Positions 1 through 64,000 of a stretch of 64,000 nt of DNA are shown here, piece by piece. Every line of letters begins with the position of its first letter. The first letter of the stretch is position 1. Under the pieces are notes generated by a model, which had not been told where the DNA came from, made no database searches, and worked only from the letters and a program-made list of their open reading frames with translations. The position numbers and the translations under genes were made by a program. The DNA is taken from assembly GCA_002690705.1 (NCBI GenBank), contig NZFO01000021.1:67594-131593 (forward strand). Reading direction: 5' to 3'. This DNA comes from Magnetovibrio sp. (GTDB lineage: Bacteria > Pseudomonadota > Alphaproteobacteria > Rhodospirillales > Casp-alpha2).

Positions 1-499
1 TGTCCTAACTCACGCAGATGGTAATTGGATTGCTCCCAATGCCTGCGTTATAGGAGAGGTAATAATAGAGAAAGACGCTAGCGTCTGGTTTAATGCGACA
101 CTTCGCGGCGATAACGAGTCGATTATACTTGGACCTCGCTCCAATGTCCAAGATGGCTGCGTGCTCCATACCGATACAGGCTTCCCGCTAAAGTTAGAGC
201 AAAATGTCACCGTTGGACATTTGGTTATGCTTCATGGCTGCACCATTGGCGCAAACTCCCTTGTGGGTGTGGGCAGTGTGATACTTAATGGAGCCGTAAT
301 TGGGGAAAATTGCCTTATCGGAGCTGGCACTTTAATTCCCGAAGGGAGACAAATCCCGGCAGGTTCACTAGTTGTAGGGCAACCGGGAAAAGTTAAACGC
401 GAGCTCAGAGATGATGACATTAAACATCTTGGATGGGCAGCTAACCATTACGTGGAGAAGGCCCGGCAATATATCTCCGATCTCGTTGTTCAGGATTAA
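1..499 (+). CDS. Gamma-carbonic anhydrase-like hexapeptide-repeat protein (5' end cut off)
   Basis: The reading frame is open from the left edge, so the start lies outside the window and about 165 residues are visible. It shows the repeating I/V-G-x-x pattern of a left-handed beta-helix. The three histidines that bind metal in gamma-class carbonic anhydrases are all present, in VLHTD, TVGH and MLHGC. The C-terminal [15 protein letters not shown] helix is typical of the YrdA/PaaY-type subfamily. Members of this family bind Zn or Fe as trimers; some hydrate CO2, but for many no activity is known, so enzyme function is inferred. The first internal ATG at 161 would start inside the repeat domain and is not the true start. 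No neighbour suggests a pathway. Confidence 0.85.
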
Positions 500-735
500 A
501 CACTAATTTCAATGGTCACATGGAGCTTCCTATAGTAAGGAAAAACCCCGAGAACTAACTCAATAGTTAAAAAAATATGGACCGTTGGCCTAACGTCTAC
601 AGACAAAGCGCACGAGCCTTATCGCTTACACCACTCTAGCCACCGACAATCGATTATATTTTTCCCAGAGCACGTCTTAAAAAATACAGGTGTTGGCTTA
701 AATCTAGGTAGGCCGGTCTACCCTCACTCTAATTC

Positions 736-1839
736 TTAAACGTCCAAAATTAAGTCTGAAGTCGGCCGTGCACTGCAGAGAAGTATTTCTCCGTTACGTG
801 GTTGAATAACATCCGGATGTTCATACTCAAAAGTGCCATCCACAACTTTAGCGAGACAAGTTTGGCACATTCCTGACCGGCAAATAAAATCAACGTTAAC
901 ACCTGAGGCCTCAGCAAGATCAAGCAAACTTCCATGTGATGACGTCCACGCCGCCCTCAAGTTTGCTTTTTGAAAAGTTACTGTGTAGTTCGCATTCGAT
1001 TTAGACCCCAAAGCCTCTTTGTGTTGGTGGGTCAGGTCATTACCACGCAGATCACTAGCAGGGCCAAAAAATTCATAATTTATTTGGAAAGGGTCCACAC
1101 CCCATGCAATTAAGCCCTGAAAAAGCGAGGACATAAAGGGGGTTCCACCACAAAGATAGAACTGGGGCGTGGGCCCCGGCAGTAAAGATCGCAATAAATT
1201 TATATCGACATGCCCCTGACTGTCAAAGTCACGGCCGACGAGGTCTTTACTTCCCGGCTTACTGTAGCAAATATGGACGTGGACATTGGTGTGAGACTCT
1301 GCAATGCCGCGGATATCTGGACCAAATGCATGCTCCGCCCCATTCCGTGCTCCATGAATAAACCATACATCTCGTTTTGAGCCAATATCAGCGATTGAAG
1401 TCAACATGCTTACCATGGGCGTACACCCTACTCCGCCAGAGAGCATAACAACTGGACCTTTGCCTTTTGGCCGAAGTACAAACTCACCCGTAGGTGCGCG
1501 GAGTTGCAGCTCGCTGCCCTCATGAACGTGGTCATGCATAAAATTTGAGGATAGCCCCGGGGGAGCATCCGGCGCATCCGGCGGGGATAATTCTCGCTTG
1601 ATCGAGAGACGATAATTCTCAATGTGTGCTGGACTGCTTGAAAGCGTGTAACTCCGTGTGACCGGCAAAGGCTCCCCCGGCACGTCTAATTTCACCCCAA
1701 CAAACTGGCCCGGCTGGAATGGCGGCAACTCCTCACCGTCAACGGGCGCAAGATAAAACGAAGTAATAACATCGCTCTCAAGAGTTTTCCGGGTGACAAC
1801 AAATGTGCGATATCCATTCCAGGCGGGCGATCGTGCCAT
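736..1839 (-). CDS. Flavin oxidoreductase with C-terminal [2Fe-2S] domain (globin-less flavohemoprotein-type reductase)
   Basis: This 367-residue protein passes electrons between NAD(P)H, FAD and a plant-type [2Fe-2S] centre. It begins with an FAD-binding barrel carrying RSYTLSS (near residue 63), followed by an NAD-binding domain with GGVGCTP (near 135) and YLCGG (near 228). The C-terminal ferredoxin domain has the cluster ligands C-x4-C-x2-C (CRSGMCQTC, near 320-328) and a later Cys in LLCSA. The order FAD-NAD-2Fe2S matches reductase components of oxygenases and Hmp-like reductases without the globin. No partner oxygenase is adjacent, so the electron acceptor is unknown. The gene stands alone, facing away from the next gene. 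Confidence 0.85.
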   Translation of the reverse strand: MARSPAWNGYRTFVVTRKTLESDVITSFYLAPVDGEELPPFQPGQFVGVKLDVPGEPLPVTRSYTLSSSPAHIENYRLSIKRELSPPDAPDAPPGLSSNFMHDHVHEGSELQLRAPTGEFVLRPKGKGPVVMLSGGVGCTPMVSMLTSIADIGSKRDVWFIHGARNGAEHAFGPDIRGIAESHTNVHVHICYSKPGSKDLVGRDFDSQGHVDINLLRSLLPGPTPQFYLCGGTPFMSSLFQGLIAWGVDPFQINYEFFGPASDLRGNDLTHQHKEALGSKSNANYTVTFQKANLRAAWTSSHGSLLDLAEASGVNVDFICRSGMCQTCLAKVVDGTFEYEHPDVIQPRNGEILLCSARPTSDLILDV

Positions 1840-2179
1840 AAATCAACGTTTCCTTATGAGCTGCATAGTAATCAGTTTTAACTGCTGCGTTTCTGCGCCA
1901 GTTGATGCAAATAACGCAAATTCGCTAAACAATTTACATGCCTCGCTATTGTCCCGTCCACTCGCCACTTGAACAGGGTCGATTACATTTCGGTATTAAA
2001 CCAATTGGCGAGGTAAATAATATAAAAGCTAACATGAAGCTAATATTGAGCGGCATTAATTTCTTAGAATAACTTACATTTGATTTACATAACATTTGTG
2101 TCTTTGCAGACAATTAATAAATCTGATAGCGTTTATTTCTTTTCAGGTCAACGCTGGGTGCACCGCAACTGCTCATATA
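1840..2179. other. 340-bp divergent intergenic region
   Basis: This AT-rich stretch separates the reductase (-) from the core-binding-domain gene (+). I see no RNA gene, convincing promoter pair or credible small reading frame in it. It must contain the promoters of the two divergent genes, but I cannot place them. Confidence 0.5.
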
Positions 2180-2671
2180 ATGCGGAGGAGAACTTTGCGA
2201 CGGAAGCCTAAATCACCGAGGAAACGGCGTCACATCGTTAAAAAGCCAATGCCCGAAAATAAAGCTTGGTTGACTTACGTTACGTGGTGTTTGGGAAGAG
2301 GGCTCGAAGCAGTTCCCACACATCCTTGGACATTAGCGGCATACGTACGGTGGTGCGAACCCGGCATGACAATCAAAATGATTATGAAAACCATTAAAGA
2401 AATCTCTCAGGCACACGAGACCAAAACTAGAAAACGACTTGATCATAACCCACTGGTTTTGCGGACGCTGCAAATAATCGAGAGGCGTCGAGAGAGCAAA
2501 AAAATACAGCCGCGCGCAGACTTATTCGAGCTCTCGCCGAACGCACCCGAAAAAAAAATAACACCCCCCAAAAAAAAGAAAATAGCGATAGCCGCAGGTA
2601 CTCATCCCGCGCCGCGCCGCGGGATGAGTACCGCACCAAAGCTTGTGTCACGTCGTAAACTATCCCGCTAA
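2180..2671 (+). CDS. Small basic protein resembling a lone tyrosine-recombinase core-binding (SAM-like) domain
   Basis: The 163-residue product starts with an Arg/Lys-rich segment (MRRRTLRRKPKSPRKRR). A helical block of about 75 residues follows (from NKAWLTYVTWC to NPLVLRTLQII) and resembles the N-terminal core-binding domain of phage/Xer integrases: a W-x-x-Y/F-x-x-W-C helix, a P-x-x-P-x-T-x-A-A-Y turn, an I-x-x-I-S-x-A-H helix and a closing H/N-P-L-V helix. The catalytic domain (R...H-x-x-R...Y) is absent and is replaced by a Lys/Arg-rich, low-complexity tail. The start is uncertain: ATG 2180 has no clear ribosome site, and the frame extends upstream to a TTG at 2096. I infer nucleic-acid binding. 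It could be a domesticated or decayed integrase fragment, and the similarity is by eye only. Confidence 0.5.
   Translation: MRRRTLRRKPKSPRKRRHIVKKPMPENKAWLTYVTWCLGRGLEAVPTHPWTLAAYVRWCEPGMTIKMIMKTIKEISQAHETKTRKRLDHNPLVLRTLQIIERRRESKKIQPRADLFELSPNAPEKKITPPKKKKIAIAAGTHPAPRRGMSTAPKLVSRRKLSR
2597..2632. repeat. Perfect 15-bp inverted repeat with 6-bp loop, inside a coding frame
   Basis: The left arm GGTACTCATCCCGCG (2597-2611) is the exact reverse complement of the right arm CGCGGGATGAGTACC (2618-2632); the loop is CCGCGC. The palindrome lies inside the basic tail of the preceding gene and is translated as GTHPAPRRGMST. It is followed by GCACC rather than a T-run, so it is not a normal intrinsic terminator. 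It resembles a small palindromic element inserted in frame, but I see no second copy in this window. Confidence 0.85.
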
Positions 2672-2710
2672 AAACCTCTGTCTAATCTTATTGCGAGATA
2701 GCAGACGGGG

Positions 2711-3769
2711 CTAATTAGCTGATCCCAGACCTCGCACAAAAATAGATTTTTTAAATGTAAAAGTTTTTGGTCTCCCGCCTGAAACGCGAGTTAATGTGAT
2801 AACGCCTCGATAATGGCCTGATAACCACGATAAGCCGGGGTTTTCTTTACCTGCAAAAACCATCCTCCGTGCCTGTTTTTTCTTCATTTCACTGACGTAA
2901 TACGCAAGTTTTGTCCCATCAGGACCTATAACGCTAATTTCTATTTTATCACCTTTTTGGACCCACCAAATCTCAGCCCAAAAAACAAGACTTGGTGAGT
3001 CTCCTGATAATGTTTTAGCTTTATACAACCCACTGCGAATAGAACTGATTTCTGGTCGTTCGGTGGAGAACCCTCCGTTATAAATTACCGTCAGAGACTG
3101 GGTAAGAGCTGATAACGCAGCCTCAGTCCAAATGGGCGCAAGTTTACCGCACGTCGCATTGGGTGTGCCACGAGGGTCGAGCCCCAAAAACGGGTCAACG
3201 ACACTTCCTTTGTATCGAAAGCTCATGTGAAGATGAGGAAATTCAGCCATCCCCGAATGACCAATCAGACCAATTTTATCCCCGCGCACCAGTATGCTTC
3301 CCGGCTTCACCACTAAAGAATTTTTACGTAGGTGACAATATTGCGTTTCCCAGCCATCACCATGGCTAATAACGGCCCCATTACCACAATACAGATGTCG
3401 AGCATTTTTGCGGAATTTGTCACTTGGGCTCTGATCAGGCATACCGTCTCTAATAGCCCTGATCACGCCATCTGCAGCGGCGACTACTGGCACTCCAACC
3501 TTCATGGCCGCCAAATCCCGAATAGCGATATCAATACCTTTGTGCCCATCATATGTATGCCTGTCACAGAGGTAATCAATTTGCCCTTTTCCAAGATCTA
3601 AATCGACTAAATTAACCAACCAACAAGTTTTCCCGACCACGCATTTAACTGGCAGGCTAAACTCCACTTTTGCAGAGGCGGTGGCCATTGTAGCGAACAA
3701 AAGAATAGTGCATTGCACGACTTTTGATAGCCACAAAAAAAAGGAAAAAAAATCGTTCGGTTGACGCAT
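2711..3769 (-). CDS. M23-family metallopeptidase (LytM domain), secreted
   Basis: The 352-residue protein has an N-terminal hydrophobic signal segment (CTILLFATMATASA). An M23/LytM zinc peptidase domain follows, with the metal ligands visible in HKGIDIA (H-x3-D, about residue 76) and HLHM (H-x-H, about 181), plus the HGDGWETQYCHL block. M23 enzymes cut peptide cross-links in peptidoglycan. The region after the catalytic domain (about 210-352) looks like a beta-rich accessory domain that I do not recognise. The substrate is inferred from the family. The gene is monocistronic, transcribed toward the small basic gene. Confidence 0.85.
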   Translation of the reverse strand: MRQPNDFFSFFLWLSKVVQCTILLFATMATASAKVEFSLPVKCVVGKTCWLVNLVDLDLGKGQIDYLCDRHTYDGHKGIDIAIRDLAAMKVGVPVVAAADGVIRAIRDGMPDQSPSDKFRKNARHLYCGNGAVISHGDGWETQYCHLRKNSLVVKPGSILVRGDKIGLIGHSGMAEFPHLHMSFRYKGSVVDPFLGLDPRGTPNATCGKLAPIWTEAALSALTQSLTVIYNGGFSTERPEISSIRSGLYKAKTLSGDSPSLVFWAEIWWVQKGDKIEISVIGPDGTKLAYYVSEMKKKQARRMVFAGKENPGLSWLSGHYRGVITLTRVSGGRPKTFTFKKSIFVRGLGSAN

Positions 3770-3957
3770 ATCAAAGTTTCCAGGTTAACTGCGTTATGTC
3801 CCAGTTGTTGTAACCCTTACAATTAAAAAGTTTACATGCACCTCAAAAAGTCTGCTATTCGTATTATTGCTAACGCCTGGAAATTATCCTAATTTCGCCT
3901 TTAGGTAGTTTACTGCAACGCGAAATTTTATATGAATTGGCGAAGATTAAGTCTAAA

Positions 3958-4407
3958 ATGGTTATCTGCAATAGACTAATATCTCAACTTCAGGGCCACT
4001 ATTTCGAAGACTTGAAAGAGGGTATGGAAAATGTGTTCGCCAAGACAATAACTGATTCTGATATTTCACTTTTTGCAGGTATATCAGGAGATACCAACCC
4101 CGTCCATTTAAATGAGGAATTTGCGAGTAAAACCATGTTTAAAGGGCGGATTGCGCACGGCCTACTGACCGCTAGCTTCCTCTCAACCGTAATCGGGACG
4201 AAGTTGCCAGGGCCGGGTTGTATTTATGTAAGCCAAAATCTTCGCTTCAAAGCTCCTGTCCGCTCAGGTGATACGGTAACTGCCAAATGTACCATTACCA
4301 AATTGATCAAAGAAAAAAAATTTATTGAAGTAAAGACCGTGTGCTTAGTTGGCGAGACTGTGGTCGTTGACGGCGAGGCGATTATTATGGTCCCCTCTAA
4401 AGCGTAA
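3958..4407 (+). CDS. MaoC-like (R)-specific enoyl-CoA hydratase
   Basis: This 149-residue hot-dog-fold protein hydrates trans-2-enoyl-CoA to (R)-3-hydroxyacyl-CoA. The catalytic D-x4-H motif is visible in GDTNPVH, and the hydratase-2 signature continues through RIAHGLLTASF. The N-terminal FEDLKEGM is typical of PhaJ-type enzymes. I chose ATG 3958; a TTG at 3937 would add seven residues and cannot be excluded. No polyhydroxyalkanoate or fatty-acid genes flank it, so its pathway is open. The 3' end, including the stop, lies in an imperfect tandem repeat. Confidence 0.85.
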   Translation: MVICNRLISQLQGHYFEDLKEGMENVFAKTITDSDISLFAGISGDTNPVHLNEEFASKTMFKGRIAHGLLTASFLSTVIGTKLPGPGCIYVSQNLRFKAPVRSGDTVTAKCTITKLIKEKKFIEVKTVCLVGETVVVDGEAIIMVPSKA

Positions 4408-4439
4408 TGACTATTATGGTTCTCTCTAAAGAGGAATTA
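4382..4439 (+). repeat. Imperfect tandem duplication of 29 bp over the MaoC stop codon
   Basis: Two consecutive 29-bp units (4382-4410 and 4411-4439) share the core TATTATGGT followed by CTCTAAAG, with 23 of 29 positions identical by hand count. The first unit encodes the last residues and stop of the MaoC hydratase; the second is non-coding. It looks like a recent local duplication that has begun to diverge. Confidence 0.7.
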
Positions 4440-4506
4440 AGCCACTTTTTAAAAAAATTGACACCTAATTAGAAGTAACATGCCGTAATATAGGAAGTTC
4501 CCAACA

Positions 4507-4596
4507 ATGCAAAATTACTCTATATCTTACGTGGACTTGACCGAAGCCGAACACGCTGACACTTTGCACTGTCATGCGAATTTACCGTCATTTTAA
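4507..4596 (+). CDS. Possible 29-codon upstream ORF overlapping the ribF start
   Basis: An ATG at 4507, preceded by GGAAG with a 9-base spacer, opens a frame of 29 codons (MQNYSISYVDLTEAEH...) ending at TAA 4594-4596. That is 23 bases inside ribF in another frame. The ribF ATG itself has no visible Shine-Dalgarno sequence. The arrangement would suit translational coupling between the small frame and ribF. Its reality rests only on the ribosome site and position. Confidence 0.25.
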   Translation: MQNYSISYVDLTEAEHADTLHCHANLPSF

Positions 4597-5530
4597 GACC
4601 CTTCCAGAGGAAGTTCGAGGCGCCGTGATAGCCGTCGGTAATTTTGATGGCGTGCATCTCGGTCATCAAGCCGTCATCAACGAAGCAGGGAAGATCGCGC
4701 GCGCTGATAATCGACCTTGGGCTGTGTTGACCTTTGAGCCACATCCGCGTCGCATTTTCCAGTCTAACGGCCCTGCCTTCCGGCTGACCTCGATTCGTGC
4801 TAAAGCGCGTCACTTGGCAAAACTTGGCGTCGAGGTAATGATTGTGCAACGCTTTAATCACGCTTTCTCGACCCGGCCAGCTGAAGATTTCGTTAAATCC
4901 GTGCTGGTTGACGGTTTCGGCGCAAAACATATCGTAGCCGGTTATGACTTCGTGTTTGGGCATAATCGCAGTGGAAACTGCGAGACACTTTTGACTATGG
5001 GTCAAGAAATGGGTTTTGGATTTACAGCTGTAAGTGCCAAAGAGGACGAAAATGGCGAGATTTTCTCCTCTACCCGAATCCGTGAATGTATAGCCAGCGG
5101 AGATGTTGCAAGCGCCGCGAAGATTCTTGGCCGTCCATTTGAAATTGAAGGCCGTGTCTCTCACGGAGACGAGCGTGGCCGGACCATCGGGTTTCCAACT
5201 CTAAATCTCTATTTGAGAGCAGTTGCAAAACCAGCATTTGGGGTTTACGCAGCGCAGATTGAGTTTCGCGGGAGAGAACGTCACAATGTTTTTAATGGCA
5301 TCGCCAATGTTGGAATCAGACCTACATTCGGTAATGCCACCCCTTTGTTGGAGGCTTATATCTTTGATTTCAACGAGGAGGTATACGGAAAATTGATTAC
5401 AGTCTCACTCATTGAGCGGATCCGCGCTGAAAAGAAGTTTGACGGAATAGACGCGTTAAGGGCACAAATCACGATCGATTGCAAGAGTACGCGCCGCATA
5501 TTTAGAGAGTTACGAGCAAGAAAAACATGA
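4574..5530 (+). CDS. ribF: Bifunctional riboflavin kinase / FAD synthetase
   Basis: RibF phosphorylates riboflavin to FMN and adenylates FMN to FAD. The 318-residue product has the N-terminal FAD-synthetase nucleotidyltransferase fold with GNFDGVHLGHQ (residues about 22-32) and STRIRECI (near 172). The C-terminal riboflavin-kinase barrel shows GRTIGFPTLNL (near 201) and NVGIRPTF. The length is normal for the family. The start codon lacks an obvious ribosome site and is overlapped by a small upstream frame. The stop overlaps the ileS start in an ATGA, a coupling common in proteobacteria for the ribF-ileS-lspA operon. Confidence 0.96.
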   Translation: MRIYRHFKTLPEEVRGAVIAVGNFDGVHLGHQAVINEAGKIARADNRPWAVLTFEPHPRRIFQSNGPAFRLTSIRAKARHLAKLGVEVMIVQRFNHAFSTRPAEDFVKSVLVDGFGAKHIVAGYDFVFGHNRSGNCETLLTMGQEMGFGFTAVSAKEDENGEIFSSTRIRECIASGDVASAAKILGRPFEIEGRVSHGDERGRTIGFPTLNLYLRAVAKPAFGVYAAQIEFRGRERHNVFNGIANVGIRPTFGNATPLLEAYIFDFNEEVYGKLITVSLIERIRAEKKFDGIDALRAQITIDCKSTRRIFRELRARKT

Positions 5531-8370
5531 GCGCCGATTATAAATCAACAGTCTACCTGCCAAAAACTGATTTCCCAATGAAAGCAGGGCTTCCGAGACG
5601 CGAGCCCGAATTACTCAAGCATTGGGAGCGAACAGAACTGTTTCGCCATCACCGCGAGTTTGCAAAAGGTAGGGAAAAATTTATCCTTCACGATGGCCCT
5701 CCGTATGCAAACGGTCATTTACATATCGGACATGCATTAAATAAAATTTTAAAGGACGTAATCGTTCGCTCACAACAAATGCTCGGCAAAGACGCTCATT
5801 ACGTTCCCGGTTGGGATTGTCATGGGCTTCCGATTGAGTGGAAAATTGAGGAGAGGTATCGTAAGAAAAAACAAAATAAAGACGACGTGCCACTTGCTAA
5901 TTTTCGCCAAGAGTGTCGTGAATTCGCCCAAGACTGGATTGATATTCAACGCGAAGAGTTCAAGCGTCTAGGTATCATAGGTGAGTGGGAAAATCCCTAT
6001 CTAACAATGAGCTATTCGGCTGAAGCGCGAATTGCGGCTGAACTTGGTAAATTTCTGATGAATGGCGCGCTATATAAAGGTGCGAAACCAGTGATGTGGT
6101 CGCCTGTGGAGCGAACGGCACTCGCCGAGGCTGAGATCGAGTATTTCGACCACACCTCAACAACCATCTTTGTTGCCTTTCCGATAAAAAAGACCAAAAT
6201 TGAGGCGCTCATAGGTGCCGCGATCGTAATCTGGACAACGACGCCTTGGACCATGCCCGGAAACCGTGCAGTCGCCTACGGTGAAGAAATCGACTACGTG
6301 CTAATCGAGGTAATTTCTGCCAGTTATGAGAGCCAGATCGGTTCTGGCCAAAGACTGATTGTCGCGGAGGCCCGCTTGGAGTCCTTTGCTGCAGAGTGCG
6401 GAGTAGTTGGCCATGCTGTCCTCAAGAGGTTCAAAGGGACAGATTTAGACGGTACATTGTGTCACCATCCCTTTAACGGGCAGGGTTTTGATTTTGATGT
6501 CCCGGCCATTTCAGCCGATTTTGCCACTACTGATGAAGGGACTGGCATTGTGCATATAGCTCCTGGTCATGGGGCCGATGACTGGATACTCGGGGTTGCT
6601 AACGGAATTGAGGTCCCAGAGACGGTTGGTGAAGATGGGAAATTTTATGACCACGTACCATTGGTCGCAGGCTGGCACGTATACAAGTGCAATGATGACG
6701 TAGCCAAACTTCTCCAACAGGTTGGGGCGCTTGTAGGAAAGGGTACTATAGTCCACCGCTACCCCCATAGTTGGCGTTCTAAGCAACCATTAATTTTCCG
6801 TAACACGGCACAGTGGTTCATCTCCATGGAAAAGAATAATCTTCGCAAAACCGCACTTAAAGCCATTGATGAAACGCGATTTGTTCCTCAATCAGGCCAA
6901 AAGCGTCTGCGTGGAATGATCGAGTCTCGTCCTGATTGGTGCGTATCACGCCAGCGTGCTTGGGGGGTACCAATCACAGTATTCGTCAACAAGAAAACTG
7001 GCGAGCCGTTGCGAGACCAAGCAGTGCTAGACCGCGTAATTGCAGCTTTCGCGGTCGAAGGTGCGGATGCATGGTTCTCATCCGACCCTCAACGGTTTCT
7101 TGGGTCAGATTTCAAGTCTGAAGACTTCGAACAAGTAAAGGATATTTTGGACGTTTGGTTTGACTCTGGGTCTACTCATGCTTTTGTGTTGGAAGATCGC
7201 CCAGAGCTAGAATGGCCTGCCTCGCTCTATCTAGAAGGCTCAGACCAACATCGCGGCTGGTTCCATTCCTCACTCCTAGAATCGTGCGGCACTCGCGGTC
7301 GAGCTCCATATGAAGCCGTTCTGACCCATGGGTTTGTGATGGCTGAAGATGGTCAGAAAATGTCGAAATCACTTGGAAACACTATCGAGCCGCAGAACGT
7401 TTATAATCAACAAGGGGCGGACATTCTTAGGTTATGGGTCGTGGGGTCTGACTTTTCCGAGGATCTTCGTATTGGTCCAGAAATTCTCAAACAACAAACC
7501 GATGTTTACCGCAGACTGCGAAATACATTACGTTTTATTCTCGGTAATCTGACTGATTTTTCCGACGAAGAGCGGTTAGCTCTAGCAGAGATGCCAGAAC
7601 TCGAACGTTGGGTTTTGCACCGGATCCGAGAGATGGACCAACGTGTCCGGCAGGCCTGCGATGATTTTGAATTCCATGCCTTATTTTCTGAGCTGCACAA
7701 CTTCTGCACACTAGATCTATCAGCGTTCTATCTAGATATCAGGAAAGACAGTCTTTATTGCGATCGCTTAGACTCGAATAAAAGACGTGCAGCTCGAACG
7801 GTTTTAGACACCCTGTTTGATTGTCTGACCGCCTGGATGGCACCGTTTATTTGTTTCACCGCTGAAGAAGCTTGGTTGACCCGTCACCCCGATCTCTCAC
7901 CCGGCAATAGTGTCCACTTACGCTTATTTCCTCAAATACCTGAAGATTGGCGTAATGACGCGTTGGCCGAAAAATGGGAAAAAATTCGGGAAGTGCGGAG
8001 AGTTGTAACCGCAGCGCTTGAGAGGAAACGCGGTCAAAAGTCCATTGGCTCTAGTCTTCAAGCCGCACCTGTAATATATGTTGATGTCGATCGCGCAAGG
8101 GTATTAACCAAAGTGGATATGGCAGAAATTTGTATCGTATCGGGTGTATCGATCAAAGAGTTTGCCGAACATTCCACTCATGATGACTATTTCATCTTAG
8201 AACCAGAGGTGAGCGGTGTCGCTGTGGGCTTTGAGGCCGCCCTTGGTAAAAAGTGCGAACGCTGCTTTCAAGTTCTCGAAGAAGTCGGAACTGATATTAA
8301 ACACCCAAATGTCTGCTTGCGCTGCGCCGATGCCGCAGACCATTTTGTCTCTCTCGTTAACAACAAATGA
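5527..8370 (+). CDS. ileS: Isoleucyl-tRNA synthetase
   Basis: This class I aminoacyl-tRNA synthetase of 947 residues charges tRNA-Ile. The HIGH motif appears as HIGH in NGHLHIGHAL (near residue 64) and the KMSKS loop as QKMSKSLGN (near 609). The CP1 editing domain, with TTPWTMPGN, lies between them. A C-terminal zinc-binding knuckle, CERC...CLRC (near 908-930), is intact, as in the bacterial form with the E. coli-type tail. Length and domain order are normal. It starts inside the ribF stop and its own stop overlaps lspA, so the three genes are translationally coupled. Confidence 0.98.
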   Translation: MSADYKSTVYLPKTDFPMKAGLPRREPELLKHWERTELFRHHREFAKGREKFILHDGPPYANGHLHIGHALNKILKDVIVRSQQMLGKDAHYVPGWDCHGLPIEWKIEERYRKKKQNKDDVPLANFRQECREFAQDWIDIQREEFKRLGIIGEWENPYLTMSYSAEARIAAELGKFLMNGALYKGAKPVMWSPVERTALAEAEIEYFDHTSTTIFVAFPIKKTKIEALIGAAIVIWTTTPWTMPGNRAVAYGEEIDYVLIEVISASYESQIGSGQRLIVAEARLESFAAECGVVGHAVLKRFKGTDLDGTLCHHPFNGQGFDFDVPAISADFATTDEGTGIVHIAPGHGADDWILGVANGIEVPETVGEDGKFYDHVPLVAGWHVYKCNDDVAKLLQQVGALVGKGTIVHRYPHSWRSKQPLIFRNTAQWFISMEKNNLRKTALKAIDETRFVPQSGQKRLRGMIESRPDWCVSRQRAWGVPITVFVNKKTGEPLRDQAVLDRVIAAFAVEGADAWFSSDPQRFLGSDFKSEDFEQVKDILDVWFDSGSTHAFVLEDRPELEWPASLYLEGSDQHRGWFHSSLLESCGTRGRAPYEAVLTHGFVMAEDGQKMSKSLGNTIEPQNVYNQQGADILRLWVVGSDFSEDLRIGPEILKQQTDVYRRLRNTLRFILGNLTDFSDEERLALAEMPELERWVLHRIREMDQRVRQACDDFEFHALFSELHNFCTLDLSAFYLDIRKDSLYCDRLDSNKRRAARTVLDTLFDCLTAWMAPFICFTAEEAWLTRHPDLSPGNSVHLRLFPQIPEDWRNDALAEKWEKIREVRRVVTAALERKRGQKSIGSSLQAAPVIYVDVDRARVLTKVDMAEICIVSGVSIKEFAEHSTHDDYFILEPEVSGVAVGFEAALGKKCERCFQVLEEVGTDIKHPNVCLRCADAADHFVSLVNNK

Positions 8371-8855
8371 GACAGTCGCAACTCCGACTATTTGGCTTTA
8401 CTATAGTCATGATCGCAGTTACCCTTGATCAATTAAGTAAGTGGTGGATCATAACAACCGTAATGGACCCACCACGGGTAATTCCTATAACCTCGTTCTT
8501 TAATTTGGTCCTTGGTCTCAACCGTGGTGTCAGCTTCGGTATGTTCGGGACTTCGTCAGAAATCGGTCGTTGGGTTCTAACTGCACTCGCGCTCGGCATA
8601 ACGGCATCACTAACAGTATGGCTTTGGCGAACTAAAACAATGCGACTTACCGCCGCGCTTGCTCTAATTATAGGCGGCGCCATCGGCAATATCTGCGACC
8701 GCGTTAACATTGGCGCCGTCGTTGATTTTTTAGATTTTCACTTAGGCGGTTACCATTGGCCTGCATTCAATGTTGCTGACACGGGCATCACAATAGGTGC
8801 AGCATTAATCATCGCCGAGGCTTTTGCCAAAGACAATCCCACAGGTTCTAGCTAA
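8367..8855 (+). CDS. lspA: Lipoprotein signal peptidase (signal peptidase II)
   Basis: LspA cleaves the signal peptide of diacylglyceryl-prolipoproteins in the inner membrane. The 162-residue protein has four hydrophobic helices. The two conserved catalytic aspartates lie in the blocks GNICDRVNIGAVVDFLD and FNVADTGI. The A-D-T-G reads T where many homologues have S, a normal variation. The start overlaps the ileS stop (ATGA). The next gene down encodes a lipoprotein, a likely substrate. Confidence 0.96.
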   Translation: MRQSQLRLFGFTIVMIAVTLDQLSKWWIITTVMDPPRVIPITSFFNLVLGLNRGVSFGMFGTSSEIGRWVLTALALGITASLTVWLWRTKTMRLTAALALIIGGAIGNICDRVNIGAVVDFLDFHLGGYHWPAFNVADTGITIGAALIIAEAFAKDNPTGSS

Positions 8856-8912
8856 CCGGTTGAACAATCTAAATTGTTCCAGTATTATGAAGTGTCAGGT
8901 GGACGTTTGTGG

Positions 8913-9482
8913 ATGCGAAAAAATATATATATTGCCATGATCGCTTTGAGTGGGGTCGCTTTTGCAACTTCAGGATGCGACTCTGCAAAAAGGGCCTTCG
9001 GCCAATCGAAAACACCACCGGATGAATTTGTAGTTTATAAACGGCCGCCGCTTACGCTTCCGCCAGAATATGGGCTTCGGCCGCCAACACCAGGTTCTGA
9101 TCGACCGCACCTCATCTCACCCCGTGACGAAGCACGTTCAGCTATTCTCCGACGCAAACCAGTAAGGTCGCAGGATCAGGCTATGTCTACATTCAGTCAA
9201 GGAACAAGAGTATTTCTGGAACGGACCGGAGCGGACAAAGCAGATCCTAACATTCGCGTGACCGTAAACAAAGAGACTTCTCTTTATGCGATTGAGGATC
9301 GTCGCTTCGTCGATAAATTAATATTTTGGGTGGATGACGCACCTCATCCCGGAACCATTGTTGACCCTAAGAAAGAGCAAAAACGAATTATGGAAAATGA
9401 GGCGCTTGGTAAACCTATAACCGAGGGGACAGTGCCTGAAATCAAGCGGAAGCCGAATCGGAAAGGGTTGCTCAACTTTTAA
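8913..9482 (+). CDS. DUF3035 outer-membrane lipoprotein, BamF-like
   Basis: The 189-residue product begins with a lipoprotein signal peptide ending in the lipobox ATSGC (cleavage before Cys 23), which selects ATG 8913 over the upstream TTG at 8874. The mature part begins with a polar linker and the PPDEFVVYKRPPLTLPPEY segment that marks the DUF3035 family. In Caulobacter this alphaproteobacterial family has been described as a BAM-complex subunit (BamF), helping insert outer-membrane beta-barrel proteins. The role here is inferred from family membership. It lies 57 bp after lspA, probably in the same transcript. Confidence 0.8.
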   Translation: MRKNIYIAMIALSGVAFATSGCDSAKRAFGQSKTPPDEFVVYKRPPLTLPPEYGLRPPTPGSDRPHLISPRDEARSAILRRKPVRSQDQAMSTFSQGTRVFLERTGADKADPNIRVTVNKETSLYAIEDRRFVDKLIFWVDDAPHPGTIVDPKKEQKRIMENEALGKPITEGTVPEIKRKPNRKGLLNF

Positions 9483-9614
9483 GGCCACTCTCAATTATTT
9501 GTCTCTGCAAACGTCATTTTGTTTTTTATTAAGCCCACCCTTTAAACGTCAGATATTGATAGCGATATCTCATTGTAGCTATTTAAAAGTAATTCTAAAA
9601 CGTTGTGGGAAATT

Positions 9615-10949
9615 ATGTTTATTCGTTCGACTTTTTCAGCGCTCATACTTTTGGTCCTCCATTCTCTGACCCAAGTGAAAGCCAAAGTTTTTAATCCAGA
9701 AACCTTCACCCTACAAAACGGTATGCAAGTCGTGGTGGTAAATAACCCGCGCGTCCCGGTCGTAACCCACATGGTTTGGTATAAAGTAGGATCTGCTGAT
9801 GAAGGGGTTGGTGAAACCGGAATTGCACACTTTCTTGAACATCTGATGTTCAAAGGTACCAAAAGCCGAAAACCGGGGGAGTTTTCCCAGATAATCGCGC
9901 GTCATGGGGGCCAAGAAAATGCTTTCACATCCCGTGACTATACCGCGTACTACCAGACAATCGCGGTCGATAAACTAGGCCTTATGATGTCCATGGAGGC
10001 GGAGCGTATGACCGATCTTGTGATTACGCCAGAAGAACTCGAACCAGAGCGCCAAGTTGTAATTGAGGAGCGTCTTTCACGGGTGGACAATAATCCAAGC
10101 GCCGTTCTAAGGGAACAAATCAACGCCAGTCTTTATTTGAGTCACCCTTATCGCACTCCTATTATTGGCTGGCGACATGATATCGAAGAGCTAAAAATCA
10201 ATCGCATATTAGACTTCTATAAGCGCTTTTACCGGCCGAATAATGCTATACTTGTCGTCGCTGGTGACATCACCGCAAAAGAGCTCCGCCCACTTGCTGA
10301 AAAATATTATGGCATTATTCCAGCTGGCGCACCGGTGGCACGCGCGCCGATACGGGAGCCCCCGCAAAAATCCGCGCGGCGAGTAATACACCGAGACAAA
10401 CGCGTTCGGCAGCGCTCATGGCAGAGAACATATATCGCTCCTTCTTTTAACTGGGGCCAACGCGAGCACATTTATCCTCTGGAAGTCCTGGCGAATGTGA
10501 TGGGCGGCGGTGGATCGAGCCGGCTGTATAGATCATTGGTAATCGATCACAAATTAGCAGTTTCAGCAGGTTCATATTACTCTGGTGACACCAATGGTCC
10601 CGGTAAATTTACTTTTTACGCAAGTCCGCGCGATGGTGTAAGCTTGGAGACTTTAGAAAAGGCCGTTCAGGAGGAAATAAAAAGAATTTTTAAAGGTGAA
10701 ATAAGTTATAACGAGATCAAACGTGCCAAAGAGCGAATGCAAGCTGCGGCAATTTATGCTCGCGACTCACTCTCAGGGGGAGGTCGGATTTTGGGTGCAG
10801 CGCTAGCCACGGGAATTCCCGTTGATGAAGTTGAGGCTTGGCCAGAGCTCATCGGGGCTGTAACCAGTGAACAAGTTAACAACGCAGCCCGGGAAACCCT
10901 AGACTTGCGACATTCAGTCACCGGCCTTTTGTTGCGGGAGCCTGGCTAA
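9615..10949 (+). CDS. M16-family zinc peptidase, catalytically complete subunit
   Basis: This 444-residue pitrilysin-type peptidase carries the inverted zinc motif H-x-x-E-H in AHFLEHLMFKG (near residue 70). The downstream glutamate that completes the site is in ERQVVIEERLS. An N-terminal signal segment (STFSALILLVLHSLTQVKA) predicts periplasmic export and supports ATG 9615 rather than a TTG four codons upstream. Two tandem M16 halves are visible. The gene lies five bases before a second M16 gene without the zinc motif. Such active/inactive pairs form heterodimers in bacteria; the substrate is unknown. Confidence 0.92.
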   Translation: MFIRSTFSALILLVLHSLTQVKAKVFNPETFTLQNGMQVVVVNNPRVPVVTHMVWYKVGSADEGVGETGIAHFLEHLMFKGTKSRKPGEFSQIIARHGGQENAFTSRDYTAYYQTIAVDKLGLMMSMEAERMTDLVITPEELEPERQVVIEERLSRVDNNPSAVLREQINASLYLSHPYRTPIIGWRHDIEELKINRILDFYKRFYRPNNAILVVAGDITAKELRPLAEKYYGIIPAGAPVARAPIREPPQKSARRVIHRDKRVRQRSWQRTYIAPSFNWGQREHIYPLEVLANVMGGGGSSRLYRSLVIDHKLAVSAGSYYSGDTNGPGKFTFYASPRDGVSLETLEKAVQEEIKRIFKGEISYNEIKRAKERMQAAAIYARDSLSGGGRILGAALATGIPVDEVEAWPELIGAVTSEQVNNAARETLDLRHSVTGLLLREPG

Positions 10950-10954
10950 CGATC

Positions 10955-12283
10955 ATGAATAAATTTATTCCTTTTCTATGTTTTTCAGCTTTTGCCCTAT
11001 CAGCGGTGAGTGCCAAGCCTGCATCTACCATTGAAGTCAAGAGAGTTACAAGCCCACATGGTATAACCGCTTGGCTGACTGAAGATCACAAAAACCCAAT
11101 CATTGATTTGCGCTTTTCCTTTCGTGGCGGCACCTCGCTCGACCCCAAGGGTAAAGAAGGCTTGACGAAATTAGTATCGAAATTGCTCGACGAGGGCGCT
11201 GGTAAATACACTTCGACCGCATTCCGAAAAATATTAGAGGATCGCGCGATCCAACTTAGTTTTAACTCGAGCAAAGACTCGTTTAGCGGTCAGTTGCGCA
11301 CACTAACCCGAGATCGCGACCAAGCCTTTAATTTATTAAAACTGGCCCTAACAGAACCTCGCTTTGATGCAGAACCCGTAAATCGTATTCGCGCCCAAAC
11401 TTTAGTCGGGATTCGGCAGGCCGATGAAAACCCACACACCCTTGCAACCCGCACTTTGATAGAGACCGTATTCGCTGGCCATCCATACGCTCGGCCTTCA
11501 GATGGCACTGAAAAGAGCGTAAGCGCAATTTCCCCAACCGCTATGCGAAAGTTCGTTATCAACCGCTTAGCACGTGACAATCTTGTAATTGGAGTAGTTG
11601 GAGATATTTCCGCGAAAAAATTGAGCCTGCTTCTGGACATAACATTTGGCAAATTACCGGAAAAATCAGCGCCTTGGAAGCTATCAAAATTTACACCCCT
11701 GACCCTCGGCAAGACCATTGTGGTCAATAGAGATATCCCGCAGAGCCAGATCGTTTTTGCCGATCACGGTGTACTGCGTCAAGATCCAGATTTCTACGCT
11801 GCTTATGTTATGAATAGAATTCTGGGGAGCGGGGGTTTTACCTCCAGATTGTATCGCGAAGTCCGTGAAGAACGCGGACTGGCGTATTCGGTGTTTACAA
11901 GTCTATACCCATTAGATGCTGCGGGATTATTATTTGCCAGCGCTGCCACTGCCAATGCGCGAGTTAGTAAAACCATCAAAGTGGTGCGTGATGAGTGGGA
12001 GAGGATGGCCGCTAGCGGCGTCACTAAAAAAGAACTAGCGGATGCTCAAACGTATTTAACCGGTGCTTGGCCGCTTAAGTTTTCATCGAATGGCCGAATC
12101 GCCCGCATGTTAGTAGACATGCAAATGGCTAATCTTAGTATTAATTATCTTAACGAACGTAATCAGCGAATTAGTGCGGTTACGTTGTCTGATATCAAAC
12201 GTGTCGCTAAAAAATTATTAGATATCAATAGATTAACTACTATTGTTGTCGGGGATCCAGAGGGTGTGCCCAACACCAACTAG
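10955..12283 (+). CDS. M16-family peptidase-like protein, non-catalytic partner subunit
   Basis: The 442-residue protein has an N-terminal signal peptide (FIPFLCFSAFALSAVSAKP) and the fold signatures of M16 peptidases (GGTSLDPKGKEGLTKL, GSGGFTSRLYREVREERGLAYSV). Where the zinc motif should lie it reads GLTKLVSKLLDEGA, so H-x-x-E-H is missing. The R/Y-containing C-domain loop used for substrate binding is kept. With the active subunit immediately upstream, it most likely forms the second half of a heterodimeric periplasmic peptidase, comparable to mitochondrial processing peptidase alpha/beta. Export and pairing are inferred. Confidence 0.9.
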   Translation: MNKFIPFLCFSAFALSAVSAKPASTIEVKRVTSPHGITAWLTEDHKNPIIDLRFSFRGGTSLDPKGKEGLTKLVSKLLDEGAGKYTSTAFRKILEDRAIQLSFNSSKDSFSGQLRTLTRDRDQAFNLLKLALTEPRFDAEPVNRIRAQTLVGIRQADENPHTLATRTLIETVFAGHPYARPSDGTEKSVSAISPTAMRKFVINRLARDNLVIGVVGDISAKKLSLLLDITFGKLPEKSAPWKLSKFTPLTLGKTIVVNRDIPQSQIVFADHGVLRQDPDFYAAYVMNRILGSGGFTSRLYREVREERGLAYSVFTSLYPLDAAGLLFASAATANARVSKTIKVVRDEWERMAASGVTKKELADAQTYLTGAWPLKFSSNGRIARMLVDMQMANLSINYLNERNQRISAVTLSDIKRVAKKLLDINRLTTIVVGDPEGVPNTN

Positions 12284-12383
12284 AGGACTCATGCTGTGTT
12301 TTATACCACATACTGGTTGTGCGAGACCTTAACTGCTAGGGTTAGAACGTAAGGCTCTTTGATGACGGATAACGCTAAACAAG

Positions 12384-13943
12384 ATGCCAACTATTACTGA
12401 CACTGCCGCTTGGACCCGTCTCACTGCGCACCGCGATGAGCTTTCCACCATCACGATCGCTGACTTGTTTGCAGCTGACCCCGGTCGGGGTGAAAGGTTA
12501 AGTTGGGAAGTATCGGGATTGTGGCTCGATCTCTCACGCCAGCGGATCAACCCTGAAACGATTCAGTTGTTCGCTGCTTTGACAGACGCAGCACAACTGG
12601 CCCAACGCCGAGACGACATGTTTTCTGGCAAATCCGTCAATTCAACAGAGGGCCGCCCCGCACTTCACACCGCGCTCCGCGATCTATCAGGATTGACACC
12701 AGATCTCTTCCGCTCGGTAGCTAGAAATCATCGTGAGTCAATGCTGGCCTTTGCAGAAGATGTCAGAATTGGAAAAGCTAGAGGTAGCACGGGTCGAGTA
12801 TTTCAAGACGTTGTTAATATCGGTATTGGTGGGTCGCAAATTGGTCCGATGGCTGTAACAACGGCATTAATGGGATCAGATGAGCCACAGCGCATTCATT
12901 ACGTCGCTAACATCGATGCAGCCGACTGGATCACAACACGCGACCATCTTGATCCCGAGACGACGCTATTTCTCGTGGCTTCAAAAACTTTTTTTACCCA
13001 AGAAACGATGGCCAACGCACGGGCCGCGAAGAAGTGGCTAGTGGATACATTAGGCGAAGAAGCAATTACCAAACAATTTGCAGCACTGTCGTCGAATACC
13101 CTCGCTGCAAAGGCATTTGGTATAAATCCCAAGCGCATCTTCAGTTTTCCAGACTGGGTGGGTGGGCGGTTTTCCCTCTGGTCTGCCATTGGACTGTCAA
13201 TAGCAATTGCAATCGGTCGTAAAGAATTTTCGGCATTTTTGGAGGGCGCTCACGAAATGGACAAACACTTTGCAGCAGCGCCTTTCGAGCGAAACCTACC
13301 TGTCCTACTCGGTCTTACCGATATTTGGAATCGCAATTTATTAAATCTACCTGCTCGCGCAGTGTTGCCATACAGTGAGCGCTTAAAAGGTCTCAACCCT
13401 TACATCCAGCAGCTTGAAATGGAGAGTAACGGCAAAGGTGTTACCGCAACAGGTGATCCAGTAAAAGGCCGCAGCGCATCCATTGTGTTTGGGATGACAG
13501 GGACAAACGGACAACATACTTTTCATCAATTGTTGCACCAAGGCCCTGCCGTCGCCGCCATAGAGTTTATCGGGGTTGCAAAGGCTAGGCATGACTATGT
13601 TGGGAACCACCATATGCTACTTGCCAACATGTTAGGTCAAGCAGAGGCCTTCGCACTCGGCACTGGAGCGGATGTTTCTATACATCACGCTTGCCCCGGC
13701 AACCGACCTAACACTCTAATTGTGTTAAAGAGTTTGGATGCCCATACACTGGGTATGCTTATGGCTCTGTACGAGCACAAGGTATTCGTCGAAGGGACAG
13801 TATTTAATATAAATAGCTTCGACCAGTATGGCGTGGAATTTGGAAAGGCTCTAGCCGTGCCATTGATTGAGGCGTTTTCAAGCGGTGACGGCACAAGCCC
13901 TATATCCGCCGCAGCTCTAGCCAAACTAAGAGCCTGGTCCTAA
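12384..13943 (+). CDS. pgi: Glucose-6-phosphate isomerase
   Basis: Pgi interconverts glucose 6-phosphate and fructose 6-phosphate in glycolysis and gluconeogenesis. The 519-residue product has the sugar-phosphate-binding GIGGSQIGP (near 148), the family signature [18 protein letters not shown] (near 371) and the C-terminal [12 protein letters not shown] with the catalytic Lys. The length is slightly below the 545-550 residues of the long bacterial form, but all motifs are present. The stop codon overlaps the mutL start by one base (TAATG), so mutL is probably translated by coupling. A 100-bp gap separates it from the M16 pair. Confidence 0.96.
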
Positions 13944-15736
13944 TGAGCACCTTACGACGGTTGCCGGAAACAGTAGTCAACCGCATTGCCGCCGGAGAAG
14001 TCGTTGAGCGCCCAGCTGCTGCTGTTAAAGAACTGGTGGAAAACGCCATCGACGCCGATGCAATGCGCATTAGTGTCACGATTACGAATAGCGGGCGAAC
14101 AATGATTCAAGTTGTAGATGACGGAAAGGGCATGGGCCCCGAAGACCTCACCTTAGCCATTGAGCGACACGCCACTTCAAAATTACCAGACGATGATTTG
14201 TTACATGTCAAATTTTTAGGCTTTCGGGGGGAAGCTTTACCGTCAATTGGCGCCGTTAGTCGTTTAGTCTTAACCAGCCGCGCCACGAGTCAAACGGAGG
14301 CATGGAGCATATCGGTTACGGGTGGAGTTGTCTCCAAACCTGAGCCATCTGCTCATCCAATAGGCACAAGAGTAGAAGTGCGGGATCTATTTTACGCCAC
14401 ACCCGCGCGACTTAAGTTCATGAAGTCAGCCCGAACGGAACAAAACCATATTACAGACACCATCAAACGTTTAGCCATGACACATCCAGAAATCGCTTTT
14501 TCTTTAAGCGATGGTACACGTATGATTTTAGATTTTACAGCTCAATCAGGGACTTTATTTGATGCCAGACTAAAGCGTCTAGCCGCTATCCTAGGCAGTG
14601 ATTTCGCTGATAATACAGTACTTGTCGACGCGGAGCGTGAGGGAATATTGCTCTCTGGGTATGCTGGTCTGCCAACCCTTAACCGAGGGAATGCAGCCTT
14701 GCAATTTTTATTTGTCAATGGACGACCCGTCACCGACCGTATGCTTTTTGGCGCACTCCGGGGTGCTTACCGGGACGTTCTAGCATACAACCGTTATCCT
14801 CTTGTCGCACTTTTTCTTGAACTTCCTCCCGACTTGGTAGATGTAAACGTGCACCCAGCTAAAACCGAGGTGAGGTTCCGTGATGCGAATTTGGTGCGTG
14901 GACTTATTGTTGGCGCTATCCAACATGGTTTAGCTCAAGCGGGGTATCGCGCCGCTACAACAGTATCCAATTCAGCGCTTCATGCCCTGCGTCCAGAAAC
15001 CAGCTCGACACACCCGAACACGATTACTTCTCCCCAAAGACTCGATAAAACCCATAGTCAATATCATGCAACATTTCCTAATTTAAACATGCCGCATTCC
15101 GCGCCGATGATAGAAACGTCCAATCAGCCAGCGCCAGAAAAAAATATAGACGCGCGCCCCCCCCTAGGAGTTGCTCGCGCGCAACTCCACAGCACCTATA
15201 TCATCGCACAAACTATTGATGGCATCGTCATTGTTGACCAACACGCTGCACATGAGCGCTTAATGCAGGAGCGCATAAAAACCGCCGCCTCAAAATCAGG
15301 TGTTAAGCGCCAAGCCCTCCTCATTCCTGAGGTTGTCGAACTGGGCGAACCCGGTGTTGGATACATCATAGCGCGCAGTCAAGAACTTGCGGAAATGGGT
15401 CTAGTAATCGAGGCCTTCGGCCCGGGTGCAGTCGTGGTGCGAGAAATGCCAGCATTGCTGGGTGATTCTGATATTCAAGGCTTGATAAATGATTTGGCAG
15501 ACGATTTAGCAGATATGAACGAAGCCGTTGCTCTGAAAGATAGGCTCGGTGACGTGTGCGCAACCATGGCTTGCCATGGGTCAGTCCGAGCGGGGCGACG
15601 GCTAAACGCAGATGAAATGAATGCACTTTTGCGCGAAATGGAGGCAACGCCTTTAGCCGGGCAATGTAGCCACGGACGTCCGACCTACGTTGAGTTGAAA
15701 TTGCACGATATCGAAAAACTATTCGGTCGACGCTAA
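13943..15736 (+). CDS. mutL: DNA mismatch repair protein MutL (endonuclease type)
   Basis: MutL links MutS recognition to strand incision in mismatch repair. The N-terminal GHKL ATPase has [23 protein letters not shown] and [11 protein letters not shown] in order (residues about 30-100). A proline/serine-rich linker (about 340-400) leads to the dimerisation domain. This domain contains [12 protein letters not shown] (near 430), which exactly fits the metal-binding endonuclease pattern DQHAx2Ex4E, plus ACHGSVRAG and CSHGRP. The protein should therefore nick DNA itself, as in bacteria lacking MutH. The 597-residue length is normal. It is coupled to pgi and ends a long + strand run. Confidence 0.96.
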
Positions 15737-15843
15737 GAAGTACCCGAGGCTGTGAACAATATCTCAAAACACCCCATGCCATGTTCATTGCGCTTACATA
15801 TGTGACGTATACTTTATGAGTCAAAGTTGCAGCTCACCCCCAC

Positions 15844-16422
15844 TTAAGGAAGGTATTGAAGAAACATAACCTTTGCAGCCCCATAAATTCGTTCATCTAA
15901 CTGAGTATATTCTGACCCGATGCCCACCTGTTCACGCATAGCAGTCTCAACTACCACCAATGCTCCGTCAGCAACCCACCCCCACCGCGCCAATCCGGCC
16001 AGGGCAAGCGCGGACAAACCCATATTGTATGGCGCGTCCACAAAAGCTACAGCACAGGGAGCTTGAACAACGCAGGGTGGAGGCATTAAACGTGTGGCAT
16101 CAATACTCAAGAGGGTTACTTCTCGCAATATCTTCAAGTGTGCTGCGTTCTTCTTAGCCAGATAAAGTGCCCCCCGCGCGTTGTCAATTAGCGTCGCGTG
16201 AGTCGCCCCTCGAGAGAGTGCCTCTAGAGCTAGCGCTCCAGTGCCACAAAACAGATCGACCACTGACGCGCCTGTCAGCGACCCCTGCCAACCGCTCAGT
16301 CCATGCTCAATAATATTGAACATCGCTTCCCTCATTCGCTCAGATGTAGGTCGTAGTTCATTTGTGCCCGGCACCCTCAGGCGGCGCCCCTTCATACTTC
16401 CTGCTACAATTCTCATTTGCAT
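15844..16422 (-). CDS. rsmD: 16S rRNA (guanine(966)-N2)-methyltransferase RsmD
   Basis: RsmD methylates G966 of 16S rRNA in the assembled 30S subunit. The 192-residue protein starts with the family's MRIVAGSMKGRRL block. It has the SAM-binding motif VVDLFCGTGALALEALSRGA (motif I) and a catalytic loop AFVDAPYN in place of the commoner DPPY. The N-terminal (A/D)-T-SER-(M/V)-REAMFNI segment matches the family. The start overlaps the end of the upstream pseudouridine synthase gene by ten bases, so both are rRNA-modifying enzymes of one operon. Confidence 0.93.
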   Translation of the reverse strand: MQMRIVAGSMKGRRLRVPGTNELRPTSERMREAMFNIIEHGLSGWQGSLTGASVVDLFCGTGALALEALSRGATHATLIDNARGALYLAKKNAAHLKILREVTLLSIDATRLMPPPCVVQAPCAVAFVDAPYNMGLSALALAGLARWGWVADGALVVVETAMREQVGIGSEYTQLDERIYGAAKVMFLQYLP

Positions 16423-17225
16423 TTTACCGCGCCGGTAAGTCCAGCTACCTGTTCACGAATGACCTTACCTTTAATCTCTTCAATCCCGCCGCGTCGTAAC
16501 TTACCTAATTGAAACGGCCCATAGGCGGTGCGAATAAGACGATTTACCTCAAACCCCAAATGCGCCATGACTTTACGTATCTCCCGGTTTTTGCCTTCTT
16601 TTAAAGATACAGATAGCCAGACATTTGCGCTCCTTTGCTCGTCACTTTCACCATTAGCATCAAGAACCGCTTTTATGGGCCCGTAGCGCATACCCTGAAC
16701 AGTAATCCCTCCAGATAGGTCTCTCAACTTGGCGGTATCTACCCGGCCATGCACCCGCACCCGATAACGGCGGGCCCATCCTGTCGTTGGTAATTCCAAA
16801 TTTCGCGCCAATTCACCATCGTTAGTTAGTAGGAGCAAACCCTCCGACGTCAGATCAAGTCTACCCACAGAGACGACCCGCGGAATCTCTTCGGGCAACT
16901 TGCTGAAGACAGTATCACGCCCTCGCTCATCCTTATGCGATGTGACCAAACCAGCGGGCTTGTGGTAACGCCAAAGTCGCGTCTGCTCCGCTTGCTGCAG
17001 GGGCTTGCCATCCACCACGATCAAATCTTGCACTGATACGGTAATGGCGGGCGTATCGAGTGTTTTTCCATTGATATTTACACGCCCAGCGTCAATCCAA
17101 CGCTCAGCCTCGCGCCGAGAGCATAATCCAGCACGTGCCATCAGTTTTGCGATACGTTCCTTTTTTAGCGTGCCACTCGCTTTTGGCAGGTCCCTGAATT
17201 TTGATAAAGAGTTTAGTTTTGACAT
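16413..17225 (-). CDS. RsuA/RluB-family rRNA pseudouridine synthase
   Basis: The enzyme converts a specific uridine in rRNA to pseudouridine. The 270-residue protein has an N-terminal S4 RNA-binding domain (ERIAKLMARAGLCSRREAE). The RsuA-family catalytic domain follows, with the catalytic aspartate in GRLDLTSEGLLLLTND (near residue 123) and the closing KEGKNREIRKVM motif. The length and YRVRVHGRV segment favour the RluB (23S U2605) branch over RsuA, but I cannot separate them firmly by eye. It overlaps rsmD downstream and faces tadA across 80 bp. Confidence 0.9.
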   Translation of the reverse strand: MSKLNSLSKFRDLPKASGTLKKERIAKLMARAGLCSRREAERWIDAGRVNINGKTLDTPAITVSVQDLIVVDGKPLQQAEQTRLWRYHKPAGLVTSHKDERGRDTVFSKLPEEIPRVVSVGRLDLTSEGLLLLTNDGELARNLELPTTGWARRYRVRVHGRVDTAKLRDLSGGITVQGMRYGPIKAVLDANGESDEQRSANVWLSVSLKEGKNREIRKVMAHLGFEVNRLIRTAYGPFQLGKLRRGGIEEIKGKVIREQVAGLTGAVKCK

Positions 17226-17305
17226 TTATATAATGTAGACTCGTCCTCTCTTTGCGACAAGGAAGGCTTGACCAATAGATATCTAAATCGCACTCTCACG
17301 TCTTA

Positions 17306-17812
17306 ATGGCTAGTTGGAATAATTCGTATTTTATGCAGATCGCGCTGAAAGAAGCACGCGCAGCGTCTGCTCGCGGTGAGGTGCCGGTAGGTGCCGTCAT
17401 TGTTGACTCAAGGGACAAGACAATTCTTGCACGAACTGGAAACCGTGTTGTAGAAACTACCGACCCTACAGCGCACGGAGAAATCCTTGCGATCCGAGAA
17501 GCGGCATCTTCAATTGGCAATCACCGACTTGAAGGGTGTGATCTCTTCGTTACCTTGGAACCCTGTCCAATGTGCGCTCAGGCCATTTCACTAGCGCGAA
17601 TTAGACGGCTATATTTTGGTGCTTATGATCGTAAATCAGGGGGGATTGAACAGGGCCCGTGCATATTTGCCCACTCCACGTGTCATCACAAACCCGAGAT
17701 TGTCGGTGGCTTTATGGAAATGGAAGCATCCAATCTACTCCTCGATTTCTTCAAGACTAGACGTAAAATGCAAAACCCCTCTGCGCTACCGCACCCCCAA
17801 TCTTTTAGTTGA
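17306..17812 (+). CDS. tadA: tRNA-specific adenosine deaminase
   Basis: TadA deaminates the wobble adenosine of tRNA-Arg(ACG) to inosine. The 168-residue protein carries the zinc-dependent cytidine/deoxycytidylate-deaminase motif as H-G-E (TAHGEILAIREA, near 56) and P-C-x-x-C (EPCPMCAQAI, near 86). The usual His-Ala-Glu therefore has Gly at the middle position, while the zinc ligands and proton-shuttle Glu are intact. The YFGAYDRKSGG loop after the PCxxC motif is a TadA feature. It is transcribed away from the pseudouridine synthase, a common neighbour in proteobacteria. Confidence 0.92.
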   Translation: MASWNNSYFMQIALKEARAASARGEVPVGAVIVDSRDKTILARTGNRVVETTDPTAHGEILAIREAASSIGNHRLEGCDLFVTLEPCPMCAQAISLARIRRLYFGAYDRKSGGIEQGPCIFAHSTCHHKPEIVGGFMEMEASNLLLDFFKTRRKMQNPSALPHPQSFS

Positions 17813-17950
17813 AAACCATCAGTATTGGACGAACATCATCAAATTGAGCATGCTAATTGCAAGCTAGGCTAAAAATGTTTAAAGTAATCTCCAACGCTGT
17901 AATAAGTAAGCTAATACCTTTTTATCTCAAGCCCCACTGAATGCCTTTAT

Positions 17951-18823
17951 TCAATTAGTTGCGATAGGCAGTGATTTATCCACCGCCCACTGGCTCATAG
18001 AGTCGTCATAAACGGTAATGTTCTTGTAACCCAACTGGTACAAAACAAACGCGTCAAGCGTCGCCGCAATTCCACCACCGCAGTATACTATAATCTTTTT
18101 ATCAGGGGTTGCGCCCACACTCTCAAATACTCTCGCTGCATCCTCACTGGGCAGAAATTCTTGAGTTACTGGATCAAGTAAGGACGCAACAGGCACGTTT
18201 CTGCTACCCGGTACATGCCCCGCCCGTCCGTAGCGTGAATCCGCACCAGAATGCAAATCGGGTGTCAAAGCATTCAAAGTGCATGTCCCCGCTTGGCCAA
18301 TAGAATTCAAAACTTCATGATGATCGCAGAATAGTGTAGGCCGCGGTTTAACCTCTATTCGGCCTGTTGGATAAACACAGGCCCTCGTTGAAACTGGAAG
18401 GCTATCAGCCAGCCATTTATCCATACCTCCGTCTAAGACAGCAACATTGTCAAAACCAATCCAACGCAACATCCACCAAAACCGCGTTGCACGCTGCATA
18501 TTCTCGCGGCTGTACAAAATAACCTTACACTTTTCGTCAACACCACGGTTTGCAAAAGCCTTTGCCGTCGCCTCCATGCTAAGCAATGTAAACCGATAAG
18601 GGCTGTCCACAACCGAGAACTCTTCCTGCAAGTCGAGAAACCCAGCGTTCGGAATATGCCCTGCTTCATAATCGGCGCGGCCGCTCTCAACTCTGTAAGG
18701 TTGACCAGTTCCCGGCTCGTAGTGCAGATAAAAAGTACAATCAAAAATACGAAGGTTAGGATCATTCAGGTTCTCGTGCAGCTCATCAACTGATAGTATG
18801 GCACCAGAATATTTGTAATTCAC
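17951..18823 (-). CDS. Sulfurtransferase with two rhodanese domains (3-mercaptopyruvate/thiosulfate type)
   Basis: The 290-residue protein contains two rhodanese modules. The second holds the active-site loop CGGGIAAT (Cys near residue 246). The CG-x-G form is closer to 3-mercaptopyruvate sulfurtransferase (CGSGVTA) than to thiosulfate sulfurtransferase (CRKGVTA). It transfers a sulfane sulfur to cyanide or thiol acceptors. The GTG start is supported by GGAGGG about ten bases upstream; this site overlaps the stop of the preceding flavoprotein gene, suggesting translational coupling. It is the last gene of a four-gene - strand operon. Confidence 0.9.
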   Translation of the reverse strand: MNYKYSGAILSVDELHENLNDPNLRIFDCTFYLHYEPGTGQPYRVESGRADYEAGHIPNAGFLDLQEEFSVVDSPYRFTLLSMEATAKAFANRGVDEKCKVILYSRENMQRATRFWWMLRWIGFDNVAVLDGGMDKWLADSLPVSTRACVYPTGRIEVKPRPTLFCDHHEVLNSIGQAGTCTLNALTPDLHSGADSRYGRAGHVPGSRNVPVASLLDPVTQEFLPSEDAARVFESVGATPDKKIIVYCGGGIAATLDAFVLYQLGYKNITVYDDSMSQWAVDKSLPIATN

Positions 18824-18837
18824 GTCAGGGGGCCCTC

Positions 18838-20124
18838 CTAAACACCAAATTTGTCCCGGATACTATACCATGCCTGCACGGCTGGAAGAAACCATGGTCG
18901 TCCCTCATAGAATGGAACGGCTTTAAAAATCCGGTCGGAAAATGCGCTAGCCCCCTCTTTCCCCCCGATAATTTGATACGCCGCCTTGAGCCCAAACCAA
19001 CGCGCCCAAACCGTGCCAGACCCAGCAAAGCCTGTTGCGTAGTAAATCCCGTCCCGCTTCGCTAATTGGGGAAGATGGTCCATGGTGAACGCAACAAACC
19101 CCCACCAAACGTGTGATATTCCGATGCCCCCCAGTTCTGGAAAAAGCTCCACTAAATCATCGTAAAGATGCTGGTAAGGTATAGGTTGGTCACGCTTATG
19201 ATTACCATAAGTGCGCCCTCCAAAGAGTATACGCTTACCGTCCGGTGTGGGACGGTAGTAATGTCCCATAAGTCGCGTTTCGGTTAACATACGGCGTTTC
19301 GGCATTAGGCGGGCCATTAATCCAGGCTCCAAAGGCTTTGTAACTAAAATTTGACTAGCAACAGGAACTAATCGGCGACGGAGCCACGGAATACTCTTAT
19401 CCGTATACCCATTAGTGCAGACGATAACATCACGGGCGCAAACTGTCACCGACCCGGTCATAACCTCGAAACCAGTTTCTGTGCGCCGAAGACCCTTAAC
19501 CGCACGTTGACCATGCACTTTAGCTCCGGATTGTAAGGTACGCTCTAATATGCCCTTGTAAAATAGAGCTGGGTGCAGTCCCCCAATATCTGGCCTAATC
19601 ATGCCCCCGTGATAAAATTCCGTCCCTATTTCAGCGTGTTGGTCAGTTTTGGGCACCATGGTCGCACCGATACTGAAATTTTGGTTCAAGAGCTCTGTCG
19701 TCCGCTCAAGGCCGACGAAATGCTGAGGCTGACATGCTCCAGCAAAACGACCGGAGAGCGTGAATTGGCAATCGATATTTTCTTCGTCAATAAAGCGAAT
19801 TAGGTCAGAGCGAGCCACGCAACTCTCACCGAACATCTCAGTCGCACGCTTAGGCCCAAATTTCTTGATTAAATTTGGTATGCTAGGACGTAAGTTCCCC
19901 GAACCAATGCCGCCATTCCGTGTTGATGCCCCAAAACCCGGAATTCCCGCATCAAAGATTTGCACCGATCGGCCTGCTCTAGCCAATGTTAACGCAGCTG
20001 AGAGGCCCGCATATCCAGCCCCAACAATAACAACATCGCAATCGCGATCTACATCCTCAGCCGCTAGCAAACTAGGTTCCCATGCGTCCCACCAATATGG
20101 GCGGTAAATGATGTCTTTAATCAT
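18838..20124 (-). CDS. FAD-dependent amine/amino-acid oxidase (DAO family, PuuB-like)
   Basis: The 428-residue protein opens with a dinucleotide-binding fold, VVIVGAGYAGLSAALTLARAG, about 30 residues from the chosen start. It then has the glycine-oxidase/DAO pattern GASTRNGGIGSGNLRP and the C-terminal FAD contact YYATGFAGSGTVWA. This arrangement is that of gamma-glutamylputrescine oxidase-like enzymes, which oxidise amines or N-methyl amino acids. The substrate is unknown. I chose ATG 20124, which overlaps the upstream hydrolase stop by eight bases; a longer frame to 20178 would lie wholly inside that gene. It sits between the hydrolase and the sulfurtransferase in one operon. Confidence 0.88.
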   Translation of the reverse strand: MIKDIIYRPYWWDAWEPSLLAAEDVDRDCDVVIVGAGYAGLSAALTLARAGRSVQIFDAGIPGFGASTRNGGIGSGNLRPSIPNLIKKFGPKRATEMFGESCVARSDLIRFIDEENIDCQFTLSGRFAGACQPQHFVGLERTTELLNQNFSIGATMVPKTDQHAEIGTEFYHGGMIRPDIGGLHPALFYKGILERTLQSGAKVHGQRAVKGLRRTETGFEVMTGSVTVCARDVIVCTNGYTDKSIPWLRRRLVPVASQILVTKPLEPGLMARLMPKRRMLTETRLMGHYYRPTPDGKRILFGGRTYGNHKRDQPIPYQHLYDDLVELFPELGGIGISHVWWGFVAFTMDHLPQLAKRDGIYYATGFAGSGTVWARWFGLKAAYQIIGGKEGASAFSDRIFKAVPFYEGRPWFLPAVQAWYSIRDKFGV

Positions 20125-21115
20125 CCAACAGCCTTTCCAGCTCGCATTGATCTGCCCCAGAGGGAAGGGCTTTTCCAATATTTAAAATCCAATGCATAAT
20201 ATCCTCCCAGACTGTTGCAGCAGAGAGGTCGCGAAGCAACATGTGGTAACCCTCCTTATAGATTGCTACACGACGAGGGCCTGTAATTCTACCCAATATA
20301 ATGCGCATCGCTCTCTTTGGTATAATTTCATCCTTTGTGCCATAGAGTATCAAGGTAGGTGTTTTTATATTTGATGCGGCCTCTAACCCTGCATCCATCA
20401 AATTGACCAAGCCAAATACCGAACTAATTCGTGTCTCTTTAATAATCAGGGGGTCGCGGCCGAGTGCCATTAACATTTTTATATTATCCGACGGTTGAAT
20501 TCCTAATCCTTTACCCGAGACCTTCATCCAAGGCACGGTATGGGCGCCCAACCACAATGCTACTCGCTGATACCAGGGCATACTTTGGCGACCCCAAACT
20601 GCTGGCGCAGATAAAATTAGGCCAACCACTCCCAGCTTATTGAGATGACGAGTTCCATCAAGAGCCACCATCGCCACTGCGGCCCCCATAGACGCACCAA
20701 GTAAATAAATGGGTACGTTGGGATGACGGGATTTGAGTAGACCAAGGAAATCCAACGCATCGCGTGAATATGCTCCGACTCCAAACCAGGTTCCAAATCC
20801 TTCAGACGTTCCAAACCCACGTTGATCATATGCGTAAGAAATAATATCTCGACGCGCTAAGTAATTCCCCAAACCATCAAAAAAGAAAGAGTGATCATTG
20901 AACCCATGCAGTGCCAGAACAACCGCTTTAGTTTCTTTGTTTTCCTGACCCCAGTGCCGAAGTTTCAAACGTGTGCCGTCAGCAGCAGTGAATATGCCGC
21001 CGCCAATACGGGGGGGGCCATTATAGGCTCCGGGCAGCTGTGGAACCGGTGCGCAAGCTCCCATGGCAACAACTAACGGGCATACTAAAAATAAAACGCG
21101 AATCGTTATAATCAC
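20117..21115 (-). CDS. Alpha/beta hydrolase, lipoprotein, monoacylglycerol-lipase-like
   Basis: The 332-residue product has a signal peptide ending in a lipobox-like VAMGAC, so it is probably a membrane-anchored lipoprotein. The catalytic core shows the oxyanion HGFNDHS, the nucleophile elbow GASMGAA, an acid in LYGTKDEIIP and the histidine in GYHMLLRDL. This is the order of monoacylglycerol lipase/lysophospholipase-type hydrolases. The natural ester is unknown. The start overlaps the end of the upstream ABC ATPase gene by four bases (ATGA), and the stop overlaps the next gene, so translation is coupled on both sides. Confidence 0.88.
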   Translation of the reverse strand: MIITIRVLFLVCPLVVAMGACAPVPQLPGAYNGPPRIGGGIFTAADGTRLKLRHWGQENKETKAVVLALHGFNDHSFFFDGLGNYLARRDIISYAYDQRGFGTSEGFGTWFGVGAYSRDALDFLGLLKSRHPNVPIYLLGASMGAAVAMVALDGTRHLNKLGVVGLILSAPAVWGRQSMPWYQRVALWLGAHTVPWMKVSGKGLGIQPSDNIKMLMALGRDPLIIKETRISSVFGLVNLMDAGLEAASNIKTPTLILYGTKDEIIPKRAMRIILGRITGPRRVAIYKEGYHMLLRDLSAATVWEDIMHWILNIGKALPSGADQCELERLLDD

Positions 21116-22095
21116 CCGGTTACTTCATACTCCCCACCGGCGCCTGATGCGTGGGTTAGGTTCAGAAAAATATGTTCAAGATCAGGCTCGCGCGTCACAA
21201 TATCGACAACACCAAGATTGATAGCCGCTAAGGCTGCAAAAATTTCACCACCAGTTACCCTGCTTGGAGGATAAGCGACCCTGAGTTGACGCGGCTTAAG
21301 TAATTCCCCACGATAAATAGCCAAAGTCTCTGGGCAGGCGTCTAACTCTTGATCTACGGTGATCAACATTTCTTTGGCGTCAAGGCGAGTCAAAAGCTGC
21401 ATCGTCGGCTCGCAGGCAATCATCCGCCCGGAATTAATTATGGCGATGGTGTCGCACATAGACTCAGCCTCTTCCAAATAGTGTGTCGTCAAAAGTATAG
21501 TTGTGCCCTCGGCGTTTAATTGTTTCACGTGATCCCAAAGCTGCCGTCGAAGATCCACATCCACGCCGGCAGAGGGTTCGTCCAAAACCAAAATCGGGGG
21601 GCTATGAACCATAGCCTTACCCACTAGCAAGCGTCTTCGCATGCCACCAGACAACGCACGTGCATAAGAGTCGGCCTTGTCGCTTAATCCAACCGCTTGC
21701 AGTATTTCTGATGTTCGACGCGCGTGCTGCGGAATTCCATATAAACCAGCCTGAGTCTCAAGCATCTCGCGCGGTGTGAAAAATGGATCAATGTTCAATT
21801 CCTGCGGCACGACACCGATAGATCGGCGGGCAACGCGCATTTGAGTTTTAGCATCATGCCCCCAGATCGCCGCTGACCCCGAAGTATTATTTACCAAGCC
21901 AGCTAGAATATTTATCAACGTTGACTTGCCAGCTCCATTGGGTCCCAAAAGTGCAAAAAACGAGCCCCGAGGGATCTGCAGATCCACTGCTTTAAGCGCT
22001 TCTACAGGTTGGGAGTCATGTTTATAATAGACCTTGGAAAGACTGCGCGTTTCAATGGCATAATCTGGCGTCCCGAGGATATTAAAATAAGTCAT
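21112..22095 (-). CDS. ABC transporter ATP-binding protein (ABC-2 exporter type)
   Basis: The 327-residue ATPase has the Walker A motif GPNGAGKST, the Q-loop region VVPQELNID, the ABC signature LSGGMRRRL, the Walker B LVLDEPSAGVD and the H-loop TTHYLEEAE. The C-terminal extension with REPDLEHIFLNLT is typical of ABC-2 exporters for drugs, polysaccharide or lipids. The matching membrane permease is not in this operon or elsewhere in the window, so the exported substrate is unknown. It is the first gene of the four-gene - strand operon with hydrolase, flavoprotein and sulfurtransferase. Confidence 0.9.
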   Translation of the reverse strand: MTYFNILGTPDYAIETRSLSKVYYKHDSQPVEALKAVDLQIPRGSFFALLGPNGAGKSTLINILAGLVNNTSGSAAIWGHDAKTQMRVARRSIGVVPQELNIDPFFTPREMLETQAGLYGIPQHARRTSEILQAVGLSDKADSYARALSGGMRRRLLVGKAMVHSPPILVLDEPSAGVDVDLRRQLWDHVKQLNAEGTTILLTTHYLEEAESMCDTIAIINSGRMIACEPTMQLLTRLDAKEMLITVDQELDACPETLAIYRGELLKPRQLRVAYPPSRVTGGEIFAALAAINLGVVDIVTREPDLEHIFLNLTHASGAGGEYEVTG

Positions 22096-22238
22096 CGTGC
22101 GCCTCCCGTCAGATACAGCTTAAGTTAGGGCGCCCCGTCAAAATGAGACCGATGCAGCGTTGATTTAGCCACCTATTCAGGTATCATAATGGTTAAGGTA
22201 AATTTCGCAATATCCTAGCCGGGCAAAGGACTTCTCTT

Positions 22239-22418
22239 ATGAGCTCAATTGTCGAGCCGCTCGCAAGCGAAACTATCTATGTCACCTCGAGAAAAGTGAT
22301 ATGTGACGGTGGTAGCGATATATCAGGCCACCCCAGAATCTACTTGGAAATGGGAAGGAAGGACGAAATCATGTGCCCTTACTGTTCACGCCACTACGTA
22401 ATGGTTAAGGAGGCTTGA
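22239..22418 (+). CDS. Small zinc-finger protein, zf-CHCC type (NDUFS6-like)
   Basis: An ATG at 22239 opens a 59-residue frame that ends at TGA 22416-22418. The product carries the ligand pattern VICDGG ... GHPRIYLEM ... CPYCSRHYV, matching the zf-CHCC family found in alphaproteobacteria and in the mitochondrial complex I subunit NDUFS6. The three Cys and one His are all present. In mitochondria the family supports complex I assembly; a similar role here is inference. It precedes polA by 41 bases. Confidence 0.88.
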   Translation: MSSIVEPLASETIYVTSRKVICDGGSDISGHPRIYLEMGRKDEIMCPYCSRHYVMVKEA

Positions 22419-22459
22419 GCAGTCACCGGGTACTGATCCCCCCTGCAATTTCCGCAATC

Positions 22460-25219
22460 ATGCCAAATACCCCCAAACATCTCTTTCTTATTGACGGTTC
22501 AGGGTTTATTTTCCGAGCCTTTCATGCTCTGCCACCGATGACGCGCGCTGACGGCACGCCAGTAAATGCGGTTTTTGGATACACCAAAATGCTGATGAAG
22601 TTGCTGGAGGATACCGATGCGGATTTGATCGCCGTAATTTTTGATAAAGCGCGTAAAACCTTCCGGTCGGACATTTACCCAAACTACAAAGCGCATCGAC
22701 CACCACCTCCAGACGAGTTAATCCCTCAGTTTCAATTAGTGCGCGAAGCCACCGAGGCACTCAACGTGTCAGCCATAGATATGGACGGGTTCGAAGCAGA
22801 TGACCTGATTGCTACTTACGCTCGCCAAGCTTCTGTGCAGGGCGTGAAAGTAACGATCGTGTCATCAGACAAAGACTTAATGCAGTTGGTAAATGATCGC
22901 GTTACCATGCTGGATGCTATGAAAAACAAATGGATTGGCCGAGAGCAAGTCTTTGAGAAATTCGGCGTCACACCCGAAAAGGTAGTTGAGGTTCAAGCAC
23001 TGGCTGGCGACTCGGCAGACAACGTTCCGGGTGTAGAAGGTATCGGCATAAAAACTGCCGCCCAGTTAATCCATGAATATGGTGATTTAAACACACTGCT
23101 GGAGCGCGCGGGCCAAATCAAACAACCCAAACGTCGAGAAAGGCTCACTGAACAGGCCGACTTAGCCCGAATTAGTCTTGAGCTTGTCAAGCTCAAAACC
23201 GACGTTCCGGTAACCGCAAAATTCACCGATTTCGCCGTCCAAAACCCCGACCCCGATAAACTGATAACCTTTCTGCACGAGCAAGGTTTCAAGTCACTTA
23301 CTGCTTCCGTTAGTGCGCGGCTTTATAACGATGTTATGGGTGATAACATAATTAACGCTCCACCATCCGAGACCCATTATGAGTTAGTTCAGGATATAGA
23401 AAGCCTCAAACGTTGGATAACCAGATCCCACGACACAGGTTATGTTGCCCTGGATACAGAAACGACCAGCCTGAATTCTATGCAAGCAGAATTAGTTGGC
23501 ATATCGCTCTCCGTCACTCCCGGTGAAGCATGTTATATTCCCCTCGCTCACAAGAAGCCGGGTTTCTCCGGGACTGGTGATCTATTGGACGGTAAGTCCG
23601 ATGATCGGAGTATTTTTCAGATCTCTATAGAGACGGCACTTGATATGTTGCGCCAAATGTTAGCCGACGAGAGTGTTTTAAAGATTGGCCAGAACCTCAA
23701 ATACGACATGCAAGTACTTGGACGCTACGGCATACACGTTCACCCAATCGACGACACGATGTTGTTATCTTATGTACTGGAAGGTGGCATGCACGGTCAC
23801 GGGATGGATGAATTAGCCCGCAGTCATCTAGGGCTGGAGACAATAAAATTTAAAGACGTAGTCGGGACCGGAAAAAACCAAATCACTTTTAATCGTGTCC
23901 CACTCGAGAATGCGCGAGACTACGCAGCGGAGGACGCAGATATAACACTGCGTCTTTATAATACCCTCAAGCCACGCTTGGCTGAAGAGCATATGGTAAC
24001 TGTCTACGAAACCCTTGAACGCCCTTTAGTTCCAGTCCTAAAGTCGATGGAGCACAGGGGGATTAAAGTGAATGCAGGGGAGCTAAAACGACTATCTGAT
24101 GACTTCAATAAACGGGCGGTGGATTTAGAGAGCGAGATACATAAGCTCGCCGGACGGGAATTTAATGTGAGCAGCCCAAAGCAGCTGGGTGAGATTCTTT
24201 TTGACGAAATGAAGATGCCTAATGGAAAAAAGAGCAAGACTGGTGCTTACTCTACCGGAGTTGATATACTCGAAAGCCTAGCTGCCGAAGGTCATGTTTT
24301 ACCTGCACGCGTTATAGACTGGAGACAACTGACCAAACTTAAAAGTACTTATACGGACGCATTAATTAAGGCTATTAACCCGGATACTGGGCGCGTTCAC
24401 ACCTCTTATGCGCAAGCAGCAACCGCTACAGGTCGCCTATCTTCATCAAACCCGAACCTGCAGAATATTCCGGTTCGGACAGAGGATGGTCGTAAAATTC
24501 GCCAAGCCTTCGTACCGGAAAGAGATTATATGCTCCTGTCAGCTGATTATTCACAAATTGAGTTGAGGCTTTTGGCACACGTTGCGGGAATTGATGTCTT
24601 GAAGCAGGCCTTTCACGACGGTCAGGACATTCATGCTATCACCGCGAATCAAGTCTTTGGTGAGCCCATTGAAGGGATGAGCCCAATAACGCGCCGAAAT
24701 GCTAAAGCCATCAACTTTGGGATTATTTATGGTATTTCAGCTTTTGGCTTGGCACGACAACTTGATATTTCTAACGGTGAGGCAAGAGATTATATAGATG
24801 CGTATTTTACTAAATATCCCGGCATTAAGGATTATATGGAGCGCACTAAAAGTCTCGCACGTGAACTTGGGTATGTGAAAACTTTGTTTGGACGCAAATG
24901 CCATGTACAGGGAATTAACGACCGAAACCTCAACATGCGCGGATTCGCCGAGCGGGCAGCAATCAACGCACCAATTCAAGGTGGAGCAGCCGACATCATT
25001 AAGCGTTCGATGGTGCGCCTACCACAAGCGCTTAAAAATGCTCATCTAAACGCTCGCATGCTACTTCAAGTTCATGATGAATTGGTGTTTGAAGTTCCAC
25101 CTGTCGAAATGGAAGCAACCATAGCATTAGTTAGGAAAGTTATGGAAACGGCCGCGTGTTTGGACGTCCCCTTAGTCGTCGATACTGGATTTGGTGCCAA
25201 TTGGGACGAGGCCCATTAG
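22460..25219 (+). CDS. polA: DNA polymerase I
   Basis: PolA fills gaps and removes RNA primers. The 919-residue protein has all three domains: an N-terminal 5'-3' exonuclease (IDGSGFIFRAFHALPP, FEADDLIATYA), a 3'-5' proofreading exonuclease with its D-x-E intact (VALDTETTSL, near 330), and the family A polymerase with motif A SADYSQIELRLLAHV (near 694), motif B RRNAKAINFGIIYG and motif C QVHDELVFE (near 870). ATG 22460 matches the usual start; the frame also continues up to a TTG at 22415 inside the preceding gene. Confidence 0.97.
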   Translation: MPNTPKHLFLIDGSGFIFRAFHALPPMTRADGTPVNAVFGYTKMLMKLLEDTDADLIAVIFDKARKTFRSDIYPNYKAHRPPPPDELIPQFQLVREATEALNVSAIDMDGFEADDLIATYARQASVQGVKVTIVSSDKDLMQLVNDRVTMLDAMKNKWIGREQVFEKFGVTPEKVVEVQALAGDSADNVPGVEGIGIKTAAQLIHEYGDLNTLLERAGQIKQPKRRERLTEQADLARISLELVKLKTDVPVTAKFTDFAVQNPDPDKLITFLHEQGFKSLTASVSARLYNDVMGDNIINAPPSETHYELVQDIESLKRWITRSHDTGYVALDTETTSLNSMQAELVGISLSVTPGEACYIPLAHKKPGFSGTGDLLDGKSDDRSIFQISIETALDMLRQMLADESVLKIGQNLKYDMQVLGRYGIHVHPIDDTMLLSYVLEGGMHGHGMDELARSHLGLETIKFKDVVGTGKNQITFNRVPLENARDYAAEDADITLRLYNTLKPRLAEEHMVTVYETLERPLVPVLKSMEHRGIKVNAGELKRLSDDFNKRAVDLESEIHKLAGREFNVSSPKQLGEILFDEMKMPNGKKSKTGAYSTGVDILESLAAEGHVLPARVIDWRQLTKLKSTYTDALIKAINPDTGRVHTSYAQAATATGRLSSSNPNLQNIPVRTEDGRKIRQAFVPERDYMLLSADYSQIELRLLAHVAGIDVLKQAFHDGQDIHAITANQVFGEPIEGMSPITRRNAKAINFGIIYGISAFGLARQLDISNGEARDYIDAYFTKYPGIKDYMERTKSLARELGYVKTLFGRKCHVQGINDRNLNMRGFAERAAINAPIQGGAADIIKRSMVRLPQALKNAHLNARMLLQVHDELVFEVPPVEMEATIALVRKVMETAACLDVPLVVDTGFGANWDEAH

Positions 25220-25332
25220 AACGACGAACACCACCGCATCCATAATCCTTTCTTCCTAGAACATGATTACCGATCTATACCGACGTCGGGTATTGACGTC
25301 TCTATTTTCCAATCGCCGTCTTTCAGTTCATC

Positions 25333-25378
25333 GCCTACCGAGCATTTCTTTCGGTCATAAAACTATGGCTCGGTGGGC
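25333..25378. terminator. Hairpin between convergent genes, possible terminator
   Basis: The arms GCCTACCGAGC (25333-25343) and GCTCGGTGGGC (25368-25378) pair over 11 positions with one G-T pair and enclose a 24-base loop. It lies in the tail-to-tail gap between polA and the - strand hypothetical gene, ending three bases before that gene's stop. There is no T-run on either side, so an ordinary intrinsic terminator is doubtful. Confidence 0.35.
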
Positions 25379-25381
25379 AGC

Positions 25382-26701
25382 CTATTCATCATCTTCGACA
25401 TCACAGGAACTTATCAATACAATCTGATTTTGGCTTGTGAGGTAATCAAGGACATGACGAACATTGTCTTTGATTGATGCATCGGCCAGAGAGGAGGGTT
25501 CTGACATAGCTGGATATACATAGGCTGTGGTGCTTGGCGGGAACGATTTACCGATACCCTCTAAAATTCCACCAGCCAATCCCTCGTAGTGATCCTCACA
25601 AAACATATCACCCAGATCCGCCAAATCAGTCACCAGCGCAACCGGCTCAGTTGTATAACGCGCAATGTATTGGCGCAGCCTAAAGAACCTGTAAAACTCC
25701 GATATTAATACAAAAAAACCAGAATCAGTAAGCCGCATGACGCGCGCGAGATAATCAGCTACATCAACTTGGGGTATTGCTCCCGTTTGGGCCATAGTCA
25801 ATTCAGCAATACACAGAATATTCTCTTCCCCGATCCCATGATTAACTTGGATGTCTGCTTGAAAACGTTTTCGTGCATCAATAAAACGATCAAGGTCTGA
25901 CTTAATGACGTTCTGAAATTTACCACGCATGACCAAAGAGCTATTCCGGTAAAGTGCATCAGCTGGAATTTCAACACTGCCCTTCGGGCTAAATAAAACA
26001 GCGCGTGTTAAACTCGATTTGACCAATTCCAAAGCCATTAGGCGGCTGTCTACAGCGCCCAAATTTGGGCCATTGAACTCTACAAGATCAATTTCCAACC
26101 TGCCCCAAAGAAGATTATCCATCAACCCAACTAAGAGATTTTGAGGCACATTGGCCAAATGAAACCCGCCGTGTATCAAATTAACGCCGAGAATTCCGAG
26201 TGCTTCCTGCTGTGCTAGGTTAGTTGAGTCTAGCATCCGAACGTGAATAATGATCTCATCTGGGTCAGACTGTGGATACATCTGGAATCGGACACCAACC
26301 CAGCCATGGCATTCCTCGCGTTTCTGGAAACCCTGCGCACACACAGTGTTGGCAAAAGCAAAGAACCTAGTACCTGTTGCCTTTTCCCCCTGAATTCGAG
26401 AGAGAAGTAGATCAAACTCACGTTGCAACATTTGTTCTAGACGAAACCGAGAGACATATCTTTGTCCGGGCGCATGACCGTAAATTTCATCACTAAACTT
26501 CATATCATACGCAGACATAGTTTTCGCTACGGTGCCAGCCGTCGCGCCTGCTTGGAAAAACCAACGAGCCACTTCCTGGCCAGCACCGATTTCACAAATC
26601 GTCCCGTAAATTTGTGAGTCGAGATTTATGGCTAACGCCTTCTCAATAGTACGTGAACTATTCTCTATCATGGGACCGACCAACAAGTATCCGTTTGACA
26701 T
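25382..26701 (-). CDS. Conserved hypothetical protein, function unknown
   Basis: I do not recognise a characterised family for this 439-residue soluble protein. It has an even globular composition, no signal peptide and no clear membrane segment. A distinctive N-terminal segment reads CEIGAGQEVARWFFQAG, followed by AGTVAKTMSAYDMKFSD and YVSRFRLEQMLQREFDLLL. I recall related sequences with this opening in gamma- and alphaproteobacterial genomes, usually under uninformative or misleading names. The acidic C-terminus ends in DVEDDE. The gene is a single transcription unit, with 306 bp of empty sequence downstream of msrQ ahead of it. Base composition resembles its neighbours, so recent transfer is not indicated. 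Confidence 0.75.
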   Translation of the reverse strand: MSNGYLLVGPMIENSSRTIEKALAINLDSQIYGTICEIGAGQEVARWFFQAGATAGTVAKTMSAYDMKFSDEIYGHAPGQRYVSRFRLEQMLQREFDLLLSRIQGEKATGTRFFAFANTVCAQGFQKREECHGWVGVRFQMYPQSDPDEIIIHVRMLDSTNLAQQEALGILGVNLIHGGFHLANVPQNLLVGLMDNLLWGRLEIDLVEFNGPNLGAVDSRLMALELVKSSLTRAVLFSPKGSVEIPADALYRNSSLVMRGKFQNVIKSDLDRFIDARKRFQADIQVNHGIGEENILCIAELTMAQTGAIPQVDVADYLARVMRLTDSGFFVLISEFYRFFRLRQYIARYTTEPVALVTDLADLGDMFCEDHYEGLAGGILEGIGKSFPPSTTAYVYPAMSEPSSLADASIKDNVRHVLDYLTSQNQIVLISSCDVEDDE

Positions 26702-27007
26702 TTACATTTCAAGAAATCGAGTATCGCTCGAGGCGCGTTTAACGACAAGTATGATACGATCTTATCGGTCAAGTCAGTGTGAAAAAGCGAATTAAAAATA
26801 CAAATTCTTTTAGCTGCGCTGAGATACCCACGACTAATTCTTTAAGATCAGGTCAAGGATGTAACATATATCTTTGCGCCTTATCACTTATAAGCCGTAT
26901 GAGTTCATACCTAACCGCGCGCGCTCTTATTCCTATTTATCGCGATAAGTCAATAAGTTAATTACATAATTTATTTTGACGTTTGGAATTTAAAATAAAT
27001 CAAATTA
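26702..27007. other. 306-bp intergenic region without a recognisable gene
   Basis: This AT-rich stretch lies between msrQ (-) and the uncharacterised 439-residue gene (-). A 60-codon open frame on the + strand (26779-26961) has no ribosome site or family signature. It should hold the promoter of the 439-residue gene near 26720-26790, but I cannot identify one. Confidence 0.5.
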
Positions 27008-27616
27008 TTACGTACCGCGTCCGTGCTCTTTTATCCAATAAAAGGCACGCACGGCAAGAAGCGACGCAAGAATTCCAGCATAAATAAGCGGTTCTATCTG
27101 AAATCCCTTGCGCATCATAGTAAAGTGAATAGCAACAAGACCCGCCGCTATATATACTCCTTTATGCAATCTGTTCCAATTACGACTACCAATTTTCTTG
27201 ATCATCGCGCGCGTCGACGTCATCGCAAGAGCGCTTAAAATTAGAAAACCAATTACTCCAAATGTTATAAAAGTTCGCTTAGTGATGTCATTCCAGATGG
27301 CTGACCAATCGAAAAACTGGTCTAACGCAATGTAGCTTGCAAGATGAAGGGTCACATAAAAAAAAGAAAAAAGCCCCACCAAACGACGGACTTTTGTTAA
27401 GACGTTAATCCTAGTGATGAGCCGGACAGGTGTAATAGAGAGTGAAATCCATAGAATTTTTAAAGCCCAAGCTCCTAAATAACGGTTAATAAACTCAGCT
27501 GAGTTAGGCCCGGTCCCCTGGCTAACTATAAGCCAAAATAGCCAAGCCAGCGGCATAAGCGCTAAAATCCAAATGCTAGGTTTTATTATATAACTTATTG
27601 GGAAGCTTCGAGTCAT
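27008..27616 (-). CDS. msrQ: MsrQ heme-binding membrane subunit of the periplasmic methionine sulfoxide reductase
   Basis: MsrQ is a b-heme membrane protein that carries electrons from the respiratory chain to MsrP. The 202-residue product has about six hydrophobic helices and the ferric-reductase-like histidines seen in FYVTLHLASYIALDQ, NWNRLHKGVYIAAG and AIHFTMMRKG. The YedZ-type LGAWALKILWISL opening is clear. It follows msrP on the same strand with a 22-base gap, as in most proteobacteria. Confidence 0.93.
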   Translation of the reverse strand: MTRSFPISYIIKPSIWILALMPLAWLFWLIVSQGTGPNSAEFINRYLGAWALKILWISLSITPVRLITRINVLTKVRRLVGLFSFFYVTLHLASYIALDQFFDWSAIWNDITKRTFITFGVIGFLILSALAMTSTRAMIKKIGSRNWNRLHKGVYIAAGLVAIHFTMMRKGFQIEPLIYAGILASLLAVRAFYWIKEHGRGT

Positions 27617-27638
27617 GATACCGCTGAGAATAGCTAAG

Positions 27639-28625
27639 TCAGTAAAACTCTCTCAAATCCATTCCAGCATACATACCCGCTACTTCCTCTTTGTACCCAT
27701 TGAACATTAACGTTGGCTGTTTAGGAATGAAGCCAAATACATTCGTTGACCCACCGAGACGGCGCTCTTTTGCTTGACTCCATCGCGGGTGATCAACCGA
27801 GGGATTAACATTGGAGTAAAACCCATATTCTCGCCCTGAAGACATATTCCAAGACGTCATCGGCTGCTTATCAACGAAGGTAATTCGTACGATAGATTTG
27901 ATACTTTTAAAACCATATTTCCACGGCACAATCAGTCTAAGGGGTGCTCCATTTTGGTTTGGCATTTCCTTGCCGTAAAGCCCTACAGCCATGAGCGTAA
28001 GCGGATTCATCGCTTCATCCATGCGTAACCCTTCTCGATAAGGCCAATCCAAAACCTTTTGTCGCACTCCCGGCATCTGACTCTCGTCGACTAGCGTCTC
28101 AAAAGCTACATATTTCGCGTTTCCAGTGGGCCCCATGCGCCTGATAATATTCGCGAGCGGGACCCCTATCCAAGGCACAACCATCGACCAAGCTTCTACA
28201 CAGCGGAACCGATAGACACGCTCTTCCAATTTGTGTCGTTTGATAATATCTTCAAAATCATAGGTTCCAGGGTTCTCTACGTGCCCATCCACAACGACAC
28301 TCCAAGGTTTAGTTTGCAGGCCCCCTGCGTTCCGTTTTGGATCAGATTTTGATGTGCCAAACTCATAAAAATTATTGTAGCTGGTGACATCGTCATACGA
28401 TGTCAACTCCTCACCACTTAGCCGAGCCTCATTCCATTTAGTTTTAACAATACCACTAAGTTTTTGTTCAGCCTCCGCCCTGCAGGCGAGCGAATACGGG
28501 CCAATTCCTATTGCGGCAAAAGTAAAAGCAGCGGCCCGGAGACATTGACGTCGGCGCAAAAAAACAGAATGTGGAGTAATCTCAGACGAAAGAATGTCTG
28601 AAGCCTTTGCGGTACGGATTAGCAT
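27639..28625 (-). CDS. msrP: MsrP molybdopterin-dependent methionine sulfoxide reductase, catalytic subunit
   Basis: MsrP repairs oxidised methionines in periplasmic proteins. The 328-residue precursor begins with a twin-arginine signal ([15 protein letters not shown]), as expected for an enzyme exported with its molybdenum cofactor. The Mo-ligand cysteine is in the highly conserved [15 protein letters not shown] block (near residue 140). Downstream motifs [17 protein letters not shown] and [12 protein letters not shown] match the sulfite-oxidase-type fold. Its membrane partner msrQ follows directly. The N-terminal extension before the RR motif is somewhat long. Confidence 0.95.
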
Positions 28626-28817
28626 CAGAGAATTAACCTCAAAACTTAATTGTATTTTTAGATTCCAGCATTGAACATGCTAAGGCGCTAGATTTAGCGT
28701 CGCGAGTTGTTGAGTTTAACTGATATTTGCCGCAAAAACTATAGCCCTTTTTGATTAATGTACTTTGTTCTTTTAGGGTTATTTGTGAAGCTGGGTGGGT
28801 ACCGGTATAAGGTTAAT

Positions 28818-29486
28818 ATGCGCATTCTTTATCATCTGTGGTTATCGCCGTTTTGCCGCAAAGTCCGAATAGCACTTGGTGAAAAAAAACTTCAATTCCA
28901 AATGAAGACTGAGAGCATTTGGGACCGCCGTGAAGAGTTTTTACGCCTGAATCCATCGGGCGAAGTGCCTGTGCTCGTGGAAGAGAACGGCAATGCTATA
29001 TCGAGCAGTCCCGCAATCTGCGAATTTTTGGACGAGACACATCCAGAGCCTAATTTATTCGGGCAGAGTGCTCTAATACGGGCCGAGGTGCGCAGACTAG
29101 TTTATTGGTTTGATAACAAATTCAACGATGAGGTAACCCAATACTTGGTCGGCGAAAAAATTATGAAACGTTTTCTCGGTATGGGAGAACCTGACTCCAA
29201 ATGCGTTCGCGCAGGACATGCTAATATCCACCATCACCTAGAATACATTACCTACTTAGCTGATCGCAGACGTTGGCTCGGGGGAAATAATCTGTCCTTT
29301 GCGGATATCGCAGCAGCGGCACATCTCTCTACCATCGATTATCTGGGCGATGTCCCTTGGGATAAACATCCCGGCGCCAAGAATTGGTATGCCCGAATTA
29401 AATCACGGCCGAGTTTCCAACCACTTTTGAAAGATCATATTCCAGGGGCAACACCTGCAAAATTTTATTCGGATCTAGATTTTTAA
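28818..29486 (+). CDS. Glutathione S-transferase family protein
   Basis: The 222-residue protein has the thioredoxin-like N-terminal domain with SPFCRKVRIALGEK, the cis-Pro element GEVPVLVE and the glutathione gamma-glutamyl contact SSPAICEFL. An all-helical C-terminal domain with NLSFADIAAAAHL follows. Cys in the SPFC motif could replace the catalytic Ser, suggesting a thiol-transferase or beta/omega-like class. I chose ATG 28818 because the family begins exactly with the first beta strand; a frame to 28758 would add 20 unlikely residues. The substrate is unknown. It faces away from msrP. Confidence 0.88.
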   Translation: MRILYHLWLSPFCRKVRIALGEKKLQFQMKTESIWDRREEFLRLNPSGEVPVLVEENGNAISSSPAICEFLDETHPEPNLFGQSALIRAEVRRLVYWFDNKFNDEVTQYLVGEKIMKRFLGMGEPDSKCVRAGHANIHHHLEYITYLADRRRWLGGNNLSFADIAAAAHLSTIDYLGDVPWDKHPGAKNWYARIKSRPSFQPLLKDHIPGATPAKFYSDLDF

Positions 29487-29500
29487 CAAATATACAAGCA

Positions 29501-30265
29501 TTAATCCTTAACGACATCCATACGTTCAAGGTTAACTCGCGCGGAAGCCGCCGCGTGCCCATCCGGCTTAATTGTTGTCACATGAACCCAATCCGCCCGC
29601 GCCAAATCTCTGTTTCCAGCTAGACGATGCAAGTTGCCGCGCTCCAGAAGGGCGGCTTCATGATTGGGGTCTATAGTCAGCGCACGGGTTGCATCATCCA
29701 TAGCTCCAACATAATCATTAAGGAATCTCCGTGCCGCAGCACGAAATGCCAGCGCATCAACATCCTTCGCATTCCGCTCCACCACCAAATCAAGGTCTGC
29801 TTTGGCACCAGCGTAATCGGCCAACAAAGCTTGCGCTTGGGCCCGATCCAGTAGTAATGCGTCAGAGGTGGGATTAAGCTTCAGTCCCACGCTCGCAGCA
29901 ATTTTTGCGCGGGTCGCCTCCCCGCCTAATAGCCAAGCCTGAGAAGCTTGTCTGAGAAATTCAGAGCGAAAATTTGGTCCGCGACGGCTCTTCTGTGCCA
30001 AATGTTCCAGACGCGTTGCAGCCTCTTTATAAAGGCCCAGCGCCGCAAGAGCAGATGCAGCACAATGTTGGGCCGGGTGGCCGCCATCCATGTCACGCCA
30101 TTGAATTGCATCCTCAAATGCATCCTGTGGAAATTGCTCAACTTTTGTCATGCAAGCTTGGTAGCGTGACTCTTGCGTCATGGACTCCGCCGCCGATACA
30201 CCCCAAGGTTGCGTGCCCAAACAAAGCAAAGCGAGTGATTTCAAAATAAAGCGGGACATGGACAA
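29501..30265 (-). CDS. Exported tetratricopeptide-repeat protein
   Basis: The 254-residue protein has an N-terminal signal peptide (LKSLALLCLGTQPWGVSAAE), so it should act in the periplasm. Several TPR units follow, recognisable by alternating A/G/L-rich helices such as CAASALAALGLYKEAATRLE, DYAGAKADLDLVVERNAKD and DYVGAMDDATRALTIDPNHE. TPR domains hold protein partners; none is indicated by the neighbours. It converges tail-to-tail with the glutathione S-transferase gene across 14 bases. Confidence 0.8.
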   Translation of the reverse strand: MSMSRFILKSLALLCLGTQPWGVSAAESMTQESRYQACMTKVEQFPQDAFEDAIQWRDMDGGHPAQHCAASALAALGLYKEAATRLEHLAQKSRRGPNFRSEFLRQASQAWLLGGEATRAKIAASVGLKLNPTSDALLLDRAQAQALLADYAGAKADLDLVVERNAKDVDALAFRAAARRFLNDYVGAMDDATRALTIDPNHEAALLERGNLHRLAGNRDLARADWVHVTTIKPDGHAAASARVNLERMDVVKD

Positions 30266-30337
30266 GCTTGTTTAACACTGTAACTTTGTATAAAGACGCT
30301 AAAAAACACGTAATTAGACCGAAACGGGTTAAAGATC

Positions 30338-31213
30338 ATGCCGAAAAAACCGGGCACACTATTTTGTTTTGGCCTCGGATATAGTGCAGGACTATTGGCC
30401 CGCCGGCTCATATCTAAAGGCTGGCGTGTCAAGGGAACCTGCCAAAGTGACAAAAAGGCGCAAGCCCTGAGAAGTGAGGGCATAGAAGTTTTCGTATTTA
30501 ACAGCCAAATGTCAGGTAATAGGGAGTGGTTAAAAGGAGCTACCCACATTGTCACGTCTGTTCCTCCAAAAGAAAATGGAGATTCTATACTGGAATTATT
30601 CGGGGAACATATCGCACATTGCACAAGTATTCAATGGTCGGGATATCTATCAACTACCGGTGTTTACGGCAATACGGAGGGGGCGTGGGTTGATGAAAGT
30701 TCACCAATACAAGCAGATGTCAAACGAAGTCAGTATAGGGCTGCTGCCGAACAAGCATGGCTCCAACTTTATCACGATTATAACTTGCCCATTCATATTT
30801 TTCGATTAGCAGGCATTTATGGCCCCGGACGGAGTCCATTGGACCGTATTCGGAGAGGGCAAGCACGACGAATTATAAAACCGGGTCACCGCTTCAGCCG
30901 CATTCACGTAGAGGATATTGCAACTGTTTTAGAAGCCTCAATGCAACGGCCAAACCCGGGTCAAATTTATAATGTATGCGACGATCACCCTGAGGAACCC
31001 AGCCTTGTCACTCAGTTTGGATGCAAACTTCTCGGTATTCCACCGCCACCTTTAATATCATTTGAACAGGCCGCAAAGGATATGAGCAATATGGGTCTCT
31101 CTTTTTGGAATGATAATCGCCGGGTGAAGAATACCCGTATCAAGGAAGAATTGGGAGTGAGGTTAGCATACCCGACTTATAAAGAAGGCCTAAGGGCGTT
31201 AGCGTATATCTAA
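30338..31213 (+). CDS. NAD(P)-binding epimerase/dehydratase-like protein (YeeZ type)
   Basis: The 291-residue protein is an extended-SDR-like Rossmann protein with an altered glycine motif, LFCFGLGYSAGLLARRL, in place of the usual TGxxGxxG. It has VTSVPPKENGD and YLSTTGVYG, with the Tyr of the SDR site apparently absent after R-x-x-AAEQAWLQ. This pattern matches the YeeZ/NAD-dependent epimerase family of unknown substrate. Its 3' end overlaps the convergent hydrolase gene by four bases. Confidence 0.8.
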   Translation: MPKKPGTLFCFGLGYSAGLLARRLISKGWRVKGTCQSDKKAQALRSEGIEVFVFNSQMSGNREWLKGATHIVTSVPPKENGDSILELFGEHIAHCTSIQWSGYLSTTGVYGNTEGAWVDESSPIQADVKRSQYRAAAEQAWLQLYHDYNLPIHIFRLAGIYGPGRSPLDRIRRGQARRIIKPGHRFSRIHVEDIATVLEASMQRPNPGQIYNVCDDHPEEPSLVTQFGCKLLGIPPPPLISFEQAAKDMSNMGLSFWNDNRRVKNTRIKEELGVRLAYPTYKEGLRALAYI

Positions 31214-31989
31214 CTCAAGTCCTCGAGAAGTGAAGATAGGGTGCGTTTGAGTCGCTTAATATCTTGGTCTCCCGACAACCGATGGTCGCCGGTTTTAACG
31301 TAGATCATTTCAATATCATCGCTATCCATTTTTTCCGCGATTTTAAGGCCAGTTCTCCACGGTACATCGTTATCTTGCATTCCATGAATCAATCGGATTG
31401 GAGCAGGGATAGAGATTGAGTTGCGCAACACAAGATGTTCACGCGCTTCCTCCAAAAACTCTTTGCGAATCAAATAAGGCTCTTCATCATAGCAATTAGG
31501 TATGGCTACCTCTCCATCTCGCGCTAGCGTTTCCATTTGCTCGGTGCTAAGGGCAGCAGGTATTAAATCTTCTGTGAAATCTGGCGCAGCGGCAAGACCA
31601 ACCAATCCAGCAATTCGCTCAGGTCGAGCGAGGGCAACCAACAGCATAATCCACCCACCCATAGAGGAACCAACTAAAACCTGCGGCCCATCAGTCAACT
31701 CGTCAATTACAAAAATCGCATCTTCCGTCCACCGCCCGATGGTACCGTCTTCAAATTTTCCTGAGGATTGCCCATGACCAAAGTAGTCAAATCTTAAAAA
31801 AGGATGTCCAAGACGTTTACATAGTGTCTCCACTGCCATGGCTTTTAAACCTGTCATATCGGACTTAAACCCCGATAAAAAAACTACACCCGGCGACGAA
31901 TTCCATTGCTTTCCAGGGATTTGATAATAAGCAATTGTTGCTCCGTCTTCCCGGCACAGTGTTTTCGACATGGCATTGGGGTCATCCAT
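31210..31989 (-). CDS. Alpha/beta hydrolase
   Basis: The 259-residue hydrolase shows an oxyanion region FLSGFKSDMTG, the nucleophile elbow VGSSMGGW, an acid in HGMQDNDVPW and the histidine in TGDHRLSG. The order is typical of small serine carboxyl-esterases and palmitoyl-thioesterase (ABHD10)-like proteins. I chose ATG 31989 because AAGGAG (31999-32004 on the - strand) lies nine bases upstream. A longer frame to 32043 would run into the divergent glycosyltransferase start. The substrate is unknown. Confidence 0.85.
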   Translation of the reverse strand: MDDPNAMSKTLCREDGATIAYYQIPGKQWNSSPGVVFLSGFKSDMTGLKAMAVETLCKRLGHPFLRFDYFGHGQSSGKFEDGTIGRWTEDAIFVIDELTDGPQVLVGSSMGGWIMLLVALARPERIAGLVGLAAAPDFTEDLIPAALSTEQMETLARDGEVAIPNCYDEEPYLIRKEFLEEAREHLVLRNSISIPAPIRLIHGMQDNDVPWRTGLKIAEKMDSDDIEMIYVKTGDHRLSGDQDIKRLKRTLSSLLEDLS

Positions 31990-32041
31990 AGAGGTATACT
32001 CCTTATAACTGAGACTTACGACAAACAGGACTTGAGCAAAC

Positions 32042-33262
32042 ATGAGCGATTACGTGGATCAAGCCAAGATTAAATCTGGCAAACAACCACTCGAGGCTGA
32101 GATGCGCAAACCCACGCGCGGCGCAACTGTCCTGCAAGTTCTACCCGCCCTTGGATCGAGCGGCGGGGTAGAACGCGGAACAGTTGAAATTGCTGAAGCT
32201 ATCGTCAACGCTGGTGGCCGGGCTATTGTCGCATCTGCTGGGGGAGCCAAAGCGCATGAACTAAGCCGTGTCCAAGCCAAGCATATAACAATGGCGCTCC
32301 ATTCCAAAAATCCATTTGTCATATATAACAATATAGGTCGGCTTATTGATTTGATTAAACGCGAAAACGTTGATCTTATCCATGCGCGCTCTAGAGCGCC
32401 CGCTTGGAGTGCCCTGTTAGCAGCGAAGCACACTAAAATTCCTTTAGTTACCACTTTTCACGGAACATATTCCTCTAATAATTTTCTAAGACGACATTAT
32501 AACTCAGTCATGACAAGAGGCGAACGTGTAATCGCCATCTCGGCATTTATAGCTTCCCATATGCGGCGCCTATACGGGATTCCCGCAAATCGAATAAAAA
32601 TTATTCCTCGCGGTGTTGACCTCGATCGGTTCGACCCATCGCGTGTAAGTGCAGAGCGCGTAATTAATTTGGCAACCAAATGGCGTCTTACGGATGGAGT
32701 CCCAGTAATCATGTTGCCAGCACGGTTAACCCGTTGGAAAGGCCAAGATGTACTGATTAAGGCAATTTCGGAGATAAAACATAGGGATATTCGCTGCCTA
32801 ATCGTTGGCAGTACCCAAGGTCACTCAAGATATCACTCGGAATTGGAGACCCTTGTTATTCGTCACAAGCTAGAACAAATAGTGCGAATCGTGGATCACT
32901 GTGACGATATGCCCGCTGCATACATGTTATCAGATGCTGTTGTATCAGCATCGACTGACCCAGAGGCTTTTGGGCGGGTGATCGTTGAGGCACAGGCATT
33001 AGGTCGGCCCGTGATCGCTACTAATCATGGTGGCGCCATTGAGTCGGTAATCGATGGGAAAACTGGCTGGCTTGTTCCTCCTCATGATACAGGTGCCCTG
33101 ACCGCTGCGCTTGAAAAAGTTTTGTCATTAGACGAGAATGAACGGTCAAATTTGTCACGCGCCGCACAAAACAATGTGCGAGAAAATTTCTCTAAACAGA
33201 CTATGTGTGAAAAAACCCTTGATGTCTATAACACTGTCTTGTCCGAAAAAACACACGGTTGA
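32042..33262 (+). CDS. Family 4 glycosyltransferase
   Basis: The 406-residue GT-B enzyme has the N-terminal acceptor domain (LPALGSSGGVERGTVE, HARSRAPAWSALLAAK) and the donor domain with PARLTRWKGQDVLIKA. The retaining-enzyme E-x7-E motif appears as EAFGRVIVE. It transfers a sugar from a nucleotide donor, probably to lipopolysaccharide or another surface glycan; the linkage cannot be told from sequence. A GT9 gene follows after 27 bp on the same strand, so the two may act on the same glycan. Confidence 0.9.
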   Translation: MSDYVDQAKIKSGKQPLEAEMRKPTRGATVLQVLPALGSSGGVERGTVEIAEAIVNAGGRAIVASAGGAKAHELSRVQAKHITMALHSKNPFVIYNNIGRLIDLIKRENVDLIHARSRAPAWSALLAAKHTKIPLVTTFHGTYSSNNFLRRHYNSVMTRGERVIAISAFIASHMRRLYGIPANRIKIIPRGVDLDRFDPSRVSAERVINLATKWRLTDGVPVIMLPARLTRWKGQDVLIKAISEIKHRDIRCLIVGSTQGHSRYHSELETLVIRHKLEQIVRIVDHCDDMPAAYMLSDAVVSASTDPEAFGRVIVEAQALGRPVIATNHGGAIESVIDGKTGWLVPPHDTGALTAALEKVLSLDENERSNLSRAAQNNVRENFSKQTMCEKTLDVYNTVLSEKTHG

Positions 33263-33289
33263 ATTCTAAACTCAGAGTCCTTTTAAGTC

Positions 33290-34222
33290 ATGCCCGGACC
33301 CATTCTTATCATTAAATTTGGCGCGTTGGGGGATTTCATTCAGGCCCTGGGACCCATGGCTGCTATTCGCGCACATCATCAAGGCCGCATCGTTCTATTA
33401 ACCACTCGCCCTTTCATCGAATTTGCTGAAAAATCAGGGTACATAAATGACGTGTGGCTGGATACTCGTCCACAATTTTGGGAGTGGAATGCTTGGTCAG
33501 CACTAAGGCGTGCGCTGCGCAAGACTCACTTTGAGCGTATCTACGATCTTCAGACATCTTATCGAAGCTCTTTTTACCACCGGCTATTTTTCCCGGATAA
33601 GCCTCCACAGTGGTCAGGCATAGCAAAGGGCTGCTCAAATCCACACAACAACCCAAATCGCGACTTCATGCACACCATAGAACGCCAGGCAGAGCAACTG
33701 CGGGCAGCTGGTGTGCCAATAGAACCGTTTAACGCCACGCATAAACTGAATCTCGACTGGGCAAATGTGGACGTATCACATTATGGTCTAACTTCACCTT
33801 TTGTAATAATCGTTCCCGGCGGGGCTCCCCATCGTCCAGAGAAACGTTGGCCTGTGGACCGCTACATTACCGTGGCAAAAGAACTAATAGCTAGGGGCAA
33901 GACCCCCGTTATAATTGGAAAGGATAGTGAAAAACAATTCGCTGAAAAAATTACTGAACAAGCAAAGGATTCACTCAACTTAACAGGACAGACTTCCCTG
34001 CTTGAAATCGCAGGTCTAGCCCGCAAAGCAACCGGTGCAGTCGGGAATGATACCGGGCCTATGCATTTAATCTCTGCAGTTGGCTGTCGCTCTGTAGTAC
34101 TTTTTTCCCAGGGATCCAATCCCGAGCTCTGCGCGCAACGCGGTGAGGACGTCACAATTCTCTACCGGGCGTCTTTAACTGCGATTAGTCCAGCTCATGT
34201 GATAGACGCGTTGCGTATATAA
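33290..34222 (+). CDS. Family 9 glycosyltransferase (ADP-heptosyltransferase-like)
   Basis: The 310-residue protein matches the GT9/heptosyltransferase fold: an N-terminal IKFGALGDFIQALGPMAAI, the donor domain opening FVIIVPGGAPHRPEKRWP and the signature GNDTGPMHLISAVGCRSVVLF. Known members add heptose to the inner core of lipopolysaccharide. The specific acceptor is not predictable. Together with the preceding GT4 it forms a two-gene surface-glycan unit upstream of thrS. Confidence 0.88.
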   Translation: MPGPILIIKFGALGDFIQALGPMAAIRAHHQGRIVLLTTRPFIEFAEKSGYINDVWLDTRPQFWEWNAWSALRRALRKTHFERIYDLQTSYRSSFYHRLFFPDKPPQWSGIAKGCSNPHNNPNRDFMHTIERQAEQLRAAGVPIEPFNATHKLNLDWANVDVSHYGLTSPFVIIVPGGAPHRPEKRWPVDRYITVAKELIARGKTPVIIGKDSEKQFAEKITEQAKDSLNLTGQTSLLEIAGLARKATGAVGNDTGPMHLISAVGCRSVVLFSQGSNPELCAQRGEDVTILYRASLTAISPAHVIDALRI

Positions 34223-34247
34223 TATTTATCCTAAGAATGGGGAATTC

Positions 34248-34275
34248 TTGACAGTCAGACCATTCACTCTACATT
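34248..34275 (+). promoter_or_regulatory. Putative sigma-70-type promoter for thrS
   Basis: A perfect -35 hexamer TTGACA (34248-34253) is followed after 16 bases by TACATT (34270-34275; 4 of 6 to consensus). Transcription would begin near 34282, about 20 bases before the thrS ATG at 34304. The placement in the only gap between the glycosyltransferase and thrS supports it. Confidence 0.45.
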
Positions 34276-34303
34276 TTCGAACGGTTCAAAAGGCAGGTTA
34301 AAT

Positions 34304-36223
34304 ATGGTCGCTATTTCGCTCCCCGACGGATCTACTCGCGTATTCGATAAGCCAATAACCGGCGCCGAATTGGCATCAGATATCGGCGCTGGACTTGCAA
34401 AAGCCGCAATAGCTATACGTGTTAACGGGGTGCTAAAAGATTTGGCTTTTACTGTCAGCCAGGATGTTCAAGTTGAAATTATCACTGAGCGCGACAGCGA
34501 AGCTTTGGAACTTATCAGGCATGATACAGCACACGTGCTGGCTGAAGCCGTGCAAGAGTTGTTCCCCGGCACACAGGTGACTATTGGTCCAAATATCGAA
34601 AACGGCTTTTATTATGATTTTGCAAGGGATGAGCCGTTCTCTGTGGACGACCTAGAAATCATTGAAGCAAAAATGGGAGACATTGTGGATCGGAATAAAC
34701 CTTTTGAGCGCCAGGTATGGGAGCGGAAAGAGGCAATAGAGTACTTCAAAAATAAAGGCGAAACATACAAGGCAGAGATAATAGCTGACCTGCCTCCCGA
34801 TGAAGAGGTGTCCATTTATACTCAGGGGGACTGGACAGATCTTTGCCGCGGCCCACACTTGCCTTCCACGGGACATATTGGTAAGGCCTTTAAATTAATG
34901 AAGGTTGCGGGCGCATACTGGCGTGGTGACCCATCTAATAAAATGCTGCAACGTATTTACGGCACCGCTTGGCGTAACCCAAAAGAATTGCGCCGCCATC
35001 TGCTAATGATTGAGGAAGCCGAAAAACGTGACCATCGGCGCCTCGGACGCGAAATGGGCCTTTTTCATTTTCAAGAGGAGGCCCCCGGCGCTGTATTCTG
35101 GCACGCAAAAGGTTGGAAAATGTTTAGCGCCCTTATCAATTACATGCGTACCCGGCAAGAAAGGGCTGGATACGTTGAAATTTCTACTCCCACGGTAATG
35201 GACCGCTCCTTATGGGAGCGATCTGGCCACTGGGGGAAATTTGGTGACAATATGTTTTTAACCCAGACTGAAGATGATCGTCAATTCGCGTTAAAGCCTA
35301 TGAACTGTCCGGGGTGTATTCAAGTATACAAGCAAGGTATTACCTCTTATCGGGACTTGCCTAGACGTATTGCAGAATTTGGCAAAGTCAATCGGTATGA
35401 GCCGTCGGGTGCTTTGCACGGTTTGATGCGTGTGCGCGAGTTTACTCAAGATGACGCGCATATTTTCTGTACGCCGGAACAGACGGAGCAAGAATGCCGA
35501 AAAGTCATCGAGCTCATAATGGACATATATAAGGATTTTGGGTTCGCAGATGTGCGGATTAAGTTTTCTGATAGGCCAGAGAACCGTATTGGCTCCGATG
35601 AAGTCTGGGATCAGCTTGAGGCCGCTCTCAAGGGTGCACTTGAGACTATGGGTTATACGGATTATAGTTATAATTCTGGCGAAGGTGCTTTTTACGGACC
35701 AAAGCTAGAATTTGTGTTACGCGATGCTATCGGTCGAGATTGGCAGTGCGGCACTTTGCAGGTAGATATGAATTTGCCCGAGCGTCTCGACGTGCATTAT
35801 ATAGATGAAAACGGTCAGAAAAAACGTCCCGTAATGCTACACCGCGCACTTTTTGGTTCATTAGAGCGATTCACGGGTATCCTCATCGAAAACTACGCCG
35901 GTAATCTGCCATTTTGGTTAGCCCCGCTACAGGTAGTAGTTGCAACCATCACAAACGACACCGATGACTATGCAAAAAAGGTAGTAACAACGCTAAGGGC
36001 CTCTGGTCTTTGCGCAGATACTGATCTTCGAAATGAGAAAATCAATTATAAAATACGCGAACACAGCCATGCTAAAATCCCAGTGATCTTGGTTGTCGGG
36101 GCCAAAGAAGCGGAGGCGGAAAGCGTCGCCATGCGAAGATTAGGTGGCAAAGCTCAGGAAATCCTTGCACTGCAAGATGCGGTTGATAGACTTAGGAACG
36201 AATCTATCAGCCCCGCTGTATAG
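34304..36223 (+). CDS. thrS: Threonyl-tRNA synthetase
   Basis: ThrRS charges tRNA-Thr and edits mischarged Ser. The 639-residue protein has an N-terminal TGS domain (residues about 1-60). The editing domain has the H-x3-H of [16 protein letters not shown] (near 73) and a downstream editing element in DLCRGPHLP. The class II core includes the zinc cysteine in [10 protein letters not shown] and motif 3 in [15 protein letters not shown], and an anticodon-binding domain is C-terminal. All editing and catalytic parts are present. The start follows a good promoter candidate, and a hairpin overlaps the stop. It heads the thrS-infC-rpmI-rplT-pheS-pheT order known from many proteobacteria. Confidence 0.98.
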
Positions 36224-36235
36224 CAGGGGTTTTAA
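36211..36235 (+). terminator. Stem-loop with T-tract overlapping the thrS stop codon
   Basis: CCCCGCT pairs with AGC-A-GGGG (one bulged A) around a GTAT loop at 36211-36229, and TTTTAATTT follows. The hairpin contains the thrS stop TAG. It has the form of an intrinsic terminator or partial terminator between thrS and infC, whose own ribosome site begins only 20 bases later. Confidence 0.55.
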
Positions 36236-36250
36236 TTTAATTTAACAGTA

Positions 36251-36256
36251 GAGGAG
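36251..36256 (+). promoter_or_regulatory. Ribosome-binding site deciding the infC ATC start
   Basis: GAGGAG lies eight bases upstream of ATC 36265 and nothing comparable precedes the GTG at 36331. Together with the conserved protein N-terminus encoded after the ATC, it fixes the initiation site. Confidence 0.8.
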
Positions 36257-36264
36257 TGGGTTAG

Positions 36265-36801
36265 ATCTCCAGACGACCCTTTAATCAGCCGCCGGCCAAA
36301 GAAGGTCCGCGGATAAATGATGAGATTGACGTGCCAAATGTGCGCGTGATCGATGCCGAAGGTGAAAACCATGGCGTAATTACCTTGGACGATGCGCTTG
36401 AAATTGCTGAACAAGCCGGGCTTGACTTGGTGGAGGTCTCCCCGCAGGTTAGTCCGCCCGTATGCAAAGTACTTGATTATGGTAAGTACAAATACGAGCA
36501 GCAAAAAAAGGCTAACGAGGCGCGAAAAAAACAAAAGACTATTGACGTCAAGGAAATAAAGATGCGGCCCGGGATAGATGAACATGACTATCAGGTCAAA
36601 ATGCGCAATGTTCGAAAGTTTTTAGATAACGGCGATAAGGTCAAAATGACTATTCGATTCCGTGGCCGCGAAATGGCTCACCAGGATCTGGGATTAAAGG
36701 TTTTGACCCGGGTCCGTGAGGAACTTGATGAAGTGATTAAAATTGAACAGATGCCTAAAACAGAAGGAAGATTGATGGTTATGGTAATTGTGCCCAAATA
36801 A
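36265..36801 (+). CDS. infC: Translation initiation factor IF-3, starting on ATC
   Basis: IF-3 controls start-codon choice and keeps 30S subunits free. Reading the frame upstream from the GTG at 36331 recovers the conserved N-terminus RPFNQ ... [17 protein letters not shown] up to an in-frame TAG at 36262. The only sensible start is ATC at 36265, eight bases after a strong GAGGAG (36251-36256). This gives 178 residues, with the N-domain, the lysine-rich linker and the C-domain [15 protein letters not shown]-like block. In E. coli infC also uses a non-canonical AUU that IF-3 itself discriminates against, giving autoregulation; the ATC here suggests the same control. A GTG-36331 start would delete the N-terminal 22 residues. 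Confidence 0.93.
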
Positions 36802-37194
36802 TTCAAATAACCATCTGATAATTTAGACGTCGATGAACTTGACGAGTATCAATTTTTGACTGGACACAATAAAATGAAAAATATTAAATCTCAATATTTC
36901 GCTACACGGGCGTTTGTTAGGGGAGATGATGTGGGCTAGGTCCTTCATCGGTCACGCAAGTTAAATAATTTTTCAAAATCAAAATACTTTTTTGCAGGCT
37001 GCTCCAGAGTTGGAGGCTATCGTCTATTTAGTTGAGCTAGGTTGACCATTTATCCGCGAAATTTTGCGACATTGACCGCTTGCAACGTAGCCACGTCTAC
37101 GTTATAAGCCGGCGTTTCCAAGTGTATCTGGCCACAAAGGGCATGCCCAAGCACTTGACAGTATATCTCGTAACGGTTGTAACAGGAGACCGAA
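36802..37194 (+). promoter_or_regulatory. 393-bp non-coding leader between infC and rpmI
   Basis: No credible gene lies here; the only small frame with a purine-rich site is 12 codons near 36927. The 3' part is structured: AACGTAG (37084-37090) pairs perfectly with CTACGTT (37097-37103) around a six-base loop, and GGGCATGCCC (37139-37148) is a perfect palindrome. A TTGACA occurs at 37155 but its -10 partner would put the transcript start on the rpmI ribosome site. In E. coli and Bacillus, L20 represses its operon through structured mRNA near this place. A similar L20-responsive leader is possible here. Confidence 0.35.
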
Positions 37195-37392
37195 ATGCCC
37201 AAATTAAAAACTAAGTCGAGTGCTAAGAAGCGCTTCAGGCTGACAGCTACCGGCAAAGTTCGCGCCGGTGTTGCGTTTAAGCGTCATAACCTCCGCAAAC
37301 GCAGCCAAAAGATGAAACGTAACGCCCGTGGAACCGTGATGCTTTGCGATGCGGATGCACGAATAGTTAAGTCTTACATGCCATACGCCTAA
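37195..37392 (+). CDS. rpmI: 50S ribosomal protein L35
   Basis: The 65-residue, very basic protein begins [17 protein letters not shown] and contains [13 protein letters not shown], the unmistakable L35 pattern. Its start is preceded by CAGGAGA at the right distance. It is followed after 18 bases by rplT, the usual pair, and lies behind a long structured leader. Confidence 0.98.
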
Positions 37393-37410
37393 AGGGACGG
37401 GAGAGATACA

Positions 37411-37776
37411 ATGTCACGTGTCACACGGGCGGTTGCCCGGAATGCTCAGCGCAAAAAAATTCTCAAACAAGCCAAGGGCTACCAAGGTCGGTCCAGAAAC
37501 AATATCCGTTTAGCTCTTGAGCGTGTCGAGAAGGGCCTTCAATATGCCTATCGCGACCGCCGAACCCGTAAGCGTAATTTTCGCCGACTATGGATCCAGC
37601 GAATTAATGCTGGCGCTCGCAATAACGGATTGACTTACTCGCAATTCATGAACGGACTGAGTATTGCTGGGGTTGAGGTTGACAGAAAAATCTTGGCAGA
37701 TCTGGCAGTTCAGGAACCCGAAACGTTTAGGGGTATAGTGGAAAAAGCACAGGCCGCTCTAGCGAAATCCGCATGA
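37411..37776 (+). CDS. rplT: 50S ribosomal protein L20
   Basis: L20 is an early 23S rRNA-binding protein needed for 50S assembly. The 121-residue product shows the L20 pattern throughout: an N-terminal basic extension [20 protein letters not shown], the central [20 protein letters not shown] and the C-terminal globular [20 protein letters not shown]. Length and start are normal. In well-studied bacteria L20 also represses its own operon. Confidence 0.98.
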
Positions 37777-37874
37777 CACCCTCAGCTTACCCAAAACGTT
37801 TCCGCTAAAGAGATCGATCAATGAGCCCGTCCGTGCTGCGTCTGTCTTTCGCTTGTGTGTTATAAAACAATTGG

Positions 37875-38960
37875 ATGGCAAAGATGGATGATCTTGAAGC
37901 ACTGCGCTTAAAATTAAACGAAGCTGTCCAAGAGGCCCAAGACAGTGATGCTCTAGAAGCTATCCGAGTCGACGCGCTCGGTAAAAAGGGCCAAATTACA
38001 ACTTTAATGCGGGGATTAAGCAATATAGCGCCTGAAGACCGGAAAGCATCCGGGCAAGCTTTCAACGCGCTGAAAAGTGAAATTACCAAAGCTATTGAAA
38101 TCCGGCAAACCACACTCGCAGATATTGAGCTAGATGCGAGACTCGCCGCAGATCGCATAGATGTTACCCTTCCAAGTCGCCCGGAATGTGATGGGTGTAT
38201 CCATCCAATAAGTCAGACCATTGACGAAGTTGTAGCAATTCTCGGCGAGATGGGCTTAAGCGTGGAAGCGGGACCCGATATAGAAGATGACTGGCATAAT
38301 TTTACAGCACTCAATATCCCATCCGATCACCCGGCACGGCAAGAACATGATACATTTTACCTGCCTAGTGGCCCAAACGGCGAGAGGAAGGTCTTGCGCA
38401 CACATACCTCCCCTGTACAAATCCGAACCATGCAAAATGGCAACCCACCATTTCGCGTAATAGCGCCAGGACGAACTTACCGGTGCGATTACGACGCAAC
38501 TCACTCACCAATGTTTCATCAAATTGAAGGTCTCGTTGTTGATGAAAACACTCACATGGGACATTTAAAGGGTTGTCTAATAGAATTTTGCCGCGCGTTT
38601 TTTCGCGTTGATGATTTACCAGTTCGTTTCCGTCCGAGCTATTTTCCTTTCACCGAGCCCTCTGCAGAAGTTGATATCGGATGCACACGCGAGGGTGGCG
38701 CTTTCAAAATTGGTCACGGAGATGATTGGCTAGAGATCCTTGGCTGCGGGATGGTAAACCCAAATGTCCTCAAGAATTGCGGCATTAATCCCGATAAATA
38801 TCAAGGATTCGCTTTCGGCATGGGCGTAGAGCGACTCGCTATGCTGAAATACGGTATTCCTGACCTTAGAACCTTTTATGAGTCTGATTTGCGATGGCTG
38901 CGACACTTCGGTTTTAGTGCATTGGATGTACCTAGCATGGTCGGGGGAATTAATCGATGA
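37875..38960 (+). CDS. pheS: Phenylalanyl-tRNA synthetase alpha subunit
   Basis: PheS carries the class II catalytic site of the alpha2-beta2 enzyme. The 361-residue protein has an N-terminal coiled-coil for tRNA binding (residues about 1-90), then GPDIEDDWHNFTALNIPSDH, the motif 2 region PGRTYRCDYDATHSPMFHQ and motif 3 FAFGMGVERLAMLKYGI. ATG 37875 and ATG 37884 are both possible starts. Its stop overlaps the pheT start (ATGA). The 98-bp gap after rplT contains a 14-codon frame in the place where E. coli has the pheM leader peptide. Confidence 0.97.
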   Translation: MAKMDDLEALRLKLNEAVQEAQDSDALEAIRVDALGKKGQITTLMRGLSNIAPEDRKASGQAFNALKSEITKAIEIRQTTLADIELDARLAADRIDVTLPSRPECDGCIHPISQTIDEVVAILGEMGLSVEAGPDIEDDWHNFTALNIPSDHPARQEHDTFYLPSGPNGERKVLRTHTSPVQIRTMQNGNPPFRVIAPGRTYRCDYDATHSPMFHQIEGLVVDENTHMGHLKGCLIEFCRAFFRVDDLPVRFRPSYFPFTEPSAEVDIGCTREGGAFKIGHGDDWLEILGCGMVNPNVLKNCGINPDKYQGFAFGMGVERLAMLKYGIPDLRTFYESDLRWLRHFGFSALDVPSMVGGINR

Positions 38961-41365
38961 AGTTCACCATTAGCTGGTTACGCGATCATCTTGAATTTGA
39001 ATCAGGAATAGAGATATTACTTCACCGTTTGACCATGATCGGTCTCGAAGTTGAAAAGGCTACTAATAAGTCAGATGGCCTAGAATCTTTTGTTGTTGGT
39101 CATGTCAAGGAAGTCGTGCAGCACCCAAATGCTGATAACCTCAAAGTCTGTCAGGTAGATAACGGCTCTGCGATATTCGAGGTTGTTTGCGGTGCACCTA
39201 ATGCGCGTGCCGGCTTAAAAAGCGTTTTTGCAGCAGAGGGTAGTTTTATACCAGGCACAGGGGTCAAATTAAAAAAGACCACGATTCGGGACATCGAGAG
39301 TTGTGGTATGTTGTTGTCGGAGCGCGAATTAGGTCTTTCAGACGAACATGAGGGTATCATAGAATTGCCCGGAGGCTCGCCTATCGGAGAATCCATCGTC
39401 GATATAATGACACTAAACGACCCTATTATTGAGATCGCAATTACACCTAACCGTGGCGACTGCCTAGGTGTACGCGGTATTGCGCGTGACTTAGCAGCAT
39501 CAGGATTTGGCTCGCTTAAAGACCTCAACACTAAGTCTGTTGAGGGAACCTTTGAAAGTCCTCATCGCGTCGTGCTCGATCTTAATAATGAAATGCGCAA
39601 TGCTTGTCCCTATTTCATTGGTCGCACCTTAAAGGGTGTCAAGAATACAGAAAGTCCCAAATGGATGAAAGAGCGCCTGGTTGCTGTCGGACTCAGGCCT
39701 GTGTCCGTTTTAGTAGATGTAACCAATTACTTAACTTTTGACCTAGGACGCCCGTTGCATGTATTTGACGCCGGAAAAATAAAAGGCGATATCCGTGTGC
39801 GTATGGCTGTGGGTGGCGAGTGCATCCATGCCCTCGACGGAAAACAATATAGTTTAGATACCGAAATTTGCGTTGTTGCAGACGACAACGGGCCTGAAAG
39901 TCTTGGCGGAGTAATGGGTGGTGAGGAGTCCGGCTGCTCTCAAATGACTACGGATATTTTCGTCGAGAGCGCCTATTTTGATCCCATCCGCACAGCAATA
40001 ACTGGACGTAAGCTTAACATCCTGTCCGATGCACGTTACCGTTTTGAGCGAGGTGTTGACCCGGCGTTCCTAAAGGAAGGAATGGAGATTGCTACTCGGC
40101 TTATCATGGATATCTGTGGTGGCGAAGCCTCTCACTTGGTAACTGCAGGTGCGGAGCCGAAATGGGGGCGCAAAGTTACCATGCGAGCAGATAGGCCAAA
40201 AACACTCGGTGGTGTTGACATTACAGAAGATGAAATTGAAAAAATTTTAACCAATCTTGGCTTTAAGGTCTCATACAATGGGGTAATTTTCAGTGCGGAT
40301 GTTCCCTCGTGGCGGAACGATATCACTAGTGAGTCGTGTCTAGTTGAAGAGGTCTTGCGTCTTCACGGCTTTGACAAAATCCCTGTGGTCACTCTTCCAA
40401 GGAAAGAACCTTTGCCGGGTGTGGCGTTGAGTTCGCAGAACCGCCGCCAATCTCAGGCACGCCGAGCGTTAGCAGCCCGCGGAATGACCGAAATAGTGAC
40501 GTACTCATTCCTAGCTAAGACAGATGCAAAACGATTTGGTGGAGCAAATGAAAAACTTTTTGTGACGAATCCGATAAGTGCAGAATTGGACGTCATGCGA
40601 CCTTCTTTGCTTCCGAACCTAATCGATGCCGCAGCGCGAAATGGCACTCGCGGAATTGAAAATACCCAGTTTTTTGAAGTTGGCCCACAATTCACTGGGG
40701 ATACGCCTGATGAACAGGCCATCGTCGCCAGTGGACTTCGGAGCGGCTACTCGAGTTCCCGACACTGGACCGAGTCAAGGCGCCCTGTCGATACTTTTGA
40801 CGTAAAAGCCGACGCTTTAGCTATCTTAGCAGATCTGGGTGTTACGACTAGCCGCCTCCAAGTGGTGGCTAACGCACCAGACTATTACCACCCGGGTCGA
40901 TCCGGTGTAATTAGGCAGGGGCCAACAAATATCTTGGCGTACTTTGGTGAAGTTCATCCGAGCGTTTTGCGTAAAATGGATCTAGATTCTTCAGCATGTG
41001 GCTTCGAGGTTTATCTCGATAATATACCGGGGCCAAGATCTCGTGGCGGTACCGCCAGATTACCATTAAAGCTATCTAGATATCAAAAGGTGGAACGTGA
41101 CTTCGCCTTCATCGTTGATCAAGATATCTCAGCTCAAGAAATCTTTTTAGCTGCTACAAGTGCGGACAAAACACTTATCACAGATGTCAATATATTCGAT
41201 GTTTTTTCCGGGGGAGCTTTTGACAAAGGTCAAAAATCGATCGCATTCACAATAACTTTACAACCTCGAAAAAATACGTTGTCAGAATCTGAGATTGAAA
41301 CTGTTAGCGCTAAAGTGATTGAAAACGTGGAAAAACGCACAGCCGCAAAATTACGGACCTCGTGA
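38957..41365 (+). CDS. pheT: Phenylalanyl-tRNA synthetase beta subunit
   Basis: PheT handles tRNA recognition and editing of mischarged Tyr. The 802-residue protein begins MKFTISWLRDHLE and includes the tRNA-binding/EMAP-II-like domain (VGHVKEVVQHPNADNLKVCQ, residues about 35-150), the B3/B4 editing region, the B5 domain, the catalytic-like core and the C-terminal FDX-ACB anticodon domain (LSRYQKVERDFAFIVDQD). Length and order are normal. It is coupled to pheS and ends 82 bp before the convergent GntR regulator gene. Confidence 0.97.
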   Translation: MKFTISWLRDHLEFESGIEILLHRLTMIGLEVEKATNKSDGLESFVVGHVKEVVQHPNADNLKVCQVDNGSAIFEVVCGAPNARAGLKSVFAAEGSFIPGTGVKLKKTTIRDIESCGMLLSERELGLSDEHEGIIELPGGSPIGESIVDIMTLNDPIIEIAITPNRGDCLGVRGIARDLAASGFGSLKDLNTKSVEGTFESPHRVVLDLNNEMRNACPYFIGRTLKGVKNTESPKWMKERLVAVGLRPVSVLVDVTNYLTFDLGRPLHVFDAGKIKGDIRVRMAVGGECIHALDGKQYSLDTEICVVADDNGPESLGGVMGGEESGCSQMTTDIFVESAYFDPIRTAITGRKLNILSDARYRFERGVDPAFLKEGMEIATRLIMDICGGEASHLVTAGAEPKWGRKVTMRADRPKTLGGVDITEDEIEKILTNLGFKVSYNGVIFSADVPSWRNDITSESCLVEEVLRLHGFDKIPVVTLPRKEPLPGVALSSQNRRQSQARRALAARGMTEIVTYSFLAKTDAKRFGGANEKLFVTNPISAELDVMRPSLLPNLIDAAARNGTRGIENTQFFEVGPQFTGDTPDEQAIVASGLRSGYSSSRHWTESRRPVDTFDVKADALAILADLGVTTSRLQVVANAPDYYHPGRSGVIRQGPTNILAYFGEVHPSVLRKMDLDSSACGFEVYLDNIPGPRSRGGTARLPLKLSRYQKVERDFAFIVDQDISAQEIFLAATSADKTLITDVNIFDVFSGGAFDKGQKSIAFTITLQPRKNTLSESEIETVSAKVIENVEKRTAAKLRTS

Positions 41366-41447
41366 GAGATATCAAGGTGATATAATACCCAAAAATAAGG
41401 TGTTTATAGAGTACACCGTTAAAAGTTTAAATTCCAGACTTTGATGC

Positions 41448-42140
41448 CTATAAACACTCCGATGAATACGAAATACTCCCAAGAGCGCGTTTAACCGCCC
41501 CCAATTTGCTCATAAGATGGGATTTTAGCAAGACGGCAAGCTGTTCGCCATCTCTGTCCTCAAGCGCCCTCAAAATTGCCTCGTGCTCAAACATTGCCTC
41601 GTTCCATCGCTGTCGACTTGAATTAGCCAAATATCGCACCCGACGAACCCGGCCCTCTAAACCGTCATAGACACTCGTTAACGATGGATTTCGTGCAGTT
41701 TCCATAATCTTACGGTGGATGGCCTGATTAAGTTGCGAATATTGATGATGCTCGACACGGGCATGGTGAAGCGCCATCTGATAGTGCAAAGCTCTAATTT
41801 CAGCAATATCAGAGTCAGATGCGCGTAAACATGCCAATTCACCTGATAGAGCCTCTAAAGCTCCCATGATTGGAAATAGCTCTTCAGCATCTGCAGGCGT
41901 TAAACGTGTAACTCTAGCCCCTCGATTGGGTAAAAGTGTTATCAACCCCTCAGATGCGAGCACCTTTAATGCCTCACGCAGCGGAGTACGGGAAATACCA
42001 AACCTCTGACACAAATCCTTCTCAGGGACCCGAACGTCCGGCAGTAATTCACCGTGAAAAATCAATGTTCGAAGCCTAGCCACAATTTCTTCATGCAACA
42101 GTGGTTTTCGGATTTGCGTGTGTGTCAAAGAGGCAAACAT
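41448..42140 (-). CDS. GntR-family transcriptional regulator, FadR/FCD subfamily
   Basis: The 230-residue regulator has an N-terminal winged helix-turn-helix with VPEKDLCQRFGISRTPLREAL and LITLLPNRGARVTRL (residues about 25-75). A C-terminal all-helical FCD ligand domain follows, with its usual metal/ligand histidine pattern (HHQYSQLNQAIHRKIM). FCD regulators often sense hydroxy- or keto-acids and bind TTGTATACAA-like palindromes. It is encoded 13 bp after the hydroxyacid dehydrogenase on the same strand. Two perfect inverted repeats in the divergent promoter region are good candidates for its sites. Activator or repressor function is unknown. Confidence 0.92.
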   Translation of the reverse strand: MFASLTHTQIRKPLLHEEIVARLRTLIFHGELLPDVRVPEKDLCQRFGISRTPLREALKVLASEGLITLLPNRGARVTRLTPADAEELFPIMGALEALSGELACLRASDSDIAEIRALHYQMALHHARVEHHQYSQLNQAIHRKIMETARNPSLTSVYDGLEGRVRRVRYLANSSRQRWNEAMFEHEAILRALEDRDGEQLAVLLKSHLMSKLGAVKRALGSISYSSECL

Positions 42141-42153
42141 TTACAAAGTATAG

Positions 42154-45141
42154 TCATTTGACTTCCCTATTTACCAACGCTCGCTCGAGCACCGCAGCGA
42201 CATGGACGGCTTTGCGCGCAGTTCCATCATAAATCTGATGCCGGCAGCTGGTACCGTCAGCCACAATTAATGACTCCGCGTCAGCCGCGCGGACAACTGG
42301 TAATAAGCTCAATTCAGCCATTCGCATCGAGTTTTCAAAGTTATCAACATCGTAACCAAAGGCGCCAGCCATGCCACAACAACTGCTCTCGATTGTTTCA
42401 ATCTTGAGGTTCGGAATTAGCGAGAGTGATTCCTCAACTGCCCCCATAACTCCAAATGCTTTTTGGTGACAATGACCGTGCAATAATGCTTTACGCTCTG
42501 GTAATGGTTTGAGATTAAGCTTTAAACGTTTCGCTTCACTCTCTCGCGTTAAAAATTCTTCAAACAACAGAGCTTGATCAGATAACTTACGGGCTGCATC
42601 TCTTGGAATAAGAGCGCTGAATTCGTCGCGCATAGTTAATAAACAAGATGGCTCCAATCCAACTATTGGAACGCCACGTTCTACAAATGGTAATAATGCG
42701 TCAACTGTCCGGAGGGCCTCTTTTCGCGCTTGATCAACAAGACCGGCTGCAAGAAATGTTCGACCACAACAGAGTGGTCGACTGCTGCGTCGGTCATTTG
42801 CAAGATGGACCCGATACCCACCTGCTTCCAATACCGCCACGGCAGAGCGAGCATTTTCCGGCTCAAACCAGGTGGTAAAAGTATCAGCCCACAAGACTAC
42901 CTCTGGACCGTGCTCAGTCTTGGATGCCAAACTATTGGAGTTGAATGGCACTAAGCTCCATGCTGGTAACTTACGTTGCGCACTAAATCCGGTCAGTATC
43001 TCACTCAACTTGGCAAGACCTGGTAAGCGGTCACGCAAATTCAAAAACCACCCAAACTTGCTCGCCCACGGCGCATAAAGCGGCAGGAACGCTACGAGTC
43101 TATCAAAAATACGCATGCCATGCCGTTGACCAAAATGATATAGGAATTCTGTTTTCATCCGCGTCATATCTACGCCAGTTGGACACTCCCGCTTACATCC
43201 TTTGCACCCAATACAAAGTCTCATGGTTTCAGCCATAGAGTCAGACGTAAACGCTTCTGGGCCAAGCTGACCTGATATTGCGAGACGCAATGTGTTAGCT
43301 CGTCCACGGGTTACATGTTGCTCGTCTTTTGTAATTCGGTAGCTGGGACACATCACTCCGCCATCGCGTTTGCGACAAGCCCCGTTATTGTTACACATTT
43401 CAATTGCATCAGAAAAACCACCCCATTCAGACCAATCAAGTGCGGTATCGGGCATATGTGCCTCATAACCAGGTTTATATCGAAAAAGGGCACGATCATC
43501 CATTTTTGGTGGGTCAACAATTTTGCCCGGATTCATAATCCCGGCAACATCAAATTGCGCTTTGACCTCTCTGAAAGTATCAATCATCGCCGAACCGAAC
43601 ATGGCCTCATGAAACTCGGACCTAACCAATCCATCACCGTGCTCGCCAGAATGTGAACCTTTATATTCACGAACTATCTCGAATGCAGCTTCCGCGATAA
43701 CACGCATCTTGCGCGTATCAAGATCGGTTTTTAAATTTAGAACAGGCCGCACATGCAAGCATCCGACCGAAGCGTGGGCATACCAAGTGCCCTTAGTGTC
43801 GTGTTTATCAAAAACCTCCGTCAAACGCGCCGTGTAATCTGCTAAATCTTCTAATCGAACTGCGCAGTCTTCGATAAATGAGATCGGCTTGCCCTCCGTT
43901 TTCATGGACATCATTATGTTGAGACCTGATTTCCTCACCTCCCACACATCCTTTTGAAAATTCAGGTCGGATGCTTCAACAACCCCGTTAGCGAAGCCCA
44001 TATCCGCCATTAAACAAACCAGATCGGCCAATTTTTTACGCTGAGTATTTGGTTCGTCCCCGGCAAACTCAACCAAAAGTAATGCATCAGGCTCACCTTT
44101 CACGAATCGGTCAACTGACGTCTTAAACATGGGAATGTCACGGGCTAGATTTATCATTGTACGGTCAACTAACTCTACGGCCGAAGGTCCAAGTTCGACT
44201 ATGTACTGGGTTGAGGCCATCGCCTCATAGAAGGTTGGGAAATGGCAAATGCCTAATACTTTATGTTCAGGCAGGGGTTTTAGCTCTAGTTCCAATCCCG
44301 TGGAGAAAGCCAAGGTGCCCTCAGATCCCACAAGTAGGTGTGCCAAATTAGGGTGGGTTTGCGGCTGCCCTATGGTGCCTTTTACCCAATCACCACGTGG
44401 TGCTCCCCCTGGAATAAGCGCGTCCACATTATAGCCACCAACCCGGCGCATAACATCAGGAAAATTAGCCCTGATGGTCCCCATGCGACGCCGACCTATG
44501 TCCAAAACCTCACTGACAAGCCCTGACTGATATTTACTTAAATGAGCAAGAGAAGCGTTATCAGAAACCTCACCGAAGGTCATCACTGAGCTGTCAGGCA
44601 ATACTGCTTTAATAGCGTGAACATTATCACGCATCGTTCCATAAACTATCGAGCGCGCCCCACACGAATTGTTTCCAGCCATCCCACCCAAAGTAGCACG
44701 ACTCGAAGTTGAAACATCTACAGGAAACCATAGACCGTGTGGCTTCAAGTATGCATTGAGATGGTCGAGAACTAACCCCGGTTCAACTAGGACATGCCTA
44801 GATTCTAGATCGAAGCTTTTGATTTTATTCAGGTGCTTTGTACAATCAACGACCAGAGCCTCGCCGACAGTTTGGCCACATTGGGACGTGCCTCCACCCC
44901 TCGGCAAAAGACCAATCCCCTCGTTTTTCGCTAGGTCTACTACCACACGGATGTCATCTTCCGTTTTTGGAATAACCACACCGATAGGCTCTATTTGATA
45001 ATGGGAAGCATCCGTGGAATAACGTCCCCGAGTGAAAGGGTCGAAGTGCACCTCCCCTTCTATCGACGACACTAAACGCTGCATGAGACGTGACTCGCCT
45101 ATACGCCCGGAACCAGTGAGGCGAGGCCTTGAACTCGACAT
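42154..45141 (-). CDS. FAD-linked oxidase with Fe-S and CCG domains (D-2-hydroxyacid dehydrogenase, YdiJ/D-lactate type)
   Basis: The 995-residue protein fuses three modules. First is an FAD-binding PCMH domain (LLPRGGGTSQCGQTVG, GMAGNNSCGARSI) with a vanillyl-oxidase-like C-domain (HGDGLVRSEFHEAMFG). Next is a ferredoxin-type unit with CNNNGACRKRDGGVMCPSYR and CIGCKGCKRECPTG that holds two Fe-S clusters. Last is a C-terminal CCG unit (CCGRTFLAAGLVDQARKEA, SSCCGMAGAFGYD). Relatives oxidise D-2-hydroxyglutarate or D-lactate and pass electrons to the membrane quinone pool. The substrate is not fixed by sequence. I chose ATG 45141, which has AGGA about eight bases upstream; a frame to 45201 would cover a palindrome in the promoter region. 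Confidence 0.9.
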   Translation of the reverse strand: MSSSRPRLTGSGRIGESRLMQRLVSSIEGEVHFDPFTRGRYSTDASHYQIEPIGVVIPKTEDDIRVVVDLAKNEGIGLLPRGGGTSQCGQTVGEALVVDCTKHLNKIKSFDLESRHVLVEPGLVLDHLNAYLKPHGLWFPVDVSTSSRATLGGMAGNNSCGARSIVYGTMRDNVHAIKAVLPDSSVMTFGEVSDNASLAHLSKYQSGLVSEVLDIGRRRMGTIRANFPDVMRRVGGYNVDALIPGGAPRGDWVKGTIGQPQTHPNLAHLLVGSEGTLAFSTGLELELKPLPEHKVLGICHFPTFYEAMASTQYIVELGPSAVELVDRTMINLARDIPMFKTSVDRFVKGEPDALLLVEFAGDEPNTQRKKLADLVCLMADMGFANGVVEASDLNFQKDVWEVRKSGLNIMMSMKTEGKPISFIEDCAVRLEDLADYTARLTEVFDKHDTKGTWYAHASVGCLHVRPVLNLKTDLDTRKMRVIAEAAFEIVREYKGSHSGEHGDGLVRSEFHEAMFGSAMIDTFREVKAQFDVAGIMNPGKIVDPPKMDDRALFRYKPGYEAHMPDTALDWSEWGGFSDAIEMCNNNGACRKRDGGVMCPSYRITKDEQHVTRGRANTLRLAISGQLGPEAFTSDSMAETMRLCIGCKGCKRECPTGVDMTRMKTEFLYHFGQRHGMRIFDRLVAFLPLYAPWASKFGWFLNLRDRLPGLAKLSEILTGFSAQRKLPAWSLVPFNSNSLASKTEHGPEVVLWADTFTTWFEPENARSAVAVLEAGGYRVHLANDRRSSRPLCCGRTFLAAGLVDQARKEALRTVDALLPFVERGVPIVGLEPSCLLTMRDEFSALIPRDAARKLSDQALLFEEFLTRESEAKRLKLNLKPLPERKALLHGHCHQKAFGVMGAVEESLSLIPNLKIETIESSCCGMAGAFGYDVDNFENSMRMAELSLLPVVRAADAESLIVADGTSCRHQIYDGTARKAVHVAAVLERALVNREVK

Positions 45142-45180
45142 ATCTCTTTTCCTAGTTACTTTGAATAAACCATAAACTAT

Positions 45181-45198
45181 CATTTTGCATACAAAATG
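45181..45198. promoter_or_regulatory. Perfect inverted repeat, candidate GntR (FCD) operator 1
   Basis: CATTTTG and CAAAATG form a perfect 7-4-7 inverted repeat centred on CATA, giving TTTTGCATACAAAA. This is close to the TTGTATACAA-like sites bound by FCD-type GntR regulators. It sits 40 bases upstream of the hydroxyacid dehydrogenase start, in the promoter zone. Confidence 0.6.
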
Positions 45199-45279
45199 CA
45201 ATAAGTTTACTCACCCACTGGAGGATTGATCTGAAATATGGGGAATAACTATTATCATAAATGTGGTTGCAGTGGACAT

Positions 45280-45300
45280 AAATGAATGCATAATTCATTT
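45280..45300. promoter_or_regulatory. Perfect inverted repeat, candidate operator 2
   Basis: AAATGAAT (45280-45287) and ATTCATTT (45293-45300) are perfect reverse complements around GCATA. The centre TGCATA is shared with the other palindrome 99 bases away. It ends 28 bases before the aminotransferase ATG. The pair would let one regulator control both divergent transcripts. Confidence 0.5.
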
Positions 45301-45328
45301 AGCTTGTATATTGAAGGGTTATTTTATC

Positions 45329-46498
45329 ATGGCTTTCCGTAGTGGCCGTCATTATTTGCAGATACCGGGTCCAAGCAATGTACCAGATCGCATTCTCCGC
45401 GCCATCGACCACCCTACGATAGATCATCGCGGACCCGATTTTGCCGAGCTCGGCCACACCTGCCTTAATGGCATGAAAAAAATCTTTAAAACTAAAAGCC
45501 ACGTAATTATTTACCCAGCGTCTGGAACAGGTGCTTGGGAAGCTGCGTTGGTAAATGTGCTTAGCCCGGGTGATAAAGTTCTGATGTACGAAACCGGACA
45601 GTTCGCGTCACTTTGGAATGAACTGGCACAGCGAATTGGTCTCTTACCCGAGTTTATAGAGGGAACTTGGCGTAGCGGAGCAGACGCGGGAGCTATTGAA
45701 GAACGTCTCAAAGGAGACACAAAACATGAAATAAAGGCTGTTTGCGTCGTCCATAACGAGACATCGACGGGTGCAACTTCTAATATCCCCGCAGTGCGCG
45801 CCGCGTTGAATACCGCGCACCATCCAGCACTTTTAATCGTTGATACTATCTCATCGTTGGCCTCCATCGATTATCGTCATGACGAATGGGGGGTTGACAT
45901 CACTGTTTCTGGTTCGCAAAAAGGCCTGATGCTGCCGCCCGGGCTGAGCTTCAACGCAATCAGCGAAAAGGCTCTCAAAGCAAGTGAGACCGCTGTACTG
46001 CCGAGATCTTACTGGGATTGGTCATCAATGATTGAAAATAACAAGACGGGGTATTTTCCCTATACGCCGGCCACTAACCTACTCTACGGCTTAAAAGAAG
46101 CACTTGCTATGCTTTTCGAGGAAGGGCTAGCCAACGTATTTGCGCGCCATAACCGTCACGCGGAAGCCACTCGGCAAGCAGTGCAAGCTTGGGGCATGGA
46201 AATTCTATGCAATAACCCGAATGAATTCTCAAGCGTATTAACCGCCGTTGTGGTGCCTGACAACATTGATGCTGATTATCTCCGCAGTGTGATTTTAAAC
46301 AATTTCGACATGTCACTCGGGACAGGACTTGGTAAAATGAAAGGTAAAATATTCCGCATTGGGCATCTTGGGGACTTTAATGATCTTGCGTTAATCGGCA
46401 CGCTTGCTGGCGTTGAAATGGGCTTAAGCCTGGCACAAGTTCCTTATCAAAAAGGGGGGGTCGAGAGGGCTATGACTTACCTAGCGAAGTCGTCCTAA
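45329..46498 (+). CDS. Class V aminotransferase of the alanine/serine-glyoxylate family
   Basis: The 389-residue PLP enzyme begins with LQIPGPSNVPDRILRAIDHP, the hallmark of alanine-glyoxylate/serine-glyoxylate aminotransferases. It has the PLP lysine in VSGSQKGLMLPPGLSF (near residue 200). It likely moves an amino group from Ser or Ala to glyoxylate, though other oxo-acids are possible in this family. ATG 45329 has GAAGGG ten bases upstream. It is the first gene of a + strand operon whose next start overlaps its stop (TAATG), and it is divergent from the hydroxyacid dehydrogenase. Confidence 0.9.
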   Translation: MAFRSGRHYLQIPGPSNVPDRILRAIDHPTIDHRGPDFAELGHTCLNGMKKIFKTKSHVIIYPASGTGAWEAALVNVLSPGDKVLMYETGQFASLWNELAQRIGLLPEFIEGTWRSGADAGAIEERLKGDTKHEIKAVCVVHNETSTGATSNIPAVRAALNTAHHPALLIVDTISSLASIDYRHDEWGVDITVSGSQKGLMLPPGLSFNAISEKALKASETAVLPRSYWDWSSMIENNKTGYFPYTPATNLLYGLKEALAMLFEEGLANVFARHNRHAEATRQAVQAWGMEILCNNPNEFSSVLTAVVVPDNIDADYLRSVILNNFDMSLGTGLGKMKGKIFRIGHLGDFNDLALIGTLAGVEMGLSLAQVPYQKGGVERAMTYLAKSS

Positions 46499-47295
46499 TG
46501 AGTTCCGAAAATGACGAGAAGACAGTTATTATCGAGCGAAATAATAATGATATCGTCACAGTCGTTCTCAACCGGCCACATAAATTAAATGCCTTTACTC
46601 GGTCTATGTGGGGCCGAATGGGCGAGGTGTTTCGGGAATTGAACTCAGACGACACTATCCGTTGTATTATTATCCGCGGTGCCGGCGAAAGAGCTTTTGG
46701 ACCGGGGAATGATATTTCTGAATTTAAAACAGAACGAAACAACGGGGACCAGGCAAAAGTCTATGGTGAACTAATGCACGAGACCATACAGGCGTTGAGA
46801 GCACTTCGTCACCCAACCGTAGCCATGATCCATGGTATCTGCGTTGGAGGCGGTCTCGAAATTGCCGGTCTTTGCGACATTCGGGTCTGCGGTGAGAGTT
46901 CAAAATTTGGTGCACCTATCGCCAAGCTTGGGTTAGTAATGGCCTATCAAGAAATATCATGCCTCAAAGACCTAATTGGTCACCAAGGTGCGCTCGAGGT
47001 ATTGTTAGAGGCTCGGACTATGAATGCTAAAGAGGCTGAACAGAGGGGCATTGTGAGCCGTGTTACACGAGACGAGGACGTGGAATCAGAGGCTATCGCG
47101 ACTGCAGAGCGCATTGCAGCGGGTGCACCTTTAGTTCACAGATGGCATAAAAAATTTCTTAACCGACTCCGGGATGCGAGGCCTCTGACCAAAGCCGAAC
47201 TAGACGAGGGTTTCGATTGTTACGACACAGAAGATTTTCAGACTGGTTACAACGCCTTTCTCAATAAAGAAACGCCCTTATTTAAGGGAAAATAA
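46498..47295 (+). CDS. Enoyl-CoA hydratase/isomerase family protein (crotonase fold), with an altered active site
   Basis: The 265-residue protein has the crotonase oxyanion elements in ERAFGPGNDISEF and HGICVGGGLEIAGLCDIRV. The first catalytic Glu of enoyl-CoA hydratases (in GGGxE) is kept. The second, usually in FGxPE, is replaced: the segment reads FGAPIAKLGL. One-Glu crotonases often catalyse isomerisation, decarboxylation or hydrolysis instead of hydration, so the reaction is uncertain. Its start overlaps the aminotransferase stop by one base, and a CoA-transferase gene follows after 25 bp. Confidence 0.85.
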   Translation: MSSENDEKTVIIERNNNDIVTVVLNRPHKLNAFTRSMWGRMGEVFRELNSDDTIRCIIIRGAGERAFGPGNDISEFKTERNNGDQAKVYGELMHETIQALRALRHPTVAMIHGICVGGGLEIAGLCDIRVCGESSKFGAPIAKLGLVMAYQEISCLKDLIGHQGALEVLLEARTMNAKEAEQRGIVSRVTRDEDVESEAIATAERIAAGAPLVHRWHKKFLNRLRDARPLTKAELDEGFDCYDTEDFQTGYNAFLNKETPLFKGK

Positions 47296-47320
47296 TCAAT
47301 CAGGGATAAAATAGCAGAGA

Positions 47321-48529
47321 ATGTTTCAAAAAACTGGACCATTGATAGGTGTAAAAGTGATTGAGATGTGTCATGTGATGGCAGGACCTACTTGTGGGCG
47401 TATGCTTGCGGATATGGGCGCTGACGTTATTAAACTCGAGCGAGTTCCAGACGGCGATGACACCCGGCGGATGGTACCCCCCAATATTAAAGACGAGTCG
47501 TCTGCATTCATGATGATGAACTGCAACAAGCGTGGCATCGCCATTAATCTAAAGAATAAACGCGGCAAGGATTTATTGCTACGAATGGTGTCTGACACAG
47601 ACATTCTTACTGAGAACTACCGACCAGATACCATGGCTAAACTCGGTCTAGGTTATAATAAATTAAAAGAAATTAATCCCGCTCTCGTCTATTGCGCTAT
47701 TTCTGGTTTTGGTCGCACAGGCCCTTATGCGTTGCGAGGAGGATATGACCTGATAGCTCAAGGCATGAGTGGCTTGATGAGCGTAACTGGCGAAGCACCG
47801 AATCGCCAGCCTGTTAAGGTGGGCGGACCTGTGTGTGATATCACTGCGGGAATCCTCGCGGCTATGGGTATTCTCGCAGCGTACGTCCATCGCCTCAAAA
47901 CTGGAAGAGGCCAGTTGGTGGACACCTCCCTATTTGAAGCCGGCGTTACCCATACTTATTGGCAATCCGCCATCGCACTGGCAACGGGAATAGCACCCGG
48001 CCCCATGGGATCGGCACATCCTTTAAATGGGCCTTATCAAGCCGTTGAGGCAGCTGATGGTTGGATCACCTTTTCTGGCGCGAATACACGTAATTGGCGC
48101 CGACTGACGGAATTGCTGGGGATGCCAGAGATTGCAAACGACCCACGCTTTCATGATAACGAGGGCCGCATGGCTAATTTAGAGGATTTAATGGAGTTAT
48201 TGTCAGTGGAGTTTAGGAAAAAATCCCGAGCAACGTGGTTAAAAGAGCTAGAAAAAGCGAAAATCCCTGCCGGCCCAGTTCTAGACATTAATGAGATGCA
48301 CGCCGACCTCCACACCCAAGCACGTGACATGGTCGTAGAAGTAAATCACAATGGGATTGGTCCAGTTAAAACTATAGGTTGCCCCGTGAAATTCTCAGAA
48401 ACACCGAGTGCGGTGCATGCTGGAGCTCCGCTTTATGCGGAGCACACACACGAAGTTTTAGCTGAGTTCGGGCTAGAAAAGGACGAGATAGATAGCCTCG
48501 TTACCGACGGTGCAATTATTATGAAATAA
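47321..48529 (+). CDS. Class III CoA-transferase (CaiB/BaiF family)
   Basis: The 402-residue protein moves CoA between acyl groups through a catalytic aspartate. The signature N-terminus GVKVIEMCHVMAGPTCGRMLADMGADVIKLE and the aspartate in KVGGPVCDITAGILAAM (near residue 170) are present. GYDLIAQGMSGLMSVTG also matches the family. The acyl donor and acceptor are not predictable. As the last gene of the aminotransferase-crotonase-CoA-transferase operon, it could activate the acid made by the divergent dehydrogenase. Confidence 0.92.
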   Translation: MFQKTGPLIGVKVIEMCHVMAGPTCGRMLADMGADVIKLERVPDGDDTRRMVPPNIKDESSAFMMMNCNKRGIAINLKNKRGKDLLLRMVSDTDILTENYRPDTMAKLGLGYNKLKEINPALVYCAISGFGRTGPYALRGGYDLIAQGMSGLMSVTGEAPNRQPVKVGGPVCDITAGILAAMGILAAYVHRLKTGRGQLVDTSLFEAGVTHTYWQSAIALATGIAPGPMGSAHPLNGPYQAVEAADGWITFSGANTRNWRRLTELLGMPEIANDPRFHDNEGRMANLEDLMELLSVEFRKKSRATWLKELEKAKIPAGPVLDINEMHADLHTQARDMVVEVNHNGIGPVKTIGCPVKFSETPSAVHAGAPLYAEHTHEVLAEFGLEKDEIDSLVTDGAIIMK

Positions 48530-48795
48530 TCTCAAAATAACGATCTCAAATCAAACCAGCCGCGTACACAACGTTACAAATCTTGTTTATTTTTTAATGG
48601 TTTCTGATGAAGTCATTAACAATTGGAAAGACAACTCACATTGCAATCAACAAGTAAAACCCCGATCATATTCATCATAAAATATGCCTAAAACTGACGC
48701 TAGAAGGCTAAACACAAGGATCAATCACCTAACGTCATCCAGCGGTCAAATCGCCTAACATTTCGCGAGATATGTATCTTTACCCTATCACCCTG

Positions 48796-49476
48796 TCAGC
48801 GGATATATAAAGCAGCGCGAAGCCGCCCGTAGTTGAGTAAATCAGTCACAACAGACATGAATAAATCAGCAGAAACTGGAAAGTTAACGCTAACATTGGC
48901 GTCACTCTGCTTAGTAAATGATGCGGATAAAAGCCCGATCAAACGTCCTCTATTATCTACCAGCGCACCACCCGATGCGCCTAGATTCACTGCGGCATCG
49001 GTTTAAATGAAATCTTCTGTAAGATTGAAACCTGCCTTTGAGACACCCAATGCCGACACAACCTCACTGGTCAAACTAATCCCTAGCCCAAATTGATAGC
49101 CAATAACACATGACTGCTCGCCAATTCTAGGTTCAGATGCGGTTTTCAATATTGGGAAATTTCAATCAACTTTTAATAAAGCGATATCTGCAAGCACATC
49201 CCGCGCTAGTATATGAGCGATCTTAACTGTACCAATGGCTAATCGGACATTTAATGTTTTTGCACGTCCAAGAACATGTGGTGCGGGAGCAAAATAGCCC
49301 CCATCCAGTATACAAACAGCTAAGCCTTCGGGTTCTTTCAAGGCTAATTCCGAGCTTGGATCAGGCCAATCTGGAAGCACGGCTACCACAGATTTTATAG
49401 CTTCCCTCGGAGTTTCTGCCATAGAATGGGGTGCTGCAACGACAGCCAAGGCAACAACAACAAAAAACTTGTTCAT
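48796..49476 (-). pseudogene. Trypsin-like (DegP/HtrA-type) serine protease pseudogene with two in-frame stops
   Basis: One - strand frame from 49476 to 48796 encodes a periplasmic S1-type protease: a signal peptide (FFVVVALAVVAAPHSMAE), a His region reading APAPHVLGRAKTLNVRL, the Asp block DVLADIALLKVD and the Ser block DAAVNLGASGGALVDN. The frame is never shifted but is broken by TGA at 49164-49162 and TAA at 49005-49003. The latter lies where relatives have the Gln of FIQTDAA. Around the former Ser the usual GNSGGP reads GASGGA. The intact frame with only nonsense changes suggests recent inactivation; a sequencing error would need two independent events. Confidence 0.8.
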
Positions 49477-49588
49477 AAGAAAAACCCAACTGTTTCACAT
49501 CAATAGTTAAAGACCTGTCGCCATGCTGTCTTGATGACACTCTTTTAACAAGCCAACATAGCAAAATAGGCTAGAAGGAGCTTCAAGC

Positions 49589-50659
49589 ATGTCCGACAAT
49601 TTAAACTTGTCACACCCTCGCGTGCGTCTTGCACATACTCCCACTCCTCTCGAGGCAATGCCTAATTTAAGTTTAGCACTCGGCGGCCCGCGTCTTTTTG
49701 TCAAACGCGATGACTGCACTGGGCTCGCAACAGGTGGCAACAAGGCTCGCCAATTAGAATACTACTTTGGACAAGCATCCGTCTCAGACGCGGATACGAT
49801 TTTGATAACTGGAGCAGTCCAATCCAATTTCGTTCGACAGGCGGCCGCAGCAGCCCGCAAATGTCGGATGGAATGTCATATCCAACTTGAAAAACGCCTC
49901 TCTCGCAGTGACGCCACATACTTAAGGTCAGGAAATGTTCTCCTCAATCATCTTTTAGGCGCGGAAATACATCACTTTGATAAAGGTCATGACGAAAGCG
50001 CCGCGGACTTAAACCTAGACGTGCTCGCTGAATCGTTGCGTGCCAAAGGTCGAAAACCATATGTTATTCATCTTGGTGTAGATCACACTCCTTGGGGCGG
50101 TCTTGGCTATGTGGATGCCGGCCGCGAGACTGCAACCCAAGTTGACGCAATGGGCTTAACAATTGACGCCGTGGTATTAGCATCCGGAAGCGGCTTAACC
50201 CACGCTGGCTTCTTAACTGGTTGGCGAGCTGCAGGCAAAGCCTCTCCAATATATGGCATTTGTGTCCGCCGCGATGCCAATGAACAAAAGCGCAGAATTG
50301 AACGTCGTTTAGCAGAAATCATCGCACTTGCCGGGCTTTCGCCTAGTCTCGCAGGACCCAATGATATCAATGTTGACGATTCTTGGCTTGGACCCGGATA
50401 CGGGCGGCTAACCCAGGATATCCGTAATGCTATCGACATCACAGCGCAACATGAAGGATTGATCCTTGACCCAGTTTACACCGGAAAAACAATGGCTGGC
50501 CTGATCTGCATGGTACGAAACTCTGTGCCGGCAAATGCCAAAAATATTCTTTTCCTTCACACGGGTGGTTCCGTTGCATTGTTTGGCTATGAAGAGCTAA
50601 CCATGTCAGAAAAAGGTAATTCACAGCCCGAAACCAACAAGGTTTCCTCATCAATTTGA
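49589..50659 (+). CDS. PLP-dependent D-cysteine desulfhydrase / L-cysteate sulfo-lyase family protein
   Basis: The 356-residue fold-type II PLP enzyme has FVKRDDCTGLATGGNKARQL, where the GGNK lysine binds PLP. The SGSGLTHAGFLTGW and LFLHTGGSVALFGY elements bind the phosphate. This family includes DcyD (D-cysteine to pyruvate, H2S and ammonia), ACC deaminase and CuyA (L-cysteate to pyruvate, sulfite and ammonia, known in marine bacteria). I cannot separate DcyD from CuyA by eye. AAGGAG (49575-49580) eight bases upstream fixes the start. There are no sulfonate genes next to it. Confidence 0.88.
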   Translation: MSDNLNLSHPRVRLAHTPTPLEAMPNLSLALGGPRLFVKRDDCTGLATGGNKARQLEYYFGQASVSDADTILITGAVQSNFVRQAAAAARKCRMECHIQLEKRLSRSDATYLRSGNVLLNHLLGAEIHHFDKGHDESAADLNLDVLAESLRAKGRKPYVIHLGVDHTPWGGLGYVDAGRETATQVDAMGLTIDAVVLASGSGLTHAGFLTGWRAAGKASPIYGICVRRDANEQKRRIERRLAEIIALAGLSPSLAGPNDINVDDSWLGPGYGRLTQDIRNAIDITAQHEGLILDPVYTGKTMAGLICMVRNSVPANAKNILFLHTGGSVALFGYEELTMSEKGNSQPETNKVSSSI

Positions 50660-51011
50660 AGAATGCACTGAGAAGGACCAGTGAAAAGTAACGATTAAAG
50701 CGCTAATAAACCGTCGCACTGAAAAAAGTAAAAAACTTTCAATGACAAAGTTAAAGGCAAATCACATACAAAGGTAATCCTCAAAAGCTTAAGTTTCCTA
50801 ATAACTCGGGGTGGCATTGGGGCCACATGAGGGAAAACCCGTAATATCGGATTTCACAGACAAGCCGCTATACATCTCTGAAAGACTGATCGAAATTAGG
50901 TCGGTGTTACCCATTTTCTGCACAACAGGAACAGACCGATTTAAATAATTTTTACTCTTTAAAGTACAACCGTGCTTGCTATGACGTGCCGACCACGTAA
51001 TTAATGCGAGT
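50660..51011. other. 352-bp intergenic region
   Basis: Nothing here reads as a gene; a 99-codon - strand frame (50798-51097) overlaps the helicase start and has no family signature. Small stems CACTG/CAGTG (50666-50683) and GTGGC/GCCAC (50811-50826) are visible but unconvincing as terminators. The helicase promoter should lie here. Confidence 0.5.
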
Positions 51012-53627
51012 ATGCAGAGTTTTTGTGACAAATCCAAACTTGTCGCGATCCTTGGTGCCACAAATACGGGGAAAACCCATCTAGCCTTGGACCGCATGTT
51101 AGCCTATTCATCAGGCATGATTGGCTTTCCATTACGTCTGCTCGCGAGAGAAAACTATGATCGTGCCGTGAAAGTTAAAGGGGCTGGTCAAGTTGCACTA
51201 ATAACAGGCGAAGAGAAAATCTTGCCAAACCGCGCGCGTTATTTTTTGTGCACGACCGAGGCTATGCCAACGACACGCCAAGTTGACTTTCTCGCAGTCG
51301 ATGAGATTCAGATGTGCGGCGATTTAGACCGAGGACATATTTTTACAGAGCGTCTTCTCCACGCACGCGGGCGTTTTGAAACCATGTTTATGGGCGCTGA
51401 TACCATAAGACCAATTATTCGAACGCTTGTACCCGACGTGGAATTTGTAGAACGGTCACGAATGTCAACGTTAACCTACTCGGGCCCCAAGAAGTTAGCC
51501 CGTCTCCCAAATCGCACAGCGGTTGTGGCATTTACGGCTAGTGACGTCTACGCGTTAGCCGAGTTAGTTCGCCGCCAGCGCGGAGGCGCAGCTGTGATCA
51601 TGGGAGCCTTAAGTCCGCGCACCCGCAATGCGCAGATTGAACTCTATCAATCAGGCGAAGTCGATTTTCTCGTAGCGACCGATGCCATCGGCATGGGGTT
51701 GAATATGGATGTCGACCACGTTGCATTCGCACAAATAAGGAAATTCGATGGTCGCAATCACAGATTAATGCAAGCTGCAGAGCTCGCCCAGATTGCTGGG
51801 CGGGCTGGTCGACACATGAATAATGGAAGTTTTGGCACTACCGCGGACATAGGTGACCTAGATGAAGATGTGCGCCAAAACATTGAGCATCATAACTTCC
51901 CTTCACTTGAAAAAATTTTTTGGCGTAATAGTGAGTTGGATTTTCGTTCCATTCACAACTTGCGTAAAAGCTTAGCGAAAACACATCCTACACCGCAATT
52001 GATAAAGTCTCGACCAGCCGATGACGAACTCTCTCTCGCCGGGCTAGCCTCCAATGTTGAAATCGTAAAACTAACTGATAGCAGGGACGCCGTACATTTA
52101 TTGTGGGATGTCAGTCGAATTCCAGATTTTAGAAAGGTCGCAAGCGATGCGCATATAAGCCTCCTAACTGAGATTTATCGCCATCTTCGAGGACCAAGTT
52201 CACGCCTTCCAACCGATTGGTTAGCCGCGCAGGTCAACAGGCTTGATCGTACCGGTGGTGATATTGATACCCTGACTCAACGTATTGCTGGAATTCGTAT
52301 TTGGACTTATATCGCGTTTCACGGTGCGTGGGTTCAAGACTCGGATTATTGGCGCGGGCAAACCCGTGTCATAGAGGACAAGCTCTCGGATGTCTTGCAT
52401 GATCGTTTAGTCCAACGATTTGTCGATAAACGCACAGCGCATCTTGTTAGACGCTTAAAGGATGAGGCTAAGTTGTTAGGGGCTGTGAGAAAAGATGGAG
52501 AGGTGCTGGTGGAAGGCCATAATGTAGGAAGGTTGCTGGGCTTTCAGTTTGCCGCTGATCATGGCTCAGGTGGACCAAGGAGTATTACCGCTGCACGTGC
52601 AGTCGAACGAGCTGTGCGTCAAGTATTACCCCAAGAAATCGAACGTCGTGTCACGGCGGTTCAAACCGCAAAAGATATGGCGTTTTCACTTTCTGATCCG
52701 CGTGTATCAAAAACAGTAAACATAGTGTGGACCGAAGCTCCGATCGCACGGCTTATGGCTGGTCGTGACGTTCTACACCCTAAGGTCAAAGTTTTACATA
52801 GCGAACTCTTAAACAGTGCTCAGAAGAAGCGTATCAACGAACGCTTGGATGTGTGGATCAAAGATAGGATCAAGACTTTATTCCGCCCCCTTTTTGCCGG
52901 GACCAAAACACTACTTTCAGGTTCAGCTCGGGGTATTTTATTCCAACTTGGCGAATATTTAGGATCGATGCCACGCGCCGATGTTCTTGATGAAGTTGCC
53001 GCACTTGAACCTAAGAATCGTCGTGCCCTCCGGCAGATAGGCATCCGTATCGGACGCGAGTCCATTTTTGCCCCACTTACCCTAAAAACACACGCCGTAA
53101 TTATGCGCGGCGTTCTCTGGGCGTTGAAGAATGATATACCGTTTCCGCTAGCGCTCCCGGCCAATGGGCGGGCATCACTTCAAATTCAAACTGACAGTGT
53201 GACAACTAAATTGATGGAAGCCATTGGATACCGTGCACTCGGTAATCTAGCTGTGCGTGTCGAAATCTTAGAACGCGTCGCCTCAGAAGCATGGAGCCTC
53301 AGTGAAAGAGGCCCGTTTGAGAAACCAGCCTGTTTGATGAACCTTCTGGGCTGCAGTGCAGAAGATTTAACAAACGTTTTAGTTCGCCTAGGTTATAAGA
53401 GTGAAATCAAAGACAATAAGATCTTGTTTACTCCGATCAGCCGCAAAGCTGGGCGCACCGGCCCACTCACATCAAGGGTCTCCTCTAGGCACCAACCTGC
53501 AAAAAAAGAAAACAATATAGATAAGTCTAGATCCTCTGCACGTAAATTCCATGAGCGAAAAGCAGACCCAAATTCTCCTTTCTCGAAACTTCGGGAATTA
53601 AATTTGGGTAATTCCGTTGGCTCTTGA
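51012..53627 (+). CDS. Suv3-like ATP-dependent RNA helicase
   Basis: The 871-residue SF2 helicase has Walker A GATNTGKT (near residue 17), a DEIQ box in FLAVDEIQMCGD (near 98) and motif VI QIAGRAGRH (near 260). The arrangement is that of mitochondrial SUV3, the RNA helicase of the mtRNA degradosome, whose closest bacterial relatives are alphaproteobacterial. An extended C-terminal domain ends in a basic, Ser/Arg-rich tail (RKAGRTGPLTSRVSSRHQP). A role in RNA decay is inferred. The 3' end overlaps the start of the next gene, an S4 RNA-binding protein, as in many alphaproteobacteria. Confidence 0.9.
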   Translation: MQSFCDKSKLVAILGATNTGKTHLALDRMLAYSSGMIGFPLRLLARENYDRAVKVKGAGQVALITGEEKILPNRARYFLCTTEAMPTTRQVDFLAVDEIQMCGDLDRGHIFTERLLHARGRFETMFMGADTIRPIIRTLVPDVEFVERSRMSTLTYSGPKKLARLPNRTAVVAFTASDVYALAELVRRQRGGAAVIMGALSPRTRNAQIELYQSGEVDFLVATDAIGMGLNMDVDHVAFAQIRKFDGRNHRLMQAAELAQIAGRAGRHMNNGSFGTTADIGDLDEDVRQNIEHHNFPSLEKIFWRNSELDFRSIHNLRKSLAKTHPTPQLIKSRPADDELSLAGLASNVEIVKLTDSRDAVHLLWDVSRIPDFRKVASDAHISLLTEIYRHLRGPSSRLPTDWLAAQVNRLDRTGGDIDTLTQRIAGIRIWTYIAFHGAWVQDSDYWRGQTRVIEDKLSDVLHDRLVQRFVDKRTAHLVRRLKDEAKLLGAVRKDGEVLVEGHNVGRLLGFQFAADHGSGGPRSITAARAVERAVRQVLPQEIERRVTAVQTAKDMAFSLSDPRVSKTVNIVWTEAPIARLMAGRDVLHPKVKVLHSELLNSAQKKRINERLDVWIKDRIKTLFRPLFAGTKTLLSGSARGILFQLGEYLGSMPRADVLDEVAALEPKNRRALRQIGIRIGRESIFAPLTLKTHAVIMRGVLWALKNDIPFPLALPANGRASLQIQTDSVTTKLMEAIGYRALGNLAVRVEILERVASEAWSLSERGPFEKPACLMNLLGCSAEDLTNVLVRLGYKSEIKDNKILFTPISRKAGRTGPLTSRVSSRHQPAKKENNIDKSRSSARKFHERKADPNSPFSKLRELNLGNSVGS

Positions 53628-54039
53628 TCCCTTGAGCAACCTCCCTTCACTCCGGCTTGATAAATGGCTCTGGCATGCAAGATTTTTTAAATCACGCTCA
53701 TTGGCGACACAGTTTTGCAGTGCCGGGAAGTTGCGTGTAAACGGTATCATCATTAAGAAAGCGCATCACGAATTAAAGACCGGGGAGGTGCTCACATTTG
53801 CCAAGGGACGTAGGGTATTCGTAGTAAAAGTTCTTGGGCTAGGCACACGTCGTGGTCCAGCCACAGAAGCATATTCGTTATACACAGACCTGTCGCCTCC
53901 TCCCCTTCCTGACAAAAATAGTCTACTCCCAACGGTCTTAGCACCCAGGCGTGAACCAGGAAGCGGACGACCCACTAAACGAGAACGACGTCAAACAGAC
54001 AAACTTCGCGAACCTAGTTCTATCAAAACTTTTTACTAA
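53617..54039 (+). CDS. S4-domain RNA-binding protein (HslR/Hsp15-like)
   Basis: The 140-residue protein has an S4 domain, LRLDKWLWHARFFKSRSLATQF (residues about 12-33), with the Hsp15-type KLRVNG strand and a basic C-terminal tail (RREPGSGRPTKRERRQ). Hsp15 rescues stalled 50S subunits carrying nascent chains. The start is unclear: TTG 53617 lies inside the helicase gene, and a second TTG follows at 53632. No ATG precedes the S4 domain. Coupling to the helicase is likely because the stop and start overlap. Confidence 0.82.
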   Translation: MALDPLSNLPSLRLDKWLWHARFFKSRSLATQFCSAGKLRVNGIIIKKAHHELKTGEVLTFAKGRRVFVVKVLGLGTRRGPATEAYSLYTDLSPPPLPDKNSLLPTVLAPRREPGSGRPTKRERRQTDKLREPSSIKTFY

Positions 54040-54059
54040 ATGTTTTAGGAGATTCGATA

Positions 54060-54488
54060 ATGTCAAAGCTAAACCTCGAAAAAGCCAATATTATTGTTCG
54101 GTCCGCGCTTAATAAGGGCGCCGACCTTAAATTGAAACCGTTAACAGTAGTCGTGCTTGATGCGGGGGGTCACTTCATTGTGGTAAACCGGCAAGATGGG
54201 AGTGGTATTGTCCGGGTAGAAGTAGCAACGGGCAAAGCATGGATCTCGCTCGGTACTGGCCTACCTTCCGGCAAACTTGATGCCCGCGACATCAAATTTC
54301 TTAGCGCCCTCAACGGCGCTGCGAACGGACGTTGCGTGCCCGTACCGGGTGGGGTTTTGGTTTGCGACCCTGAAACAGATGAAATTATTGGCTCTGTTGG
54401 AATTAGCGGAGACACATCTGAACAAGATGAAGCCTGCGCTATCGCTGGTATAAAAGCGGCGGAGTTAAAACCCCTTGGAACGATCTGA
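54060..54488 (+). CDS. GlcG/HbpS family protein
   Basis: The 142-residue protein matches the GlcG/HbpS (PduO-C-like) fold, with the LTVVVLDAGGHFIVVNRQDGS opening, ATGKAWISLGTG and the closing GSVGISGDTSEQDEACAIAGI. Family members bind heme or take part in glycolate or cobalamin metabolism, but the biochemical role is usually unclear. It has a clear ribosome site (AGGAG, about seven bases before the ATG) and stands alone in front of a 286-bp gap that ends in the convergent cbiB gene. Confidence 0.85.
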   Translation: MSKLNLEKANIIVRSALNKGADLKLKPLTVVVLDAGGHFIVVNRQDGSGIVRVEVATGKAWISLGTGLPSGKLDARDIKFLSALNGAANGRCVPVPGGVLVCDPETDEIIGSVGISGDTSEQDEACAIAGIKAAELKPLGTI

Positions 54489-54774
54489 GACATCGAATAT
54501 CGATAGAGGCAAGAACAAGAGGTACTCAGCCCACTGGAGTTTTCCCCACGCCAAAGTCGATATTTTTATGCAGTCTTTACAGTATCGGTCAAAATAATGG
54601 CAGTATCTCCAAAAACAATAATGATAATTCACCTCTTTGGAAGACAGGTACACTCTTTTGAAGCCATTCACCTCACTAAAACCAGATAAAAAAATGTTTA
54701 TGTTTCACTCATAGCCTCTGTCCAAACCCTACGATTACACGGCGTCGCGTTTTCGTATCAAACAGTACCCAAAG

Positions 54775-55800
54775 TCAGGGCAGGCTTAAACGAAAAGTAG
54801 CGATGCTCGCAATCAAACCGGCATTGATCAAATTAGCTATAACATAAAGATGAAGAGCGCGATAAATATCTTTCACCGTCACTCTTGCGCGACCATCCCC
54901 AATCCACCTATCTTGAATAATATAGCCGTCATAACGCCGCGGGCCCGCCAATGCGAGGCCGAGGGCGCCTGCCATAGGTGCCTCTACCCATCCAGCATTG
55001 GGGGACCGATGTTTAGAAGCGTCCCTCACCATTATTCGCAGTGCCGCGACAGGATTCCCACCCGGCACAAATATTGCTGCCAAAGTTAAAAAAATTCCAG
55101 CTAATCGCGCTGGGACAAGATTAAGAACATCATCGAGACGCGCGGCAGCCATACCAAAGTATCGGTACCGCTTATTATCATGGCCTATCATCGAGTCCAT
55201 CGTATTCACCGCTTTGTAAATCGCCATTCCAGGAAATCCTAATAGCAAGTACCAAAAAACTGGCGCAACCACACCATCGGCAAAATTCTCCGCCAGCGAC
55301 TCTATCCCTGCCCGCGCCACCCCATGCCCATCCAGCTGTGTCGAGTCACGACCAACTATATGACTAACAGCACTACGCCCCATCTCAACACTTTGGCTCA
55401 ATCCTATAGCAACGGCGCGGACATGATCATAAAGACTGCGTCCTGCTAAAACTGATATCACCAGAAATAACTCAATCGGCCATCCCCACGGATGAGTCAT
55501 CGTCAGCAATGCAACAATTGTCGAAATAATCCCAACAAGGGTGACGATAAACATAACAAGTAAAAGCCCGCGAATTAGCCGGTCCACATTCCCGCGGTTT
55601 TCACGATTAAGCTTTCGCTCTAAAGTTTTTATAATGGCTCCAAGCCAAACTACCGGGTGTTTAATACGACGGAACAAAAACTCTGGGTCGCCAACATATC
55701 CATCGACCAGAAGCGCGATAAGGAGCATAATTAGAGGATCGACGCCTATATGATCACCGTTTAATGCCAAAAACCCGCTTAGAGTGCTGAAAGAAAACAT
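54775..55800 (-). CDS. cbiB: Adenosylcobinamide-phosphate synthase
   Basis: CbiB (CobD in Pseudomonas nomenclature) attaches aminopropanol phosphate to adenosylcobyric acid in the inner membrane, a late cobalamin step. The 341-residue protein has several hydrophobic helices. The conserved blocks are LLVDGYVGDPEFLFRRIKHP, IVGRDSTQLDGHGVARAGIESLAENFADGVV, ysLLGFPGMAIYKAVNTMDSMIGH and APMAGALGLALAG. An alternative start lies 24 codons later in the frame. The gene stands apart from the main cob operon, divergent from the TPR gene, so it is probably transcribed separately. Confidence 0.95.
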   Translation of the reverse strand: MFSFSTLSGFLALNGDHIGVDPLIMLLIALLVDGYVGDPEFLFRRIKHPVVWLGAIIKTLERKLNRENRGNVDRLIRGLLLVMFIVTLVGIISTIVALLTMTHPWGWPIELFLVISVLAGRSLYDHVRAVAIGLSQSVEMGRSAVSHIVGRDSTQLDGHGVARAGIESLAENFADGVVAPVFWYLLLGFPGMAIYKAVNTMDSMIGHDNKRYRYFGMAAARLDDVLNLVPARLAGIFLTLAAIFVPGGNPVAALRIMVRDASKHRSPNAGWVEAPMAGALGLALAGPRRYDGYIIQDRWIGDGRARVTVKDIYRALHLYVIANLINAGLIASIATFRLSLP

Positions 55801-55934
55801 TAGAAGAGAATGCGCTCAGGGGAGCTAAAGCGTCAATACCGGTAATCGGATATTAAAATATCGAGCGCTACCCCCCTCAAATTAGATTAATCAAAGTCTC
55901 TGTATTTCAAAACCATTAGAGAGTACTCTAAGGA

Positions 55935-57050
55935 ATGGAACTAAAGGACGCCAGTCTCGCTCTAGTCAAAGCATTCAAACATTTGTTTGTGGGTATGATG
56001 GATTCGTGTGCACTTTTTCTATCTGTTGTGCCTACATGGATACTCGTGGTTAGTCTTTTCCTTGCCGCCGTAAGTATAGGCATTGTCGTTGGTTTAGTGA
56101 TTGGTCGATTTCTAAAAGCTCATAAAAAACGAGCTTTAGGACCCGAGAGTCCAAAAATTGACAAAATGCCAATATCTCCCGAAAACCCTGCCACCATTGC
56201 CTATCGGGAGTTTGTTGCCAGTAGCGATCCTGCCTCCCGCCAGGCAGACGATACAACCCAAAACTTTGCAAATACTCTAAAAGATTTGCGCCAAAAACTC
56301 GCGGAGGCTGCGCGCAATGCGATCAAGGAGGATAAATTCGAAGATGCCCTAGCGATGCTCATGATTCTAAGTAACGATGAAGGCCAAGACGGTATCAAAG
56401 CACTTAATGCTGGGCACAAGCATTTAATGGCGGCCACACTAGCGAAATCAATTTCTGGAGAATTGTATATTGCTCTGCTTGATCCTGAGTCCGCAATGCA
56501 ACAATTCTCTGATGCGATAGAACTTTTACCCGACAATCAAGAGCAGATGCTGATGGGATTACACGACCAGCACGCAAGAGCAGCTTATCAGGCTGGGAAC
56601 CATATAAATGCCATTCACTCTTTCGAAACAGCGCTCAAGTTAATGGGGGAAATATTGGGACAAAATCATCCCACTGTTGCAAAAACAATCAGCAGCCTAG
56701 CAAGGGTGTACTATTCTTGTGGCGATTACGAGCGCACTGAAAAGCTCTATCGCCAAGCCCTGCGAATTAATGAGGAGGCCCTTGGAAAAGACCACCCTAG
56801 TGTTTCAACAGACCTCAATAATCTTGCACTCTTGCATAAGCGCGAAGGCTATCTAGAAATTGCGGAACCACTTTTAAAACGCTCATTAGAAATTTTAGAT
56901 AAAACTGTTAGTCTCAGAGATCCACACTTGGTTGCTACACTTCGTAACTATGCATCAGTTTTAAAAGGCCTTGGTCGCGACCACGAAGCGATACCCTTTG
57001 AAAAACGGGCAAATGCTGAGTCATTATTAAGTACACCAACCAATAAATAG
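55935..57050 (+). CDS. Membrane-anchored tetratricopeptide-repeat protein
   Basis: The 371-residue protein has one strong N-terminal transmembrane segment (TWILVVSLFLAAVSIGIVVGL, residues about 34-54). A basic stop-transfer, a low-complexity linker and at least four kinesin-light-chain-type TPR units follow (e.g. HPTVAKTISSLARVYYSCG, HPSVSTDLNNLALLHKREG, DPHLVATLRNYASVLKGLG). The C-terminal repeats should lie in the cytoplasm if the N-terminus is outside. No partner is suggested, and it lies between cbiB and the cob operon without evident link. Confidence 0.82.
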   Translation: MELKDASLALVKAFKHLFVGMMDSCALFLSVVPTWILVVSLFLAAVSIGIVVGLVIGRFLKAHKKRALGPESPKIDKMPISPENPATIAYREFVASSDPASRQADDTTQNFANTLKDLRQKLAEAARNAIKEDKFEDALAMLMILSNDEGQDGIKALNAGHKHLMAATLAKSISGELYIALLDPESAMQQFSDAIELLPDNQEQMLMGLHDQHARAAYQAGNHINAIHSFETALKLMGEILGQNHPTVAKTISSLARVYYSCGDYERTEKLYRQALRINEEALGKDHPSVSTDLNNLALLHKREGYLEIAEPLLKRSLEILDKTVSLRDPHLVATLRNYASVLKGLGRDHEAIPFEKRANAESLLSTPTNK

Positions 57051-57144
57051 TCCAAGCCATTACATCTCCGCATACCCCCGTCGTGCCTCCGCTATTAGTT
57101 CCCCTTTCCTGGAATTTTTAACCATGTATATTCTTGCGGATCAA

Positions 57145-57177
57145 ATCGTCCGAGAGAGGCTATGACCCGCGGACGAT
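57145..57177 (+). promoter_or_regulatory. Hairpin in the leader of the cob operon
   Basis: ATCGTCCG (57145-57152) pairs perfectly with CGGACGAT (57170-57177) around a 17-base loop. It lies about 70 bases upstream of the His-rich frame and 215 upstream of cobH. I do not see the conserved parts of a cobalamin riboswitch around it, so its role is open. Confidence 0.35.
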
Positions 57178-57245
57178 AGTTGAATGCCATTTTTGAAAAA
57201 GGCTTGACATCCAATCGCAACCGCTCGAAGGCAAGGACCAAGCGC

Positions 57246-57377
57246 ATGACTAAACTAGCCGTCGCACTCATGTGCGATCAGGAAATCAATCATCCAACCG
57301 TTATACATAGAGCCCATCGAATCGACCAAACGCATGACCATTATCATGCTCTTGGCCATTGTCAAAATCATGACTGA
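57246..57377 (+). CDS. Possible 43-residue His-rich protein at the head of the cob operon
   Basis: ATG 57246, preceded by AAGGA with an eight-base spacer, opens 43 codons ending 15 bases before cobH. The product starts MTKLAVALMCDQEINHP and ends with THDHYHALGHCQNHD; eight residues are His and two are Cys. Such composition suggests metal binding, and the place suggests cobalt handling. It could be a separate chaperone, the remnant of a chelatase such as CbiX, or a chance frame. A longer frame to 57180 exists without ribosome site. Confidence 0.4.
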   Translation: MTKLAVALMCDQEINHPTVIHRAHRIDQTHDHYHALGHCQNHD

Positions 57378-57392
57378 TCGCTGGGCAAATTA

Positions 57393-58022
57393 GTGTTCAA
57401 TTATATACGCGACCCCAGAGAAATATATAACCGCTCCTTTGAGACATTGAGGGAGATAACAGATACCTCCCATTTACCAGAGAGGCTTGTACCAGTTGCG
57501 GAGAGATTAGTGCATGCCTGCGGTATTCCAGAAATCACCGATGAGATTGCTTGGAGTGGAGACCCTGTTTCTGCCGGATCGACAGCTCTGGCCAATGGAA
57601 AACCAATCCTCGTCGATACCCAAATGGTTGGAGCCGGTATCATGAGGGCTCGCCTGCCCTCCTTAAATGAGGTAGTCTGTCTACTCCATGATCCTCGCAC
57701 ATCAGATCTAGCAGTATCAAATCAAACGACTCGATCAGCCGCAGCAATTGACCTGTGGTTAGATCATATTGAGGGCGCGATCGCCGTATTTGGTAACGCA
57801 CCGACCGCGCTTTTTCGGCTCCTCGAGCTGTTAAAAGAAGGCTCTCCTAAGCCTGCCTTAATTCTTGGCTTTCCGGTTGGTTTCATCGGCGCTGCCGAAT
57901 CTAAAGAGGCGCTTATCCAATATGCCGGCGAAATTCCCTTCATTACCTTGCGGGGCCGTCTAGGAGGCAGCGCTATGGCAGCTGCTTCCGTCAATGCTTT
58001 GATCTTGGGAGCCTTCAAATGA
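57393..58022 (+). CDS. cobH: Precorrin-8X methylmutase
   Basis: CobH moves the C11 methyl group to C12, converting precorrin-8X to hydrogenobyrinate (cobyrinate in the cobalt-containing route). The 209-residue protein has the family N-terminus YIRDPREIYNRSFETLREI with the helix before the active-site His, GNAPTALFRLLELL and the C-terminal GFPVGFIGAAESKEAL and LRGRLGGSAMAAASVNAL blocks. The start is GTG 57393, with a weak ribosome site. It overlaps cobL by four bases (ATGA). Confidence 0.95.
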   Translation: MFNYIRDPREIYNRSFETLREITDTSHLPERLVPVAERLVHACGIPEITDEIAWSGDPVSAGSTALANGKPILVDTQMVGAGIMRARLPSLNEVVCLLHDPRTSDLAVSNQTTRSAAAIDLWLDHIEGAIAVFGNAPTALFRLLELLKEGSPKPALILGFPVGFIGAAESKEALIQYAGEIPFITLRGRLGGSAMAAASVNALILGAFK

Positions 58023-59242
58023 ACAGGAATGATAAAAATTGGCTCAACATTGTTGGTATTGGCGAAGACGGAATCAAAGGTCTAAGTCTTAAAGCGCGTC
58101 AAGTTATCAACACAGCGGAAGTACTGATTGGTGGTAAACGTCACTTAGCAAAAATTCCTAGTACCACCGCAAAAAGAATCGTGTGGGGAAACAATTTTTA
58201 TCACGGGGTTAATTCCATTAGAGAATACGAAGGGAAAAAATCTGTGGTCGTTTTGGCATCGGGTGATCCCATGCATTTTGGCGCAGGCTCTGAACTTGTC
58301 CGTCGATTTGGGATTGGGGCAATGAATATCATCCCCACACCGAGTGCCTTTAGTCTTGCAGCCGCTCATATGGGTTGGTCCATCCAAAATATAACTTGCT
58401 TAACCGTTCATGGCCGGGCATTGGAGCAGATTAATCGCTGCCTTCACAATGGTGCACTGGTTCTCATATTGAGTTGGGACGGATCGACCCCGGGCAAGCT
58501 AGCTAAATTATTGTCCGCACAAGGTTACCCAGATAGTCGCATGACGGTTCTTGAACATATGGGTGGTAAACTGGAAAAAAAGGTTGAGGGTATAGCCGGT
58601 GATTGGCAAATAACAGAATTAGCAGCTCTAAATACCATTGCTCTCGAATGTGTTGGCGACGCAAATGCAGTATCATGGTCCCGAGCACCCGGACTCCCCG
58701 AACAAGCGTTCCACCATGACAATATCATAACCAAGCGTGAAGTCCGCGCCTTAACATTGGCCGCCCTGGCTCCGCGGCCAAGAGAGATTCTTTGGGATGT
58801 CGGTGCTGGCAGCGGCACAGTCGCTATAGAGTGGCTGCGGGTTGAGCCTTCGGCTTATGCCGTCGCCATTGAGCGCGATCCTCAACGCATCGCTTTAATG
58901 CGCGCCAATGCTTATGATCTGGGTGTGCCAGAGCTAGAGATAATTGAGGGTGTAGCACCCGCTGCCCTTAGCGATATTGGAGAACCACCAGATGCGATTT
59001 TCATTGGCGGCGGGGTATCTAATCTTTCCATTCTCAAAGCATGCCACGAGAGCCTTAAACTCGGCGGAAGATTAGTTGCGAATGCAGTAACCTTAGAAGC
59101 CCGCCACACATTTTTTCATTTTCGTGAGCAGTTTGGTGGCGAAATCACACAAATTAATATTTCACGTTCAGGGCCTGTTGGGCGCTTGAGTGGACTCCGT
59201 CCAATGCTTGAAATTTGGCAACTGTATCAGGAAAAAACATGA
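58019..59242 (+). CDS. cobL: Precorrin-6Y C5,15-methyltransferase (decarboxylating), CbiE-CbiT fusion
   Basis: CobL adds methyl groups at C5 and C15 and removes the C12 acetate carboxyl. The 407-residue protein joins an N-terminal tetrapyrrole methylase domain (VGIGEDGIKGLSLKARQVI; VVLASGDPMHFGAGSELV) to a C-terminal CbiT-type domain with SAM motif ILWDVGAGSGTVAIEWLR (near 260) and DAIFIGGGVSN. The fusion is normal for alphaproteobacteria. It overlaps cobH upstream and cobI downstream by four bases each. Confidence 0.96.
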   Translation: MNRNDKNWLNIVGIGEDGIKGLSLKARQVINTAEVLIGGKRHLAKIPSTTAKRIVWGNNFYHGVNSIREYEGKKSVVVLASGDPMHFGAGSELVRRFGIGAMNIIPTPSAFSLAAAHMGWSIQNITCLTVHGRALEQINRCLHNGALVLILSWDGSTPGKLAKLLSAQGYPDSRMTVLEHMGGKLEKKVEGIAGDWQITELAALNTIALECVGDANAVSWSRAPGLPEQAFHHDNIITKREVRALTLAALAPRPREILWDVGAGSGTVAIEWLRVEPSAYAVAIERDPQRIALMRANAYDLGVPELEIIEGVAPAALSDIGEPPDAIFIGGGVSNLSILKACHESLKLGGRLVANAVTLEARHTFFHFREQFGGEITQINISRSGPVGRLSGLRPMLEIWQLYQEKT

Positions 59243-59946
59243 GCGGCATCCTTTACGGTCTAGGCGTCGGTCCGGGCGACCCGGATCTCATCACCCTTAA
59301 AGCCTTACGCATCATACAAAAAGCGCCCGTCATTGCTTATCCCGCGCCCGATATCGGCAAAAGCCTCGCCCGCGCTATCGCGGGACCTCATATTCCAGCG
59401 AATAAAACCGAGATCCCTATTCTAACACCAATGGTACCCGATAAATTTCCCGCGCATGATGTGTATGATAAATACGCCGCCAAGATCGCGGGCCACCTCT
59501 CAGCGGGTTGCGATGTCGCCGTCCTGTGTGAGGGCGACCCCTTTTTATACGGATCTTTCATGTACTTATTTGCACGCCTTTCCAACACCTATCCAACTCA
59601 AGTTGTTCCGGGCGTTTCCTCCCTTGGTGCATGTGCAGCGGCAGCAGGCATGCCTCTCGTATCTCGTAATGAAATTTTAAGCGTTGTCCCGGGGCCATTG
59701 GAGGAAAATGAGATTGAGGGCCGACTCAAGCAATCGAGTGCAGTCGCTATTATGAAAGTCGGCCGGCACTTGGATAAAATACGCAGTGTTGTCAACCGAC
59801 TGGGCCTCCAAAAATACGCACACTACGTGGAATATGCATCAATGAGCGACCAAAGAGCAGTGCCCCTCTCTCAAATAGAGGCCCACAATGCCCCTTACTT
59901 TTCGATGATACTAATCCGTCAACCGTCAGGTGAGGATGGGAAGTAA
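59239..59946 (+). CDS. cobI: Precorrin-2 C20-methyltransferase
   Basis: CobI adds a methyl group at C20 of precorrin-2. The 235-residue protein begins SGILYGLGVGPGDPDLITLKAL, the tetrapyrrole-methylase signature. It has CEGDPFLYGSFMYLFARL and a VPGVSSLGACAAAAGMPL block typical of the CobI branch. I chose ATG 59239 because it overlaps the cobL stop in an ATGA and matches the family start; a frame to 59215 adds eight unlikely residues. Confidence 0.95.
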   Translation: MSGILYGLGVGPGDPDLITLKALRIIQKAPVIAYPAPDIGKSLARAIAGPHIPANKTEIPILTPMVPDKFPAHDVYDKYAAKIAGHLSAGCDVAVLCEGDPFLYGSFMYLFARLSNTYPTQVVPGVSSLGACAAAAGMPLVSRNEILSVVPGPLEENEIEGRLKQSSAVAIMKVGRHLDKIRSVVNRLGLQKYAHYVEYASMSDQRAVPLSQIEAHNAPYFSMILIRQPSGEDGK

Positions 59947-59948
59947 CC

Positions 59949-61766
59949 ATGGAAAAACACTCCCCTGTATTTATAAACCTCACATCAAAAGGACTGGAGC
60001 AATCACGTTTAATCATCGCTTCACTCGGCAGAGGGGAGTCGCACGGGCTTTTTAGTCGCGTCTCTGGCGCCGAGCATACTTTCAAAGATACCGTGGCACA
60101 TATTCGAAACTTGTTCGCAGACGGGCGAGATATTATTGGTCTGTGCGCGGCAGGCATCTTAATTCGGGCAGTCGCTCCACTTCTCAGCGAAAAAAACATA
60201 GAACCAGCCGTTCTTGCTATAGCTGAGGATGGGAGCACAGTGGTCCCATTGATCGGTGGGCATCGCGGTGCAAACCGGCTTGCTGCCGAAATCGCTGAGA
60301 TACTTGATATCGCTCCAGCTATCACAACGGCAGGAGACGTTCGATTGAAAATCGCACTTGATGATCCACCTCACGGCTGGTCCGTGGCAAACCCTGCAGC
60401 TACAAAAACTATTACCGCTAATCTTCTTGCTGGAAAAACTACCGGATTAGATGTTCAAAGCGGCAATGCTAATTGGTTAAATCCCGAACACTTCTCTACA
60501 AACCACAAAACCCCTCCTGCAGTGACCATAACGCATTGCAATACTAAAGAGGACGCGAGCCACCTCGTTCTACACCCACCAGTACTCGCAGTTGGCGTTG
60601 GATGCGAACGGAACTGCTCTCCAGAGGAATTAATAAAATTAGCCGACCTGGCACTGGATCAAAGCGGTCTTGCGAAAGCTAGCGTCGGGGTGGTCGTGTC
60701 AATAGATTTAAAAGCCGATGAAGCTGCGTTGCATGCCCTCGCCGATCATTATAGAGTTGAGGCACGGTTTTTTTCAGTCGCAGAATTAAAGGCAGAAACC
60801 TCTCGACTTGCAAACCCTTCGGACGTGGTATTTGCTGAAGTAGGTTGTTATGGTGTCTCAGAGGGGGCCGCACTCGCAGCTGTCGGGGAAAACGGTTCGT
60901 TAATCGTTACCAAAGTTAAATCTCAGCGCGCCACCTGCGCAATAGCGCTGTCAGCGCCTGGTGAGTGTTTAAGTACACCAGGTAGAAAACGCGGAAAGCT
61001 AACCATTGTTGGAATCGGACCGGGTGCTGCAGCTTGGCGAACATCGGCCGTTACGCGCGTGTTGACCCACGCAGATGAAATCGTTGGATATAGTCTTTAC
61101 CTCACTCTCATTAATGACTTGATCGCGGGCAAGCCTTGCCACAGCTCAAGTTTATCAGAGGAAGAAGCTCGCGTCCGCTTAGCCTTGGAGCGCGCAGCTG
61201 AAGGTTGGGACGTCGCACTTGTCAGCTCAGGTGACGCTGGAATTTATGCTCTAGCAACTCTAGCATTCGAACTACTTGACAGAGAGAATAATCCGGAATG
61301 GAATCGTATGGAAATACGTGTCGAGCCCGGCGTATCTGCCATCCAAGCTGCCGCGTCCCGGATGGGAGCACCAATTGGACATGATTTTTGCACGGTTTCA
61401 CTCTCGGATTTACTGACACCATGGGAAGTAATAGAGCAACGCCTTATTGCCGCTGCCGAAGGTGACTTTATCGTTGCGTTATATAACCCTGTTTCAAAAC
61501 GTAGGCAAAATCATATAATTACAGCACGTGATACACTTCTGGAGCACCGGCCGGCTTCGACACCGGTTATACTTGGGCGTAATTTAGGCCGTAAAGGAGA
61601 AACTTTGGAAGTACTCCAATTGGATAAATTAACCCCCGACCGAGTTGATATGTTGACCCTCGTAATTATCGGCAACAGTCAAACTCGCCTAATGGAGAGA
61701 GGGCAAAAGCAATGGGTATACTCGCCTCGAGGTTACGCTAAGAAAATGGGAGAGGTAGCTTCATGA
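59949..61766 (+). CDS. CbiG-CobJ fusion: cobalt-precorrin-5A hydrolase-like domain plus precorrin-3B C17-methyltransferase
   Basis: The 605-residue protein joins two enzymes. Residues about 1-336 are CbiG-like: the N-terminal part has VPLIGGHRGANRLAAEIAEI, the C-terminal part VLAVGVGCERNCSPEELI and EVGCYGVSEGAALAA. CbiG opens the lactone ring in the anaerobic route. Residues about 350-605 are CobJ/CbiH (LTIVGIGPGAAAWRTSAVTR; SSGDAGIYALATLAFELL; FIVALYNPVSKRRQ), which methylates C17 and contracts the ring. The fusion ties two consecutive steps in one chain. No CobG, the usual aerobic monooxygenase for this step, is visible in the window. Confidence 0.93.
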   Translation: MEKHSPVFINLTSKGLEQSRLIIASLGRGESHGLFSRVSGAEHTFKDTVAHIRNLFADGRDIIGLCAAGILIRAVAPLLSEKNIEPAVLAIAEDGSTVVPLIGGHRGANRLAAEIAEILDIAPAITTAGDVRLKIALDDPPHGWSVANPAATKTITANLLAGKTTGLDVQSGNANWLNPEHFSTNHKTPPAVTITHCNTKEDASHLVLHPPVLAVGVGCERNCSPEELIKLADLALDQSGLAKASVGVVVSIDLKADEAALHALADHYRVEARFFSVAELKAETSRLANPSDVVFAEVGCYGVSEGAALAAVGENGSLIVTKVKSQRATCAIALSAPGECLSTPGRKRGKLTIVGIGPGAAAWRTSAVTRVLTHADEIVGYSLYLTLINDLIAGKPCHSSSLSEEEARVRLALERAAEGWDVALVSSGDAGIYALATLAFELLDRENNPEWNRMEIRVEPGVSAIQAAASRMGAPIGHDFCTVSLSDLLTPWEVIEQRLIAAAEGDFIVALYNPVSKRRQNHIITARDTLLEHRPASTPVILGRNLGRKGETLEVLQLDKLTPDRVDMLTLVIIGNSQTRLMERGQKQWVYSPRGYAKKMGEVAS

Positions 61767-62524
61767 CTGTTCACTTCATCGGGGCCGGGCCCGGTGCACC
61801 AGACTTGATCACCGTCCGCGCCTTAAACTTGATTCGCCAAGCTTCCGTTATTTTGTATGCTGGCTCACTAGTGCCAAAAGCCATATTGGCAGAAGCCTCT
61901 AGCGGCACAGAAATAACCGATACTGCTAGTATGGACCTCGACGCCATTATTGGGGCCATAAAATCTGCCCATGTCAAAGGTCAAGATGTAGCCCGCGTCC
62001 ACTCCGGCGACCCATCCCTTTATGGGGCTATCGCAGAGCAAATGCGCCGTCTTGATGCACTTGGTATATCCTATGACGTGACACCAGGCGTACCCGCTTA
62101 TGCAGCAGCGGCAGCCGCCATGAAAAAAGAATTGACGTTAGCAGGCGTTTCACAAAGTATTATCCTGACCCGAACAGCGGTCCGATCATCTTCAATACCA
62201 CCGGGAGAGGAATTAGCTGAGCTGGGAAAAATTGGCGCTACACTAGCGATCCACTTATCGATCAATAATTTAGCTAAAGTGGTGCGCGAACTTTCACCCC
62301 ACTATGGTCTTGATTGTCCAATCGCCATCGCCTACCGTGTCGGTTGGCCGGATGAGTTAATAATCGAGGGTCAATTGTCAGATATTAGGAAAAAGATAAA
62401 ATCAACTGGCATCACCCGTACAGCCCTAATTTTAGTCGGCCGCGTACTAAAGCCTGATGACTTCGATGACAGTCGGCTTTACGCCTCCGACCACCATCAC
62501 ATTCTTCGACCACGAAGTTCCTAA
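61763..62524 (+). CDS. cobM: Precorrin-4 C11-methyltransferase
   Basis: CobM (CbiF) methylates C11 of precorrin-4. The 253-residue protein shows the signature HFIGAGPGAPDLITVRALNLI and RVHSGDPSLYGAIAEQMRRL, TPGVPAYAAAAAAMKKELTL and LAIHLSINNLAKVV. It overlaps the CbiG-CobJ gene by four bases (ATGA). Its 3' end overlaps the 3' end of cobK on the other strand by four bases. Confidence 0.96.
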   Translation: MTVHFIGAGPGAPDLITVRALNLIRQASVILYAGSLVPKAILAEASSGTEITDTASMDLDAIIGAIKSAHVKGQDVARVHSGDPSLYGAIAEQMRRLDALGISYDVTPGVPAYAAAAAAMKKELTLAGVSQSIILTRTAVRSSSIPPGEELAELGKIGATLAIHLSINNLAKVVRELSPHYGLDCPIAIAYRVGWPDELIIEGQLSDIRKKIKSTGITRTALILVGRVLKPDDFDDSRLYASDHHHILRPRSS

Positions 62525-63264
62525 ACCTGATGTGCGATCCACGCAATAACGTCCTCAATTGACGTGGTACTGTCGCCTTCGCTAATTGAAGGTGGTGTAA
62601 TCAAAATAATCGGGCATCCGATCCTTTGAGCCACTAGAATTTTTTCTGGGACACGCCCACCCGACGCCTTACTCACCAAAGTATCGATATTGTGGATTTC
62701 AAATAATTTCCGCTCGTGCGCGTCATCAAAAGGTGGACGACCAATCGTCAAATCATAATATTTTAAAGGCAACTTGTTTGTCGGAGGGTCAACTAACCTT
62801 ACAAGAAACCAAATCGACCCTATTGAACTGAACGCTGAGACAGTCTGGCTTCCTGTTGTTAAAAATGTTCGCTTTGAGATCTGCTTTAAAATCTCGGCAG
62901 CTTCATTCAAGTCCTCAGTTAGGTACAAATACTCACTAGCTGGCAAATTCCAATTCTCGCGTAATAAATTTAGCTTGGGCGTATTCATCTGTCGCGCTGC
63001 CTCAGATGCATGGGCCGAGATTTTTTGCGCAAATGGATGGGTCGCATCAACCAGGAGGTCAATTTTATTCTGACGTAGATAACCTCTCAAGCCATCCACG
63101 CCCCCAAAGCCACCGACGCGAACCTTGCCAGATACGTCAGGATAACGGGCTGTGCGGCCTGCCCACGAGGTGGTGACGTCTACTCGACGACTAAACCTAT
63201 CGACAATTCTGTCAGCTAACAACCGCGCCTCAGACGTGCCACCGAGGATAAGGAGCCGTTTCAT
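62521..63264 (-). CDS. cobK: Precorrin-6A reductase
   Basis: CobK (CbiJ) reduces precorrin-6A with NADPH. The 247-residue protein begins KRLLILGGTSEARLLADRI, the nucleotide-binding start of the family. It also has TSWAGRT, VDATHPFAQKISAHA, RTFLTTGSQTVSAFS and the C-terminal LVSKASGGRVPEKILVAQ. It follows cbiD on the - strand with a four-base overlap and converges on cobM. Confidence 0.95.
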   Translation of the reverse strand: MKRLLILGGTSEARLLADRIVDRFSRRVDVTTSWAGRTARYPDVSGKVRVGGFGGVDGLRGYLRQNKIDLLVDATHPFAQKISAHASEAARQMNTPKLNLLRENWNLPASEYLYLTEDLNEAAEILKQISKRTFLTTGSQTVSAFSSIGSIWFLVRLVDPPTNKLPLKYYDLTIGRPPFDDAHERKLFEIHNIDTLVSKASGGRVPEKILVAQRIGCPIILITPPSISEGDSTTSIEDVIAWIAHQV

Positions 63265-64000
63265 TTAGGCGCTGACGCGTCGCCGCTCGCATGACCAATC
63301 AATTTACCTTCACGGTCAAAAACTATCACGTCGACCTCCATATCTCCCGCAAGCGTCGCCAATGCCGTCCCCCGCGCCATCGCTGCAATTGAGTTCGCGA
63401 TCTTTAGGTTATCCTCTTTAGCAATATTTAAAGCCTCCAGCGCCGTATTTCCCCCAGCAATTCGTTTCACGGTATTTTGACTCCCGCCAGCACGGCGAGC
63501 TATTTCAGCCAAGCCACGCATGTCCACACTTGAACGGCCCGAATGCAGGTCTAAATGGCCTTGCGCAAGTTTAGTCAACTTACCAAAACCTCCAACCAGA
63601 GTCAGACGTTCAACAGGCTTACGACGGAGATACTTTAGAAGACCGCCTGCGAAATCACCCATGTCAATTAGAGCTTGCTCTGACAAATTAAACATTTTCT
63701 TTATCGCGGATTCCGATGTCGATCCAGTTGCGGCAGCGATATGCAATATGCCCTGCGCAAGTGCCACGTCCACACCCCGGTGTATGGAGTCGATCCATGA
63801 TGCGCAAGAGAATGGGACCACAATGCCTGTTGTTCCTAATACTGATAATCCACCTTTAATTCCAAGTCTACCGTTCATAGTTTTTAAAGCCAGTTTGTTA
63901 CCGCCAGGAATAGAGATGGTAATGTCCAGATCAGGTTTAGCTGTATTTGAGAGTGCTTCGCAAAGATTTTCGGAGATCATCTGGCGTGGCCCGGGGTTGA
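63261..64000 (-). CDS. cbiD: Cobalt-precorrin-5B C1-methyltransferase, N-terminus outside the window
   Basis: CbiD methylates C1 in the anaerobic cobalamin route. About 245 C-terminal residues are visible. The frame remains open to the right edge, reading NPGPRQMISENL before the internal ATG at 63980, so the true start lies beyond. Family landmarks are INPGPRQMI-like DNA-proximal block, GIKGGLSVLGTTGIVVPFS, RFVGGFGKLTKLAQGHLDLHS-like LVGGFGKLTKLAQGHLDL and ARGTALATLAG. Full-length members have about 370 residues. It is the first visible gene of the cbiD-cobK pair. Its presence replaces CobF of the aerobic pathway. Confidence 0.93.
   Translation of the reverse strand, partial: NPGPRQMISENLCEALSNTAKPDLDITISIPGGNKLALKTMNGRLGIKGGLSVLGTTGIVVPFSCASWIDSIHRGVDVALAQGILHIAAATGSTSESAIKKMFNLSEQALIDMGDFAGGLLKYLRRKPVERLTLVGGFGKLTKLAQGHLDLHSGRSSVDMRGLAEIARRAGGSQNTVKRIAGGNTALEALNIAKEDNLKIANSIAAMARGTALATLAGDMEVDVIVFDREGKLIGHASGDASAPK

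Follow-up and report, generated by a model that had tools for sequence, protein, structure and literature searches.

The window analysed here, a stretch of 64,000 nucleotides from a Magnetovibrio sp. whose assembly comprises 3.03 Mb in 21 contigs, carries two arms of genes that diverge from a common promoter region. On the minus strand lie a 995-aa FAD/4Fe-4S D-2-hydroxyacid dehydrogenase (DH, 42154..45141; FAD_binding_4, FAD-oxidase_C and 4Fe-4S families, PF01565, PF02913 and PF13183) and, 3' of it after a gap of 13 bp, a GntR/FCD-family regulator (41448..42140; PF00392 and PF07729). The plus-strand arm begins with a class V aminotransferase of the serine:glyoxylate aminotransferase or BhcA-like type (AT, 45329..46498, named from its scores against NF045640 and 6pk1), which overlaps by one base (46498) with a one-Glu crotonase (46498..47295; ECH_1, PF00378), an optional member of the set. 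After a further gap of 25 bp follows a class III CoA-transferase (CoAT, 47321..48529; CoA_transf_3, PF02515, 416.5 bits against a gathering threshold of 23.3). The open reading frame of AT opens with a GTG at 45263, but comparison with homologues and of the upstream region places the start at the ATG at 45329, which leaves 187 bp between it and the start of DH at 45141. These are the five reading frames called by the first-pass annotation of this DNA; their coordinates and strands were confirmed, and its family calls agree with both Pfam and NCBIfam. A neighbouring gene, which we take to be a pheT homologue, adjoins the module in the window and in six of 20 loci fetched from relatives.

Active sites of the four enzymes

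DH scores below the cut-offs of both the YdiJ equivalog (NF049975, 530.5 bits against 1350) and GlcD (TIGR00387, 195.5 bits against 567.9). It carries all five catalytic residues that mark the metal-dependent FAD D-2-hydroxyacid dehydrogenases of the D2HGDH/LDHD/GlcD subfamily: R403, H456, H463, E500 and H501 are present, together with R465, in 69 of 69 DH homologues, some of which come from the same genomes. As described in the parts of PMC7801405 and PMC10589216 that deal with these residues, the Arg of this subfamily binds the C1-carboxylate, two His and the Glu bind the metal and one His is catalytic, and the equivalents of the five residues in human D2HGDH and mouse LDHD contact the metal, the C1-carboxylate and the C2-hydroxyl. 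R465 lies in the side-chain subsite, where it aligns with Asn443 of human D2HGDH and Ile407 of LDHD, and where E. coli YdiJ also has Arg. The position of D2HGDH Lys401, the residue for the distal carboxylate, is occupied by Ile or Val in all 69 homologues when D2HGDH positions are mapped onto DH through the LDHD and 3pm9 alignments, so that DH is not of the human type at this site. Two pocket residues are bulkier than those of YdiJ (L407 against V406, and I or V423 against A422), and R465 together with these two bulkier neighbours suggests that the side chain accepted by DH is anionic but shorter, that is, C4. This argument for an anionic C4 substrate is drawn from an alignment at 29.6% identity to YdiJ.

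AT reaches 466 bits against the BhcA model NF045640, below its cut-off of 650, and bhcBCD are absent from the gene list of the window's locus, so that AT is not assigned to BhcA. Its best solved relative is 6pk1 (377 bits), which we take to be a plant serine:glyoxylate aminotransferase. A class V aminotransferase beside a dehydrogenase gives no substrate by itself. The order of steps suggested earlier, in which a hydroxyacid is oxidised and then transaminated, would be consistent with the active site of DH and the family of AT.

In the crotonase, which was aligned to 4k2n and 5zai, the first Glu (in GGGLE) is kept, as it is in all 10 copies that were aligned, whereas the second is missing in the alignment to 5zai, the site reading GAPIAKLG instead of GLPEINLG. 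Both Glu presumably have catalytic roles. The protein thus falls outside the two-Glu enoyl-CoA hydratases, and its first-pass description as a one-Glu crotonase is borne out. CoAT has an Asp, which we take to be the catalytic one, aligned with an Asp of 4ed9 and 9br7, and belongs to the class III superfamily. It scores best against the dicarboxylate CoA-transferases of the succinate-glutarate, Frc and mesaconate types and stays below their cut-offs (347 bits against 750 for the succinate-glutarate model NF052585).

Conservation and co-inheritance of the gene set

Around AT orthologues of relatives, 20 loci were fetched. DH was present in 16 of them, CoAT in addition in 14 and the crotonase as well in 10 (one of these 10 crotonase copies is interrupted by a stop), and AT stood alone in four. 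The first-pass annotation had named co-occurrence in other genomes as the thing to look for, and a neighbourhood unconserved in relatives as the finding that would speak against it; the neighbourhood is in fact kept well above chance. From a scan of named genomes with the AT alignment, the best 80 loci were kept while more existed, and neighbours were called at identity thresholds of 45% for DH, 40% for GntR, 45% for the crotonase and 50% for CoAT; the flanks were shortened in some of these loci, so that all neighbour counts are lower bounds. DH was found at most 10 kb from AT in at least 65 of these best 80 loci, and in 60 of these 65 it lies upstream of AT in divergent orientation. GntR was found in at least 37, the crotonase in at least 20, CoAT in at least 14, and the latter two together in at least eight.

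Because these 80 loci were selected through AT, a class-level sample of 142 genomes, our own included, was drawn, and DH and AT were searched in it separately (cut-offs 1e-220 and 1e-140). DH was found in 24 and AT in 27 of the 142 genomes. When our own genome was set aside (n = 141), both were present in 21, DH only in two, AT only in five and neither in 113, a co-occurrence with a Fisher p of 2.8e-18 when kinship is ignored. The two genes share one stretch in 15 of these 21 genomes and are apart or on broken contigs in the other six, and of 23 class neighbourhoods drawn independently through DH, 16 contain AT, once at 51% identity. DH and AT, usually divergent, are shown by this comparison to be a co-inherited pair, the core of the predicted module. 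Orthologues of the crotonase and CoAT were rare in the 23 DH neighbourhoods; the full set occurred in two (L156, L177), and another (L158) had CoAT with TRAP genes.

A second set of relatives comprised 61 genomes, 37 of them from the window's own family, and DH was found in 40 (1e-150), CoAT in 36 (1e-130) and the crotonase in 30 (1e-75) of the 61. Within the family, DH, AT (at least 60% identity) and CoAT are absent from the same four of 37 genomes (G003, G010, G016 and G021, belonging to two genera), where the DH of G033 was counted as a contig-end fragment and the AT of G007 and G027 in fragments. The crotonase gave no match at 1e-75 in a further nine of the 33 family genomes having DH, AT and CoAT (G001, G002, G008, G011, G014, G019, G025, G030 and G034), some of whose assemblies are incomplete. 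The shared absences and the extra losses of the crotonase imply that DH, AT and CoAT travel together in the family and that the crotonase is optional. CoAT, and often the crotonase, is by the same comparison shown to be part of the one presumptive unit in the window's family. The single function that had been argued for all these genes is supported to that extent for DH, AT and CoAT; the crotonase as a core enzyme is the least supported claim, since it is missing from nine of the 33 family genomes that retain the rest, and fewer than half of the distant loci have the crotonase and CoAT near DH-AT.

These last observations would fit two functions standing side by side, with DH-AT forming one pathway and CoAT-crotonase another, joined in the window's family; we consider this unlikely. 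Most distant loci examined do have DH-AT without CoAT or the crotonase, and the crotonase was lost independently. On the other hand, the four family genomes without CoAT are the very ones without DH and AT, and CoAT with an orthologous crotonase (at least 48% identical to the window's or a Caballeronia copy) also joins DH-AT in Pelagibacteraceae-labelled, Burkholderiales-type and Pelagibius loci. Loci of Roseovarius, Roseibium, Rhodovulum and the like keep an orthologous CoAT (58-64%) together with a crotonase of another subfamily (34-36%); the one in the Roseibium array, 36% identical to the window's, passes NF004796 with 391 bits against a cut-off of 272. A crotonase is thus retained in these loci, though not the same one.

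The divergent promoter region and the GntR regulator

The shared promoter that the first-pass annotation attributed to the two arms is supported, as the region contains two operator-like sites and this kind of motif is tied to the presence of the GntR gene. One, the operator-like palindrome TTTTGCATACAAAAT (45183..45197), was recognised by comparison of the core motif and lies towards DH; the other, AAATGAATGCATAAT (45280..45294), lies towards AT, 35-49 bp 5' of its start codon. Of 66 distinct divergent DH//AT regions, 32 contain the core TGNATNCA, while 200 dinucleotide shuffles gave a mean of 3.5 and never more than 10. This comparison is non-blind because the core was picked after viewing the aligned promoter regions, and it involves mutually related regions, some long ones of which take in a GntR gene placed between the other two genes. 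As the motif was chosen by inspection, the contrast between loci with and without GntR is the better control: TGNATNCA is found in 25 of 32 regions of GntR-bearing loci and in three of 30 of GntR-lacking ones (p 4e-8, with four regions on broken-off contigs excluded), and outside the family in 12 of 19 with GntR and three of 28 without (p 3e-4). The comparison shows that the palindromic motif of the presumed shared promoter region accompanies the GntR gene, and we read the two sites as the predicted operator pair of the GntR protein itself, covering both arms. The strict 15-base form has five matches in our own genome, two of them at the DH//AT region; the other three all lie inside called ORFs, one of them right where the reading frame begins, so that this search for a distant regulon member or transporter in the own genome found none.

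Neighbouring genes, candidate substrates and known systems

Genes of a TRAP importer belong to the array in Pelagibius, Roseovarius, Roseibium, Rhodovulum, Limimaricola and Pelagibacteraceae loci. Several of these arrays are ordered AT-DctP-DctQ-DctM-ECH-CoAT (ECH being the crotonase), and Limimaricola has AT-DctPQM-ECH-CoAT in a single array. An orthologue of the TRAP binding protein (at least 50% identity) was found in at least 19 of the best 80 AT loci, nine of them with CoAT (at least 50%). At 1e-90, five of the 61 relatives have an orthologue of this binding protein and our own genome has none, and the window's copy is therefore not of the TRAP-linked form. Many betaproteobacterial copies stand with genes that we take from their sequence to be of TctABC/Bug type, and some with an MFS carrier. 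TRAP and TctABC systems usually import carboxylates. The comparison thus shows an importer of carboxylates, frequently of the TRAP kind, in the arrays of many genomes other than our own. The other neighbours are varied, including MR/MLE enzymes, a protein of the arylmalonate-decarboxylase/Asp-Glu-racemase family, an amidase, a 2-keto-4-pentenoate hydratase (by annotation) and a carboxymuconolactone-decarboxylase-family protein, and this variety may reflect several substrates in different lineages.

We regard the catabolic module as real: it is conserved, regulated locally and made up of enzymes from known families. Tentatively, and with somewhat less than even confidence, we propose that it is controlled by GntR and degrades a short D-2-hydroxyacid, a substrate class that we infer. 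DH would be a metal-dependent flavoenzyme, equipped with an Fe-S domain of its own, and would oxidise to the 2-oxoacid a D-2-hydroxyacid that has a further anionic group, the likeliest being a C4 dicarboxylate of the malate or tartrate type; its electrons would pass to the respiratory chain, and AT would convert the 2-oxoacid to an amino acid of the aspartate or hydroxyaspartate type. CoAT and the crotonase would interconvert the hydroxyacid and the matching unsaturated acid as CoA esters, feeding or draining the route: when a fumarate-type mono-CoA ester is hydrated, the new OH would stand alpha to the free carboxylate and give a malate-type 2-hydroxyacid for DH, and it is this hydration at the alpha position that would join all four enzymes in one scheme. 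The GntR protein would repress both arms until the hydroxyacid or its oxidation product binds it. If the substrate were tartrate, the product would be beta-hydroxyaspartate, which would feed the beta-hydroxyaspartate cycle adjoining one copy of the module. Several observations count against the proposal: the crotonase is dispensable, most distant DH-AT pairs have neither the crotonase nor CoAT nearby, our own genome is without the importer, and AT is nearest to serine:glyoxylate aminotransferases. Its fullest form, a route from ocean to soil that would make aspartate-type amino acids from short dicarboxylates, either unsaturated or hydroxylated, by CoA activation, hydration, D-2-hydroxyacid oxidation and transamination, is doubtful.

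The nearness of AT to serine:glyoxylate aminotransferase and BhcA would suit a glycolate/glyoxylate module, in which DH is a single-chain glycolate dehydrogenase, AT aminates glyoxylate to glycine, and CoAT and the crotonase are ancillary. A bhcRABCD operon adjoins the module on a Tateyamaria plasmid, a single case, and HbpS/GlcG-like genes recur near the module. We nevertheless judge this reading decidedly unlikely: GlcE, a subunit of the usual glycolate dehydrogenase, is present in 37 of the 40 relatives that have DH, our own genome included (1e-70 or better), and in 22 of the 23 class genomes that have it (1e-45), and the invariant side-chain Arg (R465) finds no partner in glycolate. Moreover, glcDEF is needed for growth on glycolate in Paracoccus denitrificans and Cupriavidus necator, where its deletion ends such growth according to parts of PMC11323563 and PMC7486775, respectively, considered here for glcDEF alone. 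Since GlcDEF coexists with DH, glycolate is unlikely as the substrate of DH, and this candidate, first considered for the likeness of AT and the adjacency of bhcABCD, was demoted on the coexistence of GlcE. The beta-hydroxyaspartate cycle as a general partner was rejected, as the best 80 AT loci contained no homologue of BhcB, BhcC or BhcD at the threshold applied; a close BhcC orthologue (at least 77%) occurs in three of the 61 relatives, two of which are without DH, AT and CoAT.

The TRAP binding protein points elsewhere, its nearest solved relative being 4nq8 for both proteins tested, the ligand of which we take to be pantoate. The module might then serve a polyhydroxy acid or pantoate-like monocarboxylate (erythronate, glycerate or pantoate), with dehydratases or racemases of the MR/MLE family acting upstream, and MR/MLE genes do recur near the module. 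For some related TRAP proteins, PMC11668362 describes crystals with pantoate or erythronate bound, but by the same source these ligands were maybe co-purified, the similarity among TRAP proteins is too low to give specificity, and CoAT would be left unexplained, which makes such a pathway very unlikely. Pantoate and erythronate are monocarboxylates and, as such, count against a dicarboxylate substrate. Least likely of all, and highly improbable, is a 3-sulfolactate/cysteate route in which DH gives sulfopyruvate, AT gives cysteate and a CuyA-like gene 1.06 kb downstream (49589-50659; 359 bits against NF052482, below the cut-off of 450) releases sulfite: an anionic side chain would fit R465, TauE/SafE-type exporter genes lie near several loci and a CuyA-like gene is near the module in L023 and L035 too, but a broken reading frame stands between the CuyA-like gene and the operon, CoAT and the crotonase would be without a role, no CuyA-like gene was found in the best 80 AT loci at a 40% identity threshold, and the route was rejected because, among the loci examined, such genes are near the module in family members only.

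If the module does degrade a short D-2-hydroxyacid as we propose, identifying the acid used by DH would extend the list of small carboxylates of sea and soil for which a bacterial sink is known, and proteins annotated as, for example, 'FAD-binding and (Fe-S)-binding domain-containing protein' or 'aminotransferase class V-fold PLP-dependent enzyme' would gain a tested name. The core of the set is inherited together across many proteobacteria from ocean to soil, and about one-sixth of the class-level genomes (24 of 142, our own included) have DH. Its carriers include a single-contig genome of 1.2 Mb and assemblies labelled Pelagibacteraceae, lineages in which few genes are retained.

The kinds of enzyme are known and their combination is apparently undescribed, no report of the gene set having been found in the literature searched, which covered few subscription journals. 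The CaiB-CaiD and AcuN-AcuK pairs, whose functions we assume and the latter of which we liken by description, consist of the same two enzyme families, a class III CoA-transferase and a crotonase. Both differ from the pair here, whose crotonase is without the second Glu, and CaiB-CaiD differs further in that CoAT scores 347 bits against the succinate-glutarate type and 140 against the L-carnitine type. The beta-hydroxyaspartate cycle (bhcABCD) adjoins one copy of the module, that of Tateyamaria, and our own genome has a BhcC homologue of only 51% identity. AT belongs to the same class V branch as serine:glyoxylate aminotransferase (6pk1) and BhcA, a resemblance at the level of the family; it is 45% identical to the BhcA adjoining one module copy, and the partner genes differ. 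GlcDEF is divided into separate GlcD, GlcE and GlcF subunits, whereas DH is a single chain. YdiJ, the D-2-hydroxyglutarate dehydrogenase of E. coli (b1687), differs from DH in sequence (29.6% identity over 945 aligned positions) and in gene neighbourhood, but has the same fusion of an FAD domain to an Fe-S domain, the same length class, the same catalytic residues and an HVRP motif with Arg464.

Genes beside the module in the window

Between the gene for the class III CoA-transferase (CoAT) and that for a PLP enzyme resembling CuyA/D-cysteine desulfhydrase (49589-50659, + strand) lies a reading frame (48772-49476, − strand) that, judged by eye, is serine-protease-like. The frame is interrupted by in-frame stops, a Pfam search with its first 104 residues gave no match, and it looks like a decaying gene. 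For the CuyA-like gene the highest-scoring model is D-cysteate sulfo-lyase, with a score below the cut-off, and genes resembling it are also located close to the module in L023 and L035, loci of relatives fetched around orthologues of the class V aminotransferase (AT). Farther along, the window encodes an HbpS/GlcG-like protein (54060-54488, + strand), whose family is recurrent around the module in other genomes (loci L078, L092, L101, L122 and L123), and the cobalamin biosynthesis proteins CbiB, CbiC, tetrapyrrole methylases and CbiG (54775-62524).

Additional aminotransferase copies

The window's own genome has a second aminotransferase of the AT family, 41-42% identical, on contig C1 (165082-166250), which is split by an in-frame TGA. 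A tandem pair of AT copies, matching the window AT at 69% and 68%, was seen in a relative (L033, 8198-10764), and the dehydrogenase (DH), crotonase (ECH) and CoAT genes lie close to the pair.

Neighbours in other genomes

In the class-level genome sample, a gene for a carboxymuconolactone-decarboxylase-family protein adjoins DH in a genome of 1.2 Mb (L177, 8253-8627). On a Tateyamaria plasmid (L123), a malonyl-CoA synthase gene flanks the module on one side, and on the other the module is adjoined by a bhcR-bhcABCD cluster (828-6237).
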